A stretch of DNA of 64,000 nucleotides from Terriglobia bacterium (GTDB lineage Bacteria > Acidobacteriota > Terriglobia > Terriglobales > Acidobacteriaceae). Positions 1 through 64,000 of the stretch are shown here, in pieces. Both the position numbers and the translations under genes were made by a program. The stretch is from NCBI GenBank assembly GCA_020072645.1, contig JAIQGK010000008.1, positions 62,001-126,000 of the forward strand, read 5' to 3'. Numbering within the stretch: the first letter of the stretch is position 1; the number at the start of each line of letters is the position of its first letter. The notes beneath the pieces are model-generated. The model searched no databases. It was not told where the DNA came from and saw only the letters and a list, made by a program, of their open reading frames with translations.

Positions 1-45
1 GACCAGCAGTTTAGATTCCAGTTTGGTTACCTGCTCCAGGTTCAC
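1..45 (-). CDS. start of a gene downstream of argB, probably acetylornithine aminotransferase (truncated by window edge)
   Basis: On the minus strand a GTG at 45-43 overlaps the argB stop codon (44-42) in a GTGA junction and opens a frame that stays open to the window edge (15 codons, beginning MNLEQVTKLESK). The overlap copies the tight junctions of argR-argC-argB, so this is very likely the next gene of the arginine operon. A charged amphipathic N-terminus followed by a hydrophobic 'LLV' is typical of ArgD-type aminotransferases, which often follow argB. Only 15 residues are visible, so the identity rests mainly on context. Confidence 0.4.
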   Translation of the reverse strand, partial: MNLEQVTKLESKLLV

Positions 46-824
46 GCGACCAGCACCTCCGTCCCTGAGTCAATCTTGGCAAAATAAAATTCCGGCAGCG
101 CTTCCACTTCCGCCGCGGGCAATATGCGCACGCGATTCACGCCATGCAGCAGTGCGTCTTTGCAAGCCTGAAGCTTTGGCAACATGCCGCCTGCGATGAC
201 TGCGCTCTGGGTCAATGCAGCGGCGGTACCGAGGTCGAGCCAGCGAATCACCAGCCCATCAGCATCTTTTACGCCCTGAACATCGGTGAGAAAGATCAAT
301 GCGTTGGCGTGGCAAGCCACGGCGCAGGCAGAAGCCATCTGGTCCGCATTGATGTTGTAATACTGGCCGTCACTACCCAGGGCAACGCTTGAGATCACGG
401 GAATGCAGCCCTGCTGCCAGATGGTCTCAATCCAGCGCGGATCGACCGAGGAGATCTCGCCGACGAACCCCAGATCGTGGCCGTTGGTCATCTTTTTGCG
501 CGCGCGGAATGCGTGGCCGTCGCCACCGCACAGGCCCATAGCCGCTTGCCCCACGCTGCCCAACGCGGCGACAAGTTTTTTATTCATGTGCCCGGCCAGG
601 ACCATCACGGCAAAGTCGCGGGTTTCGGCGTCGGTCACTCGAAGCCCGTCAATGAATTCGCTCTGCTTGCCCATCTGGGCCAGCATGCGTGTAAGAGCAG
701 CGCCGCCGCCGTGGACCACGGCGACTTGATGTTCCGCGGCCAGTTGTTTCACCGACAGCACGGCGCGATGCAGCAGCGCGGCGTCTTCCAGAGTGGCGCC
801 GCCGAGCTTGACTACAATCTTCAT
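42..824 (-). CDS. argB: acetylglutamate kinase
   Basis: ArgB phosphorylates N-acetyl-L-glutamate with ATP, the second step of ornithine/arginine synthesis, in the cytoplasm. The 260-residue protein has the usual length for the amino-acid-kinase fold. It starts MKIVVKLGGATL with the KLGG nucleotide-binding lysine loop, followed near residue 37 by the VHGGG acyl-glutamate loop; later INADQMASACA fits the conserved nucleotide/substrate segment. The start overlaps the argC stop by 4 bp (ATGA), and its own stop overlaps the next gene, so translation is coupled through the operon. Regulation is expected from the ARG boxes in front of argR. The sequence between the conserved loops is rather divergent, but context leaves little doubt. 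Confidence 0.93.
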   Translation of the reverse strand: MKIVVKLGGATLEDAALLHRAVLSVKQLAAEHQVAVVHGGGAALTRMLAQMGKQSEFIDGLRVTDAETRDFAVMVLAGHMNKKLVAALGSVGQAAMGLCGGDGHAFRARKKMTNGHDLGFVGEISSVDPRWIETIWQQGCIPVISSVALGSDGQYYNINADQMASACAVACHANALIFLTDVQGVKDADGLVIRWLDLGTAAALTQSAVIAGGMLPKLQACKDALLHGVNRVRILPAAEVEALPEFYFAKIDSGTEVLVA

Positions 825-1867
825 TTCAGGCCCTCCTCTTCATTCCAGCCAAACATTACGTTCATGTTTTGTACCGCTTGTCCCGCCGCGCCTTTTACCA
901 AATTGTCGAGACAGGAGACGATAACCAGCCGCTTGCCGTCCGGGGCAAGCGTGAAACCAACGTCGCAGTAATTGGTGTGCAGTGAATATTGAATCTGCGG
1001 CAGCTTGCCGGCAGGGAAGATGCGCACAAAAGTGGAATCGTCATAAAACTTGCGCATGCAGGCTTCAACGGCGTCGGCGGCCATCACCGAATTCAGGCGC
1101 ACGTAAATCGTAGACAGAATTCCGCGCGGGATGGGCAGCAGGTGCGGCGTGAAGATGAGCTGTTCCGGCAGTATTCCAAGCTGCTCCAGAATTTCTCCGG
1201 TGTGCCGATGATTGAATACCGAGTAGGCGGAAAGGTTCTCCGCCACTTCAACAAAATGTGTTTTCTGCGTGGGCTGTTTGCCCGCGCCGGAAACTCCGGA
1301 TTTGGAGTCGCAAACGATCCCGTGGTTCAGGTCAACCAATCCTGCGCGGACCAGCGGCGCCAGCGCCAGGATGATGGATGTGGCATAACAGCCGGCATTG
1401 GCGACCAGCGCGGCTTCCTTCAACTCGGCGCGATGCAGCTCCGGGATTCCGTACACTGCCTGCGCCATGACTTTATCAGCCAGCGCAGGATTCTCATCGT
1501 TGAAATCGTAGATCGCGCGGTATTCAGGCGTCTCCAGCCGCCACGCGCCGCTCAGATCGATCACGTGAACGCCCTGGGCCACCGCCTCAGGAACCCACTC
1601 GCGTGAAACTTCATGCGGCGTGGCCAGAAAAAGAATGTTCACGCTTTTCGCCTTGAGGGTTTCCCAGCGAAACGGCTCAAGCGGATATCCGCCATTGCCG
1701 CTGACGTGGGGATAAAGCTCATCGAGCTTTGCCGTTGTGCTGGCCTCAACGTTGCGGGTAAAGAGAACGGGCTTTTTTGCGTAAGGATGGCGGGCGAGAA
1801 GACGCGCCAATTCAAAACCGGCATAGCCGGTTGCGCCAACAACCGCGGGCTGGATTGTTTGCGGCAT
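821..1867 (-). CDS. argC: N-acetyl-gamma-glutamyl-phosphate reductase
   Basis: ArgC reduces N-acetylglutamyl-phosphate to the semialdehyde with NADPH, the step after ArgB. The 348-residue length is normal. The N-terminus carries the dinucleotide-binding GATGYAG motif (about residues 11-17). The catalytic cysteine is in the segment VANAGCYATS, and the downstream HRHTGEI and HLLPIPRGI segments match the substrate-binding part of the family. The start at 1867 overlaps the last base of argR and the stop overlaps the argB start by 4 bp, so the three genes form one transcription unit. Confidence 0.95.
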   Translation of the reverse strand: MPQTIQPAVVGATGYAGFELARLLARHPYAKKPVLFTRNVEASTTAKLDELYPHVSGNGGYPLEPFRWETLKAKSVNILFLATPHEVSREWVPEAVAQGVHVIDLSGAWRLETPEYRAIYDFNDENPALADKVMAQAVYGIPELHRAELKEAALVANAGCYATSIILALAPLVRAGLVDLNHGIVCDSKSGVSGAGKQPTQKTHFVEVAENLSAYSVFNHRHTGEILEQLGILPEQLIFTPHLLPIPRGILSTIYVRLNSVMAADAVEACMRKFYDDSTFVRIFPAGKLPQIQYSLHTNYCDVGFTLAPDGKRLVIVSCLDNLVKGAAGQAVQNMNVMFGWNEEEGLK

Positions 1868-2307
1868 CAGGCGCGCATGTCCTCAAGGCGCGTCTGTAAC
1901 TTTTTGGCACTTTTATTGTCGGGCGTGATGATGAGCACCGTGTCGTCGCCGGCGACGGTGCCCACAACTTCGTCCCAGCCTTCAGAATCCACACCGAGTG
2001 CGACCGGCTGGGCAGCGCCGGAGACGGTCTTGATGACCAGCAGGTTTTGCGCGCGCCGCACTTCCACCACAAATTCCCGCACCACGCGGGAAACCGCGGG
2101 CGTGGGATCAGGGCCGGCATCGCCACTCGGGAGCGTGTAGCCTTCAGGCGTCCGCACCAGCCGCAGCTCATTGATGTCGCGCGAAAGCGTGGCCTGCGTC
2201 ACGGGGAAGCCCCTGCGCGCAAGCACCTTCACCAGCTCCTGCTGATTCGGCAAGGGGCCTTCATGCACGAGCTCGACAATCAATTGCTGTCTGGCCAGTT
2301 TCGTCAT
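1867..2307 (-). CDS. argR: arginine repressor
   Basis: ArgR is a hexameric winged-helix repressor that uses arginine as corepressor and binds ARG boxes. From ATG 2307 the protein is 146 residues, beginning MTKLARQQLIVELV. The DNA-binding part has the signature TQATLSRDINEL (about residues 36-47), and the C-terminal oligomerisation/arginine domain contains GTVAGDDTVLII, the conserved GT(I/V)AGDDT loop. An upstream in-frame extension to 2409 is rejected: it is hydrophobic, unlike the family, and would place the ARG boxes inside the coding region. No good Shine-Dalgarno precedes 2307, so a leaderless or very short-leader mRNA is possible. It is first in the operon, as expected for an autoregulated repressor. 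Confidence 0.93.
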   Translation of the reverse strand: MTKLARQQLIVELVHEGPLPNQQELVKVLARRGFPVTQATLSRDINELRLVRTPEGYTLPSGDAGPDPTPAVSRVVREFVVEVRRAQNLLVIKTVSGAAQPVALGVDSEGWDEVVGTVAGDDTVLIITPDNKSAKKLQTRLEDMRA

Positions 2308-2344
2308 ACGAATAATTATGCAGTGCGATGTATAAATATGCATG
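2307..2344 (-). promoter_or_regulatory. two tandem ARG-box-like operators at the argR start
   Basis: Two 14-bp cores fit the general ARG box TGAATWWWWATTCA with two mismatches each: 2309-2322 (minus-strand TGCATAATTATTCG) and 2329-2342 (minus-strand TGCATATTTATACA). They start 20 bp apart, about two helical turns. As 18-bp boxes they would be 2307-2324 and 2327-2344, separated by 2 bp, the paired arrangement known for ArgR in other bacteria. The proximal box touches the ATG at 2307, so ArgR binding would block argRCB transcription or initiation. Confidence 0.75.
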
Positions 2345-2380
2345 GAGAAATATGGATGTGTCAATAGAAAAAGAAAAGAC

Positions 2381-2583
2381 TTAACCACAAAGGACACGAA
2401 GGAACACAAAGGAGATCTGGTGATCTGGCGATCGCCGTGATCGGAAAACGTGTCTATCGCAGCGGCAGGCTACGGAACACAAAGGTGAATATGAAACAGG
2501 GCGGCAACCGGAGAGCTACCGGCCCTGCTTCATCCAGCAGAATCGCTTCTGCTGAAATTTGCCTTCGTGTCCTGTGTGGTTAA
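2381..2583. repeat. about 200-bp element bounded by 22-bp inverted repeats
   Basis: The left arm at 2381-2402 (begins TTAACCACAAAGG) and the reverse complement of the right arm at 2562-2583 (begins TTAACCACACAGG) agree at 21 of 22 positions. The interior (2403-2561) has no credible gene. The right arm overlaps the stop codon (2580-2582) of the thioredoxin-domain gene. Terminal inverted repeats and lack of coding capacity resemble a MITE-like or REP-like element. I cannot see target-site duplications clearly. Confidence 0.6.
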
Positions 2584-4457
2584 GGTTGTTTGATCAGTCC
2601 GTCCAGGATCTTCTCCGCTTGCTGGTGCAGGTCGGGCGGCGCGCCGTACATCACGCTGGCGGTCTTGCCGGATCTATCAAACAAGAACATGGTTGGGACA
2701 GCGGTGATATCGCCAAAGGCCTGGGCTGTGGCGGCGTCGGTGATGGCCCAATGCAGGTCGGGACTGAGCGCATTCACGGTTTCCCGGACTTTGTCTTCCG
2801 GCGATTCAACCGCGAACGCCAGAATGGCCACGTCATCGCCGTATTTCTTTTTCAGGTCACCCAGCCATTCCAGCGTTGAGCGGCAGGGCGGGCACCACGT
2901 GGCCCAGAATTCCACGAGCACAACGCGTCCGGCGGCATCTTCAGCGGTGAGCGGCTTGCCACCAAGATCAGTCAGCGTGAATTTGGGCAGCGAAGCGATA
3001 GCGGCCATGCTTGTGCTGGTTCCCGCACGCTCGCGGCTAACGACGTCTTTTTTACCCGCGAGAATCAGATCAATCATCCGGGTCAGGTCATGCTTGAATT
3101 TTGCCTGGTTGTCCGCGTTGCGCCACGGTGCGTAACGACCTGTACCTTCTTTTTCGCCGAAGTAGCCGAAGTCGCGCGGCGCGGCGATCAGGACATCATC
3201 CAAAAATATTGCGGGATAGCCTTTTACGCCGAAGCGGTCGGCCAGTTTGGAATCGCCAAAGTTTTCGCTGACGAACGTGACTTTTCCGGCGTACTTTGCC
3301 GCAACTTCCTGGGCCAGCAAACTTGCTGGGTCGGAGATGTTTCAAGTGTAAGGCCAGCGGACCAGAGTGAGCGTGGCGGTCCTGGCCGCTCGTTGTTGCA
3401 GTGGCGCTGCCGGCTTGAGCGCAGCGTAATACGCGGGCAACACCTGCTGCAGGATGACCTGAACGGCTCGCCATTCGTCCGGGGACGGCGCAGCGCTGTC
3501 CGGTTTGTTGAGCCATCCCTGGGCACGCTCCAGAAATGCCTGGGCGATTGAGTCATCGCGCTTCGATGCCGAGACTTTCTTCAGCTCTTCCGCCACCTGA
3601 CTGCGTAGCGCAGACTGTTTGGCATCGTCAGGGACAACAGGGTCGAGCATGCCGAAATTCCGCACAGCTTCCAGATATTGATAGAGCGCGCCAGCGTATG
3701 CCTTGGATGAATCAAGTTCCCGTGCGAACTTAAGCGTGGCGTTGAGGTTGATAAAGCGCGGATGCATATCAATGGAGCGCGGCGGCTGGAAAGCGGCGTT
3801 TGTTTTTTCCTGAAGCGCTTCCAACTCAGGCAGCACCGAACGCAGTGGAAACGGGGAGCCTTTCCGTGCAATGCTCAGGCCATAGAGAAAAGCGGCGTAC
3901 GCCGCTTCTCCTTTCGCCTCACCCATATACGCCAGGCCGTCTTGCGGCTTGGTGGACGTGGCAAAGCCGCGACTGCCTTCCAGCAAAGGAATCGTGCGGC
4001 CTTGCGCGGATTCTGAGAGTGCGCGGACCGCCGCCGGGAACCGGTTCCAATTACGCTGCCGCGCTTGTTTATCCAGCGCAGCATATTCCAGGCTGGCTTT
4101 GCCCCATTCGGCTTCAAAGGCGGGCAAGTTGTCCTTGACGGCGTCAGCTTTGGCTTCAATTGTTCTTACGGCCTGAAAATAGTCTTCCGCCTGCCCCAGA
4201 TTTTCCAAGCTCAGGTACAAGTGGCCGGCAGAGCGTGCGGAATCAGCTTCCTGGAGGCGCTGCTCAATCCTTTTGCCAAGGTCGGCGAGATCAGGGCTTT
4301 GAATGGGCCGCGCTTTCAACGATTGCTGCAGGCGCTCAATTTCACCTTTGGTCTGCGCAGCAGCGTCCTGCGCATACGCTTTGATATTCGCGATGAAAAG
4401 AAGGCCGGCGAAAGACAAGGTGATAAGACGTACCAGCAAACCATGCTTTGTGGTCAC
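2580..4457 (-). CDS. candidate selenoprotein: secreted double-thioredoxin-fold protein with in-frame UGA (Sec372)
   Basis: One frame runs from ATG 4457 to TAA 2580, interrupted only by TGA at 3344-3342; a naive caller would report 3342-4457 and 2580-3320. With Sec at codon 372 the product is 625 residues. Residues 1-30 are a signal peptide (possible cleavage after AYA), about 35-355 is a helical TPR-like region, about 356-470 a thioredoxin fold, and about 485-625 a TlpA-like domain with FWATWCPPC (Cys522, Cys525). In the first fold, LTLVRWPYT-U-NISDP aligns without gaps to the thioredoxin strand ending FWAEWCGPC: the UGA occupies the first Cys and the second is Ser375 (UxxS). GKVTF and the cis-Pro loop GYPA (Pro415) follow in register. 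The downstream part has only a TTG (3320) lying inside this fold, so it is not a free-standing gene. Expected role: periplasmic thiol/selenol redox. Alternative: recent nonsense mutation of a Cys codon. Confidence 0.7.
3301..3344 (-). promoter_or_regulatory. SECIS-like hairpin directly after the UGA
   Basis: On the minus-strand mRNA, UGA (3344-3342) is followed by 12 nt (3341-3330) and a perfect 6-bp stem: CCAGCA (3329-3324), loop AGUU (3323-3320), UGCUGG (3319-3314). Below it UCC (3335-3333) can pair with GGA (3309-3307), and AAC (3341-3339) with GUU (3305-3303). The apical loop starts 18 nt after the UGA and has G at its second position followed by U. This fits the published description of bacterial SECIS elements (loop 16-37 nt from UGA, G among its first two bases). 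Structure was judged by eye, not folded. Confidence 0.6.
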
Positions 4458-4834
4458 GTGATCTCCTGAAGAGGAAGGTGCGCGCAGTCAGAGTATTGAC
4501 TGTGGTCCCTCAAGAACGTGAGCCAGAGTGGGACGGATGTGCATGTGGGTGGGACGAAGAGGATGTCTTTGCCCAATCTCCCCTGCCATTTGCGTCACGT
4601 AGTTCTACCGAGAGCTACCTGGATTGATGTTATGTCGCGGCTGCAACGGCTGGCGATGAAAAATACATTTAAGAGAACGCCTTGAATCTGTATGGCAGGA
4701 ATATTCTCGGGGTCCTTCGACTCGCCCTCCGTCGCACAGCTCCCGCATACTCGCTCAGGATGGCAATTGACGAGAAACGGCGGCAGAGACGTAGGAAGAT
4801 AAACGCCCGAAAATGTGGCTAATTCGGGCTGGGT
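4458..4834. other. intergenic region, no gene seen
   Basis: This 377-bp gap separates the candidate selenoprotein gene (reading away, minus) from the end of the anti-sigma gene. It should hold the selenoprotein promoter near 4460-4560. At about 4711-4762 there is an imperfect palindrome running from TCCTTCGACTCG to ACTCGCTCAGGA, of the type found as dispersed small repeats in many GC-rich genomes. Nothing else was recognised. Confidence 0.5.
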
Positions 4835-5644
4835 TTAGCCTGCGGGCTCCATCACAATGGGCATGGTGGGAGTCTGGCTGCCGCCTGCGTTCTCAATGGT
4901 CACGGCAAAGCCTTTTGCAATTACCCCAGTCGACATTTTGTGGAACATCATGCCATTGCCCTTGCTGTCGGCTTTGAACCATCCGGCAGACATTGGCGCT
5001 CCGCCATCGGCGGGGAGCAACCAGACCTGGTAGATTTTGTTTTCCGGCAGCGGAGTCAGATTGTTGGCCATCAGCAGCAATGCGCCCTGCTGCTTGGAAT
5101 ATACAGTCTTGATCTGCGGCTGAGGCGGCGTCTTTTTGCTGACCAGAGTCAGGGGCCATGCGTCTGGGGCGTGGAGCAGATCACGGACCATCTTGGCTTC
5201 AGCAAGTTCTGTATTCGTCCGCGCCAAATCCGACTGGATCTGTTCCAACTGCGCATGCGTGTGCCTGAGAGCTTGGCGGGTATTGCGAAGGTCGCGCCAC
5301 AACAAAATACTGAAGACCGCCAGGATCAGCATCATCATGACCGGGGCAATGGTGACCCAGCGGCGGCGCAAATGGCCAAGAGCATAGCGCTGCTGGTTTC
5401 TTCTTTCCACACGCGGCTCCGCCGCCACAGCTTTCAGTAGCCGATCGCGTGAACGCGCGGGAGGCTGCGGCCCGGTGGCTGAGAGGGCAAGAAGCGCCGT
5501 ATCCGCGCGCAAAGCTTCCAGTTCGCGACGGCAATCGCCACACGTCCCCAGATGGGCTTGCACGGCGGCCAGATCCTGCGGGTTATCGAGCGCGCCCATG
5601 GCGTAAAGCGCCAGCGCTTCAGCGAATTGTGGATGCGCGTTCAT
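4835..5644 (-). CDS. membrane anti-sigma factor, RskA type with zinc-finger N-terminus
   Basis: The 269-residue protein has the ZAS-type zinc motif HLGTCGDC (HxxxCxxC, His31, Cys35, Cys38) in a helical N-terminus, one membrane segment at about residues 95-115 (WVTIAPVMMMLILAVFSILLW region), a short coiled-coil (ALRHTHAQLEQIQSDLART), and a periplasmic RskA-like domain with NKIYQVWLLPADGG. Family knowledge says such proteins hold an ECF sigma factor at the membrane and release it after a periplasmic signal. Its ATG overlaps the stop of the sigma gene by 4 bp, the usual sigma/anti-sigma arrangement, so the partner is the adjacent gene. The inducing signal cannot be read from sequence. Confidence 0.88.
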   Translation of the reverse strand: MNAHPQFAEALALYAMGALDNPQDLAAVQAHLGTCGDCRRELEALRADTALLALSATGPQPPARSRDRLLKAVAAEPRVERRNQQRYALGHLRRRWVTIAPVMMMLILAVFSILLWRDLRNTRQALRHTHAQLEQIQSDLARTNTELAEAKMVRDLLHAPDAWPLTLVSKKTPPQPQIKTVYSKQQGALLLMANNLTPLPENKIYQVWLLPADGGAPMSAGWFKADSKGNGMMFHKMSTGVIAKGFAVTIENAGGSQTPTMPIVMEPAG

Positions 5645-6192
5645 GCCAATACTTTTCTCAAAGCCAGCAGGCCGGTGCGGATGCGCGTCTTGACCGTTCC
5701 CAGTGGATCGCCGGTTTTTCCGGCAATTTCCGAATGAGTCATGCCCTCAAAAAATGCCATTTCCAACGCTTTGCGCTGGTCTTGCGGCAGGCCGCCCAGA
5801 ACGCCACGGATTTTATCGACCACAAGTTTCTGGGAAGCCGCATCCTCCAGATCGACTCCGGTGGAGATTGGCATTTCGTCAATGTCATCTTCCGGGGGGC
5901 GTTTACGCAAAAGGTCGATAGCGCGGTTGCGGGCGATTACCGCAAGCCACGGCGCAAGGCGTCCACGATCAGCGTCAAAGGCCTGCGGGTTGCGCCACAA
6001 CTGGAGAAACACTTCCTGCACCACGTCCTCAGCGGAGGCGGTACTGGTGAGTACGCGAAGCGCGACCCCATACACCACTCCGGAGTAGCGGTCATAAAGA
6101 TCGGCCATGGCGCTCTGGTCCCCCACGCGAATGCGGGCGATCAAGGCCGCGTCGTCCTTATGGTTTGGCGCCTGCGTGCCGCTCACGCGCAT
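5641..6192 (-). CDS. ECF RNA polymerase sigma factor (SigK-like), partner of adjacent anti-sigma factor
   Basis: From ATG 6192 (MRVSGTQAPN) the product is 183 residues, normal for an ECF factor. Region 2 is seen in LYDRYSGVVYGVALRVL and AEDVVQEVFLQLWR; region 4 in LPQDQRKALEMAFFEGMTHSEIA and GTVKTRIRTGL. The frame could extend to 6327, but that would overlap the start of the divergent gene at 6326 and add a non-conserved tail, so 6192 (weak GAGAG upstream) is preferred. Stop and anti-sigma start overlap by 4 bp. The 133-bp divergent region to 6326 probably carries promoters for both directions. Confidence 0.9.
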   Translation of the reverse strand: MRVSGTQAPNHKDDAALIARIRVGDQSAMADLYDRYSGVVYGVALRVLTSTASAEDVVQEVFLQLWRNPQAFDADRGRLAPWLAVIARNRAIDLLRKRPPEDDIDEMPISTGVDLEDAASQKLVVDKIRGVLGGLPQDQRKALEMAFFEGMTHSEIAGKTGDPLGTVKTRIRTGLLALRKVLA

Positions 6193-6325
6193 TCTCTCGC
6201 TTTCATAGGAGTACGGATTCTGAAGCCGATTGGATTGCATTCTGGCCCGGGAAGCTGCCGTTAGGGCCGCAACCCCATCGTAACAAATCTGTTTTTGCAG
6301 GGCGAGGGATGTTAACATCCTCGGC

Positions 6326-7336
6326 ATGCGTACCAGAACAACTGTTCTTTTATTGGCTCTTTTTTCCTTTTGCTCGATCGCTGCTTTCGCTGACTCCGCC
6401 GATTTTACCGTGAAGAAAGTGGGAGACGGTATTTATGCCGCTATTGGCACGGACGGCGGAAAAGCCGGCAGCAATGCCGGATTTATTATCGGCAACAATG
6501 GCGTGGTGGTGGTGGATACGTTTGAAGACGTTGCCCCGGCGCGCGATCTGCTGGCAGAAATCCGCAAGATCACGAACCTGCCGATTCGCTTTGTGGTGAA
6601 CACGCATTACCATCTGGACCACACCGGCGGAAATGCCGTATTTGCCCAAGCCGGAGCGACGATCCTTGCGCAGCGCAACTTGCGTGGCTGGCTGCGGACG
6701 GAGAATCTGAAGTTTTTCGGCCCCAATCCAAAGCCGGAGCAAAAAGCCATGGTGGAAGCGCTGGTGCTGCCGGATGAAACTTACAGTGACGCCGTGGATA
6801 TTTATCTGGGCACACGGCAAGTTCAAGTCCGCTACATGCTGGGCCACACCGGCGGCGACTCCGTGGTGACAGTGCCGGACGCCGACGTGGTTTTTGCCGG
6901 CGATCTGGTCTGGCAGAAGCATTTGCCGAACCTGATTGACGCCACCACTAGCGATTGGGTGAAAACGCTGGAGAAGTTGCTGGCCGACCATCCTGCGGGA
7001 ACGTTTGTCTCCGGGCATGGCGATGTTGCCACCGTGGCCGATGTTCGCGATTTCCACGACTATCTAGTCGCGTTGCGTGACGAAGTGGCGAAGGCACAGG
7101 CTGCGGGGAAGACCGACCAGGCGCTCGTCGATGCGGTACTGCCGCAGCTGCAGGAAAAGTATGGGAAAGATTGCCCCGCCGCATCGCCAGATAAGAAGCC
7201 ATCAGTTCCTACAGCAACATGCTGGGGATTCTTTGGGCCGTTCTCCAAACGCAACATTATGCAGACTGCGGCAGAACTTGCAGGGACGAAAAAAGTGCCG
7301 CAACCGGCGGCAGATAACTCGGCGCCAGCAAAATAA
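6326..7336 (+). CDS. secreted metallo-beta-lactamase-fold hydrolase
   Basis: The 336-residue protein starts with a signal peptide (MRTRTTVLLLALFSFCSIAAFA). The mature part is a metallo-beta-lactamase fold with the dizinc motif NTHYHLDHTGG (His94, His96, Asp98, His99), a third ligand in MLGHTGGD and a fourth in SGHGDVATVAD. It is therefore a periplasmic Zn hydrolase of the glyoxalase-II/SoxH-like class rather than a proven beta-lactamase; substrate unknown. It is followed after 2 bp by a prolyl oligopeptidase, so the two are probably co-transcribed and may both act on peptides or small metabolites in the periplasm. Confidence 0.88.
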   Translation: MRTRTTVLLLALFSFCSIAAFADSADFTVKKVGDGIYAAIGTDGGKAGSNAGFIIGNNGVVVVDTFEDVAPARDLLAEIRKITNLPIRFVVNTHYHLDHTGGNAVFAQAGATILAQRNLRGWLRTENLKFFGPNPKPEQKAMVEALVLPDETYSDAVDIYLGTRQVQVRYMLGHTGGDSVVTVPDADVVFAGDLVWQKHLPNLIDATTSDWVKTLEKLLADHPAGTFVSGHGDVATVADVRDFHDYLVALRDEVAKAQAAGKTDQALVDAVLPQLQEKYGKDCPAASPDKKPSVPTATCWGFFGPFSKRNIMQTAAELAGTKKVPQPAADNSAPAK

Positions 7337-7338
7337 GA

Positions 7339-9459
7339 ATGATTTCCATGATCATCTGCCGCCAAGTGAAACGTCTCGCTGTTTTCCTTAGTCTCTTTAT
7401 CGGCTGTGGTGCGCGGATGGCGCTTGCCCAGACGCCCGCTCCACCCGCGGCGCGGCAGGACAACGTGAAGGAGACGATTCACGGCGTAGAGATTGTGGAC
7501 CCTTATCGCTGGCTGGAAGATCAGGACAGTGAGGAGACGCGAAAATGGGAGGCAGCGGAGAATGCTTACACGCATTCGCTTCTTGATGGCTTGCCCATGC
7601 GCCAGCCAGCACACAAACGGCTCATGGAGATGTTCCACCATGACACAATGGGCGCTCCGGACGAGGAAGGCGGCTATTATTTTTTTACCAGGAAGGGAGC
7701 AGACCAGGACCTGCCGAGCATTTACCGCCGCAAGGGTCCAAATGGGCCAGACGAACTGCTGATCGATCCGCTTCCGATGAGCCCAGACCATACCACCAGC
7801 GTAGCCATTCAAGACATCACCACAGGCGGAGGCCTGATGCTCTATTCCGTGCGGCACGGCGGAGAAGACGAGATTGAACTGCACATCATGGACTTGAAGA
7901 CTCGCCATGATCTGCCCGATATCCTGCCACGGGCTCTGTACCTGGGCGCATCATGGAAGAAAGACCTGAGCGGCTTCTATTATTCGCTGGGCAAGCGCGA
8001 CATTGGAAAACGAATTTACTATCACGCTCTTGGTTCCGATCCGGCGAAAGACACGCTGGTGTTCGGCGAAGACTACGGACCCGATACATGGATCTCTCCT
8101 GAAGTTTCCCGCGACGGAAGCTATCTGCTGATCCACGTGGCGGCAGGCTGGGCGAAGGATGACCTGTTCATCCAGAACCTGGAGAAAAAGGGTGCGGTGC
8201 ACCCGCTCATTACGGGCCTTGACGGCCACTTCACCCCGCAATTTGTCGGCGATTCATTGATTGTGGAAACGGATTGGCAGGCCCCGAGGAAACGCATTAT
8301 CAAGATTGACCTGCGCGATCCGAAGCCCGACAAATGGAAGGAGCTTGTTCCCACCACTGACGACGCTATTCAAAATTTCAGCGTTATTGGCAGCAAACTG
8401 TTTGTCACCTACCTGCACAACGTTACGTCGCGCATTGCGATTTTCTCGCTCCAAGGCAAGCCTCTGGGCGAGGTGGCCCTGCCATCATCTGGCTCAGCCA
8501 GCATCTTTGGCCGCCCGGAGAGCGACGAAGGCATTCTCTTTTTTTCGTCCTATACGACGCCGCTGTCCATCTATCGTTACGCGGCTTCGTCAGGGAAGCG
8601 TGAACTGTGGTTCCGTGATCCCATACCGTTCAAGTCCGATGACTACGAGATGGAGCAGGTCTGGTACACGTCAAAGGACGGGACGCGTGTCCCAATGTTC
8701 CTGGTGCATCGCAAAGGCCTCAAGCCTGACGGCAAGACACCAACCATCCTTTACGGTTATGGCGGTTTCAACGTCAGCCTAACGCCCAACTTCAACAACT
8801 CCGCCGCATGGTGGGTGGAGCAGGGCGGCATTTACGCTGTAGCCAACCTGCGTGGCGGGTCAGAATTTGGCGAAGCCTGGCACAAAGCCGGAATGCTGGA
8901 AAAGAAACAGAATGTCTTTGACGATTTCATTGCGGCGGCGGAATGGCTGATCGCCAACAAATACACCAACCCGGAAAAGCTGGCGATCTGGGGCGGAAGC
9001 AATGGCGGACTTCTGATGGGGGCCGTGACCACGCAGCGTCCGGAGCTGTTCCGCGCCGTTATCTGCGATCATCCCGATCTCGATATGGTGCGCTATTACA
9101 AATTCACCAGGAACAACAATCCGCCTGCGTTGCTGGAGTACGGAAACGCCGCTGATCCCGCGCAGTTCAAGTTTCTCTATGCCTATTCGCCGTATCAGCA
9201 TGTGACCAAGGGAACAAAGTATCCGGCATTCATGCTCACGAGTGGTGATGCGGATACCCGGGTGCCTCCGGAGCAGGCACGCAAAATGGCCGCGCGCATG
9301 CAGGCCGACACGGCGTCAGGCCGACCGGTGCTTTTGCTCTATGACAACAAGGCTGGCCATTCCGGTGGGCGGCCTTTCAGCCAGATTGTGGATGAACTCT
9401 CCCTCAAAATGGCTTTTCTTTCATGGCAGTTGGGATTGAATGAGCCGTCCCAACATTAG
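7339..9459 (+). CDS. prolyl oligopeptidase, family S9A, exported
   Basis: The 706-residue protein cleaves short proline-containing peptides. After a hydrophobic leader (RLAVFLSLFIGCGARMALA) come the S9A N-terminal strand (GVEIVDPYRWLEDQDSEE), a seven-bladed propeller, and the alpha/beta hydrolase domain. The catalytic triad is readable: Ser554 in WGGSNGGLLMG, Asp639 in SGDADTRVPP, His674 in KAGHSGG. The length matches the family (about 680-710). ATG 7339 follows the preceding stop by 2 bp, indicating an operon with the metallo-hydrolase. Periplasmic location is inferred from the leader. Confidence 0.94.
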   Translation: MISMIICRQVKRLAVFLSLFIGCGARMALAQTPAPPAARQDNVKETIHGVEIVDPYRWLEDQDSEETRKWEAAENAYTHSLLDGLPMRQPAHKRLMEMFHHDTMGAPDEEGGYYFFTRKGADQDLPSIYRRKGPNGPDELLIDPLPMSPDHTTSVAIQDITTGGGLMLYSVRHGGEDEIELHIMDLKTRHDLPDILPRALYLGASWKKDLSGFYYSLGKRDIGKRIYYHALGSDPAKDTLVFGEDYGPDTWISPEVSRDGSYLLIHVAAGWAKDDLFIQNLEKKGAVHPLITGLDGHFTPQFVGDSLIVETDWQAPRKRIIKIDLRDPKPDKWKELVPTTDDAIQNFSVIGSKLFVTYLHNVTSRIAIFSLQGKPLGEVALPSSGSASIFGRPESDEGILFFSSYTTPLSIYRYAASSGKRELWFRDPIPFKSDDYEMEQVWYTSKDGTRVPMFLVHRKGLKPDGKTPTILYGYGGFNVSLTPNFNNSAAWWVEQGGIYAVANLRGGSEFGEAWHKAGMLEKKQNVFDDFIAAAEWLIANKYTNPEKLAIWGGSNGGLLMGAVTTQRPELFRAVICDHPDLDMVRYYKFTRNNNPPALLEYGNAADPAQFKFLYAYSPYQHVTKGTKYPAFMLTSGDADTRVPPEQARKMAARMQADTASGRPVLLLYDNKAGHSGGRPFSQIVDELSLKMAFLSWQLGLNEPSQH

Positions 9460-9466
9460 TTGTTTC

Positions 9467-10264
9467 CTATTTGGTGGTTGGGAAAAGGCGATAAAAATTC
9501 TCGGCTGTCTGCTTGCCGATTTCTTCTTTGGTCATCCCGCGCAACTGCGCAATTGCTTCGGCGGTGTTCACCACAAAGCTTGGCTCATTGCGCTTGCCAC
9601 GATGCGGCACCGGCGCAAGATAGGGCGAGTCAGTCTCGATGAGCATGCGATCAAGCGGAACTTGTTTTGCGGCGTCGCGAATGTTTTCCGCTTTGGGAAA
9701 ACTGACATTTCCGGCAAAAGAAATGTAGAAGCCAAAATCCAGCGCGGCTTGCGCGTGCTTCCATTCGCCGGTAAAGCAGTGCAGGATTCCCGGTAACCCG
9801 CTCGGCGTCCAGTGTTGGCGCAGCATCTCCAGAGCGTCATCCCATGCATTTTCACTGTTGTTGCTCGGTCGGCAATGGATGATGATCGGCAGCTTTGCCG
9901 TTGCGGCTAGTTCCATCTGGCGGCGGAAAACTTCTTTCTGCACGTCGCGCGGTGAGTGGTCATAAAAATAATCCAGGCCGATCTCGCCCCAGGCAATCAG
10001 CTTTGGATGTTTTGCCAGACGAGCCATCTCAGCGTAATCAGCTTCCGTCGCCACGCTGGCTTCATGCGGATGCAATCCTGTGCTGGCAAAAATCCAGTCA
10101 TGCTGCTCGGCAATCTTCAGCGCGCAGTCGTATGTTCCCGGACCAGTACCGCTGCCGATAGCGAGGATGCGCTCCAGCCCGGCTTCTCGAGCACGGGTCA
10201 GCATATCGGCGCGGTCAGAATCGAATTTGTGCCCTTCAACGTGGGCGTGTGAATCGATGTACAT
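9467..10264 (-). CDS. tatD: TatD-family metal-dependent deoxyribonuclease
   Basis: TatD enzymes are cytoplasmic TIM-barrel metal-dependent DNases. ATG 10264 gives 265 residues starting MYIDSHAHVEG, where HAH supplies the first metal ligands. Further ligand motifs are GEIGLDYFYD, IIHCR, GILHCFTG and ETDSPYLAP. An in-frame extension to 10288 (eight residues) is less typical because the family begins within a few residues of DxHxH. The gene is convergent with the prolyl oligopeptidase, ends only 7 bp apart, and lacks an obvious terminator between them. Confidence 0.93.
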   Translation of the reverse strand: MYIDSHAHVEGHKFDSDRADMLTRAREAGLERILAIGSGTGPGTYDCALKIAEQHDWIFASTGLHPHEASVATEADYAEMARLAKHPKLIAWGEIGLDYFYDHSPRDVQKEVFRRQMELAATAKLPIIIHCRPSNNSENAWDDALEMLRQHWTPSGLPGILHCFTGEWKHAQAALDFGFYISFAGNVSFPKAENIRDAAKQVPLDRMLIETDSPYLAPVPHRGKRNEPSFVVNTAEAIAQLRGMTKEEIGKQTAENFYRLFPTTK

Positions 10265-10494
10265 AGGCCTTTTGCATCCAAATATCAATGATGCCAGTGA
10301 AAGTAGGTAGCCATCAAGTTAGCCGACAGACGGAAAAGAACATCGAAGCCTATCCAACGTGAATCGGCAAAATAAGTTACGGATATTTCTCATCGCTGGT
10401 CTGGCACAAGAATGAATCCGAATGAGCTTGCTTTCGATAAATTTTGAGCTATACTTCCACTCACCCCCTTCTTTTACTATCCGAAAGGATAAGC

Positions 10495-10896
10495 ATGGAG
10501 ATTACCGCAAATACCCTGATTGCAGTCGTGCGTCCAATTATTGAAGCCGAAATACCGGAAGAGTTAATTGCTTATAATTTGGGCGCCGAAGAGTGTGCAA
10601 CAAGAATAATTGCAAACAGCCAACAAACGGATAAAGCGAACCCTGCAGAATTCGGATTCTTAAGTGCGAGTGCCGCAGCTGATGTGCTTGAATTTGTGAA
10701 ATTGCTATCAGCCACTTTCGGATTTTTGACTACCGTTATTGCATGGTCCGGTAGTCGGCAGAAGGACGACGCCGAACTCAAACAAAAGCTCACGAAAGAT
10801 CTAGTCCGAGCTGGGTTGCCGAAAAGCAAAGCCGAATTCATTGGTGACAAATATGCTGCAGTCATTGCAAAAAAGGGACAAATAAATGGGGCCTAA
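10495..10896 (+). CDS. small helical protein of unknown function, partner of a membrane M48 peptidase
   Basis: ATG 10495 is preceded at good distance by AAAGGA (Shine-Dalgarno), so it is preferred over 10444; the product is 133 residues. I do not recognise a family. It has an acidic N-terminal helical half, a possible hydrophobic helix (LEFVKLLSATFGFLTTVIAW) and a basic helical C-terminus (AELKQKLTKDLVRAGLPKSKAEF). Its last 11 bp overlap the M48 gene, so the two are translationally coupled. Base composition is clearly more AT-rich than the flanking tatD and metG, suggesting recent acquisition of the pair. Function may be regulation or presentation of substrate to the peptidase; that is a guess. 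Confidence 0.7.
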   Translation: MEITANTLIAVVRPIIEAEIPEELIAYNLGAEECATRIIANSQQTDKANPAEFGFLSASAAADVLEFVKLLSATFGFLTTVIAWSGSRQKDDAELKQKLTKDLVRAGLPKSKAEFIGDKYAAVIAKKGQINGA

Positions 10897-12004
10897 CAAA
10901 TCGGTTGAGGAAGATCTTAAAAAAGGTCTCAAATCTCTTAAAAGAAATGCTATTGCAACACGCATTTTGACTTTTACCAATATTCTAGGAGCTTTCGGAA
11001 GTATCCCATATAGCCTTTACACGATCTCAAATCAAAAAAGCAATCTAATTGAAAAAGGCTTCGCATTGCTGGGCCTCTGTCTCATTTCATATGGGTTTGT
11101 TTGGTTCATGCGGTTATATAAGGCAGCAAGGAGGCCGCTAAGTTCGAGACCTGGATGTGTCATTGTGCCTCCTGTCTTGGCTGACCTTCTCGCCGAAATG
11201 AGCCACCCATTTATGCAACGAATGTGCATAAAGCCTGAGGCCGTTTATTTTTACGTGAATCAGCGAAAACTAAGCGGTGGCCCAAGTGTTCATGTTACGA
11301 AGAATGGAAATGAGATTGAGATCCCACTCTCATTCGTTAAGCTCGCAAATTTTGATAAAGCTGCTGCCCGAGCATGTATGCAACACGAATTAGCTCACGT
11401 AGCTCACGGAGATGCTAAATCATGGGCCTTTGCAAGCGTCTTTTGGCATGTTTTGACGCGAATCGCAATACCGATCAGGGGACTAGCATTAGCCTTAGCC
11501 TTAATACTAATGGTCGTTGCGCAGGTTCAATACGGTAATGCTAGACAAGAGATTGACAAGGCGAGAACCCAAGTAAATTTAGATTACAGCACGGCGCTAA
11601 CTAAGATAAAAGCGACACCAAATGCCGACATAGATCTCAACAAGTCCTTTCTGGACATTCAGCGAGACTCAGCACTAATGGAGCTTGATACCGCTCTTTC
11701 ATCTGCTGATCAGCGGACAGATGTATTGATTTCTAGTGTTGGGTCTATTGTTGGCGTTGGGTTTCTCGCATTATTGCTACTGAGTTTGCGCAGAGATCGC
11801 TGGTTAGCTGAAAGATTGGCAGATACTGAAGCAATCATCTATGGAAATGGTGATGACCTAATCCGTGGCTTGCAGTTTCTATCTAAATCAACAACTGTTA
11901 ACCTATTTTCATTGCATCCAAGCTTGGCAAAAAGAATTGAATATATCAACAAATCTGTAGCAAGTGTGATAGGGGCAATGCCGAGGCATGCGGCGAGTGC
12001 TTAA
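10886..12004 (+). CDS. integral-membrane zinc metallopeptidase, M48-like
   Basis: The 372-residue protein has the zinc motif HELAH (His167, Glu168, His171) after MQ, and a later ERLADTEA segment that fits the M48 third-ligand region. Hydrophobic segments lie at about 25-48, 56-78, 192-215 and 280-298, so the catalytic part sits in a multi-pass membrane protein, like HtpX/Ste24 relatives. A coiled region (residues about 220-275) lies between the last two membrane segments, an unusual insertion. It overlaps the preceding small gene by 11 bp and shares its low GC. The pair sits between housekeeping genes and looks like an accessory insert; quality control or stress/defence proteolysis is possible. 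Confidence 0.8.
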   Translation: MGPNKSVEEDLKKGLKSLKRNAIATRILTFTNILGAFGSIPYSLYTISNQKSNLIEKGFALLGLCLISYGFVWFMRLYKAARRPLSSRPGCVIVPPVLADLLAEMSHPFMQRMCIKPEAVYFYVNQRKLSGGPSVHVTKNGNEIEIPLSFVKLANFDKAAARACMQHELAHVAHGDAKSWAFASVFWHVLTRIAIPIRGLALALALILMVVAQVQYGNARQEIDKARTQVNLDYSTALTKIKATPNADIDLNKSFLDIQRDSALMELDTALSSADQRTDVLISSVGSIVGVGFLALLLLSLRRDRWLAERLADTEAIIYGNGDDLIRGLQFLSKSTTVNLFSLHPSLAKRIEYINKSVASVIGAMPRHAASA

Positions 12005-12125
12005 CAAATGGACAGATTACTCCAACTCGAAATCATGGGTTAGCGATCTTCCAATAACAGCCTTTATCGAACGAGTTGAGCTAGCAATAGATACATCATC
12101 GCAGCACACGTTTGCTATCAAAAAT

Positions 12126-14222
12126 TTATTTCAATTTTGCCCCTACCGGCACATCCTCCAGAAATCCAGCCAGCACAGGCTTGCCATCTTCGCCGACAGA
12201 CGCAGCCACGATCATGCCATTGGATTCCAGCCCGCGCAGCTTGCGCGGCTGAAGGTTAGCCACGATCACCACTTTGCGTCCAATCAGTTCTTCGGGCTTG
12301 TAAGCCAGAGCAATTCCCGCGACAAGCTGACGCACTTCCGTTCCTATATCGACTTCAAGTCGCAATAGTTTGTCAGCGCCTTTTACTTTTTCCGCGGCTT
12401 TCACCTGGCCAACGCGAAGCTCCACTTTCATGAAATCGTCGATAGAAATTTTTCCATCGGCAGCCGCAGCAGCAGCGGGCGGCGCGGCTTTTGCCGCAGG
12501 CGTGGCATCGGTTGGGCCATGAGCGGCCTGTGTTGCGGGTTGTCCCGCGCGAGCGCCTTCTCCTGCGGGTGCAGGGGTTGCAGCTCTGGCGGTTGATGAT
12601 GACGTAGTGGAAGAAGCCTGCGTTGCGCGCTCCTGTTCCATCTGTTGCATCCTCTCGATTGAAGTTTTGTCGGCGCGCGGGAACACGGGTTCCACTTTGC
12701 CCAGCTTGCCGCCCAGCGGAAGCTGCGCCCACTTAAGTTCGCCAAGGTTGAATTTGCTGATCTCGCCCAGCCCAAGCTGTGTCCAGATTTTTGCCGTGGA
12801 TTCCGGCAGTACCGGATGCACCAGCGCCGTAACTACGCGCAACGCTTCCGCCGCCGTATAAAGAATCGTCGCCAGACGCGACTTGTTCTCTTCACCTTCT
12901 TTTTCGGCAACGATCCAGGGCTCTTCATCGACCAGATATTTGTTGACCGCGCCAATCAATGACCAGGCCGACTCAAGCGCGCGAGAGAACTGATAGTCAT
13001 CGAACAGCAAGCCAAATTCCTGGATTACCGCGAGCGCGTGCTCTTTGATCACATCATCCGTGGCTTTGCGCGCCACGGTGGGTGAGGGATAGGGAACTGA
13101 ACCGTTAAAGTAACGGTTGATCATGGTTAAAGTACGACTTGAAAGATTGCCGAGATCATTCGCCAGGTCGGAGTTGTAGCGCTGCACCAGCGCGTCAAAG
13201 CTAAACCCACCGTCCTGACCAAAGACCACTTCACGCAGCAGGAAATAACGCAGCGCGTCATTGCCCATTACGTCAATCACAGTTTCAGCGCGCACAATAT
13301 TTCCGCGCGACTTCGACATCTTGCTCTCTTCAAACAGCAGCCAGCCGTGAGCGATCACCGATTTAGGGAGCGGCAAACCGGCAGCCAGCAGAAACGCGGG
13401 CCAGTAAACGCAATGGAACCGGATGATTTCCTTGCCGATCATGTGAACGTCGGCTGGCCAGTAGCGTTCAAACTTTTTCTGCTCGGCTTCATCCTTCGAT
13501 CCCAGTCCAACGGCGGTGCAGTAATTGCTCAGCGCGTCCAGCCAGACATACATCACATGCTTGGGATCGCCGGGGACGGGAATACCCCACTTGAAAGTGC
13601 TGCGGCTGACAGAGAGATCGCGCAAGCCGCTCTTCACAAAGGCAATGACCTCGTTGCGGCGCGTTTCCGGGCGGATGAATCCCGGGTTCTGCTGGTAGTG
13701 AGCAAGCAGTTGGTCAGCAAACGCAGAAAGCTTAAAGTAATAGTTCTCTTCGCTCACCGTCTCGGTGGGACGTCCGCACTCAGGGCATGGAGCGCCGGGG
13801 CCTACGGAATCAACATACAACTCATCAAAGACGCAATATTGCCCTGAATATGTACCCTTGTAGATGTGGCCTTTCTCCTGGATGCGCTTCCATAACTCCT
13901 GCGCGCCGGCTTTGTGGCGGGGCTCGGTGGTGCGTATGAAATCGTCGTTGGAGATGTTCATCTTTCCAAATAGCGAGCGGAACAGGTCGGAAACCTCATC
14001 CGCGAACTGCTTGGGCGTCTTGCCCGCGGCCTGGGCGGAGCGCTCAATCTTCTGGCCGTGCTCGTCCGTCCCGGTAAGAAAGTAGGTGTCAAAGCCCAGC
14101 ATGCGCTTGCGGCGCGCAATGGCGTCACACACCAGCGTGGTGTATGCATGCCCCACGTGCGGGCGTGCGTTCACGTAATAAATGGGCGTTGTAATGTAAA
14201 ACTTCTGGCTGCCCTTATCCAT
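12126..14222 (-). CDS. metG: methionyl-tRNA synthetase with C-terminal tRNA-binding domain
   Basis: MetG charges tRNA-Met with methionine. The 698-residue protein begins with the class I Rossmann start YITTPIYYVNARPHVGHAY (HIGH-equivalent HVGH), has the zinc-knuckle CPECGRP, the WLDALSNY segment and ESKMSKSRGN (KMSKS). An Ala/Pro-rich linker (about residues 530-590) joins the anticodon domain to a C-terminal Trbp111/EMAP-like OB fold (KVELRVGQVKAAEKVKGADKLLRLEVDIG), which aids tRNA binding and dimerisation. Its start overlaps the end of larC by 8 bp, so the two share a transcript. Confidence 0.97.
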   Translation of the reverse strand: MDKGSQKFYITTPIYYVNARPHVGHAYTTLVCDAIARRKRMLGFDTYFLTGTDEHGQKIERSAQAAGKTPKQFADEVSDLFRSLFGKMNISNDDFIRTTEPRHKAGAQELWKRIQEKGHIYKGTYSGQYCVFDELYVDSVGPGAPCPECGRPTETVSEENYYFKLSAFADQLLAHYQQNPGFIRPETRRNEVIAFVKSGLRDLSVSRSTFKWGIPVPGDPKHVMYVWLDALSNYCTAVGLGSKDEAEQKKFERYWPADVHMIGKEIIRFHCVYWPAFLLAAGLPLPKSVIAHGWLLFEESKMSKSRGNIVRAETVIDVMGNDALRYFLLREVVFGQDGGFSFDALVQRYNSDLANDLGNLSSRTLTMINRYFNGSVPYPSPTVARKATDDVIKEHALAVIQEFGLLFDDYQFSRALESAWSLIGAVNKYLVDEEPWIVAEKEGEENKSRLATILYTAAEALRVVTALVHPVLPESTAKIWTQLGLGEISKFNLGELKWAQLPLGGKLGKVEPVFPRADKTSIERMQQMEQERATQASSTTSSSTARAATPAPAGEGARAGQPATQAAHGPTDATPAAKAAPPAAAAAADGKISIDDFMKVELRVGQVKAAEKVKGADKLLRLEVDIGTEVRQLVAGIALAYKPEELIGRKVVIVANLQPRKLRGLESNGMIVAASVGEDGKPVLAGFLEDVPVGAKLK

Positions 14223-15687
14223 TGGTATTTTCCAGATAAACTTTAATGGCTTCCTGCATCACGGTTTTTAATGGCACTTTCTTTTCTTTAGCGATCTGGC
14301 GGCAATCTTCGTATTCGGGAGCATAGTTGCTGATACTGCCGTTCAGGTTGGCCAGCTTCATGCGAACATTGCCCCACCTGGTGCTTACGCTCACGTGGCG
14401 ACGCGTGAGCGCCGCGCGGCTTTCACGCCGCATTCTTACGCCGAGCGTAGTGGTCTCAGCCAAAATAAATTTCACAAGGCGCTGGCTGTCTTCAGTCCGG
14501 CAGAGCACCGTCAGCAGCATGCCGGGGCGGCTCTTCTTCATCTGCACCGGAGTGCCGAACGCGTCCAGCGCGCCGTTCTGCAGCGCCTGCTCCATCACAT
14601 AGGCAAAGACCTGCGGCGTCATGTCGTCTACATTGGCCTCAAGGATGGTGATCTCTTCCACGGGAAATGGTGACTCATGCTGCTCCGCCGTATCACCCAC
14701 GGTCAGCCGAAGAACGTTGGGCGAGTTCTTGAAGTTGCGAGTGCCCGCGCCATAGCCGATCTTTTCAGTCTTCATTGTAGGGAACTGTGAAAAGCGCGAT
14801 GCCAGCACGCTTACGATGGCTGCGCCTGTGGGCGTGACCAGCTCTTTCTGGATTTCTCCAGAATAGACCGGAGCGTGCTTCAGCAGTTCCAGTGTCGCTG
14901 GCGCGGGAATGGGAAATGCGCCGTGCGCGCAAACCACCGTTCCGCCGCCGACGTTGAGCGGAGAGCAGACCCATTCATCCACGCCCAGCGCTTCCGCGCC
15001 GACTGAAGCGCAGACGATGTCAACGATGGCGTCAATCGCGCCGACTTCGTGAAAATGGATCTTTTCAATGTCAGTGTTGTGGACCTTGGCTTCCGCCGCG
15101 CCCAGCGCCTCAAAAATTCTGATCGCCCTATCTTTTGCCGATTGGCTGATGCTTGCAGCCTGAATGATCTGGCGAATTTCTTTCAGTCCGCGATGCGAGT
15201 GCGCGTGGTCGTGGCTGTGGTCATGCTCATGTGGCACCGCCGCCCCCGGCGGTATCTCGGAATGCGAGTGCTCACCGTGCTCATTTGCATGGCTGTGCAG
15301 TTCCCCGTCGCTATGTAAGTGTTCGTGATCATGGCTGTGGGAGTGGGCATGGGAATGCGAATGTTCCTCTGCGTGACCATGCGAATGTGTCCCAGGCGAA
15401 GATTTTGCCGGACCGAATGCTGACGGCTGAGTGCTGAGTGCTTTAGTGCTGACTGCTTCTTGCCAGAACTCTTCGCGCGGAAGCTCTTTTTCGCCGGCGG
15501 CGATTACATCAAGCTTGGTAGCGCTGATGCCGCTGCGGTTAACGCGCGCGATCTCCAGACGCGCGTCCACGCCCAGGGCTTCCACCGTCCGGGTAAAGAC
15601 CTCGGGCGGAACTCCGGCGTCAAGCAGGGCGCCCAGAAACATGTCGCCGCTGATTCCGGAAAAGCACTCTAGGTAGGCTATGCGCAT
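14215..15687 (-). CDS. larC: LarC-type nickel insertion protein (P2CMN nickel chelatase)
   Basis: LarC inserts Ni into the pincer cofactor (NPN) of lactate racemase and related enzymes. The 490-residue protein starts MRIAYLECFSGISGDMFLGALLDAG, the family signature. It contains a His-rich stretch (about residues 97-170, dozens of His in HSH/HDH patterns), a plausible Ni buffer that also occurs in homologues. HFHEVGAIDAIVDIV and LEANVDDMTPQVFAYVME are conserved core segments. In some bacteria larC is split by programmed frameshifting; here it is a single frame. No larA, larB or larE lies in the window, so partners are elsewhere. It is co-directional with and overlaps metG, with no evident functional link. 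Confidence 0.92.
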   Translation of the reverse strand: MRIAYLECFSGISGDMFLGALLDAGVPPEVFTRTVEALGVDARLEIARVNRSGISATKLDVIAAGEKELPREEFWQEAVSTKALSTQPSAFGPAKSSPGTHSHGHAEEHSHSHAHSHSHDHEHLHSDGELHSHANEHGEHSHSEIPPGAAVPHEHDHSHDHAHSHRGLKEIRQIIQAASISQSAKDRAIRIFEALGAAEAKVHNTDIEKIHFHEVGAIDAIVDIVCASVGAEALGVDEWVCSPLNVGGGTVVCAHGAFPIPAPATLELLKHAPVYSGEIQKELVTPTGAAIVSVLASRFSQFPTMKTEKIGYGAGTRNFKNSPNVLRLTVGDTAEQHESPFPVEEITILEANVDDMTPQVFAYVMEQALQNGALDAFGTPVQMKKSRPGMLLTVLCRTEDSQRLVKFILAETTTLGVRMRRESRAALTRRHVSVSTRWGNVRMKLANLNGSISNYAPEYEDCRQIAKEKKVPLKTVMQEAIKVYLENTNG

Positions 15688-15875
15688 AAAAGCAACGATT
15701 TGAGCAAGACTTCAGACCGGCGCCCGCAATCAGGCGCAAACTTTCATCATAGGTTTAGTAAGCCTTGCCGTCAAACCGGCCCAGAGTCCTGTGTTTGCTA
15801 TAATCACCTTTTCTGTCAGCAACTTACGGCTTGAAATGAGCCCCAACCGCTGAACATCCAGGCAAAGGCAAACAC

Positions 15876-17891
15876 TTGTACCTGCAACTACAGCAGCAGC
15901 TTATCCAACGGGTTCGCGACCTTTTGAAGCAGCAATATGATGTTGAATTGCCTCGCATCGTGGTTGACCAGCCTCCTAATGTAGGACTGGGAGAATACGC
16001 GCTGCCGCTGAGCTTTGAGCTGGCCAAGAAGCTGCGCAAGCCGCCGCGCAAGATTGCGGAAGAGGTTGTTGCGGCGCTCGGACAGGTTCCGGGCTTTGAA
16101 AAATTTGAAGTCGCCGGTGCGGGCTACATCAATGCGCGCATCAACCGCCAGGAAGCCGCGCGACTGCTGCTTGATCCCGGCGCAGCGCAGCCCGGTTCCG
16201 CCAGCGGCAAAAAGATCCTTGTCGAGCACACCAGCATCAATCCCAACAAAGCGGCCCACATCGGGCATCTGCGCAATGCCGTTCTGGGGGATACGTTTGT
16301 GCGCCTGCTTCAGGCTGCCGGCGCGCGGGTGGATGTGCAGAACTATATCGACAACACCGGCGTTCAGGTAGCGGACGTGGTTGTGGGATTTTTGTATCTG
16401 GAGAAAAAAGGGAAGAGCGAGATTGAGAAGCTGATCGCGGCTGCCGGGCCGCCGCCCAGTTCATTCGACTACTACTGTTGGGACCTCTACGCGCGCGTTT
16501 CGCAGTGGTATGAGGAAAGCAAGGAGAACCTGAAGCTTCGGCTGCAAACGCTGCACGATATTGAGCGCGGAGGGAATGAAGCGGCTGATATCGGAAAACT
16601 GGTTTCGACCGCCATCATTCGCCGCCATCTGGAAACCATGCAGCGGCTGGACATTGAATATGACTTTCTGCCGCAAGAGAGCGAGATTCTTCATCTGCAT
16701 TTCTGGGAGTCGGCGTTTGAGCAGTTAAAGCAGAAGGGCGTGCTGTATTTCGAGACCGAAGGCAAGAACAAAGGCTGCTGGGTGATGAAGCGGGCGGTCT
16801 CTCCGCAAACCGCCAAACGGCAAGCCGCAGCCGAGGACAAAGATGCTCCTGAAGCCAAAGATGATCAGAACAAAGAAGGCCCGGACGAAGACGCCAAGGT
16901 AATCGTGCGCTCCAACGGCACGGTGACTTACGTCGGCAAAGACATTGCTTACCATCTATGGAAGTTCGGTTTGCTGGGGCGCGACTTCGGCTACCAGCGT
17001 TTCTATCGCTATCCCAACGGCCGTCAGGTCTGGATATCGGCAGAGTCGGGCGAAAAAGAGCATCCGCATTTTGGCGGCGTGAATGCCATATATAACGTGA
17101 TTGACTCGCGCCAGGCTGATCCGCAGAACAACGTAATTGAAGCGATTCGCGGACTTGGTTACGCCGAGCAGGCGGAAGACTACCACCACTTTTCTTATGA
17201 AATGGTGGCGCTCACGCCGCGCTGCGCCATGGAATTGGGCTATGACGTTTCCGAAGAAGACCAGAAGCGCTCCTATATCGAGGTCTCAGGACGCAAAGGC
17301 TTTGGCGTAAAGGCGGATGACTTGCTCGATTCTCTGATCGCGGCGGCACAAAAGGAAGTGGACTCGAGACACGCGGAGATGAGCGAGCAGGAGCGGCATG
17401 AGATCGCTTCGCAGATTGCTATCGGTGCGCTGCGTTACTTCATGCTGAAGTTCACCAAGACATCGGTGATCGCGTTCGACTTCAAGGAAGCTTTGAGCTT
17501 TGAGGGTGAAACCGGGCCTTATGCGCAGTACGCGATTGTCCGCGCCACAAATATCTTCCGCAAAGCCGGCCTCAGCGCGGAAGAGATTCTTGCCGGCAAG
17601 ATTGATTTACGTTTTCTGAAAGAAGATGACGAATTGTGGGAGCTGTGGCTGCGAGCCGGGCAGCTTTCCAGCATGATTGAGCAGTGCATCTCTACGACTG
17701 AACCCGCGTATGCGGCCAAGTTCGCGTTCCAACTGGCGCAGCAGTTCAACAACTTCTACCACAAGCACCACATCCTCACGGAAGACGACCAGGCAAAGAA
17801 AGGCTTTCTTCTGGCGACTGCGGCAGTAGTGCGTCGTGCGCTGATTCAGAGCCTTGAGTTGATGGGGATCGGCGCGCCGAGCGTCATGTAA
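15876..17891 (+). CDS. argS: arginyl-tRNA synthetase
   Basis: ArgS charges tRNA-Arg. The product is 671 residues from a TTG start at 15876 with AAAGG about 10 nt upstream; no ATG or GTG gives the expected N-terminus (YLQLQQQLIQRVRDLL). The HIGH motif is in NPNKAAHIGHLRNAVLGD (about residues 122-139). DVQNYIDNTGVQVADVV and KDIAYHLWKFGLLG are typical, and the anticodon domain ends in ALIQSLELMGI. An acidic/lysine-rich insertion at about residues 315-340 (AEDKDAPEAKDDQNKEG) makes it longer than most bacterial ArgS. Housekeeping, monocistronic, divergent from larC. Confidence 0.96.
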   Translation: MYLQLQQQLIQRVRDLLKQQYDVELPRIVVDQPPNVGLGEYALPLSFELAKKLRKPPRKIAEEVVAALGQVPGFEKFEVAGAGYINARINRQEAARLLLDPGAAQPGSASGKKILVEHTSINPNKAAHIGHLRNAVLGDTFVRLLQAAGARVDVQNYIDNTGVQVADVVVGFLYLEKKGKSEIEKLIAAAGPPPSSFDYYCWDLYARVSQWYEESKENLKLRLQTLHDIERGGNEAADIGKLVSTAIIRRHLETMQRLDIEYDFLPQESEILHLHFWESAFEQLKQKGVLYFETEGKNKGCWVMKRAVSPQTAKRQAAAEDKDAPEAKDDQNKEGPDEDAKVIVRSNGTVTYVGKDIAYHLWKFGLLGRDFGYQRFYRYPNGRQVWISAESGEKEHPHFGGVNAIYNVIDSRQADPQNNVIEAIRGLGYAEQAEDYHHFSYEMVALTPRCAMELGYDVSEEDQKRSYIEVSGRKGFGVKADDLLDSLIAAAQKEVDSRHAEMSEQERHEIASQIAIGALRYFMLKFTKTSVIAFDFKEALSFEGETGPYAQYAIVRATNIFRKAGLSAEEILAGKIDLRFLKEDDELWELWLRAGQLSSMIEQCISTTEPAYAAKFAFQLAQQFNNFYHKHHILTEDDQAKKGFLLATAAVVRRALIQSLELMGIGAPSVM

Positions 17892-17933
17892 GCGCTTAGT
17901 GCCGTCTACAGGTCGCTAAAGAGAGTCAACGCC

Positions 17934-17978
17934 CTATATAAAGGTGCCTATATTATATAAAGGTGCCTATATAAGGTG
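17934..17978. repeat. short AT-rich tandem repeat behind argS
   Basis: The unit ATATAAAGGTGC recurs three times (about 17936-17947, 17955-17965, and a shortened copy at 17968-17978), each starting within a TATATA run. It lies 43 bp after the argS stop, in non-coding sequence, and is much richer in AT than its surroundings. It may be a decayed dispersed repeat; no hairpin with a T-tract is formed. Confidence 0.5.
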
Positions 17979-18066
17979 TAAGTGTCCCCACCCGCAATCG
18001 TAATCATCTCTTCCTAAGTACCTTTTGAGCAGAATTCCTGAGTTGCAAATCTTTATTTGAGAGATA

Positions 18067-18879
18067 ATGTCGCCAGAGGTTTTGACGGATATGCCAGCAG
18101 TAGCACGCGGTTTTCTTCTTGTTTTTATTTTGTCCCTTGCGGGAAGTTCCCTCACAGCTCAGACTGGAACTCCTGCAGCGCAATCCAATCCAGCGGATAC
18201 GATCTTCACCATCTCGGTTGCGCCGCCCACCACGGCCAAAGACGTTCAGGTGCGTTATTTTCTCACTGACGAGTCAGGTGTGCGCTGGTCATCGACGGCG
18301 GCAGCGGCGGGCAGTGACAAACTGGTGATTCATGCCGACTCCGCAGGGCGCACGCCAAAGACATTCAATGCCATTGCCTACGCGCCGGGCTGCCAGTTCA
18401 TAACCTTTACGTCCCAGGATCTGGCGAGCAGCACACGGCAGGGCGACTTCCAGTGCCAAAAGCTGCCGACTGTTGAATTGCGCGGAAAAGTTGCGCTGCC
18501 TCCCGGCGGGCAGGTGCTGCAAGTGGAATCAATGTACGTGGTGCGCTGGGCGGGAAAATTCTTTTCCGTTCCTGGCCTGTCAATCTCTCCTCTTGCCGTG
18601 ACCAAGGCAACGGTGGATGCGGACGGAAGTTTTGTCATGGACTTGCCTGACTTCACCAACGATCCGCTGTGGAGTTCGCTATCGAATAATGCGACGCTGA
18701 TGTTCTTTCTGACCGATCAGGCGACCGGGCATCGCGTTGCGGGGCTGAAAGCTCCGGCTGCGCTTTCTCGCGGCGGAAACTTGAAAGTCGCGGCCACTTA
18801 TCCTGAAGTCGCATTTACCATTCGGCAGGGCGTCGCGGCAAAAACGGGCACAGCTAAATTAGCGAAAGCCGCTCAGTAG
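18067..18879 (+). CDS. secreted protein of unknown function
   Basis: The 270-residue protein starts MSPEVLTDMPAVARGF and has a signal peptide (LLVFILSLAGSSLTAQ). The mature part appears all-beta, with short extracellular-type strands (FTISVAPPTTAKDVQVRYFL, KVALPPGGQVLQVESMYVVRW) and two Cys (about 118 and 139) that could form a disulphide. I do not recognise a family. ATG 18067 has GAGAG upstream; Met9 is a possible alternative. It lies just ahead of the DUF6916/GNAT pair but 40 bp away, so cotranscription is possible. Confidence 0.72.
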   Translation: MSPEVLTDMPAVARGFLLVFILSLAGSSLTAQTGTPAAQSNPADTIFTISVAPPTTAKDVQVRYFLTDESGVRWSSTAAAAGSDKLVIHADSAGRTPKTFNAIAYAPGCQFITFTSQDLASSTRQGDFQCQKLPTVELRGKVALPPGGQVLQVESMYVVRWAGKFFSVPGLSISPLAVTKATVDADGSFVMDLPDFTNDPLWSSLSNNATLMFFLTDQATGHRVAGLKAPAALSRGGNLKVAATYPEVAFTIRQGVAAKTGTAKLAKAAQ

Positions 18880-18919
18880 TTGACACTGGCGAACGTGTTG
18901 CATAGGCTGTGTGTTCCCT

Positions 18920-19234
18920 ATGCCCACGCCTCTGGACGATTTGAACGCAAAGCTTTTCCGCGAGCATCTGCACAGTCAATTTAAAGTCCATCAGGACAAT
19001 AATGAGCCGGTCACGCTCGAACTGGCGGATGTAGTCGAGACCAACCAGTCGCCGAAGATGGAGCTGTTCTCACTCTCTTTTCGCGGTCCATTCCGGCCGC
19101 GGCTGGACCAGCGCACCCATCGCCTGGAACATGAAAAGCTGGGCGAGATCGAAATCTTTCTCACGCCGATTTCCGCCGATCAGCAAGACGGAACGATGTA
19201 TGAAGCGGTATTCCATCGCTTTCGCAAATCGTGA
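18920..19234 (+). CDS. DUF6916-like domain protein
   Basis: From ATG 18920 the protein is 104 residues; a GTG at 18911 would add three. It is soluble, without signal peptide. The pattern VTLELADVVE...LFSLSFRGP...THRLEHEKLGEIEIFLTPI...MYEAVFHRF matches the C-terminal half of the exported protein at 20528-21097 (LTLLSVTEL...FNLAWFGGP...GTFFVEHPHLGQFALFIVP...YTAIVNRL), so both belong to one small domain family, which I name DUF6916 from memory. The stop overlaps the start of the GNAT gene (GTGATG). Function unknown; such proteins occur beside phage-tail-collar proteins, as here. Confidence 0.7.
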   Translation: MPTPLDDLNAKLFREHLHSQFKVHQDNNEPVTLELADVVETNQSPKMELFSLSFRGPFRPRLDQRTHRLEHEKLGEIEIFLTPISADQQDGTMYEAVFHRFRKS

Positions 19235-19707
19235 TGGCCGCCGGCAAAATAACACTTCGCGCCGTGCAGGAATCAGACAATGAGTTCCTGCTGAAAGTGT
19301 ATGGCAGCACGCGCGAGCAGGAACTGGCGCAGGTCCCGTGGACAGTAGAGCAGAAGCAGCAGTTTGTGCGCATGCAGTACGAGGCGCAGAAAAACCATTA
19401 TGCGGCGCAGCATCCCCATGCCACCCACGAAGTTATTTGCCTTGAAGGAACTGACGCCGGCCGTTTGTATCTAGACCGCTCGGGTGAGAAGTTTCACATC
19501 CTGGACATTACGCTCCTGCCGGAATATCGCAACCGGGGCGCCGGCTCCTTTCTGCTGGGGCAGATCATGGCGGAAGCAAAAGAAGCCCGCAAACCCATGA
19601 GCATCTACGTGGAAACGTTCAATCCTTCATTGCGGCTTTTTCAACGGCTCGGGTTCACCGTAATCCAGCAAGAGGGCTTTCACCTGCTGCTGCAATGCGC
19701 AAGCTAA
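19231..19707 (+). CDS. GNAT-family N-acetyltransferase
   Basis: The 158-residue protein (GTG 19231, or ATG 19234) transfers an acetyl group from acetyl-CoA to an amine. The acetyl-CoA loop is in ILDITLLPEYRNRGAGSFLLGQI (Q/RxxGxG/A-like), and the C-terminal strand pattern LFQRLGFTVIQQEGFHLLL is typical. It is clearly paralogous to the GNAT at 33559-34041 (both have an N-terminal RFLY/LKVYGSTR-like segment, W-TVxQ and LLDI-LLPEHR). It overlaps the DUF6916 gene by 4 bp. The paralogue also sits next to tail-collar genes, suggesting a conserved partnership. Confidence 0.85.
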   Translation: MMAAGKITLRAVQESDNEFLLKVYGSTREQELAQVPWTVEQKQQFVRMQYEAQKNHYAAQHPHATHEVICLEGTDAGRLYLDRSGEKFHILDITLLPEYRNRGAGSFLLGQIMAEAKEARKPMSIYVETFNPSLRLFQRLGFTVIQQEGFHLLLQCAS

Positions 19708-19814
19708 GCGATAGATCACGTTACCCGTGACCTTGACCAATAGTGCCGTTTCCAGTGTTGCACTCTAGCGGGCACAATCAATGAAGGAAGCTGTCTCATT
19801 CAGTTTCCAGAGTA

Positions 19815-20531
19815 ATGATGCGCGGAGAAAAGCTACTGATAGTCGGCCTAGTCTTATTCCTCGGATTACCGATGGAAGCAACAGATCATGCTCAGCAGCC
19901 GCTCTTGCAGATTACGTCGCCAGTTGAAGGGACAGTCGTGAGGCCTGGGCAGTCGATCACGGTGACGCTGGCCGCAGATCCTTCCGTACAAAACATGGCC
20001 GTCTGGGGCGATGCGGCTTTGAGTTTCGGCGAATCCACACCGTCTCCTCTGCGGTTCACGGTCTCGGTGGCGCCGGACGCCTTGCCTGGCAAGCACCTCA
20101 TAACAGCAGCGGGAACGGCTTCAGGAGTTGATGTGGATGCCGACTCGGTTTCGGTGGATGTGGAAAGACCCGATGCTCCCCAATTTCTGACGGTAGAGCT
20201 TGCGATTCTTAAGTTCAGCGGTGTCGGCGATGACGCTCCAATTATTACCTATGGGCTCTTCAATGACGGAAATAAGATAAACATCAGTCGATCCACGAAG
20301 ACGACATATCTCTCCAATGATCCAACGGTAGCTACTGTGAGCAATGAGGGTCTGGTAACAGCGGTGGCTCCCGGTAAGACTACGATAGCGGTGAATACTA
20401 CAGACTGTGCAGCTCCGCCATTTTTGATTCGCGTGGAAGTGCCATATCCACAACCCATCGGCACGAGCCGAACGCCTCCTGCCGGCCCAGTCGAGACCAT
20501 GGAAGGACGAATTTCGGTGCGAATGCGTTAA
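19815..20531 (+). CDS. secreted protein with Ig-like Big_2 domain
   Basis: The 238-residue protein has a signal peptide (LLIVGLVLFLGLPMEATDHA) and two beta domains. Residues about 28-120 (ITSPVEGTVVRPGQSITVTL) look like an Ig-like/bacterial surface domain. Residues about 130-215 match Big_2 (YLSNDPTVATVSNEGLVTAVAPGKTTIAV). Such domains serve adhesion or surface display in large extracellular proteins. The gene is convergent with the exported DUF6916 gene and the two overlap by 4 bp at their 3' ends. Confidence 0.8.
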   Translation: MMRGEKLLIVGLVLFLGLPMEATDHAQQPLLQITSPVEGTVVRPGQSITVTLAADPSVQNMAVWGDAALSFGESTPSPLRFTVSVAPDALPGKHLITAAGTASGVDVDADSVSVDVERPDAPQFLTVELAILKFSGVGDDAPIITYGLFNDGNKINISRSTKTTYLSNDPTVATVSNEGLVTAVAPGKTTIAVNTTDCAAPPFLIRVEVPYPQPIGTSRTPPAGPVETMEGRISVRMR

Positions 20532-21097
20532 ACCGGCAAAACAGTTTTCGTCTGCAAGCGATTGACGATAGCCGTGTACTGCTGCGGTCCGGCAGGAACA
20601 ATAAATAAAGCAAATTGCCCAAGGTGCGGGTGTTCAACAAAAAAGGTCCCCTGTTGAACGTTGTGAATCGGACCGCCAAACCATGCCAGATTGAACGCGT
20701 CAGTACTTATTGCCTGCCTGGCGGCTGCAGGAGGAGGTACCGCCATGGATGCAGGATTCATTGCCGCAGGCGCACTCAGCTCGGTTACCGAAAGCAGCGT
20801 GAGCCAAAACGGCGCGGTGTTTCCGGAAGCGCTGCTGAGTTTGAACGCGGAGCCGATTGCTCCGGCAAAAGAGTTGCGGGAAATATTGGCGATGCCGCCA
20901 TAGCGCTGTTCGAGCGTTTCGGGTATTTTTGCCGAGATTTGGGCGATATTGCCGGTCGAACCGCTATTTCTATTCGGCAAATCATTTTCGCGGGGTAAAA
21001 CTCTGCCGCCGCCGGCCAGAGCCGCCAATGGCGCAGAAACACACGCGAGAGCTGTAGCCACACTACTGCCTAAGAATATCCGTCGTGAAATTGCCAT
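20528..21097 (-). CDS. Tat-exported DUF6916-like protein
   Basis: From ATG 21097 the protein is 189 residues. It starts MAISRRIFLGSSVATALAC, a twin-arginine signal with a hydrophobic core and AxA-type cleavage near SAPLAALA. The C-terminal 90 residues match the small DUF6916-like protein at 18920-19234. The middle is Ala/Pro/Ser-rich. Tat export suggests folding before translocation. An ATG two codons upstream (21103) is possible. It is divergent from the giant repeat gene and shares the 434-bp intergenic region with it. Confidence 0.72.
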   Translation of the reverse strand: MAISRRIFLGSSVATALACVSAPLAALAGGGRVLPRENDLPNRNSGSTGNIAQISAKIPETLEQRYGGIANISRNSFAGAIGSAFKLSSASGNTAPFWLTLLSVTELSAPAAMNPASMAVPPPAAARQAISTDAFNLAWFGGPIHNVQQGTFFVEHPHLGQFALFIVPAGPQQYTAIVNRLQTKTVLPV

Positions 21098-21531
21098 GTT
21101 CACCTTCTCCTTAGCGAACGTTAGCGAACTTCTTGCTGGTCTAACCTGGGAACCCGGAAACTGTGAAACCGGAAGATGGGCACCGGAAAAAAGGATTGGG
21201 GGAATTAGTTTATAGCCTAAATACCCGATTTTTTAAATGGGAATTTTCAATCTTTCAAACCAGCGGTAATCCGCCGCGCTGGTAAATGTTTTGCATAACC
21301 CAGAGCCAAAATTTGCCCTTAAAACCATTACTTTCAGCCCTTACAGGTATCTTTTCCTCTTGACAAAAATTCAGCTGGGCAGCAGAGTACGTGGATAGGA
21401 TCAACTTACAAAGTCTCCCTATGGGTAATTGAAGCGGTTTTTTGTGTCACTGTTAACGACGGATTAACAGAAGTAACCCCCTGAACAGCCACCTTTAACC
21501 CACACCTCTGCGTGTGCCAGGAGAACGTCCC
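21098..21531. other. divergent intergenic region upstream of the giant repeat gene
   Basis: This stretch separates the Tat-exported DUF6916 gene from the 2865-residue protein gene. It is AT-richer than the genes and should carry promoters in both directions. A Shine-Dalgarno-like AGGAG at 21519-21523 decides the GTG start at 21532. No gene, tRNA or recognisable riboswitch was found. Confidence 0.5.
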
Positions 21532-24500
21532 GTGAAGCATGGGATTTGTTTGCGCGTCTGCTCTATTGCCATCCTTGCTGTAATCGTTGTTTTTGTTTTG
21601 CAAACAGTTGCTCTTGCCGCTCCCATCCAGGTGCCGCAGGCACAGCCGACCGGGCCAAAAATCTGGCTCGGTGAAAGGCAACAGCTGCCCATGCAGGCAG
21701 GCGGTGCGTCTGCGGGCGCAGCGCTGCTGAACGGGCATGCAGCTGTAGCGCCGGCTGGGGCTCAGCCTTTATCGCTGACCACGGGCGACGTGGATGAGGA
21801 TGGTATCGCTGACCTGCTTGTGGGCTACAGTGGGCACCTCAGCATTCAGCGCGGCAATCTGGACGCGTTTGCGCCGCAAAGCGATGCGTCATTTCAGGCG
21901 ATTGCGCATGGCCAGTTCCCGGCGCCATTTTTGGCGCAGAGCTCCACGCTGGCGACGCCGATGAATCCAGACTTTGTGGCGGTGGGACATTTTACCGCCA
22001 GCGGACACAATGATCTGGTGATCGCGGCCAAAGGCGGCAGCGCGCTTTATGTTTTTGTCGGCGATGGCAAAGGCAATTTCGCAGCGCCACAAGCAGTCGA
22101 TCTTCCTGGCGGCGTTACGGCGATGCTGGGCGGCAACCTTGGCCGCGGCAATGCCTTTAGCCAGGTGATATTGGGAATTAACGGTTCGTCAGGCCCTGAA
22201 CTGGCCGTTTTCAACGGCAGCCAGGATGGACTGGATCCGGTAGCGGCCTTTCCCCTGGGCGGCGCGGCTTCCAACCTGACCTTCGGTGACTTTGGCGATG
22301 GCGGCAACGATCTGGCGTTTTTGGCCGGCGGCAAGGTGCAGATCCTGCGCGCGCAGACGATGACGCTGCAACAGGTTTCATTGCCGATTACAGCCAGCGC
22401 GCTGGCCGTAGGTACTTTTGTGATCGATCGCAACCCGGCGCTGCAACTGGCGCTGCTGACTGCAGACGGCACGATCCACATTGCCGCGCATAACGAGTTT
22501 GATCCACGGGCTTACAGTGCCGATGAATTGAAGGCGCTGGGCCAATCCGGCAAGCGGCGCACAGAAGCAAACCCGCTGCTGCCGTCCAGGGTTTTTCCGG
22601 CCACGGGCTGGAAGATCGTAGAAGACATCAATGCCGCAGCGACATTCGCGGCCGGACAGCCGCCGGTGCTGTTCCGCACCAGAATTTCCGACCACCAGAT
22701 GGACGACGTGATGGTGCTCAATGGTTCAACCGGACTGTTGACTGTGGTTCAGCACCCTGACGTGCAGGCGGGAGCGACCACGTTTGCTCCGGCAGTGCTT
22801 TCCTCTCGGCCGTATTCAGGCAATCCGCTCGTGGCGATTCCCGCGCGCACCAACATTGACGGACGCGCCGGCATACTATCGATCCACCAGGGCGAGAGCG
22901 CGCCTTCTGTGCTGATGCCGCTGCCCGACCCAACCTTTACGGTGAACACGACGAATGACACGCTGAGCGCGGGGGCATGCGCAGCCGCCACGCCCGGCCA
23001 GTGCAGCTTGCGCGAAGCGATCATTGAAGCGAATGCCGCTACGGGCACAGATACGATCATCGTTCCAGCGGGAACCTACACGCTGACCCGGCCCAGAAAT
23101 GCGGCGGACCACCACACGTCGCAGCAGGGAACGCTGGAAGTGCAGGATTCGGTCAACATCGTCGGCGCGGGACAGGCCACAACCATTATCCAGGGCGGAA
23201 CGACCTTGGCCACCAGCGTGGACAAGGTCATCTCGTTCAACCAGGACATTGATTCCTTTACCAATGCTACGGTGAGCGTTTCGGGCGTGACGATCCAGAA
23301 CGGAAACAACCGCGGCGATTGCTGCACTCTCCAGGATGGATTTGGCGGAGCCTTCGACTTCGATACAGGCGGCAACGGCACACCAGGCTCGGGCAATGCA
23401 ACCCTGACCATGACCAACGTGACGATCCAGAACAACGCAGTCACGGATGGCCAAGGCGGCGGCTTTACGATGTTCAACACCCTGAACGGAACGGGCTTCG
23501 CCACCTTAACCAATGTGATCGTGCAGAACAACGACGCCACGGCGATTTCCAACGCGACGGCGGTCTGCTGCGGTGATGGCGGCGGCGGCGTGATTGACGC
23601 GCGCTCCCACATTGTGATGAGCAACGTCCAGGTCCTGACCAATCACACGCACACCGCCGGAGCCGTAACTCCTACGGGCGGCGGACTGTTCTTCTCCGGC
23701 CAGCACACGCAGCCCCAAAGCCACATTTCCGGGGGCTCCATCTCAGGGAATACGGCTACCGGCATGGGCGGCGGAATTAACAACCAGGCAACGCTGCTAA
23801 TCGATGGCGGAACGATCATCAGCAACAACACGTCTGGAAACGAAGGACCTTCCGCCAACAATGCGGGCGGCGGCGGCATTGCAAACCAGGCTTCCGATGG
23901 TATGACGCTGAGCAAGGTAACGATCACCGGGAACAGCACGGCGGGCGACGGCGGCGGAGTCTTTACCGGCGGCGGCACCGGCATTGGCCCGGTTGTGATC
24001 AACTTCAGCCGTTTTGCGGGAAACAGCGCGACGCACAATCCCGCCAGCAGTAATCTTGTGAACGTTACGGCCGCTACAGGCGGGAACCAGGTAACGGCGA
24101 CGAACAACTGGTGGGGAACGAACGTGCCTTCGAGCACCATCGTGACCGCAGCCGGCACCTGCCCGGCGCCGGTTAATACGAACGCGGTTTGCTTTGACCC
24201 GTTCATCGTGCTGACGCATCAGGCAAGCCAGGAGAAGATCAAGATCAATGGAAGCACCACGCTCACGGGCGACATGAGCAAGGACAACCATGGCAATGGC
24301 GCGGCATTGGTTGGAAACCTGAACGAAATCGTCGGACTGCCAATCACGTTTGCGCCGGGGCCGCTGGGGACGATTCCGGCTGGACAGCTCTCGCAGACGT
24401 TGAACGCGAGCGCCCAGGCCACCGCAACCTTCAATGCGGGTGGCACGTCAGGACGCGCCAATCCAACCGCCACCGTGGACCAGGGCACGGCCCTGGCCCT

Positions 24501-27500
24501 GGACAGCCTGATTTCGAGTGCCACAGAAGCGGGCACGACTGCCACGATAACAACGGTCGGCGCGCATGGATTCGCCACGGGCGAAACGGCTGTGATTTCC
24601 GGAGTAGGCGTTGGCGGCTATAACGGAACGTTCGTAATCACAAGCACGCCCACAGTCAACACATTTACTTACACTGCGACGGCCGGATTGGGAGCTTCCA
24701 GCGGCGGAACAGCCAACGTCGGCATTGTGATTTTGGAGCCGCCATCAATCGTCAAGAGCTTTGGCGCGGCCACGATTCCAGTCAACGGCACGACCACGGT
24801 GAATTTCAGCATCAACAATCCAAACGTTGTGGCCATCAACGGTAGCTTTACCGACACTCTGCCCGTTGGATTGCAAGTGGCTGCAACCCCTGGCGTAACT
24901 AATACCTGCGGAGGCACGGTTACGGCCGTGGCCGGATCAGGCAGCATCAGCTTCAGCAATAACCTTACGCCGGTTGGAGTTTGCACGATTTCCGTGAATA
25001 TTACCGGGACGGTGGACAACAACTACACCAACAGCGTTCAGATTCTTTCCACGGACGCGGGTAATGGCAATACGTCGTCTGCAAATATTACGGTCATTAA
25101 TCCGCCGACCATCGCCAAAGCGTTTGGCGCGGCGACGATTCCGCTGAACGGCACTACTTCACTCACGTTTACGCTGAGCAGCACCAACGTGAACCTGACG
25201 CTGAACGGCGTTGCCTTTACTGATAACCTGCCGGCAGGCCTGGTGGTAGCCACTCCGAACAATCTGAACACCACTTGCAGTGGCACGGCCACCGCCGTCG
25301 CTGGATCATCGTCCGTGTCTTTGAGCGGCGCATCGCTCGCTCCGGGCACAAGCTGCACAGTGTCAGTCAACGTCCAGGGAACAACCGCGGGCGTAAAGAA
25401 CAATAGCGTGCAGGCGAGTTCGACCAATGCCGGCACGGGCAATACATCCAATGCTTCAATTACGGTTGTAGCTCCCCCGACCATCGCGAAAGCTTTCGGT
25501 GCTTCCAGCATTCCGTTGAACGGCTCAACCTCACTCAGTTTCACCATTACGAACCCCAACACCACAGTGGCGCTGACCGGAGTCGCTTTCAGTGACACTC
25601 TGCCTGCAGGCCTGGTTGTTTCTACGCCGAACGGCCTTACTGGCGCCTGCGGCGTTGGCACGATCACGGCCACAGCGGGAACGAACGTGATCAGTCTGAG
25701 CGGCGGAACAATTGCCGCCAGCGCTTCCTGCACTTTCTCAGTGAACGTGACCGGCATTGCGGCTGGACAGCAGACCAATACAACCGGCAATGTGACTTCG
25801 ACCGAAGGCGGAACTGGCGGAACAGCCTCTGCCAGCGTGAATGTGGAAGCGCCTCCGTCAATCGCAAAAGTATTTAATCCTTCGACGATTGCGCTGAACG
25901 CGACCACCTCACTCACGTTCACTATTACGAATCCAGCAGCCAACGTTGATTCATTGTTTGGTGTAGCGTTCACAGACACGCTGCCTACAGGGCTGACTGT
26001 GGCGAATGCTTCCGCTACGGTTTGCGGTGGAACGCTGACGACCACAGCTCCGACAGGTATCTCCTTGGTGGGCGCCACAATCGCTGCCAACAGCCAGTGC
26101 CAGTTCTCTGTGACGGTAACGGGCGCAGCATCCGGACAGTACACCAATACCACCGGGAGCGTGAGTTCGACCAATGGCGGAACGGGCAACACCGCTTCAG
26201 CCAATTTGACTGTAGCCACGCCGCCTTCAATCACCAAGGTTTTTGGCGCGGCCAGCATTCCTTTGAACGGAACAACTTCACTGACGTTCACCATCCAGAA
26301 CCCCAACACTAATCTGGCGCTTACCGGGATTGCCTTTACTGACAATCTGCCGGCTGGCTTGGTAGTGGCAACGCCTAGCGCGTTAAACAATACCTGCGGC
26401 GGCACGGCAACAGCGGTCGCAGGATCGGGAAGCATCAGCCTCTCTGCTGGAACATTGGCGGCGAGCGCAAGCTGCACTGTCTCAGTCAATGTCCAGGGAA
26501 CGACTGCGGGCGTGAAGAATAACAGCGTCCAGGTGACTTCGACCGAAGGCGGAACCGGGAATACGTCCAACGCTTCGATTACCGTGGTTGGTGCGCCGCT
26601 CATTATCAAGGCGTTCGGCGCGGCTTCAATTCCGCTGAACGGCTCGACCAGCTTGAGCTTCACCGTCCAGAACAACAACACGACCACGGCCCTGACCGGA
26701 GTCGCGTTTAGTGATACGTTGCCTGCGGGCCTGGTGGTATCGACACCGAACGGCCTCACGGGAACCTGCGGTGCCGGCACGATCACGGCCACTGCGGGAA
26801 CGAACGTGATTAGCCTGAGCGGCGGAACGATTGCCGCCAACAGCTCCTGCACATTCTCCGTGAATGTCACAGGCACTGCGGCAGGATTGCAGAACAACAC
26901 GACGGGCAACGTAACTTCAACCGAGGGCGGAACCGGCGGAACAGCTTCGGCCTCCATCAATGTCGTTGCGCCACCGTCGATTGCCAAGGTATTCAATCCC
27001 TCTGGCATCGCTCTGAACGCCACAACTTCTCTGACGTTCACCATCACCAATCCAGCAGCCAATGCCGTGGCCCTGACCGGCGTAGCGTTTACTGACACGC
27101 TGCCGACAGGTCTTACGGTGGCGAATGCTTCCGCCACAGTTTGCGGCGGAACCCTGACAACCACAGCTCCGACAGGTATCTCCTTGGTGGGCGCCACAAT
27201 CGCTGCCAACAGCCAGTGCCAATTCTCTGTGACGGTAACGGGCGCAGCCTCGGGTAGCTATACCAACACCACTGGAAATGTAACTTCCACCAACGGCGGA
27301 ACGGGCAATACAGCTTCAGCCAATCTGACCGTAGCCACGCCGCCTTCAATCACCAAGGTTTTTGGCGCGGCCAGCATTCCTTTGAACGGAACAACTTCGC
27401 TGACGTTCACCATCCAGAACCCCAACACTAATCTGGCGCTTACCGGGATTGCCTTTACAGACAATTTGCCGGCCGGATTGGTAGTGGCAACGCCCAACGC

Positions 27501-30129
27501 CTTGAACAACACTTGCGGCGGAACAGCCACAGCAGTTGCAGGATCGGGAAGCATCAGTCTCTCCGCCGGGACATTGGCGGCGAGCGCCAGTTGCACGGTT
27601 TCAGTCAATGTGCAGGGCACCACCGCGGGCGTGAAGAATAACAGCGTCCAGGTAACCTCAACTGAGGCGGGCACGGGCAATACGTCGAATGCATCAATCA
27701 CGGTGACCGGTCCACCGGTCATTATCAAGGCGTTCGGCGCGGCCAGCATTCCGCTGAATGGCTCGACCAGCCTGAGCTTCACCATCCAGAACAACAACAC
27801 GACCACGGCCCTGACCGGAGTTGCGTTTAGCGACACTCTGCCTGCGGGCCTGGTGATCTCAACCCCGAACGGCCTCACGGGAACCTGCGGTGCTGGCACG
27901 ATCACTGCTACTGCGGGAACGAACGTGATTAGCCTGAGCGGTGGAACGATTGCGGCGAGCAGCTCCTGCACGTTCTCAGTGAACGTGACGGGCATTGCCG
28001 CCGGCACACAGAACAACACCACGGGTAACGTGACTTCGACCGAAGGCGGCACAGGCGGAACGGCCTCAGCCAGCATCAATGTCGTTGCGCCGCCGTCGAT
28101 TGCCAAGGTGTTCAGCCCGAGCAACATCGCCCTGAATGCCACAACTTCGCTGACTTTCACCATTACGAATCCCACAGCTAACGCAGTGTCGCTGACCGGC
28201 GTGGCATTTAGTGACACGCTGCCAACAGGCCTGACGGTCGCCAATGCTTCTGCCACAGTTTGCGGTGGAACGCTGACGACGACGGCTCCAACTGGTATCG
28301 CCTTATCCGGAGCCACAATTGCCGCGAATAGCCAGTGCCAGTTCAGCGTGACTGTAACCGGCGCAGCGGCAGGCAGCTATACCAACACCACAGGCAACGT
28401 AACTTCAACCAACGGCGGAACGGGCAACACGGCCTCAGCCAATCTGACTGTAGCTACGCCGCCGACGATCACCAAGGCGTTTGGGGCGGCCAGCATTCTG
28501 GTTGGTGCAAACACCTCACTGACCTTCACGCTCAATAACCCGAACACATCGCTTGCGCTCACCGGCGTCGCTTTCAGTGACACGCTGCCCGCAGGCTTGC
28601 AGGTTGCCACGCCGAACGGATTGGCTACTACCTGCAGCGGCACGGTAACCGCCGCCGCTGGATCGGGCTCAATCAGCTTGACGGGCGGCACTCTGGCTGC
28701 GAACGCTTCATGCACCATCAGCTTGAATGTCACGGGCATCGCAGCGGGAGTGCAGAACAATACGACCGGGCCTATCTCATCGACTGAGAGCGGCGCTGGC
28801 GCGACCAGCAACACGGCGAGCATCACGGTGATCGGACCTCCGAGCATTGCGAAGGCGTTTGGCGCGGCCAGCATTCAATTGAACGGCTCGACATCGCTGA
28901 GCTTCACCATTACTAATCCGAACGCGACCGTGGCGCTGACCGGAGTCGGATTCGGCGATACACTGCCGGCAGGTCTTGCGGTAGCAAACCCGAATGGACT
29001 TACCGGATCATGCGGCGCAGGCACGATCACAACCGGAACGGTCTCCGGCTTCTCCGTGGTCAACCTTTCCGGAGGCACGATTGCGGCAGGCGGCTCTTGT
29101 ACCTTCTCTGTCAATGTGGTTGGCACGACTGGCGGCCACAAAGTGAACACCACTGGAACCGTGACTTCCAGCAACGCGGGATCGGGCAATCAGGCTACTG
29201 CTTCAATTGACGTGTTTGCTCCGGATCTCGCTATCACCAAGACTCATTCTGGTACCTTCACACGCGGCCAGACGGGCGCGGTGTGGACAATCACGGTCAG
29301 CAACGTAGGCTTCGGACCCACAGTGGGTACTGTGACCGTGGTTGATACTTTGCCGGCAGTAACGAATCCGCCGGTTCCAACCGCTCTCAGCGGCACTGGG
29401 TGGACCTGCACTCTGGCTACGCTTACCTGCACGCGAGCAGACGCTCTGGCTTCGGGCAGTAGCTATCCTGCAATCACCTTGACGGTGAATATTCCCAAGA
29501 ATATTCAAAACACGTTCACGAACAAAGCCGTGGTTTCCGGCGGCGGTGACGTGAATCCAACAAACAATACGGCCACGGATACGGTTTCACTGGGGCCGCC
29601 AATTATAATGACGCCTCAGTCAGGCAGCGTCACCGTAATTCACGGTAATACCGCGAACATGGTGATCAACGTGGACGCTCCCGATCCCACTTTGGGCGTG
29701 ATTTCGTTCAGCTGCAGCGGACTGCCGGCTGCTTCCGCCTGCAACTTCAGTCCGGGTTCGATTGATCCTGCAGTCACGCCCGGACCCACTGCCATGACAG
29801 TTTCAATCTTCACCACCAGGGGAACCGCGTCTCTCTTAGCTCCGGCGCGTCCCGGCGCAGCCGGAAGAAAATCGCTGTACGCCATGTTTGTATTTCCTGT
29901 GTTCGGCATGGTACTGGCGGGCTTCGGGCAACGCAGGAAACGGGTGAAGCTTCGATCCATGCTCATAATACTCGGCTTGGTGCTTCTGCTTGCGATAGCC
30001 GGCTGCGGAGTAGCGCCACCAGCCCCCCCGCCAACTCCTGGCACGCCGACAGGGACTTTTGCGGTTACCATAACAGCAACCAGCACAGGATTTACCGCTA
30101 CAACCAGTTTCAATTTAGTCGTGCAATAA
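21532..30129 (+). CDS. giant secreted repeat protein: FG-GAP, CSLREA beta-helix and thirteen DUF11-type domains
   Basis: GTG 21532 with AGGAG 8 bp upstream gives 2865 residues. A signal segment (CSIAILAVIVVFVLQTVALA) is followed by FG-GAP/VCBS-like repeats (about 60-470; GDVDEDGIADLLVGYSG), a CSLREA motif (CSLREAIIEANA) opening a Gly/Asn-rich right-handed beta-helix (about 480-890), linker domains including a HGFATGETAVISGV...YNGTF module (about 1000-1065), then 12 tandem domains of 121-126 residues beginning PP-IxKxFGAASIPLNG, and a 13th, more canonical DUF11 domain (LAITKTHSG). Near the C-terminus a membrane segment, basic stretch (GQRRKRVKLR), second hydrophobic segment ending AGCG and a short Ig-like tail form an anchor-like region. 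Likely a cell-surface or adhesive protein. The tandem domains are rich in Thr/Asn, suiting glycosylation. Collar-protein genes follow after 83 bp. Confidence 0.88.
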   Translation: MKHGICLRVCSIAILAVIVVFVLQTVALAAPIQVPQAQPTGPKIWLGERQQLPMQAGGASAGAALLNGHAAVAPAGAQPLSLTTGDVDEDGIADLLVGYSGHLSIQRGNLDAFAPQSDASFQAIAHGQFPAPFLAQSSTLATPMNPDFVAVGHFTASGHNDLVIAAKGGSALYVFVGDGKGNFAAPQAVDLPGGVTAMLGGNLGRGNAFSQVILGINGSSGPELAVFNGSQDGLDPVAAFPLGGAASNLTFGDFGDGGNDLAFLAGGKVQILRAQTMTLQQVSLPITASALAVGTFVIDRNPALQLALLTADGTIHIAAHNEFDPRAYSADELKALGQSGKRRTEANPLLPSRVFPATGWKIVEDINAAATFAAGQPPVLFRTRISDHQMDDVMVLNGSTGLLTVVQHPDVQAGATTFAPAVLSSRPYSGNPLVAIPARTNIDGRAGILSIHQGESAPSVLMPLPDPTFTVNTTNDTLSAGACAAATPGQCSLREAIIEANAATGTDTIIVPAGTYTLTRPRNAADHHTSQQGTLEVQDSVNIVGAGQATTIIQGGTTLATSVDKVISFNQDIDSFTNATVSVSGVTIQNGNNRGDCCTLQDGFGGAFDFDTGGNGTPGSGNATLTMTNVTIQNNAVTDGQGGGFTMFNTLNGTGFATLTNVIVQNNDATAISNATAVCCGDGGGGVIDARSHIVMSNVQVLTNHTHTAGAVTPTGGGLFFSGQHTQPQSHISGGSISGNTATGMGGGINNQATLLIDGGTIISNNTSGNEGPSANNAGGGGIANQASDGMTLSKVTITGNSTAGDGGGVFTGGGTGIGPVVINFSRFAGNSATHNPASSNLVNVTAATGGNQVTATNNWWGTNVPSSTIVTAAGTCPAPVNTNAVCFDPFIVLTHQASQEKIKINGSTTLTGDMSKDNHGNGAALVGNLNEIVGLPITFAPGPLGTIPAGQLSQTLNASAQATATFNAGGTSGRANPTATVDQGTALALDSLISSATEAGTTATITTVGAHGFATGETAVISGVGVGGYNGTFVITSTPTVNTFTYTATAGLGASSGGTANVGIVILEPPSIVKSFGAATIPVNGTTTVNFSINNPNVVAINGSFTDTLPVGLQVAATPGVTNTCGGTVTAVAGSGSISFSNNLTPVGVCTISVNITGTVDNNYTNSVQILSTDAGNGNTSSANITVINPPTIAKAFGAATIPLNGTTSLTFTLSSTNVNLTLNGVAFTDNLPAGLVVATPNNLNTTCSGTATAVAGSSSVSLSGASLAPGTSCTVSVNVQGTTAGVKNNSVQASSTNAGTGNTSNASITVVAPPTIAKAFGASSIPLNGSTSLSFTITNPNTTVALTGVAFSDTLPAGLVVSTPNGLTGACGVGTITATAGTNVISLSGGTIAASASCTFSVNVTGIAAGQQTNTTGNVTSTEGGTGGTASASVNVEAPPSIAKVFNPSTIALNATTSLTFTITNPAANVDSLFGVAFTDTLPTGLTVANASATVCGGTLTTTAPTGISLVGATIAANSQCQFSVTVTGAASGQYTNTTGSVSSTNGGTGNTASANLTVATPPSITKVFGAASIPLNGTTSLTFTIQNPNTNLALTGIAFTDNLPAGLVVATPSALNNTCGGTATAVAGSGSISLSAGTLAASASCTVSVNVQGTTAGVKNNSVQVTSTEGGTGNTSNASITVVGAPLIIKAFGAASIPLNGSTSLSFTVQNNNTTTALTGVAFSDTLPAGLVVSTPNGLTGTCGAGTITATAGTNVISLSGGTIAANSSCTFSVNVTGTAAGLQNNTTGNVTSTEGGTGGTASASINVVAPPSIAKVFNPSGIALNATTSLTFTITNPAANAVALTGVAFTDTLPTGLTVANASATVCGGTLTTTAPTGISLVGATIAANSQCQFSVTVTGAASGSYTNTTGNVTSTNGGTGNTASANLTVATPPSITKVFGAASIPLNGTTSLTFTIQNPNTNLALTGIAFTDNLPAGLVVATPNALNNTCGGTATAVAGSGSISLSAGTLAASASCTVSVNVQGTTAGVKNNSVQVTSTEAGTGNTSNASITVTGPPVIIKAFGAASIPLNGSTSLSFTIQNNNTTTALTGVAFSDTLPAGLVISTPNGLTGTCGAGTITATAGTNVISLSGGTIAASSSCTFSVNVTGIAAGTQNNTTGNVTSTEGGTGGTASASINVVAPPSIAKVFSPSNIALNATTSLTFTITNPTANAVSLTGVAFSDTLPTGLTVANASATVCGGTLTTTAPTGIALSGATIAANSQCQFSVTVTGAAAGSYTNTTGNVTSTNGGTGNTASANLTVATPPTITKAFGAASILVGANTSLTFTLNNPNTSLALTGVAFSDTLPAGLQVATPNGLATTCSGTVTAAAGSGSISLTGGTLAANASCTISLNVTGIAAGVQNNTTGPISSTESGAGATSNTASITVIGPPSIAKAFGAASIQLNGSTSLSFTITNPNATVALTGVGFGDTLPAGLAVANPNGLTGSCGAGTITTGTVSGFSVVNLSGGTIAAGGSCTFSVNVVGTTGGHKVNTTGTVTSSNAGSGNQATASIDVFAPDLAITKTHSGTFTRGQTGAVWTITVSNVGFGPTVGTVTVVDTLPAVTNPPVPTALSGTGWTCTLATLTCTRADALASGSSYPAITLTVNIPKNIQNTFTNKAVVSGGGDVNPTNNTATDTVSLGPPIIMTPQSGSVTVIHGNTANMVINVDAPDPTLGVISFSCSGLPAASACNFSPGSIDPAVTPGPTAMTVSIFTTRGTASLLAPARPGAAGRKSLYAMFVFPVFGMVLAGFGQRRKRVKLRSMLIILGLVLLLAIAGCGVAPPAPPPTPGTPTGTFAVTITATSTGFTATTSFNLVVQ
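25102..29219 (+). repeat. 1119-bp higher-order tandem repeat inside the giant gene
   Basis: The DUF11-type units are arranged as A-B-C triplets. Equivalent A-unit starts (PP-IxK) fall at 25102, 26221, 27340 and 28459, spaced exactly 1119 bp (373 codons) with no net indel. Within the first copy the units are 372, 378 and 369 bp. Copies two and three (26221-28458) are nearly identical over long stretches. The fourth is diverged and its third unit is replaced by the distinct DUF11 domain starting near 29220. Confidence 0.9.
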
Positions 30130-30141
30130 AAAAAGAACGCA

Positions 30142-30162
30142 GCAAGCCCGGGCAGGGCTTGC
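30142..30162 (+). other. hairpin after the giant gene
   Basis: GCAAGCCC (30142-30149), loop GGGCA, GGGCTTGC (30155-30162) make a perfect 8-bp stem 13 bp after the stop codon. There is an A-run before it and no T-tract after it, so it is a poor terminator for the plus strand. It may limit rather than stop read-through into the collar-protein genes, or stabilise the 3' end. Confidence 0.5.
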
Positions 30163-30211
30163 GGGGCCACGCAATACATACAGCGGTTTTACAGACAGGA
30201 GATAATGCAGA

Positions 30212-30727
30212 ATGGGAACACCCTATGTAGGCGAAATTCGGATGTTTGCCGGTAACTTCGCTCCCGCAGGCTGGGCGTTTTGCCAGGGACAAACGCTTGC
30301 CATCTCCGAAAATGACGTGCTCTTCAATTTGATCGGCACAACATACGGCGGTGACGGACAGACAACTTTCAACCTTCCTAACCTGGCGAGCCGTGTCCCG
30401 GTCCACATGGGTAACGGCGGCGGATCGTCGTACATCATCGGGCAAGCGGCCGGCGTAGAGGCAGTCACGCTCACCACATCGCAAATTCCGGCGCACAGCC
30501 ATCCGCCGCTTTGCAACTCCGGAGCGGGCGGGCAAGCTGGTCCTGCTGGCGGAGTTTGGGCGCAGCTGGCCACCAATCCACCCTACGCCAGCGTCGCACC
30601 CACGCTCGCCATGGGAGCCAACGCCATCGGATCGACCGGCGGGTCTCAACCGCATGACAACATGGTCCCTTACTTGGTGATCAACTTCATCATTTCTTTG
30701 TTTGGGATCTTTCCGAGCCAAACGTAA
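30212..30727 (+). CDS. phage tail collar domain protein (microcystin-dependent-protein family), copy 1
   Basis: The 171-residue protein has the collar-domain start YVGEIRMFAGNFAPAGWAFCQGQTLAIS, the LFNLIGTTYGGDGQTTFNLPNL core (about residues 35-60) and the C-terminal GGSQPHDNMVPYLVINFIISLFGIFP. It has no signal peptide. ATG 30212 is preceded by GGAGAT. It is the first of three tandem paralogues (others at 30796 and 31309). In phages this domain sits at the tail-fibre base; free-standing bacterial copies are widespread but of unclear role. No capsid, terminase or tail-tube genes are nearby, so this is not a prophage. Confidence 0.88.
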   Translation: MGTPYVGEIRMFAGNFAPAGWAFCQGQTLAISENDVLFNLIGTTYGGDGQTTFNLPNLASRVPVHMGNGGGSSYIIGQAAGVEAVTLTTSQIPAHSHPPLCNSGAGGQAGPAGGVWAQLATNPPYASVAPTLAMGANAIGSTGGSQPHDNMVPYLVINFIISLFGIFPSQT

Positions 30728-30795
30728 CGTAACGTTGCTGTAGGTTGTCTGGCGGCCAAGGGACTGCGGTCCCGGCAAAACGTCAAGGAGAGAAA

Positions 30796-31293
30796 ATGTC
30801 AACACCCTTTTTGTCGGAAATCAAGATTGTGAGCTTCAATTTTGCACCCAAGGGCTGGGCGCTCTGCAACGGCCAGTTGCTGCCCATCAACCAGAACCAG
30901 GCCTTGTTCTCGCTTCTGGGTACCACCTACGGAGGAGATGGGCGGGTAAACTTTGCCCTGCCTAACCTTCAGGGTCGCATCCCAAATCACTTTGGCAGCG
31001 GCTTCACGCTGGGAGAACAGGGGGGACAGACGGCACACACGCTTACCATTAGCGAACTTCCCGCGCACACGCATACGCCCACGGGCAATGACACTGATCC
31101 GCCTACTGCTTCCGGCGCCGGTGCCAATCTGTGGGGTCACGTCACCGGGTATTATGCTACTTCCTCCAACGCCGCCATGAATCCGGCGGGCGTCGGCAAC
31201 ACCGGAGGCAGCCAGCCGCATGAGAACATGTCGCCCTACCTCGTGCTCAATTTCATCATTGCCCTTCAGGGGATATTCCCCTCGCAAAACTAA
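30796..31293 (+). CDS. phage tail collar domain protein, copy 2
   Basis: ATG 30796 follows AAGGAG at 30785-30790 and gives 165 residues starting MSTPFLSEIKIVSFNFAPKG; an upstream in-frame start at 30745 would add a non-conserved tail. Conserved GWALCNGQLLPI, LFSLLGTTYGGDGRVNFALPNLQGR and GGSQPHENMSPYLVLNFIIALQGIFP match its neighbours. HTLTISELPAHTHTPTG is the variable His-rich loop region. It lies 68 bp after copy 1 and 15 bp before copy 3; probably one operon. Confidence 0.88.
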   Translation: MSTPFLSEIKIVSFNFAPKGWALCNGQLLPINQNQALFSLLGTTYGGDGRVNFALPNLQGRIPNHFGSGFTLGEQGGQTAHTLTISELPAHTHTPTGNDTDPPTASGAGANLWGHVTGYYATSSNAAMNPAGVGNTGGSQPHENMSPYLVLNFIIALQGIFPSQN

Positions 31294-31308
31294 AGGAGAA
31301 GGATAGCC

Positions 31309-31836
31309 ATGGACCCCTTTGTAGCTGAGATCAGGATTTTCCCTTTTAACTTTGCTCCCAAAGGCTGGGCATTCTGCAATGGCCAGCTCCTGCCAATCAG
31401 CCAGAACACCGCCCTGTTCTCGCTTCTGGGCACCACTTACGGCGGCGACGGCAAGAGCACATTCGCGCTGCCAGACATGCAGGGCAATACTCCCATGCAG
31501 CAAGGTCAAGGCTCCGGCCTGAGCCTGCGTGACCTGGGCGAACAAGCCGGAGAGCAGAATGTAACTCTCATCCAGACGGAAATGCCCGCACACAATCATC
31601 CTGCCCTTGCGGCGAGCGGAGGCGGCCAAGGTAGCCCAGCAACCAATGCCTGGGCTTCTGGCCTGAAAACAGGCCCCTCACTCTACTCTCCCCCAGGCTC
31701 CAACAACAAGGACGTGCAGATGAACCCGCTGGCCCTCTCAATAGCTGGCGGCAACCTGCCGCATAACAACATGATGCCGTATCTCACTTTGAACTTCTGC
31801 ATTGCGTTGCAGGGAGTCTTCCCGCCACGCACCTAA
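31309..31836 (+). CDS. phage tail collar domain protein, copy 3
   Basis: The 175-residue protein starts MDPFVAEIRIFPFNFAPKG, with GWAFCNGQLLPISQNTALFSLLGTTYGGDG and the C-terminal NNMMPYLTLNFCIALQGVFPPRT. A Shine-Dalgarno (AAGGAGAAGGA, around 31292-31302) overlaps the end of copy 2. The central loop differs strongly among the three copies while the framework is conserved, as expected for proteins that present variable surfaces. The gene is followed by a strong terminator at 31852-31882, so the three copies form the unit's 3' end. Confidence 0.88.
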   Translation: MDPFVAEIRIFPFNFAPKGWAFCNGQLLPISQNTALFSLLGTTYGGDGKSTFALPDMQGNTPMQQGQGSGLSLRDLGEQAGEQNVTLIQTEMPAHNHPALAASGGGQGSPATNAWASGLKTGPSLYSPPGSNNKDVQMNPLALSIAGGNLPHNNMMPYLTLNFCIALQGVFPPRT

Positions 31837-31851
31837 CCACATTTTCTTTCG

Positions 31852-31890
31852 GGGGCTTCAGGATGGATTATCCTGGAGCCCCTCTCTTTT
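31852..31890 (+). terminator. rho-independent terminator after the collar operon
   Basis: GGGGCTTCAGGAT (31852-31864), loop GGATT, ATCCTGGAGCCCC (31870-31882) form a 13-bp stem with one G-U pair, followed by TCTCTTTTTG. It closes the tail-collar transcription unit before the methyltransferase gene at 31908. Confidence 0.85.
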
Positions 31891-31907
31891 TGCGCTAATA
31901 TTGCCCC

Positions 31908-33521
31908 ATGCCGGACCAAGAGACAGCGCCTCCCGCGGCGGCAAACGCCGCTACTGAAACCCGGCGTTTGCTTGAACAGAATGTTTCTTTGTCTCGGTCG
32001 ATTATTTGGGGCTTGCAGCGCGACTTTTACGCGCAACGCGGGCTGAAGGCCTGGAATGAGGACCTGGTCCCCAGCTATATCACCAACAATCCGTTCATCG
32101 CTGAAATCTTCGCTGGAATTGTGGCGGCGTTCGTGCAGGATTGCTTGTCCTCCGCGCAGCGCGGCTATCAGTCACTTTCGCCAGAGAACCCTTTGCGTAT
32201 TCTGGAACTCGGCGCCGGTACTGGTAAATTTTCTTATCTCTTTCTGCGCAAGCTGGCTCCCTTATTGCAGGGCCAAAACATTCCTTTCCATCTTGTTCGT
32301 TATTGCATGACCGATACTTCTGAAAGCCTCGTCGCTGAGTGGCGGGCAAATACTTATCTGAAGGAATTTGTCAGCAGCGGCGTGCTCGAATTTGCAGTCT
32401 TCCAGGCCGGGCAGGAATATCGGCGGGAAAGCAGGGGACCGCTCGTCGTCATCGCCAACTATGTTTTCGATAGTCTCCCCCAGGATGCATTTTCGATTGA
32501 GAACGGGAATATCCATGAAATCCTGGTGACCACCGCAGCCGCGGCAGATGGCCAGATTCAGTCTTTCAAAGACTTGCGTTTTTCGTACCAAAACTCCGCT
32601 ACCGCACCGCGGCATTATCCAGATAAAGATTGGAGCGGAATTTTGGAGCAGTACCGCACCCGGCTTTCAACTGCTACGGTCCTTTTTCCTGCCACTGCGC
32701 TCCAGACTTTGCAACGGCTTGGCGATTCCAGCGATGGCAGAATGCTTGTTCTGGCCGCCGACAAAGGGTTCACTCATGAAGAAGATCTTGCATTGGCTCC
32801 GCGTGAGCCTTCATTGGACTTTCACGCGAGCGGGCGATGTTTTTCCCAGCAAGTGAACTTTGATGCCATTGGCAAATATTTTTGTGCGAAGGGTGGCAAG
32901 GCCCTTGTGCCGTCCAAGCACTTTACCAGCCTGAATCTGTGCGCGTTCATCCAGTGCAATCCAGGCGACGACTTCACCGCCACGCACCAGGCCTATCAGG
33001 AAGCATTAACGGCATTCGGCCCCGACGACCTGTTTGCCATCATGAGCTGGCTGAATGCCTACCTTGAGGAAATCTCGCTACCTCAGGCACTGTCATTGCT
33101 TCGTCTTACGCGTTGGGACCCTGTCATGCTTGTGCGTTTGTTCCCGATCATCGCCCGGCAGGCAAGAAATGCAATTGGGGAGCGCACCGACTTGCGCGAC
33201 GCGGTGCTCAACACATGGCAGAACCATTATCCGCTAAACCACGATGACAATGTTTTGGCGTTTTACTGTGGCGTGATCTTGCTTGAACTCCGGTTCTTCT
33301 CTGAAGCTTATGCAATGTTCAGGAAATCACAGCAATTATTCGGGCCATCGGCCACCACCAGTTACAATCTGGGCCTGTGCAGTCTGGGGTTAAACCGTTC
33401 TCGCGAAGCGCTGGAACTGATGCGCGAAGCATGCAGCCTTGATCCCAGCTTTGAGCCTGCCAAACAAAGCCGGTGGAAACTGGAAGATCAAGTCAGAACC
33501 GGTGAAGTGGAGCTCTTATGA
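31908..33521 (+). CDS. MidA-like SAM-dependent methyltransferase with C-terminal TPR region
   Basis: The 537-residue protein has a class I methyltransferase core: motif I LRILELGAGTGKFSYLFL (about residues 94-112) and VVIANYVFDSLPQDAFS (about 180-196), which resembles the NE-lDALP segment of MidA/NDUFAF7 protein arginine methyltransferases. N-terminal GLKAWNEDLVPSYITNNPFIAEIFAGIV also fits. Residues about 430-520 are TPR-like (FYCGVILLELRFFSEAYAMFRKSQQLFGPSATTSYNLG broken into helices). Cytoplasmic, no signal. The overall architecture (methyltransferase plus TPR) suggests a protein substrate. It is followed by a GNAT gene 37 bp away; together they could modify the neighbouring collar proteins, which is a guess. 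Confidence 0.72.
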   Translation: MPDQETAPPAAANAATETRRLLEQNVSLSRSIIWGLQRDFYAQRGLKAWNEDLVPSYITNNPFIAEIFAGIVAAFVQDCLSSAQRGYQSLSPENPLRILELGAGTGKFSYLFLRKLAPLLQGQNIPFHLVRYCMTDTSESLVAEWRANTYLKEFVSSGVLEFAVFQAGQEYRRESRGPLVVIANYVFDSLPQDAFSIENGNIHEILVTTAAAADGQIQSFKDLRFSYQNSATAPRHYPDKDWSGILEQYRTRLSTATVLFPATALQTLQRLGDSSDGRMLVLAADKGFTHEEDLALAPREPSLDFHASGRCFSQQVNFDAIGKYFCAKGGKALVPSKHFTSLNLCAFIQCNPGDDFTATHQAYQEALTAFGPDDLFAIMSWLNAYLEEISLPQALSLLRLTRWDPVMLVRLFPIIARQARNAIGERTDLRDAVLNTWQNHYPLNHDDNVLAFYCGVILLELRFFSEAYAMFRKSQQLFGPSATTSYNLGLCSLGLNRSREALELMREACSLDPSFEPAKQSRWKLEDQVRTGEVELL

Positions 33522-33558
33522 ATCTTCGATCCATACGTTTTCGTGCGATATCTTGCTC

Positions 33559-34041
33559 ATGAAGGCACAATTGCGCCCGGCAATGCCAGATGACCGTGAT
33601 TTCCTTTTCCGGTTATACGTCAGTACTCGAATAGAAGAAATCCGCGGCTTTGGCTGGAATACTGTTCAGCAGGAAGCTTTCTTCCGCATGCAGTTCAATG
33701 CGCAACAACAGTGGTATCAATCCACCTATTCCACTGCCGAAAATCAGATCATCGAAAAGGACCATGAGCCAATTGGCCGCATGATCGTCCAGCGCGAGCG
33801 CGATACATGGCGGCTTCTCGATATTTCGTTGTTGCCTGAGCATCGCGGGCAGGGAATTGGCGGCGAGCTGATTCGCAATCTGATCAAGGACTGCGGCGCC
33901 GCTGGTGCAGTGTTGCAGTTGCAGGTCGTTAACACGAACCCGGCACAGCGGCTGTATACGCGCCTGGGATTCATCAAGACCGGTCAAGACCAGATTTACA
34001 CGCAGATGGAGCTTCGTCCGCAAGCAACGGAACGAACCTAA
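33559..34041 (+). CDS. GNAT-family N-acetyltransferase (paralogue of 19231-19707)
   Basis: ATG 33559 gives 160 residues starting MKAQLRPAMPDDRDFLFRLY. The acetyl-CoA motif is LLDISLLPEHRGQGIGGELI (RGQGIG), with the C-terminal AQRLYTRLGFIKTG. An extension to 33439 would overlap the methyltransferase gene and lacks GNAT similarity. It resembles the GNAT at 19231 along the whole length, and both sit beside DUF6916 or collar-protein genes. Substrate unknown. Confidence 0.86.
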   Translation: MKAQLRPAMPDDRDFLFRLYVSTRIEEIRGFGWNTVQQEAFFRMQFNAQQQWYQSTYSTAENQIIEKDHEPIGRMIVQRERDTWRLLDISLLPEHRGQGIGGELIRNLIKDCGAAGAVLQLQVVNTNPAQRLYTRLGFIKTGQDQIYTQMELRPQATERT

Positions 34042-34147
34042 GTTCAGTTCGACTGAAATCCAGGGATTCGCGGCGCTATGTGGCGCGTTCCAGCTCACAA
34101 GTTATTCACTGCGGGGCTGAAGCGCAGCGGAAAGGTACTGCACCAAC

Positions 34148-34735
34148 ATGTCCAAAGGCCGTATGGAGGCTTTCAGTGACGGCGTATTCGCCGTGATTAT
34201 TACGATCATGGTGCTGGAGATGAAGTCTCCGCATGGCACGAGCCTGGAGGCGCTGATTCCTTTGATTCCCGTTTTCTCCAGCTACGTCCTGAGTTTTGTC
34301 TATGTTGGAATTTACTGGACCAATCATCACCACCTTTTGCAGGCAGTGCAGCACGTTGCGGGAAGCGTCTTGTGGGCGAATTTGCATCTGCTCTTCTGGC
34401 TTTCATTGACGCCGTTTGCCACCGCCTGGATGGGCGAGAACCCTCTTGCGCCGTGGCCAGTGGCGCTCTACGGCGCGGTACTTTTATTTGCTTCCATTGC
34501 TTACTTTATCCTCACGAAGCGGCTGATTGCTCATCAGGGGGCAGGCTCGGTGCTGGCAAAATTAATTAGTGGCGACCGGAAGGGAAGGGTCTCCATGGTC
34601 GTTTACATCGGCGCAATCCCGCTGGCGTTTTTGCGGCCATTGCTCGCATGTCTTTGTTATGCGCTGGTGGCCGTCATGTGGCTCATTCCAGACCGGCGCA
34701 TTGAGAAAGCGATTGGACACAACGCGAGTGTCTGA
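34148..34735 (+). CDS. TMEM175/DUF1211-family potassium channel
   Basis: The 195-residue membrane protein begins MSKGRMEAFSDGVFAVIITIMVLEMKSP; the FSDGVFAVxxTxxVLE signature marks the pore-lining first helix of bacterial TMEM175 K+ channels. About six hydrophobic helices follow (for example LIPVFSSYVLSFVYVGIYW, LWANLHLLFWLSLTPF). The family lacks the classical TVGYG filter and uses hydrophobic residues of helix 1 instead. Single six-TM repeat length is normal for bacterial members, which assemble as tetramers. Convergent with the dipeptidase gene. Confidence 0.9.
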   Translation: MSKGRMEAFSDGVFAVIITIMVLEMKSPHGTSLEALIPLIPVFSSYVLSFVYVGIYWTNHHHLLQAVQHVAGSVLWANLHLLFWLSLTPFATAWMGENPLAPWPVALYGAVLLFASIAYFILTKRLIAHQGAGSVLAKLISGDRKGRVSMVVYIGAIPLAFLRPLLACLCYALVAVMWLIPDRRIEKAIGHNASV

Positions 34736-34748
34736 TGAGCATGCGCTA

Positions 34749-35513
34749 TTAATCCTGGTTCCCAATCTCCTCAAATCGGACGTTCATAATCGGGTACTGC
34801 TTCCAATCTTTGTAATCAAAGTGCCACCATTCCTGCGGATAGACGGTGAAACCTTCTTTTTCCATTGCCTGGCGCAATATTGCGCGTCGCGCCCTCTCAT
34901 CTTCGGTTCCACCGGGATAGTCGGCGTAAGCGCGTTCGGACATTTCGTCGTACCCGCTGGGCATTTTCACTGCCGCGCCGGTTTTCAGGTCATACAGAGT
35001 CAGGTCAACGGCGCAGCCGCGGTTGTGCTTGGATCCTTCTTTGGGATCGGCGACGAAAATCTTTTTATCTTCAGGCGTAGCGTCCCAGAACATTTTTGTC
35101 ACATACCAGGGACGATAAGCATCGTGGATCTCCAGTCCGTAACCTTTTTCCCTGAGCGCCTTTTGTGCCCGCAGCAGGGCCTCAGCCGCCGGACGCTGGA
35201 GAAAAGCCCGTGCTTGAGAGTACATGGGCGTGCTCAGAAAATTATTTGTTGTCGCGTACCGAATATCCAGCCTGATGGTGGGATCGAGTTTCACCAGTTC
35301 CACCAGTTCGGGCTTGCGGAAATTACCATTCTCATGCGGAGGCTGTGCCGCCCGCGCCTCCCGCTCCAGTTCCTGGACCGGACGTAGCGGCTTAATGTGA
35401 AAAGTGGGGTCGGCAGCGGATGCGGCCTGGTTTTTGGCAGGGATCGTTTGACTGAAGGCGAGCGGCAGACAAAGCCAGAGAACCAGTGCGGAAACGGTAC
35501 GGAATAAGCGCAT
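34749..35513 (-). CDS. exported D-alanyl-D-alanine dipeptidase (VanX/DdpX-like, M15D)
   Basis: ATG 35513 gives 254 residues with a signal peptide (LFRTVSALVLWLCLPLAFSQ). Family zinc and catalytic motifs are present: SKHNRGCAVDLTLYD (SxHxxGxAxD) and EWWHFDY (ExWH). DIRYATTNNFLSTPMY and ALREKGYGLEIHDAYRP are conserved in VanX/DdpX. It should hydrolyse D-Ala-D-Ala in the periplasm, for peptidoglycan-fragment recycling rather than vancomycin resistance, as no van genes accompany it. A longer in-frame start at 35582 is unlikely because it would bury the signal peptide. Confidence 0.9.
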   Translation of the reverse strand: MRLFRTVSALVLWLCLPLAFSQTIPAKNQAASAADPTFHIKPLRPVQELEREARAAQPPHENGNFRKPELVELVKLDPTIRLDIRYATTNNFLSTPMYSQARAFLQRPAAEALLRAQKALREKGYGLEIHDAYRPWYVTKMFWDATPEDKKIFVADPKEGSKHNRGCAVDLTLYDLKTGAAVKMPSGYDEMSERAYADYPGGTEDERARRAILRQAMEKEGFTVYPQEWWHFDYKDWKQYPIMNVRFEEIGNQD

Positions 35514-35598
35514 AGTTCCAGGAACTATAGCACGCCCGTGTGGAAGAGCGGTCAATGAAGCATATTGCAAGGACGAATCCAACTGTACTGGTGCCTTC

Positions 35599-35880
35599 TT
35601 AGTGTCGGCCGCTGGGCGGCACCCTAAGCAACTGTTTATCGATCATAGTGATGTGACCTATGACGGAGTTCGCAGGGAAAACCCGGCCGTCGACTCTCTC
35701 AGCACACCGCACCAACAGAAGATCGAGTACCCGGTCACTCATTGGAATGAAGCGGCGCCCGGTCGGAGTCTTACTGTCTGGCACAAAATCACCCGCGATT
35801 CCAATCCAGATTCTCAATCCGCATGGAAAATAGCTCTTTCTTTGGGCGCATTCCTGTATCACGCAGCAAAACGATGATGT
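35599..35880 (-). pseudogene. degraded tyrosine recombinase (phage-type integrase) remnant
   Basis: Minus-strand translation from about 35879 gives VLLRDTGMRPKKELFSMRI and ENLDWNRG before a stop. One base-shift later the neighbouring frame continues DFVPDSKTPTGRRFIPMSDR, then VLDLLLVRCAERVDGRVFP. The TGMRP...L...I motif, the basic TGRRxIPxS segment and the GxVFP strand occur in this order in tyrosine integrases (catalytic-domain start). The HxxR and Tyr motifs are missing, and at least one frameshift separates the halves. This is a dead integrase fragment and marks an old integration site next to the accessory operon at 36487. Confidence 0.72.
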
Positions 35881-36486
35881 CACGTAATAATGGACCGCAA
35901 CCTTCGCGATCAGCCCATTCTTGTGCCAGGTGTTTTGACCGGCGACCTTACCACGGTACTTATTGACGGTCGGCGCGGCGTCAATCTTCAACCTTTCCAG
36001 CGGGGCCTACCAAGCACGTGTGCAATGCCTAGTACAAATGCGGAAGAGCTTAATAGATTAAAGAGCTCTCAGATAAGTGACATCTAGAAGAAGATGACAA
36101 CAAGCAGCACCTTATGAAAGTCCTTCACCAGACTCGACGTGCCAAATCAGAATATTCACTGCGAGAAAATATATTATCGGCCATTGAAACAATCCTGTCT
36201 CCGGGGTGATCTAAGTGAATAGAAAGCGCGGCTTCTCAATTGTTGAGAGTGCGTCAGAATCTCATTTTGTTCTGTTAACACGCTAAGGCCGCGAATTCTT
36301 CTTAAATGGCGAAGTATATGTGCTTCTCCGAAAGATTCTGCAATCAAACAGGAACCCATCACAACTAGCGATTGCTAGCTTTTCCATCTGATGGTTAATG
36401 CCCTTTTCGCGGGGTTACAGCGGCAATCATTCATTGCCGCAGACCGGTTGAGTGTTGCGCCGGAGCCTGGATATGAGGTGCATGCA
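35881..36486. other. AT-richer non-coding stretch between integrase remnant and accessory operon
   Basis: About 600 bp without a convincing gene. Composition is AT-richer (especially 36040-36180 and 36230-36400) than either side, consistent with mobile-element debris. It should contain the promoter for the operon starting at 36487. GAGGTG at 36475-36480 is the likely ribosome-binding site. No att-like direct repeat was identified by eye. Confidence 0.45.
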
Positions 36487-38847
36487 ATGAAAATGACACA
36501 GGATGTGCTGAATGAGCCGGTGGCTGCCTCCGCGCAGCCGCAAGAACAATTCCAACGCTATCCCGCCCTGGTGCTTGACGCACTTCAAGGACGGCTGCAT
36601 TTTTCTCCCGTGCCTCCTGGCGATGAGCGGGCCACTACCCATGTTGAACTGCCGGAAAAAAAGATTCGCGTTGACGCCACCGCTGACGAATTTCAGATGA
36701 TGGTCAGCGCCCTGCAGCGCGGAGCATTGACCAAAGGCGAGGTTGCCGGCGCGCTGGGGTTCGCCAATGCCGGAACGCTGGCCGCCGAAATCAAGAAAGC
36801 GGTCGGCGTTGCTCCGCAAGACGGCTGGGCGGCGGAAATTGACACTGAGCACGAGCTTTCGCGCCTGTCCATTCTCGCGATCACGGTGATCGACCGTTTG
36901 CAGAAGTCGCTGCTGGTAGTTGAGCCATTTACGAGTGTCATCTTCCAGTTGACAGACAAGGCCAGGGCCCTCCTGGCGATTGGCTGGGAGGCGATGGTGA
37001 AACATGGCCAATTCCCCCTGCGGCCGCGCGGCGCCAGGCGCTTTACCGAATTGCAGAAAAAACCGTGTGGCGCGCTGCACTTTGTTAGCGCCAGCGATCT
37101 GGATGCAGGCTACTACTACACTATGGGAATTGCGCAATCACCGGAGGCGCAGGCCCTGCACACCATGGACCTTGGTTTCGGTCTGGATGGCGAGTTGATT
37201 GTGCCTGGCCAGGCGGTCTCGCCCATTCCTCCGTTCCTGGCGATGGCGACGCGATTATTTGCCGCGTCTGTTCCCACCAGTTCCAACATATCAGAAGAAG
37301 TGCAATCCATCCCGATCCGCAACTTCCCTCATCCCGCAGCCATTGATGACCTGGCGCCGATTCGCGGAGGCATGCTGAAACCGGCGGTCCGCCCGGCGAG
37401 TCCTGAAGAGCTTGCCAGCGACTTGCGCCTGCAACTGAGCCGCTACCATCAAGAGCAGGAACAGAAAACCAAGGGGAAGACCGTTTCAGGGCTTGAAGGA
37501 GCGGATGGCTTCGTGCTGCCCGCCATCGGAGCTGTGTACGACGTGACCGGCTTGGCCACGCGTGAGATTGTCCACGCCATCAACGCCGCGTGCCAGATCG
37601 ATCCTCAGTTGGACAAGAGCCGGAAGCTGATTGCGCTCTATCTGGATGTTGAGCCCACCGGGCACGATCGCGTTGCCACCATTAACCATGTGGTGGATGC
37701 TGCCGCGACCCTGGGCCTGCGCTACGTTGCGGTGGCTGACGATGCTGAAGATTCATGGCTGCCCAACCTACTCGAGTATCTGGAACCGGATGAACTGAAT
37801 GATGTTGCGGATTATGCCGATGCAAAAGGGATCATCGTCACGGACGGGAGGCCAGTGGATCCGGTTTATACGGCGTCCACCGCGGCCCAACGAATCCAGT
37901 CGGTGTACACCACGCTCTCCGTCGACATCCTGAAAATGGGAATGTGGCTCTGCCTCGACGCCCTCACAGCACGAAAAGTGTGGAGCGAGATCCTTAGCAA
38001 TCCCCACATACCCACGCAGATGCTGCTCATGCCCATTGGGATCGTGGAACCGTGGAACGCATTCTGCGACAACCGCGACACGAACAAGACGCCGCGAGCA
38101 ATCCTGGATCCTTATGAAAAGATCAAATTCATGATCGATGAAGCGGAGCGGCTCAAGATGCCGTCTCTTCTCACCGATACAAGACACAAGAGCACCTGGG
38201 TCCTTCTTGGACACCGCACGCCGAAGGACAAGGCACATCCACGCGAGAAGTTCATCTATGAACCCGGTACAGGTCAGATTATCACTCGAACGCCAGACAG
38301 CGCGCGTCCGCTGCTGAGTTGGGAAGAATTCATGGACTGCGAGCGTCGTGCTCGGAAAGCAGGCATCCTGCTGGGCCAGGCAGGCTCGGTGGAGATCGAC
38401 CAACTCTTCGACATCATCAGCGATACCACGTTTGACGCTGCCAAAGAGAAGAAGAACCCAGCCACGGCCATCTGGACCGCGGAGACCGAGCGTGTTCTGC
38501 GCACCAAAATCAAGCAGGAAACCAGCGACCTTCAGGCGCAACGGAGCGCCGCTGTATCAGCCTTCCTGGCCGTTTTCAACCGGGCGATCGAGTCGCACGC
38601 CAGGATCGATGGCTGGTTGCGTTACCTGGCCGATTCCGGCAAAACAGATTCGCTACGGGAGCAACTGACCCAGAAACGCCAACGGCTGTCTTCTCTGCTG
38701 GAGCTATGCATTGCTGCGCAGGCAACAGCGGGTGAAGGTTATAAGAAGACATTTGCTGAGTTCCGCACAGCGTATCTCGAATATCACAACCTTATCCGTG
38801 ACAACTTTGAGGCGGTACGTGAGCGTGTCGCCGAGAGATGGAGCTGA
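36487..38847 (+). CDS. large protein of unknown function, possible TIM-barrel C-terminal part
   Basis: ATG 36487 (GAGGTG 6 bp upstream) gives 786 residues; an in-frame ATG at 36391 lacks a ribosome-binding site. I do not recognise the N-terminal 350 residues. Residues about 360-680 show alternating strand/helix segments: SVDILKMGMWLCLDALTARKV, MPSLLTDTRHKSTWVLLG and ARKAGILLGQAGSVEIDQLF vaguely resemble the KVGL, LDT-xKDG and GLxxALAGSL strands of the (5-formylfuran-3-yl)methyl-phosphate synthase TIM barrel. That is tentative. The C-terminus (about 690-786) is helical, probably coiled coil. First gene of a four-gene operon; 4 bp to the next gene. Confidence 0.7.
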   Translation: MKMTQDVLNEPVAASAQPQEQFQRYPALVLDALQGRLHFSPVPPGDERATTHVELPEKKIRVDATADEFQMMVSALQRGALTKGEVAGALGFANAGTLAAEIKKAVGVAPQDGWAAEIDTEHELSRLSILAITVIDRLQKSLLVVEPFTSVIFQLTDKARALLAIGWEAMVKHGQFPLRPRGARRFTELQKKPCGALHFVSASDLDAGYYYTMGIAQSPEAQALHTMDLGFGLDGELIVPGQAVSPIPPFLAMATRLFAASVPTSSNISEEVQSIPIRNFPHPAAIDDLAPIRGGMLKPAVRPASPEELASDLRLQLSRYHQEQEQKTKGKTVSGLEGADGFVLPAIGAVYDVTGLATREIVHAINAACQIDPQLDKSRKLIALYLDVEPTGHDRVATINHVVDAAATLGLRYVAVADDAEDSWLPNLLEYLEPDELNDVADYADAKGIIVTDGRPVDPVYTASTAAQRIQSVYTTLSVDILKMGMWLCLDALTARKVWSEILSNPHIPTQMLLMPIGIVEPWNAFCDNRDTNKTPRAILDPYEKIKFMIDEAERLKMPSLLTDTRHKSTWVLLGHRTPKDKAHPREKFIYEPGTGQIITRTPDSARPLLSWEEFMDCERRARKAGILLGQAGSVEIDQLFDIISDTTFDAAKEKKNPATAIWTAETERVLRTKIKQETSDLQAQRSAAVSAFLAVFNRAIESHARIDGWLRYLADSGKTDSLREQLTQKRQRLSSLLELCIAAQATAGEGYKKTFAEFRTAYLEYHNLIRDNFEAVRERVAERWS

Positions 38848-38851
38848 CAAC

Positions 38852-39718
38852 ATGGCACCTAAATCAGGAAACACCGGACTACTTTCAGATGCGAGAGTTT
38901 ATCTTTCGGGACCGATGGACTTTGTCGCCTCCCGTGAAGAAGAAAAAAAACACGGATGGCGGCATCGCCTGGGCGATTTTCTTAAAGCCATGGACGTAAC
39001 CGTATTTGACCCGTGGTTCAAACCAGAGGTCCGAGGTCTGCATGAGTACGGCCGCGAGGGTGAGACCACCACCGAACAACGAAAGAACTGGACGTTTGCG
39101 CAAGGACGTGACGGAGCCCAGACCCGATCGGCGCTGGCGGAGTTCTTCTGGCCGGCAATGCACATCGATCTTCGCATGGTCGATACCAGTGACTTTATCG
39201 TGTCGTACTGTCCCACGAACGTTTACAGCGTCGGAACGCCGCACGAGATCATCGTGGCTCGCCAGCAGCGCAAGCCTGTGCTCCTGGTCAGTCCCCGGGT
39301 GGAGTTTCCGGCACTGGCGGACCTGCGAAAACATCTCGCCAACGACAAGAAAGCTACGGAACTGCTGCAGGCGCTCACCAACCAGGTGCCGATTAAAGAG
39401 AATCCGGATGGAAGCCCCAGTTTGTGGTACATGCCGCTGATCGGAGGAGAGCATTTCTTTGACGGCTTTGGTTTCGCGCAGTTCCGCGACAAATTCGGAT
39501 GGACCGAGGACATCCGTATTGATGACGACGAGTCCGAGCAGCCGCCGCAGAAACCCTTGCTGCCATTTCTCGCTCAACTGAACCTTGAGTTGCCCAAGAA
39601 ATGGGACCGCGTAAAACAGGATTTCGTGGCCAATGATGACTGGTTGCTTTGGGACCTTAAGAAGGACAAAAAGGGTGCCGATGTTTCAGATGCATGTGTT
39701 AAGGGCAAAGTCGCCTGA
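38852..39718 (+). CDS. nucleoside 2-deoxyribosyltransferase-like protein
   Basis: ATG 38852, 4 bp after the upstream stop, gives 288 residues. The first 180 look like the nucleoside deoxyribosyltransferase/TIR-SLOG-like Rossmann group: ARVYLSGPMDF (strand 1 and phosphate/base loop), HRLGDFLKAMDVTVFDPW, DLRMVDTSDFIVSY, GTPHEIIVARQQRKPVLLVSP (GTxxEI with candidate catalytic Glu). Enzymes of this fold break or exchange N-glycosidic bonds in nucleosides or NAD-like molecules. The C-terminal 100 residues (LPFLAQLNLELPKKWDRVKQ) are unfamiliar. In an operon with a protease-nuclease this could be a nucleotide-depleting effector or a modified-nucleoside enzyme; neither is proven. Confidence 0.7.
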   Translation: MAPKSGNTGLLSDARVYLSGPMDFVASREEEKKHGWRHRLGDFLKAMDVTVFDPWFKPEVRGLHEYGREGETTTEQRKNWTFAQGRDGAQTRSALAEFFWPAMHIDLRMVDTSDFIVSYCPTNVYSVGTPHEIIVARQQRKPVLLVSPRVEFPALADLRKHLANDKKATELLQALTNQVPIKENPDGSPSLWYMPLIGGEHFFDGFGFAQFRDKFGWTEDIRIDDDESEQPPQKPLLPFLAQLNLELPKKWDRVKQDFVANDDWLLWDLKKDKKGADVSDACVKGKVA

Positions 39719-39842
39719 AACAGTGCCTTTGCGGCCAAAGCAATCTCTGGCTGCCAGATAGAACCAAACACAGACACGCGGGGAGCCTGGGCTTTCGAAT
39801 GCAGACTCGCTCAGTCTCCTGCAGCTATAGGAGGATGCTCCA

Positions 39843-40643
39843 ATGAAACAGGGACCGTGGACACGCATCAGGCCGTTGCAAATCGATGAAGTTGATGACT
39901 ACACCGCAGCGGCCTACAAACAGGGTGAGCTTACATGGGGACATTTTCCCAGCAATCTGATGAAGGTAATGGGACATTGCCCCCAGTTGGCCATCACGGA
40001 AGTGCCGTATGCCAATTCTGTCATTTTTGATACTGATCTCTTCAATCACGGCAAGCAGTTCGCAGGTTTTCTTGATCGTCCCCTTAAGGAATTAATGATC
40101 AGCCGAACTTCACTGCAAAACCGGAGCCGGTATTCGATCAACCATCATTCCTTCATAGGGATAACCGTGTTCAAGACTCTCGGCCGCGAGGAGGAAGGCC
40201 ATCGCAAGCTGCTGTACCTTCACGAACACGAAAAACATCGTGAACTCTACACCGCACGCGAAAATGCCTGCCTGGATTATGCCGTGGAGGTAGCCAAGGA
40301 CGCGCATTTGGTGACCGACAGCGAGTTCAAGAACCTGAGAGCCGTACTGCGAGCCTACAACGCGGGGCAAGCGCCGGCTTCAGAGATGACAGATTTTGAT
40401 CGTGATTTCATCCGTAAATGGGCAGGATACGACGCCACGCAGCACGATCAACTCGTGGATTCGCAAATCGTCGAGATGACCTGGCTGATCGGTCAGTTCT
40501 GCCTTCTCAACCGTTGGTTTACGGCACTGCAGGTGCCCGATGAAGGGCCGGATGATGAGGCCAACTTCCTTGGCGCGTATGAGGCCGGTGTTCCAAAAGA
40601 TATTCGCGACCGCAACGAGCGAATCCTGCGGGGAAGTTTTTAG
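39843..40643 (+). CDS. AhpD/carboxymuconolactone-decarboxylase-like protein lacking the CxxC pair
   Basis: ATG 39843 with a perfect AGGAGG (39830-39835) gives 266 residues. HFPSNLMKVMGHCPQLA, LDRPLKELMISRTSL, NRSRYSINHHSF match the AhpD-like pattern (P.L...., LD..LKELVILR.S, NRC.YC..HH). At the redox position the family CxxC is SRYS: both Cys are Ser, while the following His pair is kept. Thus classical disulphide peroxidase activity seems impossible. The C-terminal half (AVLRAYNAGQAPASEMTDFD, IVEMTWLIGQFCLLNRWF) is also family-like. Third gene of the operon, 124 bp after the second. Possibly a non-redox oligomeric or binding role. Confidence 0.68.
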   Translation: MKQGPWTRIRPLQIDEVDDYTAAAYKQGELTWGHFPSNLMKVMGHCPQLAITEVPYANSVIFDTDLFNHGKQFAGFLDRPLKELMISRTSLQNRSRYSINHHSFIGITVFKTLGREEEGHRKLLYLHEHEKHRELYTARENACLDYAVEVAKDAHLVTDSEFKNLRAVLRAYNAGQAPASEMTDFDRDFIRKWAGYDATQHDQLVDSQIVEMTWLIGQFCLLNRWFTALQVPDEGPDDEANFLGAYEAGVPKDIRDRNERILRGSF

Positions 40644-40744
40644 CCGCGAAATGGACGCCTTATTGCCGGTGCAATGAAGGCCAAAAAACCGGTGGCAAAA
40701 AGAGCATCGTTCACTTTTCACGGCCGAACACGAAGGAGTCTGAC

Positions 40745-43111
40745 ATGAACGCGACAGCGACAGTAACCCAGAAAGTTCGTAAGGAAAAACTCTTAACTTT
40801 CAAGAAAAACGGCGCCCATCCTCTTGGCGATAAACCCGACTTTCACACTCTCTCCCTTGTCGATCTGCTTAAAGCTCGTGACCTCTATCACCGGCACCTG
40901 ATGAACAAGGCTGGCGTGGTAGCAACTGCAATCGGAAGATATCTCATCCGCAAGACAGATCCCTGGCCAGGAGATCCCAATCAGCATAAGGCTACCGGTC
41001 CGCGGACATTGCGCAATTCTGAGGTTCGGCCATACTCATGGCCATGCCTTCTTGTATTCGTCGAAAAATGGCTCAGCTTCTCCGACTTCGACAAGAAGGG
41101 AAAGCACGAGCCTTCGGGCATGATTTCGAAAAGGCTGTATATGCCGGATGGAACCCTTGTGCCGATCTGCATCGTGGAAGCGCCCAAGCAGGAGACGCCT
41201 CTCTCCCGCATCGCCGCGGCGCCGATCGCGCCCCGGCAATTCTTGGGAGGCGGACTGCCGCTCATTATCGAGGAGCAGGGCGCGCAGCAATTTGCCACCA
41301 TTGGATGCCTGGTCACCGATGGTCACAGTACTTATGCTCTCACCAGCCGTCACGTGACTGGCGATAGAGGTACGCCAGTCTCGGCCATCGTTGCGGGTGA
41401 ATCCAAAGTGATTGGTACCAGTTCGTCGAAGCAGATAACTCGAAAGCCGTTCGAGGAGGTGTATCCCGGGTGGCCGGGTCGTGACAGCCATCTCCATATG
41501 GATATTGGACTGGTCAAACTTGAGGACAAGACCACGTGGCGGCCCGACGTCTACAAGGTGGGCTCGCTTGGTCCCGCGGTTGATCTTAGCTCGGACAATT
41601 TTACCCTGGAACTGATTGGCACGAAGGTGAAAGCCCATGGGGCCGCATCGGGACTGATGGCCGGCGTGATCTGCGCGATGTTCTACCGCTACAAAGCCAT
41701 GGGAGGATTTGAATATGTGGCTGACTTCCTGATTGGCCCGCGCGAAGACGCGCCATTTCAAACCAATCCCGGAGATTCCGGCGCAACCTTTGTTCTTGAC
41801 TACCCTGACTCCGAAGACCCACTGCACAATCTTGACCGCCGGCCTGTGGCGGTTCAATGGGGAGGACACGTTTTCAGTTCGAACGGTGAAAAAAGCCAGA
41901 GTTATGCCATGGCGACCTGTCTCAGTACCGTGCTCAATGAACTGGACCTGGACCTGATCCGAAGCTGGGATTTTGAACTTCCGGAATACTGGGGAGCGGT
42001 GGGTCACTACACCATCGCCAATCTTGCCTGTGGGATCATCGCCGATCGCAACTTGAAGAAGCTGATGCAGGCCAATCTTGGCAATATCACATTCAAACTT
42101 GATGCAATCAGCGACAAAAACATGCGCGGGCTCTCGACAAAAGAGGATGGCAGCCTGGTACCTCTGGCTGACTGGCCGGACCTTGTATGGCAAACCAAAC
42201 TTGGCTTGAGAGGCCCGCGTAGCGCGAACCCGGAAGCCCCGAATCATTTCGCCGATCTTGACGAGCCTCCGCCGGACGACAGCAAGAGTCTGCTCGACCT
42301 TTGCCGCGGTCCTCATGGGAGCGTCAACACTCGATACGTCGACCCGGACGTATGGCTCCATCATTTCGAGCTTTTCAAGAACCGCCCTCCACGGGTGAGG
42401 TCGGAAGCGCGTGCTGCAAAGTACAGCAATGGTGTGCTGCCGTTCCGGATCGCGCAGATTTACCGCAACATGGTCGAATTTGCACGCAGGAGAGACGAAA
42501 TCCACTTTGTGGCCTCGGCTGGCATTCTTGCCCATTACGTGGGGGACGCCGGCCAGCCGCTGCACATCTCCTACCTGCACCATGGTGATCCGGAAGATTC
42601 CATGATCGACCCACACTCAAATGAGACTGAGCCCCCAAAGAACCGCATTAGCCGGCAGAACGCGGTACACGCGGCCTACGAGTCTGACATGTTCAAGTAC
42701 CATGCCATCGACATGCAGAACAAGCTGAGGCAATCCGTGTCTCGAAACGGTCTCGCGCTCATTCGTGGCCATAAAAATGCGGCCTACAAGGCGGTTGAGC
42801 TCATGTTGAAGACTTTCGACATCCTGCCTCCGCAGGATATCGTGAATCAGTTCAAGGAGTTTTCTCCTGAAGACAAACCCAAAGCCATCGCCAATAAGTT
42901 GTGGGACCAGTTCCAGAACCAGACAGTTGAAGTCATGGCGAATTCATGCCGTTATCTTGCCATGCTGTGGGAAAGTGCGTGGAAAGAGGGGGGCGGGACT
43001 GCCGCTATGGTTTCTGGCCGTCCGATCGGATCTGGCAAGCTGATCGACTTGTACAAGAAAAGGACTTTTCTACCATCATGCACACTGGATGAGATAGGAA
43101 AGTATTGGTAA
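40745..43111 (+). CDS. trypsin-like serine protease fused to an S1/P1-type trizinc nuclease domain
   Basis: ATG 40745 (AAGGAG upstream) gives 788 residues. After an unfamiliar N-terminus (1-160) comes a chymotrypsin-like domain (about 170-400): His203 in YALTSRHVTG, Asp253 in HMDIGLV, Ser345 in NPGDSGATFV. Residues about 414-700 fit S1/P1 nuclease/zinc-PLC: Trp416 and His421 (EYWGAVGHYTIANLA, like WGALGH), Asp479 (LADWPDLVW), His501 (NHFADLDEPP), His597-Asp601-His607 (AHYVGDAGQPLH), His642 and Glu646 (AVHAAYE). The spacings of all nine P1 ligands are kept; only the last Asp is Glu. No signal peptide is seen, whereas S1/P1 enzymes are normally secreted. Last gene of the operon, closed by the hairpin at 43124. 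The fusion suggests activation by proteolysis or a toxin-like effector. Confidence 0.8.
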   Translation: MNATATVTQKVRKEKLLTFKKNGAHPLGDKPDFHTLSLVDLLKARDLYHRHLMNKAGVVATAIGRYLIRKTDPWPGDPNQHKATGPRTLRNSEVRPYSWPCLLVFVEKWLSFSDFDKKGKHEPSGMISKRLYMPDGTLVPICIVEAPKQETPLSRIAAAPIAPRQFLGGGLPLIIEEQGAQQFATIGCLVTDGHSTYALTSRHVTGDRGTPVSAIVAGESKVIGTSSSKQITRKPFEEVYPGWPGRDSHLHMDIGLVKLEDKTTWRPDVYKVGSLGPAVDLSSDNFTLELIGTKVKAHGAASGLMAGVICAMFYRYKAMGGFEYVADFLIGPREDAPFQTNPGDSGATFVLDYPDSEDPLHNLDRRPVAVQWGGHVFSSNGEKSQSYAMATCLSTVLNELDLDLIRSWDFELPEYWGAVGHYTIANLACGIIADRNLKKLMQANLGNITFKLDAISDKNMRGLSTKEDGSLVPLADWPDLVWQTKLGLRGPRSANPEAPNHFADLDEPPPDDSKSLLDLCRGPHGSVNTRYVDPDVWLHHFELFKNRPPRVRSEARAAKYSNGVLPFRIAQIYRNMVEFARRRDEIHFVASAGILAHYVGDAGQPLHISYLHHGDPEDSMIDPHSNETEPPKNRISRQNAVHAAYESDMFKYHAIDMQNKLRQSVSRNGLALIRGHKNAAYKAVELMLKTFDILPPQDIVNQFKEFSPEDKPKAIANKLWDQFQNQTVEVMANSCRYLAMLWESAWKEGGGTAAMVSGRPIGSGKLIDLYKKRTFLPSCTLDEIGKYW

Positions 43112-43123
43112 GAACTTGAGTTC

Positions 43124-43160
43124 GCGGGCTGCCGGATGGGTTAGATCTCCGGCAGCCCGC
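43124..43160. terminator. bidirectional hairpin terminator between convergent genes
   Basis: GCGGGCTGCCGGA (43124-43136), an 11-nt loop, and TCCGGCAGCCCGC (43148-43160) form a perfect 13-bp stem 12 bp after the protease-nuclease stop and 15 bp beyond the end of the minus-strand gene at 43176. There is no T-tract. Its core is nearly the same as the hairpin at 46387-46425. Confidence 0.75.
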
Positions 43161-43175
43161 TCAATGTTCACTGTG

Positions 43176-45686
43176 CTACTTGGGGTTGATGGTTACAGTG
43201 AACGAATTGTTTGCAGGGTTCGTATCCGTTCCGCTGAAACTAGCGACTCCGGTATCGGCAATGGAGCCGGCCTGAGTCGGGATTACGTTAATTGTCACTG
43301 TCATTGTGGAGCTTCCGTTCAGTGCAGAGGCATTGCACGTTATGGTGCCACCCGCTGTGCCCGGATCAGGAGTGGAGCAGGTTCCGAGAGACGTACTGGC
43401 AGAGGCGAACTGCAGGCTCGGTGGCAGATTGTTGGTAAAGACGACCGCATTGGCCACTGTCTTCTGGTTGTTCTTGATTTGCCACGTGTAGGTGTCTGCC
43501 GTTCCAACCGCCGGACCGCCATTCTGTGCCGAGCCAGTGACCTGAATATCGGTGGTGGTGGAAGGCGCAGAGATGGAAGTTGTGGACGATGCGGTATCGT
43601 CCGCGGGAGTCGGATCGGAGAGCGGGTTACCCGCGGCATCTTTCATGGAACCGCTGGCGGTGTTGGTGGTTTGCGCCGTCAATTGCAGCACAAGTGTCAC
43701 CGTGGCAGATCCGCTGCCGGCGATTGAGCCGAGATTGCAACTGATGCTGCCCGCAGCAGATGAGCACGTGCCCTGGCTGGCGGTGACGGAGATGAAAGTC
43801 GCTCCGCTGGTGGGCCAGGTGTCGTTCAGGCTTACTGCGGGAATGGTTGTCGTTGTCGTATTATTCACCTTGATCGTGTAGGTGGCGTTGGCGCCGGAAT
43901 TGACTGATGTTGGACCAACATCTGAGACGGAGATGTCCGGCGGTGCAGCGCTGAGCGACGGCGTCACCGCATTGGACTGCGCCGACTCAGGACTGTTACC
44001 TACAGCATTAGTTGCGTGAACGGTGAAAGTGTATGTAGTGCCGTCGGTCAGGCCTGCTACGTTGATTCCTGTGCAGGTCGCGCAGGCGTTGACACTAATA
44101 CTTGTCGGTGTCCCGCCGACCAAAGCAGTTACCGTGTAACCCGTAATCGGCGAACCGCCATCAGAGGCGGAGCCGGTCCAGGCTATGCTGGCTGAAGAAT
44201 CGCCTGCGACAGCGCTGACGTTGGTTGGGGTCGCCGGTGCGGTTGGCGCAAATGGCGTCACACTGTTGCTGGGAGCCGAATATGCGCTTGTACCCGCGGA
44301 GTTCGTAGCCGCAACTTCAAACTGGTACGTGACTCCGTTGATCAATCCGGTCACCACCGCTGAAGTCGGAACAATGGTTGTTCCTGGATCCGGTGCAACA
44401 GTGACATCCGGAACCAGAGTGCCGTTGGAAGCGGACGAGTTGTGAACGGTATAGCTGGAGATCGGCTGTCCATCCCCGGCTGGTTGCCAGCTCACGGTTG
44501 CTTGTGCATTGCCCGTCGTCGCGGTTACGTTCACAGGCGCGCCGGGAATCTGGAGCGTCGGCGGGGTCGGCAGTACTTCCCACCAATGACCGGAGCCGGG
44601 AGAATTGCCTGCGCTGGGATCGTCGCCAACAAAGAGAACCTCAGCCGCTGGATTGAACGCATCAAGTCCCAGGCCTGTAGCGAGATTGAAATTCACCGCA
44701 TATGACGTGTTTACGACGGTCCCTTCGGGCGTGATAGTGACCTTATCGACCACTGCGCCATTGGTGTAGTAGAGATTCTTGCCATCCAGGTTCGGATATT
44801 GCTGATCGCCGACCATGGCGACCGGAACGGGGACCTGTCCTGCAAGGATGTTCAGCGCGGTGCAAACCTGGAAGTTATTGCCTGCCGTATAGCACTGGTC
44901 CGCGTTGTGAAGTACCCAGGCGGAAAATCCATCACCGCCGTACAGGTCGTGACCAATCCAGCCCAAACCAAAGTTCTTTTTTCCGTCGGGGCTGTTGATG
45001 ACATCATTCTGCACGTTCGTGCAAGGCAGCGGATTCGTTAGCGGAGAAAGCACACGGACCACGGCGCCGCTGCGCAGTGAAGCCACGTAGAGATTACCAT
45101 CCGGTCCAATCGCTGCCCATGCAGGGGCCACCAGACTTGTCGAGCAGCCGGTGGTGCCCTTTTTACCTCCTCCTCCACCGCCACCCGAAAGCAAGACCTC
45201 GATGTTGAGCGGATCCACGATGCCGTGGCCGCCGTCAGAATCCGGGTGGAAGTGCATCCGATTTACCTGGCCCGCTGTGGCCGTGATGTTGGGAGCGTAG
45301 ATGGTGTTCGTCGTCGTATCCAGCGCCAGTGCTCCCGGCTTGAACTGCACGGAGCCGACAAAATTGATGCAGGTGTTTCGATTCACCGTGTATGGACCCG
45401 CAGAATCCAGATCAGGATCGTACCGGCAAAGACCAAGAATTTCATCACCGCCCCAGAAGTGGCGGTAGTGCTGGCCGGTTGCAGGATTGATGCCGGAACC
45501 TGTCAGGACAATGCCACCGCCGGGTGCAGTAACGTTATCGGCAAATTGAACCGTTGTCGTCTGGGCTGTAGCAGTCGCGGCCGCAAGAAGCACCAGACAG
45601 AAGAAGACGAGCCATGGGTGAGCGAACTTGGACCTGGAACGAAGGTTTGCGCCCTGGAGCACAACTGAGCAACTTTCTGTTGTCAT
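43176..45686 (-). CDS. secreted propeller-like/FN3/DUF11 protein, paralogue 1
   Basis: ATG 45686 (AAGGA 8 bp upstream) gives 836 residues. The signal peptide is WLVFFCLVLLAAATATAQ. Residues about 45-390 look like an NHL/SMP-type propeller (IGPDGNLYVASLRSGAVVRVLSP, LGWIGHDLYGGDGFSAWVL, EVLFVGDDPSAGN). Two FN3 domains follow (about 395-480, 485-580: SWQPAGDGQPISSYTVHN, GYTVTALVGG), then two DUF11-like domains (about 590-835). A Gly-rich insert (GGGGGGGKKG, about 170) is unique to this copy. It shares architecture and most sequence with the genes at 46457 and 61361. Likely extracellular; ligand unknown. Confidence 0.82.
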   Translation of the reverse strand: MTTESCSVVLQGANLRSRSKFAHPWLVFFCLVLLAAATATAQTTTVQFADNVTAPGGGIVLTGSGINPATGQHYRHFWGGDEILGLCRYDPDLDSAGPYTVNRNTCINFVGSVQFKPGALALDTTTNTIYAPNITATAGQVNRMHFHPDSDGGHGIVDPLNIEVLLSGGGGGGGKKGTTGCSTSLVAPAWAAIGPDGNLYVASLRSGAVVRVLSPLTNPLPCTNVQNDVINSPDGKKNFGLGWIGHDLYGGDGFSAWVLHNADQCYTAGNNFQVCTALNILAGQVPVPVAMVGDQQYPNLDGKNLYYTNGAVVDKVTITPEGTVVNTSYAVNFNLATGLGLDAFNPAAEVLFVGDDPSAGNSPGSGHWWEVLPTPPTLQIPGAPVNVTATTGNAQATVSWQPAGDGQPISSYTVHNSSASNGTLVPDVTVAPDPGTTIVPTSAVVTGLINGVTYQFEVAATNSAGTSAYSAPSNSVTPFAPTAPATPTNVSAVAGDSSASIAWTGSASDGGSPITGYTVTALVGGTPTSISVNACATCTGINVAGLTDGTTYTFTVHATNAVGNSPESAQSNAVTPSLSAAPPDISVSDVGPTSVNSGANATYTIKVNNTTTTTIPAVSLNDTWPTSGATFISVTASQGTCSSAAGSISCNLGSIAGSGSATVTLVLQLTAQTTNTASGSMKDAAGNPLSDPTPADDTASSTTSISAPSTTTDIQVTGSAQNGGPAVGTADTYTWQIKNNQKTVANAVVFTNNLPPSLQFASASTSLGTCSTPDPGTAGGTITCNASALNGSSTMTVTINVIPTQAGSIADTGVASFSGTDTNPANNSFTVTINPK

Positions 45687-46456
45687 GGAGATTTCCTTTT
45701 TTAAGGTTGTTTTGTTCCACGAGCCTGAGCTTCTTGAAGCTTTGTGTTATGTTGACTTGCCTTGCTCCCACTCTTATCCGTTGCCGCGCGTATGTCGTTG
45801 GCCGGCACTATTCTTATAAAGATCTAGTTACGAGCTAGCCTTAGTACTCGATTGAAGACACACATGCTCTGCAGCACATGGCAAGCATTTGCTTGTAGCA
45901 TGCTCCGGGCAGCCATGCTTCTTAACCCAGCGCACACAACCATTCAAGTTCGTTGAGGAACCGGATGGTAGTTGGGTAACTTTGTTTTGTAACCGGCTTC
46001 GGGCGGTGCAAAGGAAGATGCACTAGCTGGTTGCGATGCTCCGATGGTTCCTGACTTTCTCAGGTAGAAACCAATCTAGCTCCTCGGCACGAGAGCCGAG
46101 CATCCTTCTACTTTGAACTATATAGTCAAACACTTTATTTTTCCAGCACTAAAAACGATTAGATCAGTATTAAGAGCTATATCTGATGACAGTCTAAGTT
46201 TTGTAGTCCCAGGTGAGCTTAATTGAAACAAGGGCAAACGCAATATCGGTTATTTGGTCGAATTCACTTAGTCGCGGCGCCATAGCGATCACCCATAGAG
46301 CGGCAGAAGCCAGGATTGATTTGGAGATAATGCTGGCACAAGATCCTGTTTGGCAAGGTCTTAAACTGCTATGTGCCTACAAAGTTCGGGCTGCCGGATA
46401 CCAGGTTCGATTATCCGGCAGCCCGTTGGCTGCGCTTACAGTGTTTAGATCAATCG
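45687..46456. other. intergenic region with promoter of paralogue 1
   Basis: About 770 bp without a supported gene. On the minus strand TATAAGAAT at about 45808-45816 could be a -10 box for paralogue 1. At 45795-45805 a degenerate inverted repeat (TCG-N5-CGG) sits 114 bp upstream of its start, weakly like the operators of the related genes. The hairpin terminator of paralogue 2 lies at 46387-46425. The rest holds nothing I recognise. Confidence 0.45.
46387..46425 (-). terminator. hairpin terminator of paralogue 2
   Basis: CGGGCTGCCGGATA (46387-46400), 11-nt loop, TATCCGGCAGCCCG (46412-46425): a perfect 14-bp stem 32 bp beyond the stop of the minus-strand gene. The same stem core and the same loop length occur at 43124-43160. 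Confidence 0.75.
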
Positions 46457-48946
46457 TTATTTAGCGTTCAGAGTTACCGTAAACGAGTTGTTTGCGGGGT
46501 TCGTGTCAGTGCCGCTGAAACTAGCGGTCCCAGTGGTGGCAAGCGAACCGGCCTGAACCACGTTTACGTTTTCGGTCACGATCATCGTTGCGGCCGCAGC
46601 CAGTGAAGGCGCGTTGCACGTGATGGTGCCGCTGGTGCCCAGAGCGGGACCGGTGCAGGTTCCCACACTGGTATTGACAGATGCAAGCGTCGTACCGGGA
46701 GACATCGTGATCGTAAAGCTCAGTGCATTAGCCACTTGGTTCCCGGAATTCTTGATCTGCCACGTCAGGGTGTCAGCTGATTTCACAGCCGGACCACCAT
46801 TCTGCGCCGAACCAGTGACCTGAACATCGGTCGTGGTTTGTGGAGCAGAAATGGATGTCGTGGCCGAAGCGGTATCGTCTGCCGGCGTTGGATCAGTGAT
46901 CGGGCTACCGGCTGCATCCCTCATTGACACGGTGGCTTTGTTCGTGGTCTGCGCCGTCAGGCGCAGGACCAGAGTCACGGTTGCGCTTTTGCTCCCTGCA
47001 ATCGCGCCCAGGTTGCAATTGATGGTACCTGCCGCGGATGTGCAGGTGCCCTGGCTGGGAGTCACAGATACAAGCGCAGCTCCGCCTGTAGTGGGCCAGG
47101 TGTCAGAGACAAGCGCGTCTGGAATGGTTGACGTTGCGCTGTTGTTCACTGTGATTGTGTAGCTGGCATTGGCGCCGGAATTCACCGATGCCGGCCCGAC
47201 GTCAGTAATGGATGCATCCTGCGGCACGGCATTAATCTGCGGTGTCACCGCATTAGAGGGCGCAGATTCAGCGCTGTTGCCCACCGCGTTGGCTGCATGC
47301 ACAGTGAATGTATACGTGGTCCCGTTGGTGAGACCAGTTACGGCGGCGCCGGTGCAGGTAGCGCAGGCACTGGCAGTGATTCCGGAGGGGGCTCCGTTCA
47401 CCCGTGCGGTCACAGTGTATCCAGTGATCGCTGAGCCTCCGTCAGAAGCCGAAGCAGTCCAGGCGACCTGGGCCGAAGCATCGCCAGCAATGGCTGAGAC
47501 ATTGGTTGGAGCCGATGGCGCCGTTGGAGCAAACGGAGTTACGCTGTTGCTGGGCGCAGAGAACGGTCCGGTGCCCACGGAGTCAGTGGCTGCCACTTCA
47601 AATTGGTAGGTGACTCCGTTGGTCAATCCCGTAACCACCACAGAAGTAGGAACAATGGTTGTGCCCGGAGTCGGGCCTACAGTAACGTCCGGTACCAGAA
47701 TGCCATTCGAAGCAAATGAGTTGTGCACCGTGTAGCTGGTAATCTTCTGCCCATCTGGAGCCGGATTCCAGCTTACAGTTGCCTGTGCGTTACCAGCCGT
47801 CGCCGTGACGTTGATCGGAGCGCCAGGCAAAGCTGGCGGCGGGGGATTTGGCAGCACCTGCCACCAGTGCCCGGAGCCGGGAATGTTGCCGGCACTGGGA
47901 TCATCGCCTACAAATAGCACCTCGGCGGTCGGATTAAAGACGTCCAGACCAAAGCCGGTGGCAAGATTGAAGTTGGTGGCGTATGACGCGTTGACGGTAG
48001 TCCCGGCGGGGGTGACCGATACCCGGCTGATCACGGAACCATTGGTGTAGTAGAGGTTCTGACCATTCAGGTCCGGGTACGCCTGATCGCCGATCATTGT
48101 TGTCGGCGTCGGGATTTGGCCCGCCAGGATGTTCTGGCCTGTGCAGACGCTGAAGTTGTTGGCGGCTGTAAAGCACGTATCGGCATTGTGGACAACAAAG
48201 GCCGAGAAGCCGTCACCGCCGTACAGGTCATGGCCGATCCAGCCGAGACCAAAATTCTTCCTTCCATCAGGGCTGTTGATCACATCATTCTGGACGTTGT
48301 TGCAGGGCAGCGGATTAGTTTGCGGGGAGAGGATGCGAACGACATTGCCGCTCCGAAGCGACGCCAAATACAGATTGCCATCCGGTCCCAAAGCCGCCGA
48401 ATTCGGACCCACGAGACTCGTTTGGCAACCGACGCCTGATTGGCTGCTGACCAGAACCTCGATATTGACCGGGTCCACAACGCCGTGACCGGCGTCAGAG
48501 CCGGGCAGGAAGTGCATGCGAACAGCCTCGCTTGCCGTGGCCGTAATGTTCGGAATGTAGAGGTCGTTTGTGGTGCGATCAAACGCGATTTCGCCGGGCT
48601 TGAACTGGGTTGCGCCGATGAAATTGATGCAAGTGTTCCTGTTCACCGTGTAAGGGCCGGCGGTATCCAGATCGGGATCGTAGCGGCAGAGGCCCAGAAT
48701 TTCATCGCCGCCCCAGAAATGGCGGAAATGCTGGCCGGTTGCAGGGTTGATGCCGGTCCCGGTCAGGACAATTCCGCCGCCGGGCGCGGTGATACTTGAA
48801 GCAAATTGAACGGTGGTTGTAGTCTGCGCGCTTGCTGTAACAGCCACCAGAGATAACATCAGCACAAGGCCGATCCAGAAGTGGGCATGTTGCCTGACAC
48901 CACCCTGTACGTTTTGCGATGTAGCTTGGAAACTCGTTGTTTTCAT
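46457..48946 (-). CDS. secreted propeller-like/FN3/DUF11 protein, paralogue 2
   Basis: ATG 48946 (MKTTSFQATSQ), with GGAAGGG 7 bp upstream, gives 829 residues; a frame open to 49120 would run through the operator at 49025 and is rejected. The signal peptide is WIGLVLMLSLVAVTASAQ. Order of domains is as in paralogue 1: propeller-like part (LGPDGNLYLASLRSGNVVRIL), two FN3 (TVSWNPAPDGQKITSYTVHN) and two DUF11-like domains ending FSGTDTNPANNSFTVTLNAK. The end is nearly identical to the other copies, pointing to duplication. An ATATATCG, N5, CGATATAT palindrome is 90 bp upstream of the start. Confidence 0.82.
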   Translation of the reverse strand: MKTTSFQATSQNVQGGVRQHAHFWIGLVLMLSLVAVTASAQTTTTVQFASSITAPGGGIVLTGTGINPATGQHFRHFWGGDEILGLCRYDPDLDTAGPYTVNRNTCINFIGATQFKPGEIAFDRTTNDLYIPNITATASEAVRMHFLPGSDAGHGVVDPVNIEVLVSSQSGVGCQTSLVGPNSAALGPDGNLYLASLRSGNVVRILSPQTNPLPCNNVQNDVINSPDGRKNFGLGWIGHDLYGGDGFSAFVVHNADTCFTAANNFSVCTGQNILAGQIPTPTTMIGDQAYPDLNGQNLYYTNGSVISRVSVTPAGTTVNASYATNFNLATGFGLDVFNPTAEVLFVGDDPSAGNIPGSGHWWQVLPNPPPPALPGAPINVTATAGNAQATVSWNPAPDGQKITSYTVHNSFASNGILVPDVTVGPTPGTTIVPTSVVVTGLTNGVTYQFEVAATDSVGTGPFSAPSNSVTPFAPTAPSAPTNVSAIAGDASAQVAWTASASDGGSAITGYTVTARVNGAPSGITASACATCTGAAVTGLTNGTTYTFTVHAANAVGNSAESAPSNAVTPQINAVPQDASITDVGPASVNSGANASYTITVNNSATSTIPDALVSDTWPTTGGAALVSVTPSQGTCTSAAGTINCNLGAIAGSKSATVTLVLRLTAQTTNKATVSMRDAAGSPITDPTPADDTASATTSISAPQTTTDVQVTGSAQNGGPAVKSADTLTWQIKNSGNQVANALSFTITMSPGTTLASVNTSVGTCTGPALGTSGTITCNAPSLAAAATMIVTENVNVVQAGSLATTGTASFSGTDTNPANNSFTVTLNAK

Positions 48947-49571
48947 GTGCATTCCCTTCCAATCTCCTGGCCTCGGCCAAGGAGACACGCGAGTGAAATT
49001 TCTTCCCCGCAGTTTTTCCGTTCTTATATATCGCTTGACGATATATATTTTGAGACACACGCCTCCGGACGCAAATACGCCATCGGCATGCTTTCGCGGT
49101 GGTGCAAGCCATCCAGGCACTCAGCTCAAGATGAGCTGCGCCGGAAAGAGTGGACCATTACACGTTCCCGGAGAACGGATCCGCAGGAGTTTTGTCTTGA
49201 TCTTGCTTCGGGCTTGATCAAAACCGGCAGAGGCCACTTCCGTCACGTTGCGACTTGCCGGGTTAATCTCCGCCCCGTTCACTACCGCACCGCCCGACGG
49301 CGCGGTAGATCCCGGGGCGAACTGAAGATCGAGAAGAAACAGCTCTCACCCGCATACTGCACACGGCTCGTGGACTTGCTTTGTGAACAGTACGCGAACA
49401 ACTATGTAGCGCTGCGCCGATTCTATTCCGCGGCGTGCCGTGCTACAAAATAAGAACCAGTGACTTTGCTTTCTATAGGAAAAGACTCGCGAAAGATAAA
49501 ACTGGGTCACTTGGATGAGAGTATTTAAAACCATAGTCTGGTACTAAGAACCACGCGCTTGCGCTGGTGCA
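48947..49571. other. intergenic region upstream of paralogue 2
   Basis: About 625 bp. It holds the palindromic operator at 49025-49047 and, on the minus strand, TATATAAGAA next to it as a possible -10. In 49320-49440 a plus-strand stretch translates as LKIEKKQLSPAYCTRLVDLL and then EQYANNYVALRRFYSA, which looks protein-like, but it has no start or known family and may be a decayed fragment. Confidence 0.4.
49025..49047. promoter_or_regulatory. palindromic operator, ATATATCG-N5-CGATATAT
   Basis: Left arm 49026-49033, spacer CTTGA 49034-49038, right arm 49039-49046 are perfectly complementary, extended by one further T-A pair (49025/49047). The centre is 90 bp upstream of the start of the paralogue 2 gene. 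The same core with a 5-bp spacer occurs at 50399, 59871 and 61249. Confidence 0.65.
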
Positions 49572-50300
49572 TCAAGCCGCAGTGACGTTGCCTTTGATGA
49601 GACGTCTGCTGAGTGGAGAGCCAGTCTCTTGTTGCAGCTTCATGATCGGATGCAAAGAATGACACGCGTCACAATGCGTCAGCATGGGAGCGAGAAATTC
49701 GCGCAACTTGCGCCGCGCGCGACGCAGACGGCTCATCGCGTTGGCTTCAGTAATACCAAGCTTACGCGCAGCTTCGGCGATGCTTGATCCGCCTGCGCCT
49801 GCGAGTTCCCAGACTTCACGATAGTTGTCTCGCAAGCTGGCAACGGCATGCAGCAGCGCACTGTGTAATTCCACTTCTTCCACTGACGCCAATGGATCCG
49901 GGCGCGGATCGGCCAGCACTTCGCGCATGCCTGATTCTCCTTCTTCCTGCTGATAGTGTGGTTCAAGCGGTTCGAGCAGATGCTTGCGGCTCTTTCGCAA
50001 CCGCGTGCGCGCAGCATTCCGCGCGATTTGCAAGACCCAGTGACCGAAACAATCGCTCGACCGGATGTTCTTCAGATTGAGCATGACCTTCAATGCGGTG
50101 TCCTGGATCACGTCTTCTGCTTCGGCGTGGTCGCGCAGGATGGCCAAAGCAACTGCTTTGATTCGCGGAAGATGCGTCGCCAGAAGAACTGGCAGCAACT
50201 CTGTTTCGCCGGATTGTACGCGGCGGATGAGTTCTACTTCCAAAAGTACTGTGGGGCAATTATCCTGAAGGGCAGGATACACTTCACCTGGGGAGACCAT
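49572..50300 (-). CDS. ECF sigma factor A
   Basis: ATG 50300 gives 242 residues. Sigma region 2: LPRIKAVALAILRDHAEAEDVIQDTALKVM is the recognisable stretch (shown in parts AEAEDVIQDTALKVM, FGHWVLQIARNAARTRLRK). Region 4: LRDNYREVWELAGAGG, then LGITEANAMSRLRRARRKL. After region 4 a tail with HCDACHSLHP carries CxxC plus His, which could bind zinc or sense redox; no separate anti-sigma gene is adjacent. It is near-identical over long stretches to sigma factor B (59984). Both have the same untranslated leader (AGAAGTAGGGATGTATTTA) just before the start codon, where the frame differs between them, showing that the leader is not coding. Confidence 0.88.
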   Translation of the reverse strand: MVSPGEVYPALQDNCPTVLLEVELIRRVQSGETELLPVLLATHLPRIKAVALAILRDHAEAEDVIQDTALKVMLNLKNIRSSDCFGHWVLQIARNAARTRLRKSRKHLLEPLEPHYQQEEGESGMREVLADPRPDPLASVEEVELHSALLHAVASLRDNYREVWELAGAGGSSIAEAARKLGITEANAMSRLRRARRKLREFLAPMLTHCDACHSLHPIMKLQQETGSPLSRRLIKGNVTAA

Positions 50301-50943
50301 GCTGTAAATACATCCCTACTTCTGGCCCGGCACTGGCTATGGATTCCGGAAAGATCAATAGCTTTCATCTCATCGGTGACGTAAGTCTATGAAAGGAGTA
50401 TCGCTTCACGACATTAAAAGATCACTGTTTTTATTTACAGAAAAGATCAACAGAATGCTTCAGAAAGTTGAGGGTGGTGCAGCCTCATTCCCCCAAAAAT
50501 ATACCCTGACGATAATTTATTTTTTTATTCCATTTTCAGAACAAGAATAGACAATTCTGAGTGTTTATTTTTATTAAGGCTTGAGCCCACTTTGGGCAAT
50601 CACTTTCAGGACTGGTAACAAAAAAATTACCATTGTTTTGGGTGCACCGATTTTGTTTATTCTCCCTCTACTACTGCGGTTTTTGTCCGGCTCCCTCAAA
50701 ATATGATTCGGCAGGCTTAGTAAGCTTACGAAGTTGTATTGAACGAGGCTGGCAATCGCACGGACTAAGCAGGTGTTAGTTGCCCTTAGTTTACAAAATG
50801 CAATCATGGAAACGTTGCTCTCGCGATTTCCTGGTCCATGCCTACTAGTCTATGTTTTTTGTCGGCTATATATCCCTCCTCTTCTAGCAATGCTTGGATT
50901 TGTTTAGTACATCCACTGTGGCCGTGTGACTGTACATACTAAT
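50301..50943. other. intergenic region upstream of ECF sigma A
   Basis: About 640 bp; very AT-rich between about 50410 and 50640. It contains the leader shared with the other sigma gene (50303-50325) and the operator-like repeat at 50399-50413. No gene was identified; short frames on either strand lack ribosome-binding sites and family similarity. Confidence 0.45.
50399..50413. promoter_or_regulatory. operator-like inverted repeat, TATCG-N5-CGACA
   Basis: TATCG (50399-50403), spacer CTTCA, CGACA (50409-50413). The core TCG-N5-CGA is symmetric, with one mismatch further out. The spacer differs from that at 49034 by one base. The centre (50406) is 106 bp upstream of the sigma A start, the same distance as in the sigma B and paralogue 3 genes. 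Confidence 0.55.
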
Positions 50944-51012
50944 GCGGCTGCCGAATCGCGGGGTCTCCAGCAGACCCCATGTTGGTCTGCTGGTGCGGAC
51001 ACGGCAGCCCGC
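50944..51012 (-). terminator. nested hairpin behind the copper/haem cluster
   Basis: An inner perfect 10-bp stem CCAGCAGACC (50967-50976)/GGTCTGCTGG (50984-50993) sits inside outer arms GCGGCTGCCG (50944-50953) and CGGCAGCCCGC (51002-51012, one bulge). It begins 8 bp beyond the stop of the minus-strand gene at 51020. The outer arms share the GGCTGCCG core with the hairpins at 43124 and 46387. Confidence 0.65.
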
Positions 51013-51019
51013 GTCTGTT

Positions 51020-53518
51020 CTACTGCGTTACTTTCGTTACGCCAGACGTTGCCTTGCCTCCAGCATTGGAAGTGATGGTCACCAGCGTCGGCTGAGTTAC
51101 ACCCGTAAAGATGATTGTGTAATTGTTAGGGACAGGAGGGCTCGTGGGCCCCATGACCCCAGTATAAGGTTGGCCTGTTGCGGGATCGGTGACATTCAGT
51201 GTGCATGTCAGCTGGACGTTGGGCGTGTTATCGGTTGCGTTAACCGTGAGCTGCGCCTTGCCGGTGCGATACGTCACCGAGGTTATCGTGATGGAGTCCA
51301 CCACCGTATTCACGGTCACGCCGACTGAGGCACTCGGCGACACGAGCCCGGAGGCTGAACTTGTGGCAGTCACACTGAATGTGAATGTTTGCGGACTGGT
51401 AAAGGCAGGCACGCTCGTACTGAAGGTCTGTTGTGCTCCGTTAGTTCCTGCGACCGGCGTAAGCGTAATGCCTTGCGGAGCCACCCACGTATAAGTAAGG
51501 GTTCCGTTTGCCGGATCCACGCCGCTGGCAGAGAGTGTTACCGTTGCAAAGCTCGCTACCGGGTTGGCGGGACTTGAGCTGGCACTGACCGACGGAACTG
51601 CGGGCCCTGGAGGCGGAGTAATAGGAACGCTCACCGTGGCGGTTTCCGGTGTCGTGGTGTTTCCTCCTCCCACAGTGACTTGGAAAGTAAGGTTAGTATT
51701 CGCTGCGACCGTCGGCGCCGTAAATGTGGAAGTCATTGCGCCCGGCGTGGAGAGCGTTACTACAGGATCGCCGCTGTTCACTATCTGTTTCCAGGCGTAC
51801 GGTCCATCGCTCGGCGTGCTGCCCGCCGCAGTTAACGTCACCTGAGTGCCGGCCACAATTGGACTGGCAGCAGTTGTGTAGCTCGCAACCGGGTTTGCCG
51901 GAGGAGCTGTGCCTGTGGGCCAGGTTGTGCAGGTCAGAGCAGGCGCTGCAGCGCCGGGCCAGGGATTAAGCTGCCCAATCGGCTGGTTGGCAAAGCTGCC
52001 CCATGGTCCTGAACCGTTGACCAGAAATGTGATGTCACTGAAGTCCAGCGGGACGGGAGGATCGCCAACGCCCAGATTTTCAGGAAAGATGAAGGTGAAG
52101 TTGGGTGCCTGATAACGCCCCGCGATGATTCCAAGAGTCTGGTTGTAAACTGTCGGCGGTGGATAATCAATCTGCACGCCGACGGTGCGCGCAGGGGGGA
52201 GAAAATTTCCGCCTGTCGGAAGCCAGCGGAATCGTCCCTGCACTCCGGCAAAGGGTGGTCCTGCTTCAGGCGTAAATTCAAAAGCCCAGGGCGCTCTATC
52301 TTTAATTATGCCGTTGCAATCCTGATCGACGGCGAAAATGTCCACCGGACGGCTGGAGTCCGTAGTGAACCCTTCTACCCTGGCTTTTGATGTTGCTTCC
52401 TGCGGAAACGCGGGGTTCGGAACTCCCGGAGCGCCTTGCAGCAGTACATCAATTGCAATGTAAGCAGGATCGTTGCCAGGAGAGGTATAGATTCCTACAT
52501 TGTCGATAACCGTGTGTGCAGAGATGATGCGAGCTCCATTCACATCCATTAGCGTTCCCGCATACGTAACGTAGTCACCCACTTCAAAGGGAGCGAAGAC
52601 CGACGAGTCTGTTGGCTGACTGAAACCAGAAACGGAAGAGCCGTATGGATCCATGGTGAATTTCATCAGCGGATTGCCCGATGCATCACGTGGACGGTTT
52701 TTTTGCGGGCACAGTGGATCGTTGCCCGTGGCGGGGTCCTGCCGTGGAATGCACATGGGAAACGCCGTTTGCGCGCGAACGGTCGGATTATCTTCATCGA
52801 TCGAGAAACGCACGTCAGGAGACTTGCCGATGCTGAAGCGGCCAAGTGGGTCGTTGATTTGGATTTTGTTGCCGTTCACCACCATGATGCCGTTGGCATA
52901 ATCCAATGACTCAATGAATCCCTGGCTCGAGTTCAAGGATTGCTGCGCAATGAAGATGAGTCCGGCAATGTAAGTTCCATTCACAATGTTCCCCTGGATA
53001 TGCGCTTCAAATGTCCCGGGGAGCCGCGCAGTGTCCGCCATTGCCAGGCCGCTCTCGCTTCCAGGGGCGAGAGGGTTGTATTCAAACACTTCTTCCCAAG
53101 TCAGCGTGTTTGCCGGCATTTGAAGAATGGTGTTCTGCGGAACACGGACCACATGCCCGTTGAGCTGAATCCAGCCGCCTGCCGATTTGCACCCTGCAGG
53201 CATTGGCGGATTCGTCACGGAGGGATTGCTGTTCGGCGTACAGACCGCATCGACTGACGCGAACTGTATGAAACCGGTCATGTCAAAAGGCGCTACCCCT
53301 CCCTGAGAGGCAGGCATTTTCGCCGGCTCCGGCGGTATGGTTGGTGTTTGCGCTGATGCAGCGATTGCGGTCAACATCAGCAGCGTGATTGCTAATGTGA
53401 GTAATCCGGAAGTACCAAATCGTTTCGTTTTCAATTGTTCGTACCGTCCCATCCGTTGATATTTGCGAGATTTTGGTTGCTCCTGGGGCGTGCTGAGTGG
53501 AACTATGAATCCACTCAA
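51020..53518 (-). CDS. large secreted protein with PKD/Ig-like C-terminal domains, last gene of the copper/haem cluster
   Basis: The frame opens with TTG 53518, overlapping the stop of the MauG-like gene (TTGA), giving 832 residues; ATG 53452 (MGRYEQLKTKRFG) would give 810 and places the signal peptide (LLTLAITLLMLTAIAASAQ) normally. The N-terminal 550 residues are unfamiliar, with GGWIQLNGHVVRVPQNTILQMPANTLTW and repeated beta segments, including VGDYVTYAGTLMDVNGARIISAHTV (an OB-like strand pattern). The C-terminal part has PKD/Ig-like repeats (NPVASYTTAASPIVAGTQVTL, VSASSSPANPVASFATVTLSA). Probably a cell-surface partner of the oxidase and dihaem protein encoded upstream. Confidence 0.75.
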   Translation of the reverse strand: MSGFIVPLSTPQEQPKSRKYQRMGRYEQLKTKRFGTSGLLTLAITLLMLTAIAASAQTPTIPPEPAKMPASQGGVAPFDMTGFIQFASVDAVCTPNSNPSVTNPPMPAGCKSAGGWIQLNGHVVRVPQNTILQMPANTLTWEEVFEYNPLAPGSESGLAMADTARLPGTFEAHIQGNIVNGTYIAGLIFIAQQSLNSSQGFIESLDYANGIMVVNGNKIQINDPLGRFSIGKSPDVRFSIDEDNPTVRAQTAFPMCIPRQDPATGNDPLCPQKNRPRDASGNPLMKFTMDPYGSSVSGFSQPTDSSVFAPFEVGDYVTYAGTLMDVNGARIISAHTVIDNVGIYTSPGNDPAYIAIDVLLQGAPGVPNPAFPQEATSKARVEGFTTDSSRPVDIFAVDQDCNGIIKDRAPWAFEFTPEAGPPFAGVQGRFRWLPTGGNFLPPARTVGVQIDYPPPTVYNQTLGIIAGRYQAPNFTFIFPENLGVGDPPVPLDFSDITFLVNGSGPWGSFANQPIGQLNPWPGAAAPALTCTTWPTGTAPPANPVASYTTAASPIVAGTQVTLTAAGSTPSDGPYAWKQIVNSGDPVVTLSTPGAMTSTFTAPTVAANTNLTFQVTVGGGNTTTPETATVSVPITPPPGPAVPSVSASSSPANPVASFATVTLSASGVDPANGTLTYTWVAPQGITLTPVAGTNGAQQTFSTSVPAFTSPQTFTFSVTATSSASGLVSPSASVGVTVNTVVDSITITSVTYRTGKAQLTVNATDNTPNVQLTCTLNVTDPATGQPYTGVMGPTSPPVPNNYTIIFTGVTQPTLVTITSNAGGKATSGVTKVTQ

Positions 53519-55917
53519 TGCGCCTGCAGGTTTTGTAAGAATGTTGGTATCGCTGTCCCGCCAGTCGCCCCGGTGGCAGGAATATCCAGCAACTGATCGG
53601 TTGCTCGCCCCGGGTTTTTGGCATCGTTCTGTACCGGGTAGCCGGTATTCGGATCCGGCGGGTGCCCATTCGGCACAAACAACTCTGGGTGATCAAAAGG
53701 AGCCGACTGATTCACTACTCGCGGATCCGTGAGCGCATTGCGGAGGAAGTCCACAAGGTCCGTCTTCTCCTGCATCGTGAGGCCGAGGGGAACAATGTTG
53801 GGATCGATCAGCGGAATCTGGTCGAAGCCATCCGGAAAATCTCCGCCGCGGTTGTAGAACTCCACCACCTGCTCAAGCGTCAGCTGTCCGCCGTTGTGGA
53901 AGTAGGGAGCGGTGAGAGCTATGTCCCGCAGCATGGGCGTTTTGAGAAACCCCTTTTGTGCAACATCGTCATAGCAGCTCAGGGGCGCCGCAGTGATGCC
54001 GTCTCCGGGCCGGCCGGGCACCATCACGGAGTATGTGGCATCGTTGCAGACGCGCTCGCGCTGCATTTCGGATTGCGAAAGCGGCTGTCCGACAACACCG
54101 TCCACATCAGCCAGACCTATGTCTTCGACCCCGGGACGCACTCCTATGTTGTAGAACCCATTGTCATAGACGCGCACATTGAAATCGCCCATGACCATGC
54201 GCTCCAGCGGCATGGTGGAGACATTTGCAACTGAGGCGTTCGAGAGTTCCGGCCCACCGTGGCAGGTGATGCAGCGGCCCTTGGTCTGGAAGAGCAGGAG
54301 CCCGTGCAGTTGTCCCTGCGTAAGCGGAAGAGAGCCGACCGAGTAACTGATGTTGATTGGATAAGCAGCTGGCGGTGGCACGTCGAACTGGATCGACACC
54401 GTTCCCGTTGAATAGTTGATCGTTCCGCTGGTGATCCCCACGCCGCTCACCTGTCCTGCGCCATCGTCGAACCCGAATACCTCCTGGTCACTGGCATCCA
54501 GAGTCGGGTTGAGCTCTACAACAGAAATGGTCATGGGATCAACGCCGGCGGGCAGCTGGATGGTGTAGAAATTTTTCAGGCTGTCGCCTTGCAGCACGTA
54601 TGTTTGCTGCTGGCTGAGGTACTGGTCCAGCGGAGTCTGGTTTGCAACCAGCGTGCTTTCATAAAGCTGGATGGCAATGCCCCAGAACAGAGAGAAGTTG
54701 TATTCCATTTGCGAATACGGCTTCTTCGCCACGTCAGAGGGACAGTTCTGGTTCAGGTCAGGATCAATAATGGTTTCCGTGCCGCTGTCGGAAACGCAAA
54801 CCTGCAGTCGCGATTGCCACCATTTCGGCTGGAACGCGGTTTTGATCAGTGTCTCGTAGCCGGTATCAAGTCCCAGGCCGGTATTGCTGCTGTCCTTGCC
54901 GAGTTTGCTGTCAGAGGTCTTTACCTTTTGGTTCGAGAGCGCAAGAGGGACATTACCCGACAAAGGATCCACCGTTAGCATCTTCCGCCCTATGTCGCGG
55001 AAATTGCGATTTGCAGCCGACATTTCAAACGACGCTCCTGGCGGCCCCAGAGCCTGCGAACACAGGGAAGAGTTCTGGAGCCGTACCAGGGTGGGCGTGA
55101 GCGGCGCGGATGTAGTGCTCGCCGCGAAGAAATGTGACGTTGTATCGCGTTCGCCAAACGGGTTGGCGCCGTTACAAGTATTCTGGGCGCGACCGTCCCA
55201 AAAGCTGCGATAGTTGAAAATGGCATTGATCACGCTGGGCGTATTGCGCGGCTCTACCTGCCGGGTGTCGATTTTCTTGGTGGGGTCTGTGGGGTCTGGG
55301 TAGAAGAAGATCGAGTCAGAAGTCACCGTAGTGTTTTCAGTTCCGTTGAACAAGCGGACGCTGTCAAACGCCTGGGAAAACTGTCCTTGTGAGCCCACAA
55401 TGTCATTCACATCAGAAATGGGATTGTTGCGGGTGTCGACGTTGCCTTGCTTGTGCAGAGGGAAATCACCGTCATGGTATCCGCCGAATCCGGCGCCCGC
55501 AGTTCCAGGATTCAATTTGTAATTGGGATAAATTGCACCGTTCAGATGCACCCCCATCTGGAAAGTGGTCTCCCCCGCCCTGATTCCGGGGTCCACCTCA
55601 TTCACTGCGCGGCTGTCAGCGCCCGCATTGAAATGGCATGAGGCGCATGCAGTCATGCCGTCGCTGCCGGCCTGCATGTCCCAGAAAAGTGATTTGCCCA
55701 ATTCAATGGCGGCGGCTTTATCCGCAACATAGTCGCTCAATCCCGGAACATCAGGGATGGGAACCGTACTTAGGGCCGCGAGAGGCCGGATAGGAACTAC
55801 TTTCGGAGGTGTTGCAGTGCTTTGGGCCCGCACATGACCGTAATAACCGAGTGCGAAAATCGTAGTAATGGCTAACACTGCGATTCGCAGCGCCCGATAA
55901 TATTTGTGTGAAGACAT
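53515..55917 (-). CDS. dihaem cytochrome c peroxidase/MauG-like protein
   Basis: ATG 55917 (GAGG 6 bp upstream) gives 800 residues with signal peptide (ALRIAVLAITTIFALGYYGHVRA). Two c-type haem sites are visible: CASCH (about residue 92) and CITCH (about 553), the arrangement of bacterial CCP/MauG enzymes. RNTPSVINAIFNYRSFWDGRA and FLKTPMLRDIALTAPYFHNG are hallmark segments. It is about twice the size of CcpA, with a 200-residue insert including a beta-rich section between the haem domains. It is periplasmic and probably oxidises a protein or metal substrate with the copper enzymes encoded upstream. Confidence 0.9.
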   Translation of the reverse strand: MSSHKYYRALRIAVLAITTIFALGYYGHVRAQSTATPPKVVPIRPLAALSTVPIPDVPGLSDYVADKAAAIELGKSLFWDMQAGSDGMTACASCHFNAGADSRAVNEVDPGIRAGETTFQMGVHLNGAIYPNYKLNPGTAGAGFGGYHDGDFPLHKQGNVDTRNNPISDVNDIVGSQGQFSQAFDSVRLFNGTENTTVTSDSIFFYPDPTDPTKKIDTRQVEPRNTPSVINAIFNYRSFWDGRAQNTCNGANPFGERDTTSHFFAASTTSAPLTPTLVRLQNSSLCSQALGPPGASFEMSAANRNFRDIGRKMLTVDPLSGNVPLALSNQKVKTSDSKLGKDSSNTGLGLDTGYETLIKTAFQPKWWQSRLQVCVSDSGTETIIDPDLNQNCPSDVAKKPYSQMEYNFSLFWGIAIQLYESTLVANQTPLDQYLSQQQTYVLQGDSLKNFYTIQLPAGVDPMTISVVELNPTLDASDQEVFGFDDGAGQVSGVGITSGTINYSTGTVSIQFDVPPPAAYPINISYSVGSLPLTQGQLHGLLLFQTKGRCITCHGGPELSNASVANVSTMPLERMVMGDFNVRVYDNGFYNIGVRPGVEDIGLADVDGVVGQPLSQSEMQRERVCNDATYSVMVPGRPGDGITAAPLSCYDDVAQKGFLKTPMLRDIALTAPYFHNGGQLTLEQVVEFYNRGGDFPDGFDQIPLIDPNIVPLGLTMQEKTDLVDFLRNALTDPRVVNQSAPFDHPELFVPNGHPPDPNTGYPVQNDAKNPGRATDQLLDIPATGATGGTAIPTFLQNLQAH

Positions 55918-56111
55918 TCTCATCCTCGTGCTCCGTTGTTGGCTTCACAGGAACAATCGCGGCATAGATGCCGGCGATTATGAAAGCGGCGCTCCGTTCT
56001 TTTGGAGAGCGCAACTTGCATACGGAAGTCCTGTGAGCCAGTTCGTTGAAACTCTTAAATTTTGCGTGCCACCAAGACGCGCGATGGAGGCCATTCTGTG
56101 GAAGGAATCCG

Positions 56112-57119
56112 CTAGCGATTCCTGTCGGCAACCTGCCGGCGCAAACCTTCGGTACCCTGATGTTGTGATTGTGTCTCCCGACGGGTCGCGCTTTCTTCCT
56201 GAAGGAATTTGAGAATCGCCATAACGTCTCCGTCGGCGAGCCTGAGGTTAGGCATGCGTACCTGCTTGTACTGCCTGAATAGAGCCAGAGCAGTAGGGTC
56301 CTTTTCGGCAATTACTTTGTCGGGCTCCTGAATAAAGCGCTTCAGCCAGTCACGGTTTCGTGCGGTTGTCACTCCAAGAAGATCGGGGCCAATCTTGACG
56401 CCATGTCCAACCGTATGGCAGGCGGCGCAATGGGTGGAGAAGACGTACTGGCCTGGATTCAGCTTGACGGGCTTTAGATCAGCGGAAGTTGTCTGCTTCT
56501 GGGTAGCGGAGTATTTCCAGTTGTTCAGCCAGTCACCAATCAGCGTGGCCAGGAAGCGCGGGTTGTCAGTGGCGCCATTTCGCATCCATTGCCCTGTGGG
56601 TTCGCTGCCGATCAATACGCTAGGGCTATGGCCATCACGATCATTCGGATCAGGATCGGTGTAGAGCCCGATTTTCTTGCTCAGCTGGTCAATATCCTCT
56701 TTTTTCCCCGTCAGGAACAGCCAGCCCGGGCCGGCGTGATACTTTTCCGCGTACTCTCTGAGTACCGCGGGAGTATCATGCTGCGGATCAATGCTTATGG
56801 AGTAGAAAAAAATCTGCTTGCCCACAGCATCGCCAAGCAATTTTTGCACCTGCGCCAGCCTGGCGGTCTCCAGCGGGCATGAGTCCACGCAGTGGGTATA
56901 AATAAGGTCGATGACTACGATCTTTCCGCGAACAAGATCATCATAGAACTTCACCTTCTTGCCATCCTGAGTGACCAGTTCGGTATTGGGGAAGTAATTG
57001 GCTCCCCAATGGGCGTTGTCGAACGCTTTTGCCGCGGGCGAGCGAAAGATGAAAATCAGGGCCGCAAAAGACAAGAGGGCGGCCAAGGAAAGCCCCATAC
57101 GGAATTTTGGGTGAAACAT
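56112..57119 (-). CDS. SCO1/SenC copper chaperone fused to cytochrome c
   Basis: ATG 57119 with AGGAG 7 bp upstream gives 335 residues; the frame extends to 57188 without support. After an N-terminal anchor/signal (LSLAALLSFAALIFIF) comes a thioredoxin-fold SCO domain with the copper CxxxC (THCVDSCP, about residue 77-81) and His in DGHSPSVLIG. The C-terminal domain is a monohaem cytochrome c: CAACH (about 237) and axial Met in VRMPNLRL. SCO proteins deliver copper or handle thiols; the fused haem suggests electron transfer. Located between the oxidase and MauG-like genes, it may mature or feed the multicopper oxidase. Confidence 0.92.
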   Translation of the reverse strand: MFHPKFRMGLSLAALLSFAALIFIFRSPAAKAFDNAHWGANYFPNTELVTQDGKKVKFYDDLVRGKIVVIDLIYTHCVDSCPLETARLAQVQKLLGDAVGKQIFFYSISIDPQHDTPAVLREYAEKYHAGPGWLFLTGKKEDIDQLSKKIGLYTDPDPNDRDGHSPSVLIGSEPTGQWMRNGATDNPRFLATLIGDWLNNWKYSATQKQTTSADLKPVKLNPGQYVFSTHCAACHTVGHGVKIGPDLLGVTTARNRDWLKRFIQEPDKVIAEKDPTALALFRQYKQVRMPNLRLADGDVMAILKFLQEESATRRETQSQHQGTEGLRRQVADRNR

Positions 57120-57143
57120 GAATTGCTCCTGAGTAGGAAAATT

Positions 57144-57182
57144 GCGAGCCGCCCCGCCCTGGTTTGGGCCAGGGCGGCTCGC
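57144..57182 (-). other. strong intercistronic hairpin between oxidase and SCO genes
   Basis: GCGAGCC (57144-57150), a 5-nt bulge, GCCCTGG (57156-57162), loop, CCAGGGC (57169-57175), GGCTCGC (57176-57182): 14 bp of pairing. It lies 22 bp past the oxidase stop and 25 bp before the SCO start, without a T-tract. It could stabilise the oxidase mRNA end or set differential expression within the operon. Confidence 0.6.
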
Positions 57183-57203
57183 TTTCATTCGGCGCCAAGC
57201 GTG

Positions 57204-59456
57204 TTAATACGCTGTTGGCAGCACCTCATCGGGGGTTTGGAAGGTCACGCCGGTCGGATGCGGGACGGGCGTGGGCAGGGGACGCAAGAAAGGCGCTCCG
57301 CTGTCATCCAGTTCCCATCGCAGCAACATGGCGTTGTCCTCGTGCACGGTGTTGTGGCAGTGCTCCATGAACATGCCGCCCCAATCACGGAACTGCATGG
57401 TGAGCGTTACGCTGCCGTTGGGACGCAGCCGATACACGTCTTTGCGTCCCAGTTCCCAGTCGGGTACCGTCACAGGTACGCCCGCCACGGTTCGTGAGAG
57501 GATCTGGCCTTCTTCAAAGTGGATGTGAATCGGGTGATCCCATCCACCACCGCCGTTGACCAGGTGCCACACTTCTCGTGTGCCGAATTTAGGCGCGGCA
57601 GAGAGCCGGCCGAAGTCTGCATTGAGCATTTTGCCGCCGTCGGTCGCAATGCCCCATGGTCCGGTCTGGCCACCCGCGCCAGTGATAAAGGAAGTAATTG
57701 GATCGCTTTGATTCTGCGATGCTCCACTGCCGAACACGAACGTCCGCTCGCGCGCAATCGGGATGTTCGAGAGGTCAGGGTTCGGGATCATCGTGGCAGG
57801 CACCTGGCTCTGGTCAGGCACTGCCGGATCACGCACGATCCGGAATTCCATGAACTTGCCGACGCAGGGATCAGAAGACTTCCCGGCCAGCGCGTCAGCA
57901 AGCGTGCGATCTTGTGCGGGCTTCTTGCCATCCTGATGCTCGCAAAGGTTCACAAACCATACCTTGCTCCCGACGCCGTAGCGCGAGAAATCAATCACAA
58001 TGTCATAGCGCTCGGCAATACCTTGTTCGTCGAGCGCGGTGAGCTGCACAGGATGGGGCAGCAGGTTTCCGTCATTCGCGATCTGCATGAATGTGGAACC
58101 ATCACTCAGGCAGATCTTGAAGAACCGGGAAACGCTGGCGTTCAGGATGCGGAAACGATACTTGCGCCGTTCCACTTCGAAATACGGCTTGTAGGTCAAA
58201 TTGACTGTCATGGCATCGCCCAGAAAGCCATCAAACTGGAAAATATCCATGAACAGCTGTCCATTGCTGTCCCAGGCTTTATCGGCAAGCATGAGGTTGA
58301 CGTCATAGTCCAGGTTCCCCCAGCCTTTGCCGTTCGCAGAGCCGCTGGGCAACCGCAGATTCACACCGTCGTTGACCGTTTCGTCTCCGCGATCAAGGCC
58401 GCTGTAAATATTGAACATGGCCGCGTTGCCTTTGTAGACGTTCTGCGATGTGAAGCTGAACATGTGATCGTGGAACCAGTGCGTTGACATGGTTTCATGC
58501 CAGTCCCCCGGCACCTTGTTCAGTCCACCGTTATCGGCGGGACTGCTGGCCATGGGATCCGTAGCATCAGTGTTCACGCTGAAGATGCCGGCAAGAACGA
58601 TGGGCCAGTGGTAATCATAGAACTGGCCCGGGAAGAAATACGCTCCCGTAAAACCGTCATTCTCTGCTCCGTGGTGGCCGTTGTGCTCGTGAGTGGAAAT
58701 CGTGTTTCGGCCAAAGCCATTGTTTTGGGTTATATCGAACGGCAGGCCGTTGTGGTGACGGAACAAGATGGGCTCGCCGTAACGGCCTTGCACGAGCTTG
58801 GGAGGAATTGTTCCGTTAAACGTCCAAACGGAGTTTGCATCTTGCGTGGGCATCCCAGGATGGAATTTCAGCGGTATATTGGCGGTGGGATTAATGCCGG
58901 AATTAAGATTGGAAGCGACTCCTGGGTTGTAAACCGTATTGGTAGTTGCACCTAACTGCGTCATTTCCGCGGCAACCTGCGGCGGAAATTTGTCGAACTG
59001 CTGATGTGCCCAGATTGCTCCTGGTGGTCGCCCTTCAATGGGACCAGTCAATCCAGTCTGGCCGCCAACGAGTGCGGGATTCAGCGGCTGCTGGGTTTGA
59101 TTGGCTTCCGCAGTCGGCACAGGATTCAGCGAACTTAGCGGGTTGCGTGAAATTACGTCAAAGCGTGGCATGGGCGTGGTGAATGCCTGAACGCCAAAGA
59201 GAGGACTAGCCGGCATGCCCGTGGGAATGCTGCTGGATCCCCCACTCCCGCCGCTGGCGTATGCTACAAAAGGGCTCAGACCACTGATCGGCGCCATCAT
59301 GCCAGCCGTGGTAAATAGTCCCCATTTCATCAGGTCTCGACGCGAGACCTTGCCTTGGGAATAAGCTTTCATGATCTCAGCCCGGTTCTTGCGCGCATTC
59401 TCTGCTTCTCGCACGCGGGCTTTCGATGCATTCTTTGGAAGATAGAAGATACTCAT
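57204..59456 (-). CDS. multicopper oxidase, Tat-exported
   Basis: ATG 59456 gives 750 residues starting MSIFYLPKNASKARVREAEN. A twin-arginine signal VSRRDLMKWGLFTTAG lies about 40 residues in. Copper ligands of a laccase-type enzyme are all present: STHEHNGHHG (type 3/2 HxH), HWFHDHMFS (HxH), HPIHIHFEEG (HxxHxH) and HCHNTVHEDNAMLLRWEL (HCHxxxH with Met, type 1). Domains 1 and 3 are far apart, as in CotA/bilirubin-oxidase-like or larger metal-oxidising enzymes. Substrate could be Mn(II), Cu(I) or phenolics. First gene of the minus-strand cluster with SCO-cytochrome and MauG-like genes; divergent from ECF sigma B. Confidence 0.93.
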   Translation of the reverse strand: MSIFYLPKNASKARVREAENARKNRAEIMKAYSQGKVSRRDLMKWGLFTTAGMMAPISGLSPFVAYASGGSGGSSSIPTGMPASPLFGVQAFTTPMPRFDVISRNPLSSLNPVPTAEANQTQQPLNPALVGGQTGLTGPIEGRPPGAIWAHQQFDKFPPQVAAEMTQLGATTNTVYNPGVASNLNSGINPTANIPLKFHPGMPTQDANSVWTFNGTIPPKLVQGRYGEPILFRHHNGLPFDITQNNGFGRNTISTHEHNGHHGAENDGFTGAYFFPGQFYDYHWPIVLAGIFSVNTDATDPMASSPADNGGLNKVPGDWHETMSTHWFHDHMFSFTSQNVYKGNAAMFNIYSGLDRGDETVNDGVNLRLPSGSANGKGWGNLDYDVNLMLADKAWDSNGQLFMDIFQFDGFLGDAMTVNLTYKPYFEVERRKYRFRILNASVSRFFKICLSDGSTFMQIANDGNLLPHPVQLTALDEQGIAERYDIVIDFSRYGVGSKVWFVNLCEHQDGKKPAQDRTLADALAGKSSDPCVGKFMEFRIVRDPAVPDQSQVPATMIPNPDLSNIPIARERTFVFGSGASQNQSDPITSFITGAGGQTGPWGIATDGGKMLNADFGRLSAAPKFGTREVWHLVNGGGGWDHPIHIHFEEGQILSRTVAGVPVTVPDWELGRKDVYRLRPNGSVTLTMQFRDWGGMFMEHCHNTVHEDNAMLLRWELDDSGAPFLRPLPTPVPHPTGVTFQTPDEVLPTAY

Positions 59457-59983
59457 TGTGGCTGCACTCCTGTAGACCACCGCGATCAATTGAGATCGAA
59501 TGATGCGGCGAGGTTGAGAGCTGGCAACCGGATTTCCGTCGTCCGGCGCCTAGCTCATCGCACTTGGGTAAAGACAACTCGACAGTAAACAACAGTCGTG
59601 CCAGAAGACTGTCTAGTCATCGCCTGTGAATCCAGATGTTGATCGGTGAGGATCTCACCGTTGTGTTGATTGTGGCGTACAGAGAACAAGACTCAGCGGC
59701 AACTCACATTGGGTCACCTGCCTTCCCCCGATGACCCCACAAAATCATTCCTAGGCTGGTGTTACGGACAATTACAGCGCTCGGGAATATCAAAAAAGAT
59801 TTAGAACGGAAAGTCCGTTTACCAAAGCTGAGTTCGACGAGCGTTTTCAAAAATAAAACAAAACAAATATATATCGTGACACGATATTTGCTTTGTGATA
59901 GGCTTCCCACACGCTATCCAATAGAAGGTGACTCTTTCGAGTCAATGGCCAGCGCGGGGCCAGAAGTAGGGATGTATTTAACC
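59457..59983. other. divergent promoter region between oxidase and ECF sigma B
   Basis: About 530 bp with no gene supported. AGGAG at about 59468-59472 (minus) precedes the oxidase start. It contains the operator at 59871-59887 and, 11 bp beyond it, GATAGGCT, also found beyond the operator at 61249, as a possible -10 region. A frame open from 59759 into sigma B is judged non-coding because it covers the operator. Confidence 0.5.
59871..59887. promoter_or_regulatory. perfect palindromic operator in front of ECF sigma B
   Basis: ATATCGTG (59871-59878), A, CACGATAT (59880-59887): a perfect 17-bp palindrome, equivalent to ATATCG-N5-CGATAT. The centre is 105 bp upstream of the preferred start (59984). 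Confidence 0.7.
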
Positions 59984-60712
59984 ATGGGTTTCGCAGGTGA
60001 AGTGTTTCCAGCCGTTCAGGAGAATTGCCCCACCGTTCTTTTAGAAGTTGAACTTATCCGCCGGATACAGTCCGGCGAAACGGATTTGCTGCCAGATCTT
60101 CTGGCGCCACATCTTCCCCGCATCAAGTCACTTGCTCTGGCTATCCTGCGCGATCATGCCGAAGCAGAAGACGTGATCCAGGACACAGCATTAAAGGTGA
60201 TGCTGCATTTGAAAAGCATCCAGTCAACCGATTCCTTTGGTCACTGGGTCCTGCAAATCGCGCGCAACGCCGCGCGCACGCGGCTGCGCAAGAACCGGAA
60301 GCATCTGTTCGAGCCGCTTGACCGTCAAGGCGATGAAGACGAGGGTTCATGCGCATGTGCCGTGCCCGCCGATCCACGCCCCGGTCCGCTGGCGTCAGTG
60401 GAAGAGGTGGAAATGCAGCAGGCGCTGCTGCATGCAGTCGCGAGCTTGCGAGACAACTACCGTAAAGTTTGGGAACTCGCCGGTGCAGGCGGGTCAGGTA
60501 TCGCCGAGACCGCGCGCAAACTCGGTATCACCGAGGCCAACGCAATGAGCCGTCTGCGACGCGCGCGACGCAAATTGCGGGAAATCCTGGCGCCCATGCT
60601 GACGCAATGTGCCGTTTGCCGTCGGCCTCTGCACGCACAAGAGAAGCTGAAGAAAGAGACTGATTTTACACTTAGCAGTGCTGAGAGCATGGAGAACGAT
60701 GCGGCAGCGTGA
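59984..60712 (+). CDS. ECF sigma factor B
   Basis: ATG 59984 (MGFAGEVFPAVQENCPTVLLE), chosen by alignment with sigma A, gives 242 residues. ATGs at 59972 and 59945 are in frame but fall in the leader that is out of frame in sigma A. Region 2 (AEAEDVIQDTALKVM, FGHWVLQIARNAARTRLRK) and region 4 (LRDNYRKVWELAGAGG, LGITEANAMSRLRRARRKL) match sigma A almost residue for residue. The tail has QCAVCRRPLHA (CxxC) in place of HCDACHSLHP. No anti-sigma gene is adjacent. Together the two factors flank the copper/haem cluster and probably control it and the secreted paralogues. Confidence 0.88.
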   Translation: MGFAGEVFPAVQENCPTVLLEVELIRRIQSGETDLLPDLLAPHLPRIKSLALAILRDHAEAEDVIQDTALKVMLHLKSIQSTDSFGHWVLQIARNAARTRLRKNRKHLFEPLDRQGDEDEGSCACAVPADPRPGPLASVEEVEMQQALLHAVASLRDNYRKVWELAGAGGSGIAETARKLGITEANAMSRLRRARRKLREILAPMLTQCAVCRRPLHAQEKLKKETDFTLSSAESMENDAAA

Positions 60713-61360
60713 TACAGATATGCTGCAAACCCGTAGGAATGACCGTGCTCCAAATTGGGAAAGACGATTCAAGGCGCGAACGATAAGGTCACGTCATGAT
60801 TAATAGTAGGTCGTAAGGACTAGATCGGATCCACCGGCATGTACTCTGAGTCGCGACTCATTACGTCAAAAGTACACTGCATCAAAAAATTCTTAAGATT
60901 TTTAATGTTCCCCTATATCTAAAGTGCAAAAGTTTACTCTATCTAGATAGTTGTTCCGAGGGTCTGGCAGTGACAACCAATGCGGGTGCCGCGTTGGTTA
61001 CAGTCTGATTGCCACCGTCAATAGCCGCCCGACCTATTGTCTGGACGACCTTACGAATCCTGCTTCTCTAACCCGGCTTTGCGGGCGCCATGCTCATTCC
61101 TGAGCTTGGGTTCAAGAAATCGGCCACAAGATACATTGTGATTCTGCTGTGAAACAGCGGCGGCGAGAACTCATCTCGGCCGTCGATATGAACTAAGCAA
61201 CCTTTGCCGGACGGTGCCGCTGTTGTGTCCGCGAACTGCAAACAATACATCGTATTGCGATATGTATTGAGAAATGATAGGCTCGCGTTCAATTGAGAGA
61301 AATATTGTCCGAGCAGGCTCGAGGCGCATAGATAGATCGACCAAAGATACTTCCGGAGAA
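60713..61360. other. intergenic region upstream of paralogue 3
   Basis: About 650 bp, AT-rich around 60870-60960, where a perfect 12-bp palindrome CTATCTAGATAG lies at 60939-60950. The operator-like repeat at 61244-61268 is in its last part. No gene was supported. Confidence 0.45.
61244..61268. promoter_or_regulatory. operator-like inverted repeats in front of paralogue 3
   Basis: The core ATCG-TATTG-CGAT (61249-61261) is symmetric with a 5-bp spacer. A second, outer repeat AATACAT (61244-61250)/ATGTATT (61262-61268) is in a slightly different register. The core centre (61255) is 106 bp upstream of the preferred start at 61361. TGATAGGCT follows at about 61275, as in the sigma B region. Confidence 0.55.
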
Positions 61361-63844
61361 ATGGGACCCAATTTTGTGATGACAAACACCCCCGTATTTG
61401 ACTCCAGTTGGCAGTTCAGGATCTTCTCAAACGGCAAAAGAACCCTTGCAGCACTCATTGCCGTTTTTCTTCTTAACGTTTTCGTAATTAACATGGCTGG
61501 TGCTAACGCGCAAACCACAAGCACGAACCTTTTTGGAACCGGCTTAACGGCTCCCACGGGCGCTCAAGTCCTGAGTGGGACGGCGATCAATCCAACGACC
61601 GGTAATTCCGTCCGGCACGTCTGGGTAACCGATGCTGCTTTGGGACTGTGCCGCATTGATCCCGATATCGACACGCCTGGTGCTCACTCAATTAACCTGG
61701 CTACTTGTCTCGTATCTCAGGTCCGGCCAAGCATCCTGACGTTTGATCCTGAAAACAGCCTTCTGTACACGGCGGATACCGGCAAACTGGGCCTGGTGAG
61801 CCTGCATTATCTTTCCGCGGGTGATAACGGACAGGGATCGATTGACCAGCTTGGCATCACTGCCGTAGCAGTGAACTGCGGGATTTTCGGAAATCAGCCG
61901 GATAGTCTAGCGCTTGGACCTGATGCCGCCATGTATATCGGCTTCAGGAAGAACGGGAACATTGTCCGCGTACCCGCGCCGGACCGACAGACCGTTCCCT
62001 GCAGCGACGTTCAGAGTGTTGCCAACATCCCCAGCAATAAGCGTAACTTGGCTCTCGGATGGATGGGTCACACCTTGTTCGGCGTCGATACGATCTCTGC
62101 CTACGAGATCCCGGATGCAGACCAATGCAAAATTGCAAACAATGGCTGCACGGGAACCAGCGTTTTGCCGGTAACCGCCGGCGCTTCGCTAATGATCAGC
62201 GATCAACAGGGTACGTCTCTGAACGGAAACAATCTATTTTTCTCTGACGGCACGACCGTGACCCAGATAGCCAATGTGGCGATCGGGCTGAGTAATGCCC
62301 AGACCACTACAAACTATGGTGGCGCGGACTTCTCATTCATCAGCGCTCTGGCGCTGGATACTGTTGATCCGGCCAATCCAATCCTGTTCGTGGCGGATGA
62401 TCCCAGCAATGGAGTCACGCCGGGGAACGGAAGATTGTTCCAGGTTGTGCTCACTCCAGGGCCTGTCGCTCCTTCGACTCCTATTAATGTTAAGGCAACT
62501 GCGAGCGATGGGCAGGCTACAGTAAGCTGGACGGAACTCTCAGGCGGAGGCGCTGTTACCAGTTACACGGTGCATAATTCCTTCGCCTCGAATGGAATCA
62601 CAGTTCCCGACGTTATTGTCGCGCCGCCCGCAGGCAGCACAGTTCCACCCACCAGTGCATTGATTACGGGACTCATCAATGGCGTTACGTATCAATTCGA
62701 AGTCAGCGCGGCCAATGATATCGGCGTAAGCCCATTCTCGCTGCCGAGTAATTCGGTAACGCCACACGCCATCACGGTTCCTGGCGCGCCTACTGCGGTA
62801 ACCGCAAACGCCGGAAACGCGCAAGCCGGCGTTTCCTGGACCGCTCCAGCGGACGATGGTGGATCGCCAATTACGTCTTACACAGTGACCGCTCTGGTTG
62901 GAGGAATTGCAACTGGAACACCGGTCACGGTGGCGGCACCGGCAACCAGTGCGGTGGTCGCCGGACTTACGAACGGGACCACCTACACATTTATTGTTCA
63001 TGCAACCAACGGAATCGGCTCAGGGCCGGATTCGGCGCTCTCCAACGGCGTGACACCTTCAGTTTCGGCAGGACTACCCGATCTTAGTCTCGCCATTACC
63101 GGAGCCACTTCTGTCCCGACCGGATCGAATGTCATTTACACGCTCGCGGTCACCAACACCGGAGCCGGACCCGCGCCGGCCGTGGTGCTCAGCAATACGC
63201 TTCCCATATCGGGCGCGACCTTCGTATCGGTAAGTACAAGCCAGGGCGTTTGCACAGCAGGCGGCACTCTGATCAACTGCAATCTCGGAGCGCTCGACGT
63301 TAGCGTGGTTGCCAAAGTGACCATCACGCTCAACGTCACGGCGCAGATCACCGACTCAGCCAGTGTTCAGGCCTTCGATGCGACTGGCACCGCATTGACT
63401 GACCCCACACCGGCCAACAACAGCGCTTCCATTACTACTGTGATCGCTGCCCCAACGACGACAACTGACATCCAGGTTACCGGTTCACCGGCAAACGGTG
63501 GACCGAGCGTCAACACTGCCGATTTCATCAACTGGCAGGTCAGGAATAATCAGACTACTGTGGCCAACAACGTAGTGTTCGCCGCAACTCTGCCCAGCGG
63601 AGTGATCTACAGCTCGGTCAGCGGAAGCCTGGGAGTTACCTGCACCGGACCGGCGCCGGGAACGGCGGGCGGAACCGTCTCTTGCAGTTTGGCTAGCCTT
63701 GCTGGAAGCCAAACAATGCAGGTGACCTTGAACTTCACCGTAGCCGCAGCCGGTTCGCTGCCGTTTACCGGCTCTGCAACATTCGACGGAACAGACACGA
63801 ACCCTGCCAACAACTCAGCCGCGGTCGTCATCAACGCAAAATAA
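61361..63844 (+). CDS. secreted propeller-like/FN3/DUF11 protein, paralogue 3
   Basis: ATG 61361 (GGAG just upstream) gives 827 residues; an in-frame ATG at 61379 is possible and the frame is open from 61274. The signal peptide is LAALIAVFLLNVFVINMAGANAQ. Architecture is that of the genes at 43176 and 46457: propeller-like region (LGPDAAMYIGFRKNGNIVRV, LGWMGHTLFGVDTISAYEI), two FN3 domains (TVSWTELSGGGAVTSYTVHN, GYxVTALVGG-like) and two DUF11-like domains, ending FDGTDTNPANNSAAVVINAK. It is the most diverged copy in the propeller part. Followed by a canonical terminator. Confidence 0.82.
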   Translation: MGPNFVMTNTPVFDSSWQFRIFSNGKRTLAALIAVFLLNVFVINMAGANAQTTSTNLFGTGLTAPTGAQVLSGTAINPTTGNSVRHVWVTDAALGLCRIDPDIDTPGAHSINLATCLVSQVRPSILTFDPENSLLYTADTGKLGLVSLHYLSAGDNGQGSIDQLGITAVAVNCGIFGNQPDSLALGPDAAMYIGFRKNGNIVRVPAPDRQTVPCSDVQSVANIPSNKRNLALGWMGHTLFGVDTISAYEIPDADQCKIANNGCTGTSVLPVTAGASLMISDQQGTSLNGNNLFFSDGTTVTQIANVAIGLSNAQTTTNYGGADFSFISALALDTVDPANPILFVADDPSNGVTPGNGRLFQVVLTPGPVAPSTPINVKATASDGQATVSWTELSGGGAVTSYTVHNSFASNGITVPDVIVAPPAGSTVPPTSALITGLINGVTYQFEVSAANDIGVSPFSLPSNSVTPHAITVPGAPTAVTANAGNAQAGVSWTAPADDGGSPITSYTVTALVGGIATGTPVTVAAPATSAVVAGLTNGTTYTFIVHATNGIGSGPDSALSNGVTPSVSAGLPDLSLAITGATSVPTGSNVIYTLAVTNTGAGPAPAVVLSNTLPISGATFVSVSTSQGVCTAGGTLINCNLGALDVSVVAKVTITLNVTAQITDSASVQAFDATGTALTDPTPANNSASITTVIAAPTTTTDIQVTGSPANGGPSVNTADFINWQVRNNQTTVANNVVFAATLPSGVIYSSVSGSLGVTCTGPAPGTAGGTVSCSLASLAGSQTMQVTLNFTVAAAGSLPFTGSATFDGTDTNPANNSAAVVINAK

Positions 63845-63862
63845 AGACTCGTAATAGCTATT

Positions 63863-63893
63863 AGCTGCTGGGTTCCACCCGGCAGCTTTTTTT
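63863..63893 (+). terminator. rho-independent terminator of paralogue 3
   Basis: AGCTGCTGGGT (63863-63873), loop TCC, ACCCGGCAGCT (63877-63887; one G-U pair) followed by seven T in a row (63887-63893). Starts 18 bp after the stop codon. Confidence 0.9.
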
Positions 63894-64000
63894 GCGTCCG
63901 GGATTTTACGCTAACGTGTTGTGCATGTTCCCTCCAACAACGTGAGGAAACTTACCACCAAAAAAATCTGTCCCTGTCGAGAGGCTGGTTGTAATCGATC

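Follow-up and report, generated by a model that had tools for sequence, protein, structure and literature searches.

A conserved in-frame UGA points to a new bacterial selenoprotein family that joins a thioredoxin-fold domain to a TlpA-like domain

Our analysis of a 64,000-nucleotide stretch of a Terriglobia bacterium genome (hereafter the window) indicates that one of its genes is, near-certainly, a genuine selenoprotein of a new bacterial family; incorporation of selenocysteine (Sec) has not been shown directly. The gene is interrupted by a UGA at codon 372, whose decoding as Sec is close to certain on comparative grounds, with no selenium having been measured. Judged against the catalogues discussed below, it would be the first described example of its family. 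The insertion mechanism is classical; what is new is the way the domains are combined and that cysteine (Cys) forms are apparently missing. Taken as a whole, the explanation developed here, comprising a new Sec family, its mode of insertion and an inferred catalytic scheme, is one that we hold with high confidence, although the catalytic scheme by itself is rather less likely than not.

The frame runs on the minus strand from 4457 to 2580, beginning with GTG at 4457 and ending with a stop at 2582–2580, and is open throughout except for a single TGA at 3344–3342 (codon 372). A preliminary description of the window, made without database searches, had located this frame, its coordinates and the codon number correctly. 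The product contains, in order, a probable signal peptide, a helical domain, a Sec-bearing thioredoxin domain and a TlpA domain with a CPPC motif, laid out as follows.

2580–4457, minus strand: complete selenoprotein gene, 625 residues, Sec at residue 372, GTG start
4463–4467, minus strand: ribosome binding site AGGAG, read directly
4371–4457, minus strand: probable Sec-type signal peptide, residues ~1–29, cleavage near AYA|QD, assigned by eye
3423–4370, minus strand: helical N-terminal domain of unassigned family, residues ~30–345
3048–3380, minus strand: Sec-bearing domain with a predicted thioredoxin fold, WPYT-U-NIS-DPASLL, cis-Pro loop KGYP
3342–3344, minus strand: UGA codon for the inferred selenocysteine 372, TGA in 25 of 25 homologues
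3314–3329, minus strand: putative SECIS hairpin, 6-bp stem, loop AGUU, with G23 at base 3322 and U24 at base 3321
2589–2996, minus strand: TlpA/ResA-like (Redoxin/AhpC-TSA) domain, from Pfam
2883–2894, minus strand: TlpA-domain active site CPPC; C522 and C525 are the protein's sole cysteines

The signal peptide was recognised by eye from a hydrophobic N-terminus and an AxA-like site, both also present in homologues, and two homologues (from genomes G003 and G004) have AAGGAG in the position equivalent to the AGGAG of the window gene. Full-length homologues are 60–80% identical to the window protein on both sides of the TGA. The window holds a second long frame with one TGA break (56883–58487, plus strand, TGA at 57495); it has no Pfam match and probably represents an antisense frame, and we rejected it as a further selenoprotein candidate.

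We found the gene in 25 different genomes, belonging to many families of one phylum. Carriers made up 3 of 9 genomes in the genus sample, 6 of 300 in the family sample, 16 of 396 in the phylum sample and 8 of 399 in the class sample, in addition to a contig (L043) with the same sequence as genome G716. TGA stands at the identical codon in every one of the 25 homologues, never replaced by another residue; one of them (G899) ends at a contig end just past the hairpin. The surrounding motif is [TV]TLVRWP[YF]T-U-xxSDPA[SG]LL, with UxxS in 23 genes and UxxC, as U-HLC-DPASLL, in the remaining two (L112 and L113, genomes G666 and G673, family f94). The preliminary description had proposed inspecting codon 372 in homologues, which turned out to be UGA in all, and had named resequencing to TGC or TGT as an outcome that would refute it; a sequencing error is excluded by a codon common to 25 genomes.

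Over the Sec domain, the most distant members are still ~41–50% identical to the window protein. We surveyed the phylum (396 genomes) and the class (399 genomes) using a profile of the Sec domain, with a threshold of E ≤ 1e-4 and nine candidates scored per genome, and found no Cys version, an absence established for the sampled genomes of these two groups only; SelB/SECIS-dependent selenoproteins usually, though not necessarily, have Cys counterparts. The weakest full match had E ~4e-57, below which lay a single contig-end fragment, and no match lacked the UGA. For the closest pair, the window gene and its G003 homologue, dN downstream of the UGA is 0.026–0.056 (~0.03–0.06) and dS is ~1.4–1.5; the part beyond the UGA is thus a translated and strongly constrained protein. 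While a lone TGA in an open frame resembles a fresh nonsense mutation, the idea that a TGC, TGT or TGG was spoiled in one genome, by mutation, pseudogene formation or sequencing error, is already refuted by the identical UGA of 25 independent genomes, which span many families, and by strong purifying selection on both sides of it, and retains virtually no credibility. In a tree of the Sec-thioredoxin-TlpA region, one sequence from another class (G424, family f49) is nested in a clade of the window's class, a placement that suggests horizontal transfer of the gene.

The host genome (6.44 Mb, 99% complete) encodes a tRNA-Sec with anticodon UCA (RF01852, 73.9 bits against a cut-off of 47), a SelA scoring 438 bits, and both SelB and SelD; all four of selA, selB, selC and selD, for which the preliminary description had advised a genome check, are therefore present. 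The selD gene itself (G000:C12:254514-255335) has an in-frame UGA (locus L118, TGA 1531–1533) in the context KAAG-U-ASKLSP, the known UxxK selenoprotein form, so that selenophosphate synthetase is a selenoprotein here too. At least one further gene of the host is therefore very probably read with Sec at a UGA. SelB was detected in 25 of 25 carriers of the gene and, within the phylum sample, in 16 of 16 carriers versus 286 of 396 genomes overall (hypergeometric p = 0.005). Among genus-mates without the gene, SelB is still found in five of six, which marks the gene as an accessory of the Sec trait and not its cause. Given those 286 genomes, the trait is common in the phylum, yet it is missing from the members of g35, a genus of the window's own family, that were sampled.

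Downstream of the UGA, the window sequence folds into the hairpin CCAGCA-AGUU-UGCUGG, which starts 12 nt past the UGA and has its loop at 18 nt. This apical element, already recognised in the preliminary description, is kept in 25 of 25 homologues with the consensus CC[AG]GCA-[AG]GU[UC]-UGCUGG. Two lower helices reported alongside it form when the window sequence is folded, yet the family consensus lacks them and conserves the 6-bp apical stem alone. An Rfam search of the window gave no match. In a single sequence such a hairpin is weak evidence: among the window's 2163 TGA triplets, 17% precede a hairpin of at least 6 bp under loose loop and spacing rules, and 3.1% do so when a 4-nt loop is required. 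Its conservation, along with that of the UGA, in 25 of 25 homologues raises it above chance.

Conservation of the element is also apparent at the RNA level. The alanine codon in the hairpin is GCA in 21 of 21 sequences (GCA provides 10% of Ala codons in these genes), and the serine, where present, is AGT in 16 of 16 (9% of Ser codons); the leucine after it is encoded by TTG (9%) in every sequence with AGT before it, and by CTG in those with GGT. Across 21 sequences, synonymous change is 0.17–0.21 in 5-codon windows on the hairpin versus 0.55–0.92 further downstream. The consensus stem has six pairs, and with an added A22–U25 or G22–C25 pair, 98.6% of cells are paired. Bases 22 and 25 covary from A-U to G-C in five sequences, which form one clade, so we count the change as a single event.

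The published bSECIS model calls for an upper stem of 4–16 bp, a loop of 3–9 nt, a spacing of 16–37 nt and a minimum free energy of at most −7.5 kcal/mol, with a G in the first two loop bases and the loop pattern N1-G-[GU]-N-N2, in which N1 and N2 pair (PMC13188914). All of these are met, with 6 bp, a 4-nt loop (A-G-U-U or G-G-U-C), 18 nt and −12.6 kcal/mol over 45 nt. In E. coli fdhF, G23 and U24 are named as SelB contact or loop bases, and U17 also has a role (PMC8659212). The family resembles fdhF in its invariant G23–U24, which lies equally far from the UGA, and differs from it in having a C17–G30 pair, no bulged U17 and mostly an AGUU loop. The apical GCA-GGUC-UGC of fdhF recurs exactly in the five family members with a GGUC loop. 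The UGA could instead be suppressed as an ordinary amino acid such as Trp, since ordinary read-through would likewise preserve the frame. We regard this as extremely improbable, given SelB in all carriers, a hairpin that fits the SECIS model with G23–U24 invariant, and the position of the UGA at the active site of a thioredoxin fold.

The helical N-terminal domain has no Pfam family above cut-off, and its AlphaFold model, built from a two-row alignment, is all-helical but weak (pTM 0.34). Five distant relatives (G307, G306, G560, G346 and G645) encode this domain on its own, in a gene immediately preceding a short Sec-thioredoxin-TlpA gene. Wherever the start of a short gene is clear, it has a signal peptide of its own; in the three clearest (L064, L067 and L068), the signal peptide is followed by a UGA 41–54 codons past the start. 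Upstream of the split Sec-thioredoxin gene in G306 (L073/L088), the helical domain is joined to a protein of the metallo-beta-lactamase fold NTHWHGDHHHGN, which may hint at the pathway. The window also encodes an exported metallo-beta-lactamase-fold protein (6326–7336, plus strand) VNTHYHLDHTGGN, 2 kb upstream on the other strand, which was not observed as a conserved neighbour. Synteny around the gene (argR-argC-argB, an anti-sigma gene and a prolyl oligopeptidase) is confined to the genus, and the neighbourhood comparison revealed no functional partner gene conserved across families.

That distant relatives carry two genes, and that a TTG lies eight codons past the UGA, might favour a true stop at the UGA followed by re-initiation of a separate downstream gene at an internal TTG or ATG. 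The natural split, however, falls elsewhere, before the Sec domain, as the three short genes with a signal peptide ahead of the UGA illustrate. A product begun at the TTG would have neither signal peptide nor active site and would lack the first strand, and the residues before the UGA (TLVRWPYT) are conserved as much as those after it. The preliminary description had argued against a separate gene from a downstream part that offers only one TTG; in fact, a TTG at L419 and ATG codons at M461 and M485 are also in frame after the UGA. All of them lie within or past the thioredoxin domain, so the argument itself stands, and a downstream gene of its own remains very improbable.

We modelled the domains with AlphaFold2 from a two-row alignment of the window and L043 sequences, which is therefore shallow. 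The Sec domain model (pLDDT 70.9, pTM 0.71, below 50 in the active-site loop) contains a strand at 10–16, a helix at 26–36, a strand at 42–48, a helix at 53–57, strands at 65–68 and 71–74 and a helix at 97–115, and Sec lies in the poorly resolved loop between the first strand and the first helix. A Foldseek search with this model found E. coli thioredoxin (probability 1.00, E 0.005). VIA-align gave Z 8.0 for the best thioredoxin match (rmsd 2.7, 83 residues aligned), while SelW-like proteins and further thioredoxins scored 6–7; such middling Z values may be fortuitous. Sequence-level matches to thioredoxin-fold proteins are weak (best E 0.005), and the Pfam scan gave no PF00085 match over the Sec domain. 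Since the match list nevertheless consists almost entirely of thioredoxin-fold proteins and sequence matches point the same way, the domain is predicted to have a thioredoxin fold, with a beta-alpha-beta-alpha-beta-beta-alpha core and a cis-Pro loop. The model, the motif and the Pfam matches thereby bear out what had been read from the window: a thioredoxin fold with a UxxS motif, fused to a TlpA-like domain that has CPPC.

Which thioredoxin Cys the Sec replaces is less clear. The preliminary description placed it on the first, attacking Cys of CxxC; this is favoured and likely to be correct, but unproved, as profile alignments choose either Cys. The Sec follows the conserved Trp by 4 residues and precedes the cis-Pro by 43; the spacings of the first Cys in E. 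coli thioredoxin are 4 and 44. We prefer the first-Cys register because these spacings match without a large gap and because two members have UxxC (UHLC). Alternatively, Sec could occupy the second, resolving position, with W-P-Y-T-U equivalent to W-C-x-P-C and Pro replacing the attacking Cys. Two of three PDB profile alignments (HMMER alignments to 3tco and 4xhm) select this register, while 7c3f selects the first Cys; an hhalign profile-profile comparison against a two-row thioredoxin alignment also chose the second Cys but was too weak to use. The second-Cys register requires a 3-residue gap, while the first keeps the thioredoxin spacings and agrees with the two UHLC members; we judge the second unlikely, though not negligible. 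In the one family with UHLC, a resolving Cys has been gained or retained.

At the C-terminus, residues 489–608 match PF08534 (54.3 bits), PF00578 (44.8 bits) and PF00085, all above cut-off, and contain WCxxC, which satisfies our criterion for a TlpA/ResA-like domain. Searches of plasmids and viral contigs gave matches to the TlpA domain only, or none. With the Sec at the first-Cys position, we tentatively propose the following scheme, whose function is inferred and for which there are no activity data. The first step is near-certain on comparative grounds: the SECIS hairpin guides SelB, with its Sec-tRNA-Sec, to the UGA of codon 372. The product would then be exported, with Sec at the inferred catalytic position of the thioredoxin-fold domain and Ser, rarely Cys, three residues on. 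There it may serve as an exposed redox centre with a single selenol and attack an oxidised substrate in the periplasm, be it a disulfide, a sulfenic acid or a peroxide. The resulting selenenylsulfide or selenenic acid would be reduced by the fused TlpA domain through its CPPC, the only cysteines available in the protein, and the TlpA domain is inferred to draw electrons from the membrane by a CcdA/DsbD-type route. The helical domain, again by inference, probably presents the substrate or forms a complex.

Peroxidase and disulfide-reductase activity are indistinguishable from sequence. A lone Sec without a resolving Cys in its domain is typical of peroxidatic selenols, and the TlpA domain matches Redoxin and AhpC-TSA models; the protein might thus be a periplasmic peroxidase of the glutathione-peroxidase or peroxiredoxin-like kind, with TlpA as its reductant, and not a thiol-disulfide reductase. 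Against this, the Sec domain matches no peroxiredoxin or glutathione peroxidase model in Pfam or NCBIfam, and its best fold matches are thioredoxins. Such a peroxidase is, in our assessment, on the unlikely side but a serious contender.

We found no paper linking the gene to a known selenoprotein. No selenoprotein model of NCBIfam release 20.0 came near its cut-off for the window protein, in a scan that covered most families (those with models) of Haft and Tolstoy 2025, reportedly a main source of new selenoprotein families. The families of that study are listed in a 2026 review, whose inventory of 119 prokaryotic selenoprotein families contains no identifiable match, some entries being broad labels for which overlap is not wholly excluded (PMC13188914). 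Both sources support the guess, made from the window alone, that the combination was undescribed. Thioredoxin- and TlpA-type entries of the inventory have UxxC, CxU, UxC or UGC motifs, and UxxS is listed there for rhodanese form 1, arsenate reductase and peroxiredoxin-like cd02970 (PMC13188914).

The closest known systems each share only part of the design. Like selenocysteine thioredoxin (PF00085, UxxC), the family has a predicted thioredoxin fold, a Sec probably at the first Cys and a cis-Pro loop; unlike it, the family has Ser as the second residue in 23 of 25 members, no PF00085 match over the Sec domain and no Cys form found, and is predicted to be exported and fused to TlpA and helical domains, so the criteria of the Thioredoxin family proper (CxxC/UxxC) are not met. 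TlpA/ResA-type domains also occur in PF13098 thiol:disulfide interchange, PF00578 Prx-like, PF08534 Redoxin and NF041054 WAxxUGC TlpA selenoproteins; whereas the motifs listed for them put Sec in place of a Cys within the TlpA-type domain, here TlpA keeps its CPPC and Sec resides in a second thioredoxin domain. The window protein fails the NF041054 (WAxxUGC ResA-like) criterion, with 27.5 bits against a cut-off of 300 over the TlpA part only. The three UxxS entries share that motif but differ in fold or family, and no corresponding Pfam or NCBIfam match was obtained. ResA, TlpA and DsbE oxidoreductases share the C-terminal domain with WCPPC; the likeness covers the last 135 residues alone, and the ResA model gives 64 bits against a cut-off of 170.

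We infer that current annotation probably splits such genes into a truncated hypothetical protein and a TlpA fragment. Pipelines that require Cys homologues miss Sec-only families (PMC12013277). It is conceivable, if somewhat short of probable, that the family is obligately Sec-only, a two-domain exported enzyme that needs a lone selenol recycled in-chain by its TlpA domain. If so, a Sec-only family without a Cys counterpart would be missed by searches for Cys/Sec pairs. That a family found here only with Sec persists patchily in one phylum, strongly selected, hints that selenoproteome surveys have a blind spot. The family also offers a test case for selenium chemistry beyond that of sulfur.

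Follow-up and report, generated by a model that had tools for sequence, protein, structure and literature searches.

The window, by which we mean the whole stretch of 64,000 nucleotides analysed, comes from an Acidobacteria-like soil bacterium and contains two genes for ECF sigma factors of 242 amino acids each, sigma A (49572–50300, minus strand) and sigma B (59984–60712, plus strand), which are 77% identical. Sigma A ends in a C-terminal tail with the pattern CxxCH...H, and sigma B carries a C-terminal CxxC...H together with CxC in the linker between regions 2 and 4; to judge from these cysteine and histidine residues, the tails are possibly metal- or redox-sensing. The gene content of the region includes no anti-sigma gene beside either sigma gene, and comprises a multicopper oxidase and an SCO1/cytochrome c gene. 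No close orthologues of the pair were detected in 60 related genomes (best match 41%), nor were close relatives found in a GTDB scan (best match 35%, in a set from which records near the window may be left out). Among the sigma homologues of the related genomes only one (L133) has cysteine in its tail, within a longer and different extension.

The multicopper oxidase gene (57204–59456, minus strand) is divergent from sigma B, and its paralogue MCO2 adjoins the gene of a MarR-family protein, MarR1, together with two operators of the type described below. This oxidase family reaches up to 8 copies per genome, with strong matches only in the genus of the window. The cluster at 51020–59456 comprises, besides the oxidase, an SCO1/cytochrome c fusion, a MauG-type di-haem peroxidase and a large secreted protein. 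Three further genes encode secreted proteins of a fibronectin III/DUF11 family, i.e., paralogue 1 (43176–45686, minus strand), paralogue 2 (46457–48952, minus strand; two fibronectin III and two DUF11 domains) and paralogue 3 (61379–63844, plus strand; starts at 61361 or 61274 are also possible). The family has 12 matches in the genome, several of them clustered on contig C7, and 0–7 in sister species.

The preliminary description placed four inverted repeats at 49026–49046, 50399–50413, 59871–59887 and 61249–61261, and all four are found at these positions. It also read all of them as ATCG-N5-CGAT, which is exact for three, the repeat at 50399–50413 being imperfect and ending in CGAC. Upstream of paralogue 2 (49026–49046, minus strand) the arms are perfect over 8 bp, ATATATCG-CTTGA-CGATATAT. 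The imperfect palindrome before sigma A, taken as 50398–50414 on the minus strand, is TATCG-CTTCA-CGACA, or ATGTCG-TGAAG-CGATAC in a gene-strand reading, and both of its arm changes recur in the marR operator of a relative (G012, locus L098). Sigma B is preceded by perfect 6-bp arms, ATATCG-TGACA-CGATAT (59871–59887, plus strand), and paralogue 3 by ACATCG-TATTG-CGATAT (61247–61263, plus strand), in which the core at 61249–61261 has perfect 4-bp arms, ATCG-TATTG-CGAT. Paralogue 1 has no such operator. A weak second palindrome, ATCTCGGCCGTCGATAT, precedes the paralogue 3 operator by 74 bp (61173–61189); its matrix score of 8.4 is in the chance range. A weak fifth site that had been suggested at 45795–45805 scores 3.1, which is noise, and was discarded.

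A fixed spacing had been proposed as well, with the centres 90, 106, 105 and 106 bp upstream of paralogue 2, sigma A, sigma B and paralogue 3, respectively. This stands for the sigma genes, where the centres are 106 bp (sigma A) and 105 bp (sigma B) upstream of the start, the latter being also 423 bp from the start of the divergent multicopper oxidase gene. For the paralogues the distance depends on the start chosen: 90 bp for paralogue 2 and 106 bp for paralogue 3, or 84 and 124 bp, respectively, if the in-frame ATG given by the gene caller is used. The equal distances at sigma A and sigma B are attributed to common descent, since their leaders align and are homologous. Site-to-start distances over the regulon vary from about 20 to 150 bp genome-wide, with 84–126 bp at most targets in the window and the genome, and a fixed distance is thus no general rule. 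A scan for consensus sigma-70 promoters near the sites gave nothing above chance; by eye, the palindromes before sigma B and paralogue 3 are followed closely by an extended −10-like element, TGATAGGCT, a placement in which the operator would cover the −35 region, as fits repression.

The full motif is ATATCG-Y-N-W-N-R-CGATAT, nearly all spacers having the form Y-N-W-N-R, which gives ATATCGYNWNRCGATAT. The bare ATCG-N5-CGAT pattern is too weak to serve as evidence, as it occurs 4 times in the window against 1.19 expected, once in an unrelated place (3555), and 128 times in the genome against 33 for a reversed control. The extended motif, assessed genome-wide by pattern searches and in selected stretches, is clearly non-random: TATCG-N5-CGATA is found 12 times in the 6.4-Mb genome and the 15-bp core TATCGYNWNRCGATA 9 times, in both cases against 0 for the reversed control, and the core occurs 91 times over 61 genomes against 15 for its control. 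The exact ATATCG-N5-CGATAT has 5 occurrences in the genome, two of which fall within the 12-kb part of the window that holds the four repeats. The preliminary description would have been refuted by a motif equally common in coding DNA, which is not the case: although about 86% of the genome is coding, all but one of the 9 exact TATCGYNWNRCGATA sites, i.e., 8, fall between genes (binomial P about 1e-6 with 14% non-coding DNA, or 1e-4 when this fraction is raised to 25% in view of base composition). The exact motif is absent from all 14 genomes of the neighbouring family f2, and the 9 exact sites in the genome of the window compare with 0–3 in each of eight sister species.

MarR proteins bind DNA as dimers, and a dimeric regulator encoded outside the window had been proposed for the repeats. 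This proposal gains support from the presence of the same palindrome upstream of orthologous MarR-family genes at 23 of 25 foreign loci. A search with MarR1 returned homologues in most of 60 related genomes, and the gene lies between purB and a ClC channel gene, usually in the order purB, palindrome, marR, ClC. With the palindrome required within 160 bp upstream of marR and no more than two of its 12 positions mismatched, the 23 of 25 same-clade foreign loci compare with 45 of 10,000 shuffled upstream regions. The site sits over the start region of marR, about 20–70 bp from the start, and several of these sites have unpaired arm positions. The purB-marR-ClC neighbourhood, with the palindrome between purB and marR, is kept across the family (L084, L087–L115). 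Four marR loci examined in family f2 form a separate clade, and have neither the palindrome nor purB or ClC neighbours.

The genome of the window itself (G000) has two such genes. MarR2 (contig C1, 77.5 kb) is the conserved copy, with ATGTCGCGAGGCGATAT immediately before its start, and MarR1 (contig C4, 134 kb) is an extra copy that is divergent from MCO2, with two palindromes between them. Both proteins contain the MarR winged-helix domain (PF12802; 42.9 bits for MarR1 and 36.4 bits for MarR2, at a cut-off of 27), and their closest solved structures are YusO and OhrR. Both MarR genes of this subfamily thus have the motif adjacent, as do the 23 of 25 orthologous loci, while the ten other MarR_2 matches in the genome, which serve as a negative control, have no site of this class; among all 12 matches only MarR1 and MarR2 have a motif score above 9. 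Among the genus members examined, no other genome has two MarR genes of this type, and MarR1 branches outside the copies of the sister species.

When the whole 64-kb window was scored with a matrix derived solely from the 23 foreign marR operators, the four highest-ranking matches were the palindromes before sigma B (27.5), paralogue 2 (27.0), paralogue 3 (21.6) and sigma A (14.7), in this order, followed by a next match at 8.4 and a best coding match at 4.2. The training operators score 18.9–32.8, a range that includes three of the four window sites and lies above that of sigma A. The best scores of 20 random windows, a background that includes the sites themselves, span 6.3 to 16.3, so that the first three sites stand well clear, while that of sigma A has a marginal score which the best chance matches can reach. 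The latter site is supported instead by the arm changes that it has in common with the G012 marR operator and by the homology of its leader to that of sigma B. The window sites thus belong to the same operator class as the marR operators, and sites spotted by eye can be confirmed by a matrix derived from the regulator's own operators in relatives.

Beyond the window, the motif is linked in the genome to marR2, to MCO2 (two sites), to a cytochrome b561/molybdopterin protein divergent from a redoxin, to a cytochrome b/molybdopterin oxidoreductase operon behind a NarK-like transporter, to an enolase-type/SDR pair, to a TonB-type receptor region and to a small secreted protein. Of the 50 exact sites that the other genomes have away from marR, 33 fall between genes, and several targets are met in more than one genome: the ClC channel gene (G058, G051), a redoxin and/or DUF488 gene (own genome, G012, G023, G058), the cytochrome b/molybdopterin operon (own genome, G006) and the enolase/SDR pair, which has the same 126-bp distance in the own genome and in G006. 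The palindrome adjoins redoxin (AhpC/TSA) and DUF488 genes in several genera (L058, L237, L246, L265), and a NuoG-like molybdopterin protein is present at two of these loci. The common theme of the targets is redox and respiration, perhaps with a nitrate or anion link. Regulons comprising all multicopper oxidase paralogues or all fibronectin III/DUF11 paralogues were considered and rejected, as most copies have no site. Within the fibronectin III/DUF11 family only paralogues 2 and 3 of the window carry the operator, and because the other copies of both families lack the motif, the link is limited to the motif-bearing ones.

Taken together, the four palindromes very probably serve as operators for a MarR-family dimer whose gene lies elsewhere in the genome, and in this one lineage its regulon appears to have been extended to the sigma pair and to secreted proteins. 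The ancestral system would be the autoregulated purB-[operator]-marR-ClC-channel locus, present family-wide and partly beyond and represented here by MarR2, with MarR1 as a second, lineage-specific MarR beside MCO2. One or both MarR dimers would bind the 6-N5-6 palindromes before sigma A, sigma B and paralogues 2 and 3. A MarR dimer on a 17-bp palindrome most likely blocks transcription until a ligand or oxidant frees the protein, and the position of the marR site over the start region is as expected for autorepression. Sigma A and sigma B might then relay the signal to targets of their own in a two-step cascade.

The same operators and the same MarR could alternatively activate the sigma and paralogue genes, or act on them both as activator and as repressor. 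The distance of 84–126 bp between site and start at most targets, as compared with about 20–70 bp at marR, would fit such a role, and activation from a 6-N5-6 site over the −35 box is known for the MarR protein BhbR2 (PMC12016517); however, the TGATAGGCT element noted by eye downstream of the palindrome at sigma B and paralogue 3 suggests an operator over −35, and we consider activation unlikely. The palindromes might instead be stem-loops formed in the transcript, or remnants of sigma gene duplication, with no operator function, and the homology of the sigma A and sigma B leaders indeed means that two of the four sites are not independent. The sites at paralogues 2 and 3, marR, MCO2, the cytochrome and the redoxin are, however, unrelated outside the palindrome, several marR sites have arm positions that do not pair, and the marR palindrome is located over the start region and not in a leader, all of which makes this explanation highly improbable.

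A regulator from a different family has equally little in its favour. A TATCG-N5-CGATA site, TATCGATTTTCGATA, overlaps the possible start of a PadR-like gene at about 398.07 kb on contig C3 (L059), which could point to a PadR-family protein. The A...T spacer of this site, however, breaks the Y...R rule obeyed by nearly all others, the other eight PadR matches are without the motif (1 of 9 overall has it), and it is marR that the motif accompanies, in 23 of 25 foreign loci. PadR as the regulator was therefore rejected on account of the off-consensus spacer and the absence of the motif at the other PadR genes, and has only a very slight probability; TATCGATTTTCGATA may be the PadR-like gene's own operator. 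The PadR-like gene adjoins DoxX-type and ChrA chromate-transporter genes.

Returning to MarR-type operators as the preferred reading, a more far-reaching version is that a duplicated MarR repressor took over a genus-specific island of copper-oxidase and secreted-protein genes by way of operators placed before an orphan, metal- or redox-sensing ECF sigma pair. We put this forward tentatively and regard it as doubtful; if true, it would represent a switch in two tiers that dispenses with anti-sigma factors and differs from the sigma control circuits in the literature searched. As regards the sigma factors, the closest parallel considered is CorE, a copper-dependent ECF sigma factor with a Cys-rich C-terminal domain that is defined by four invariant cysteines (PMC3107203). 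Sigma A and sigma B resemble CorE in having no anti-sigma partner, a multicopper oxidase nearby and a Cys-bearing C-terminal tail. However, their tails have two cysteines each (CxxC with histidine), and they are not assigned to the CorE type because the four invariant cysteines are absent.

With respect to the regulator, MarR, OhrR, MexR and HucR are autoregulated MarR-family repressors. The proteins described here are similar to these in their MarR_2/MarR Pfam matches above cut-off, their small size and the palindrome at their own promoter, but differ in that two ECF sigma genes would belong to their regulon. BhbR2 of Pigmentiphaga kullae, which activates an aromatic degradation operon, has a footprinted 17-bp 6-N5-6 palindrome, TTGATT-N5-AATCAA (PMC12016517); the architecture is the same as that of the present motif, whereas the half-site differs. 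OsbR of Chromobacterium violaceum, of the OspR/MgrA group, is a MarR-type regulator of oxidative stress and nitrate respiration genes (PMC8567585), and the redox, NarK-like and molybdopterin targets found here resemble its targets; the main text on OsbR describes no palindrome or motif, and sigma factors are not among its highlighted targets (PMC8567585). The literature searched revealed neither the operator ATATCG-N5-CGATAT nor the purB/ClC neighbourhood. The regulator is very probably a MarR protein of a conserved, apparently uncharacterised acidobacterial type. For this phylum, in which the literature searched has no characterised MarR regulon, a candidate regulator can now be named together with an operator that lends itself to testing, and respiration and redox genes are tied to a conserved MarR/ClC-channel locus. 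The growth of a regulon in one lineage is also documented, seen in more exact sites, a second regulator gene and the orphan sigma pair. The regulon is new but of a known kind, and it is the lineage-specific extension to the orphan ECF sigma pair that is unusual.
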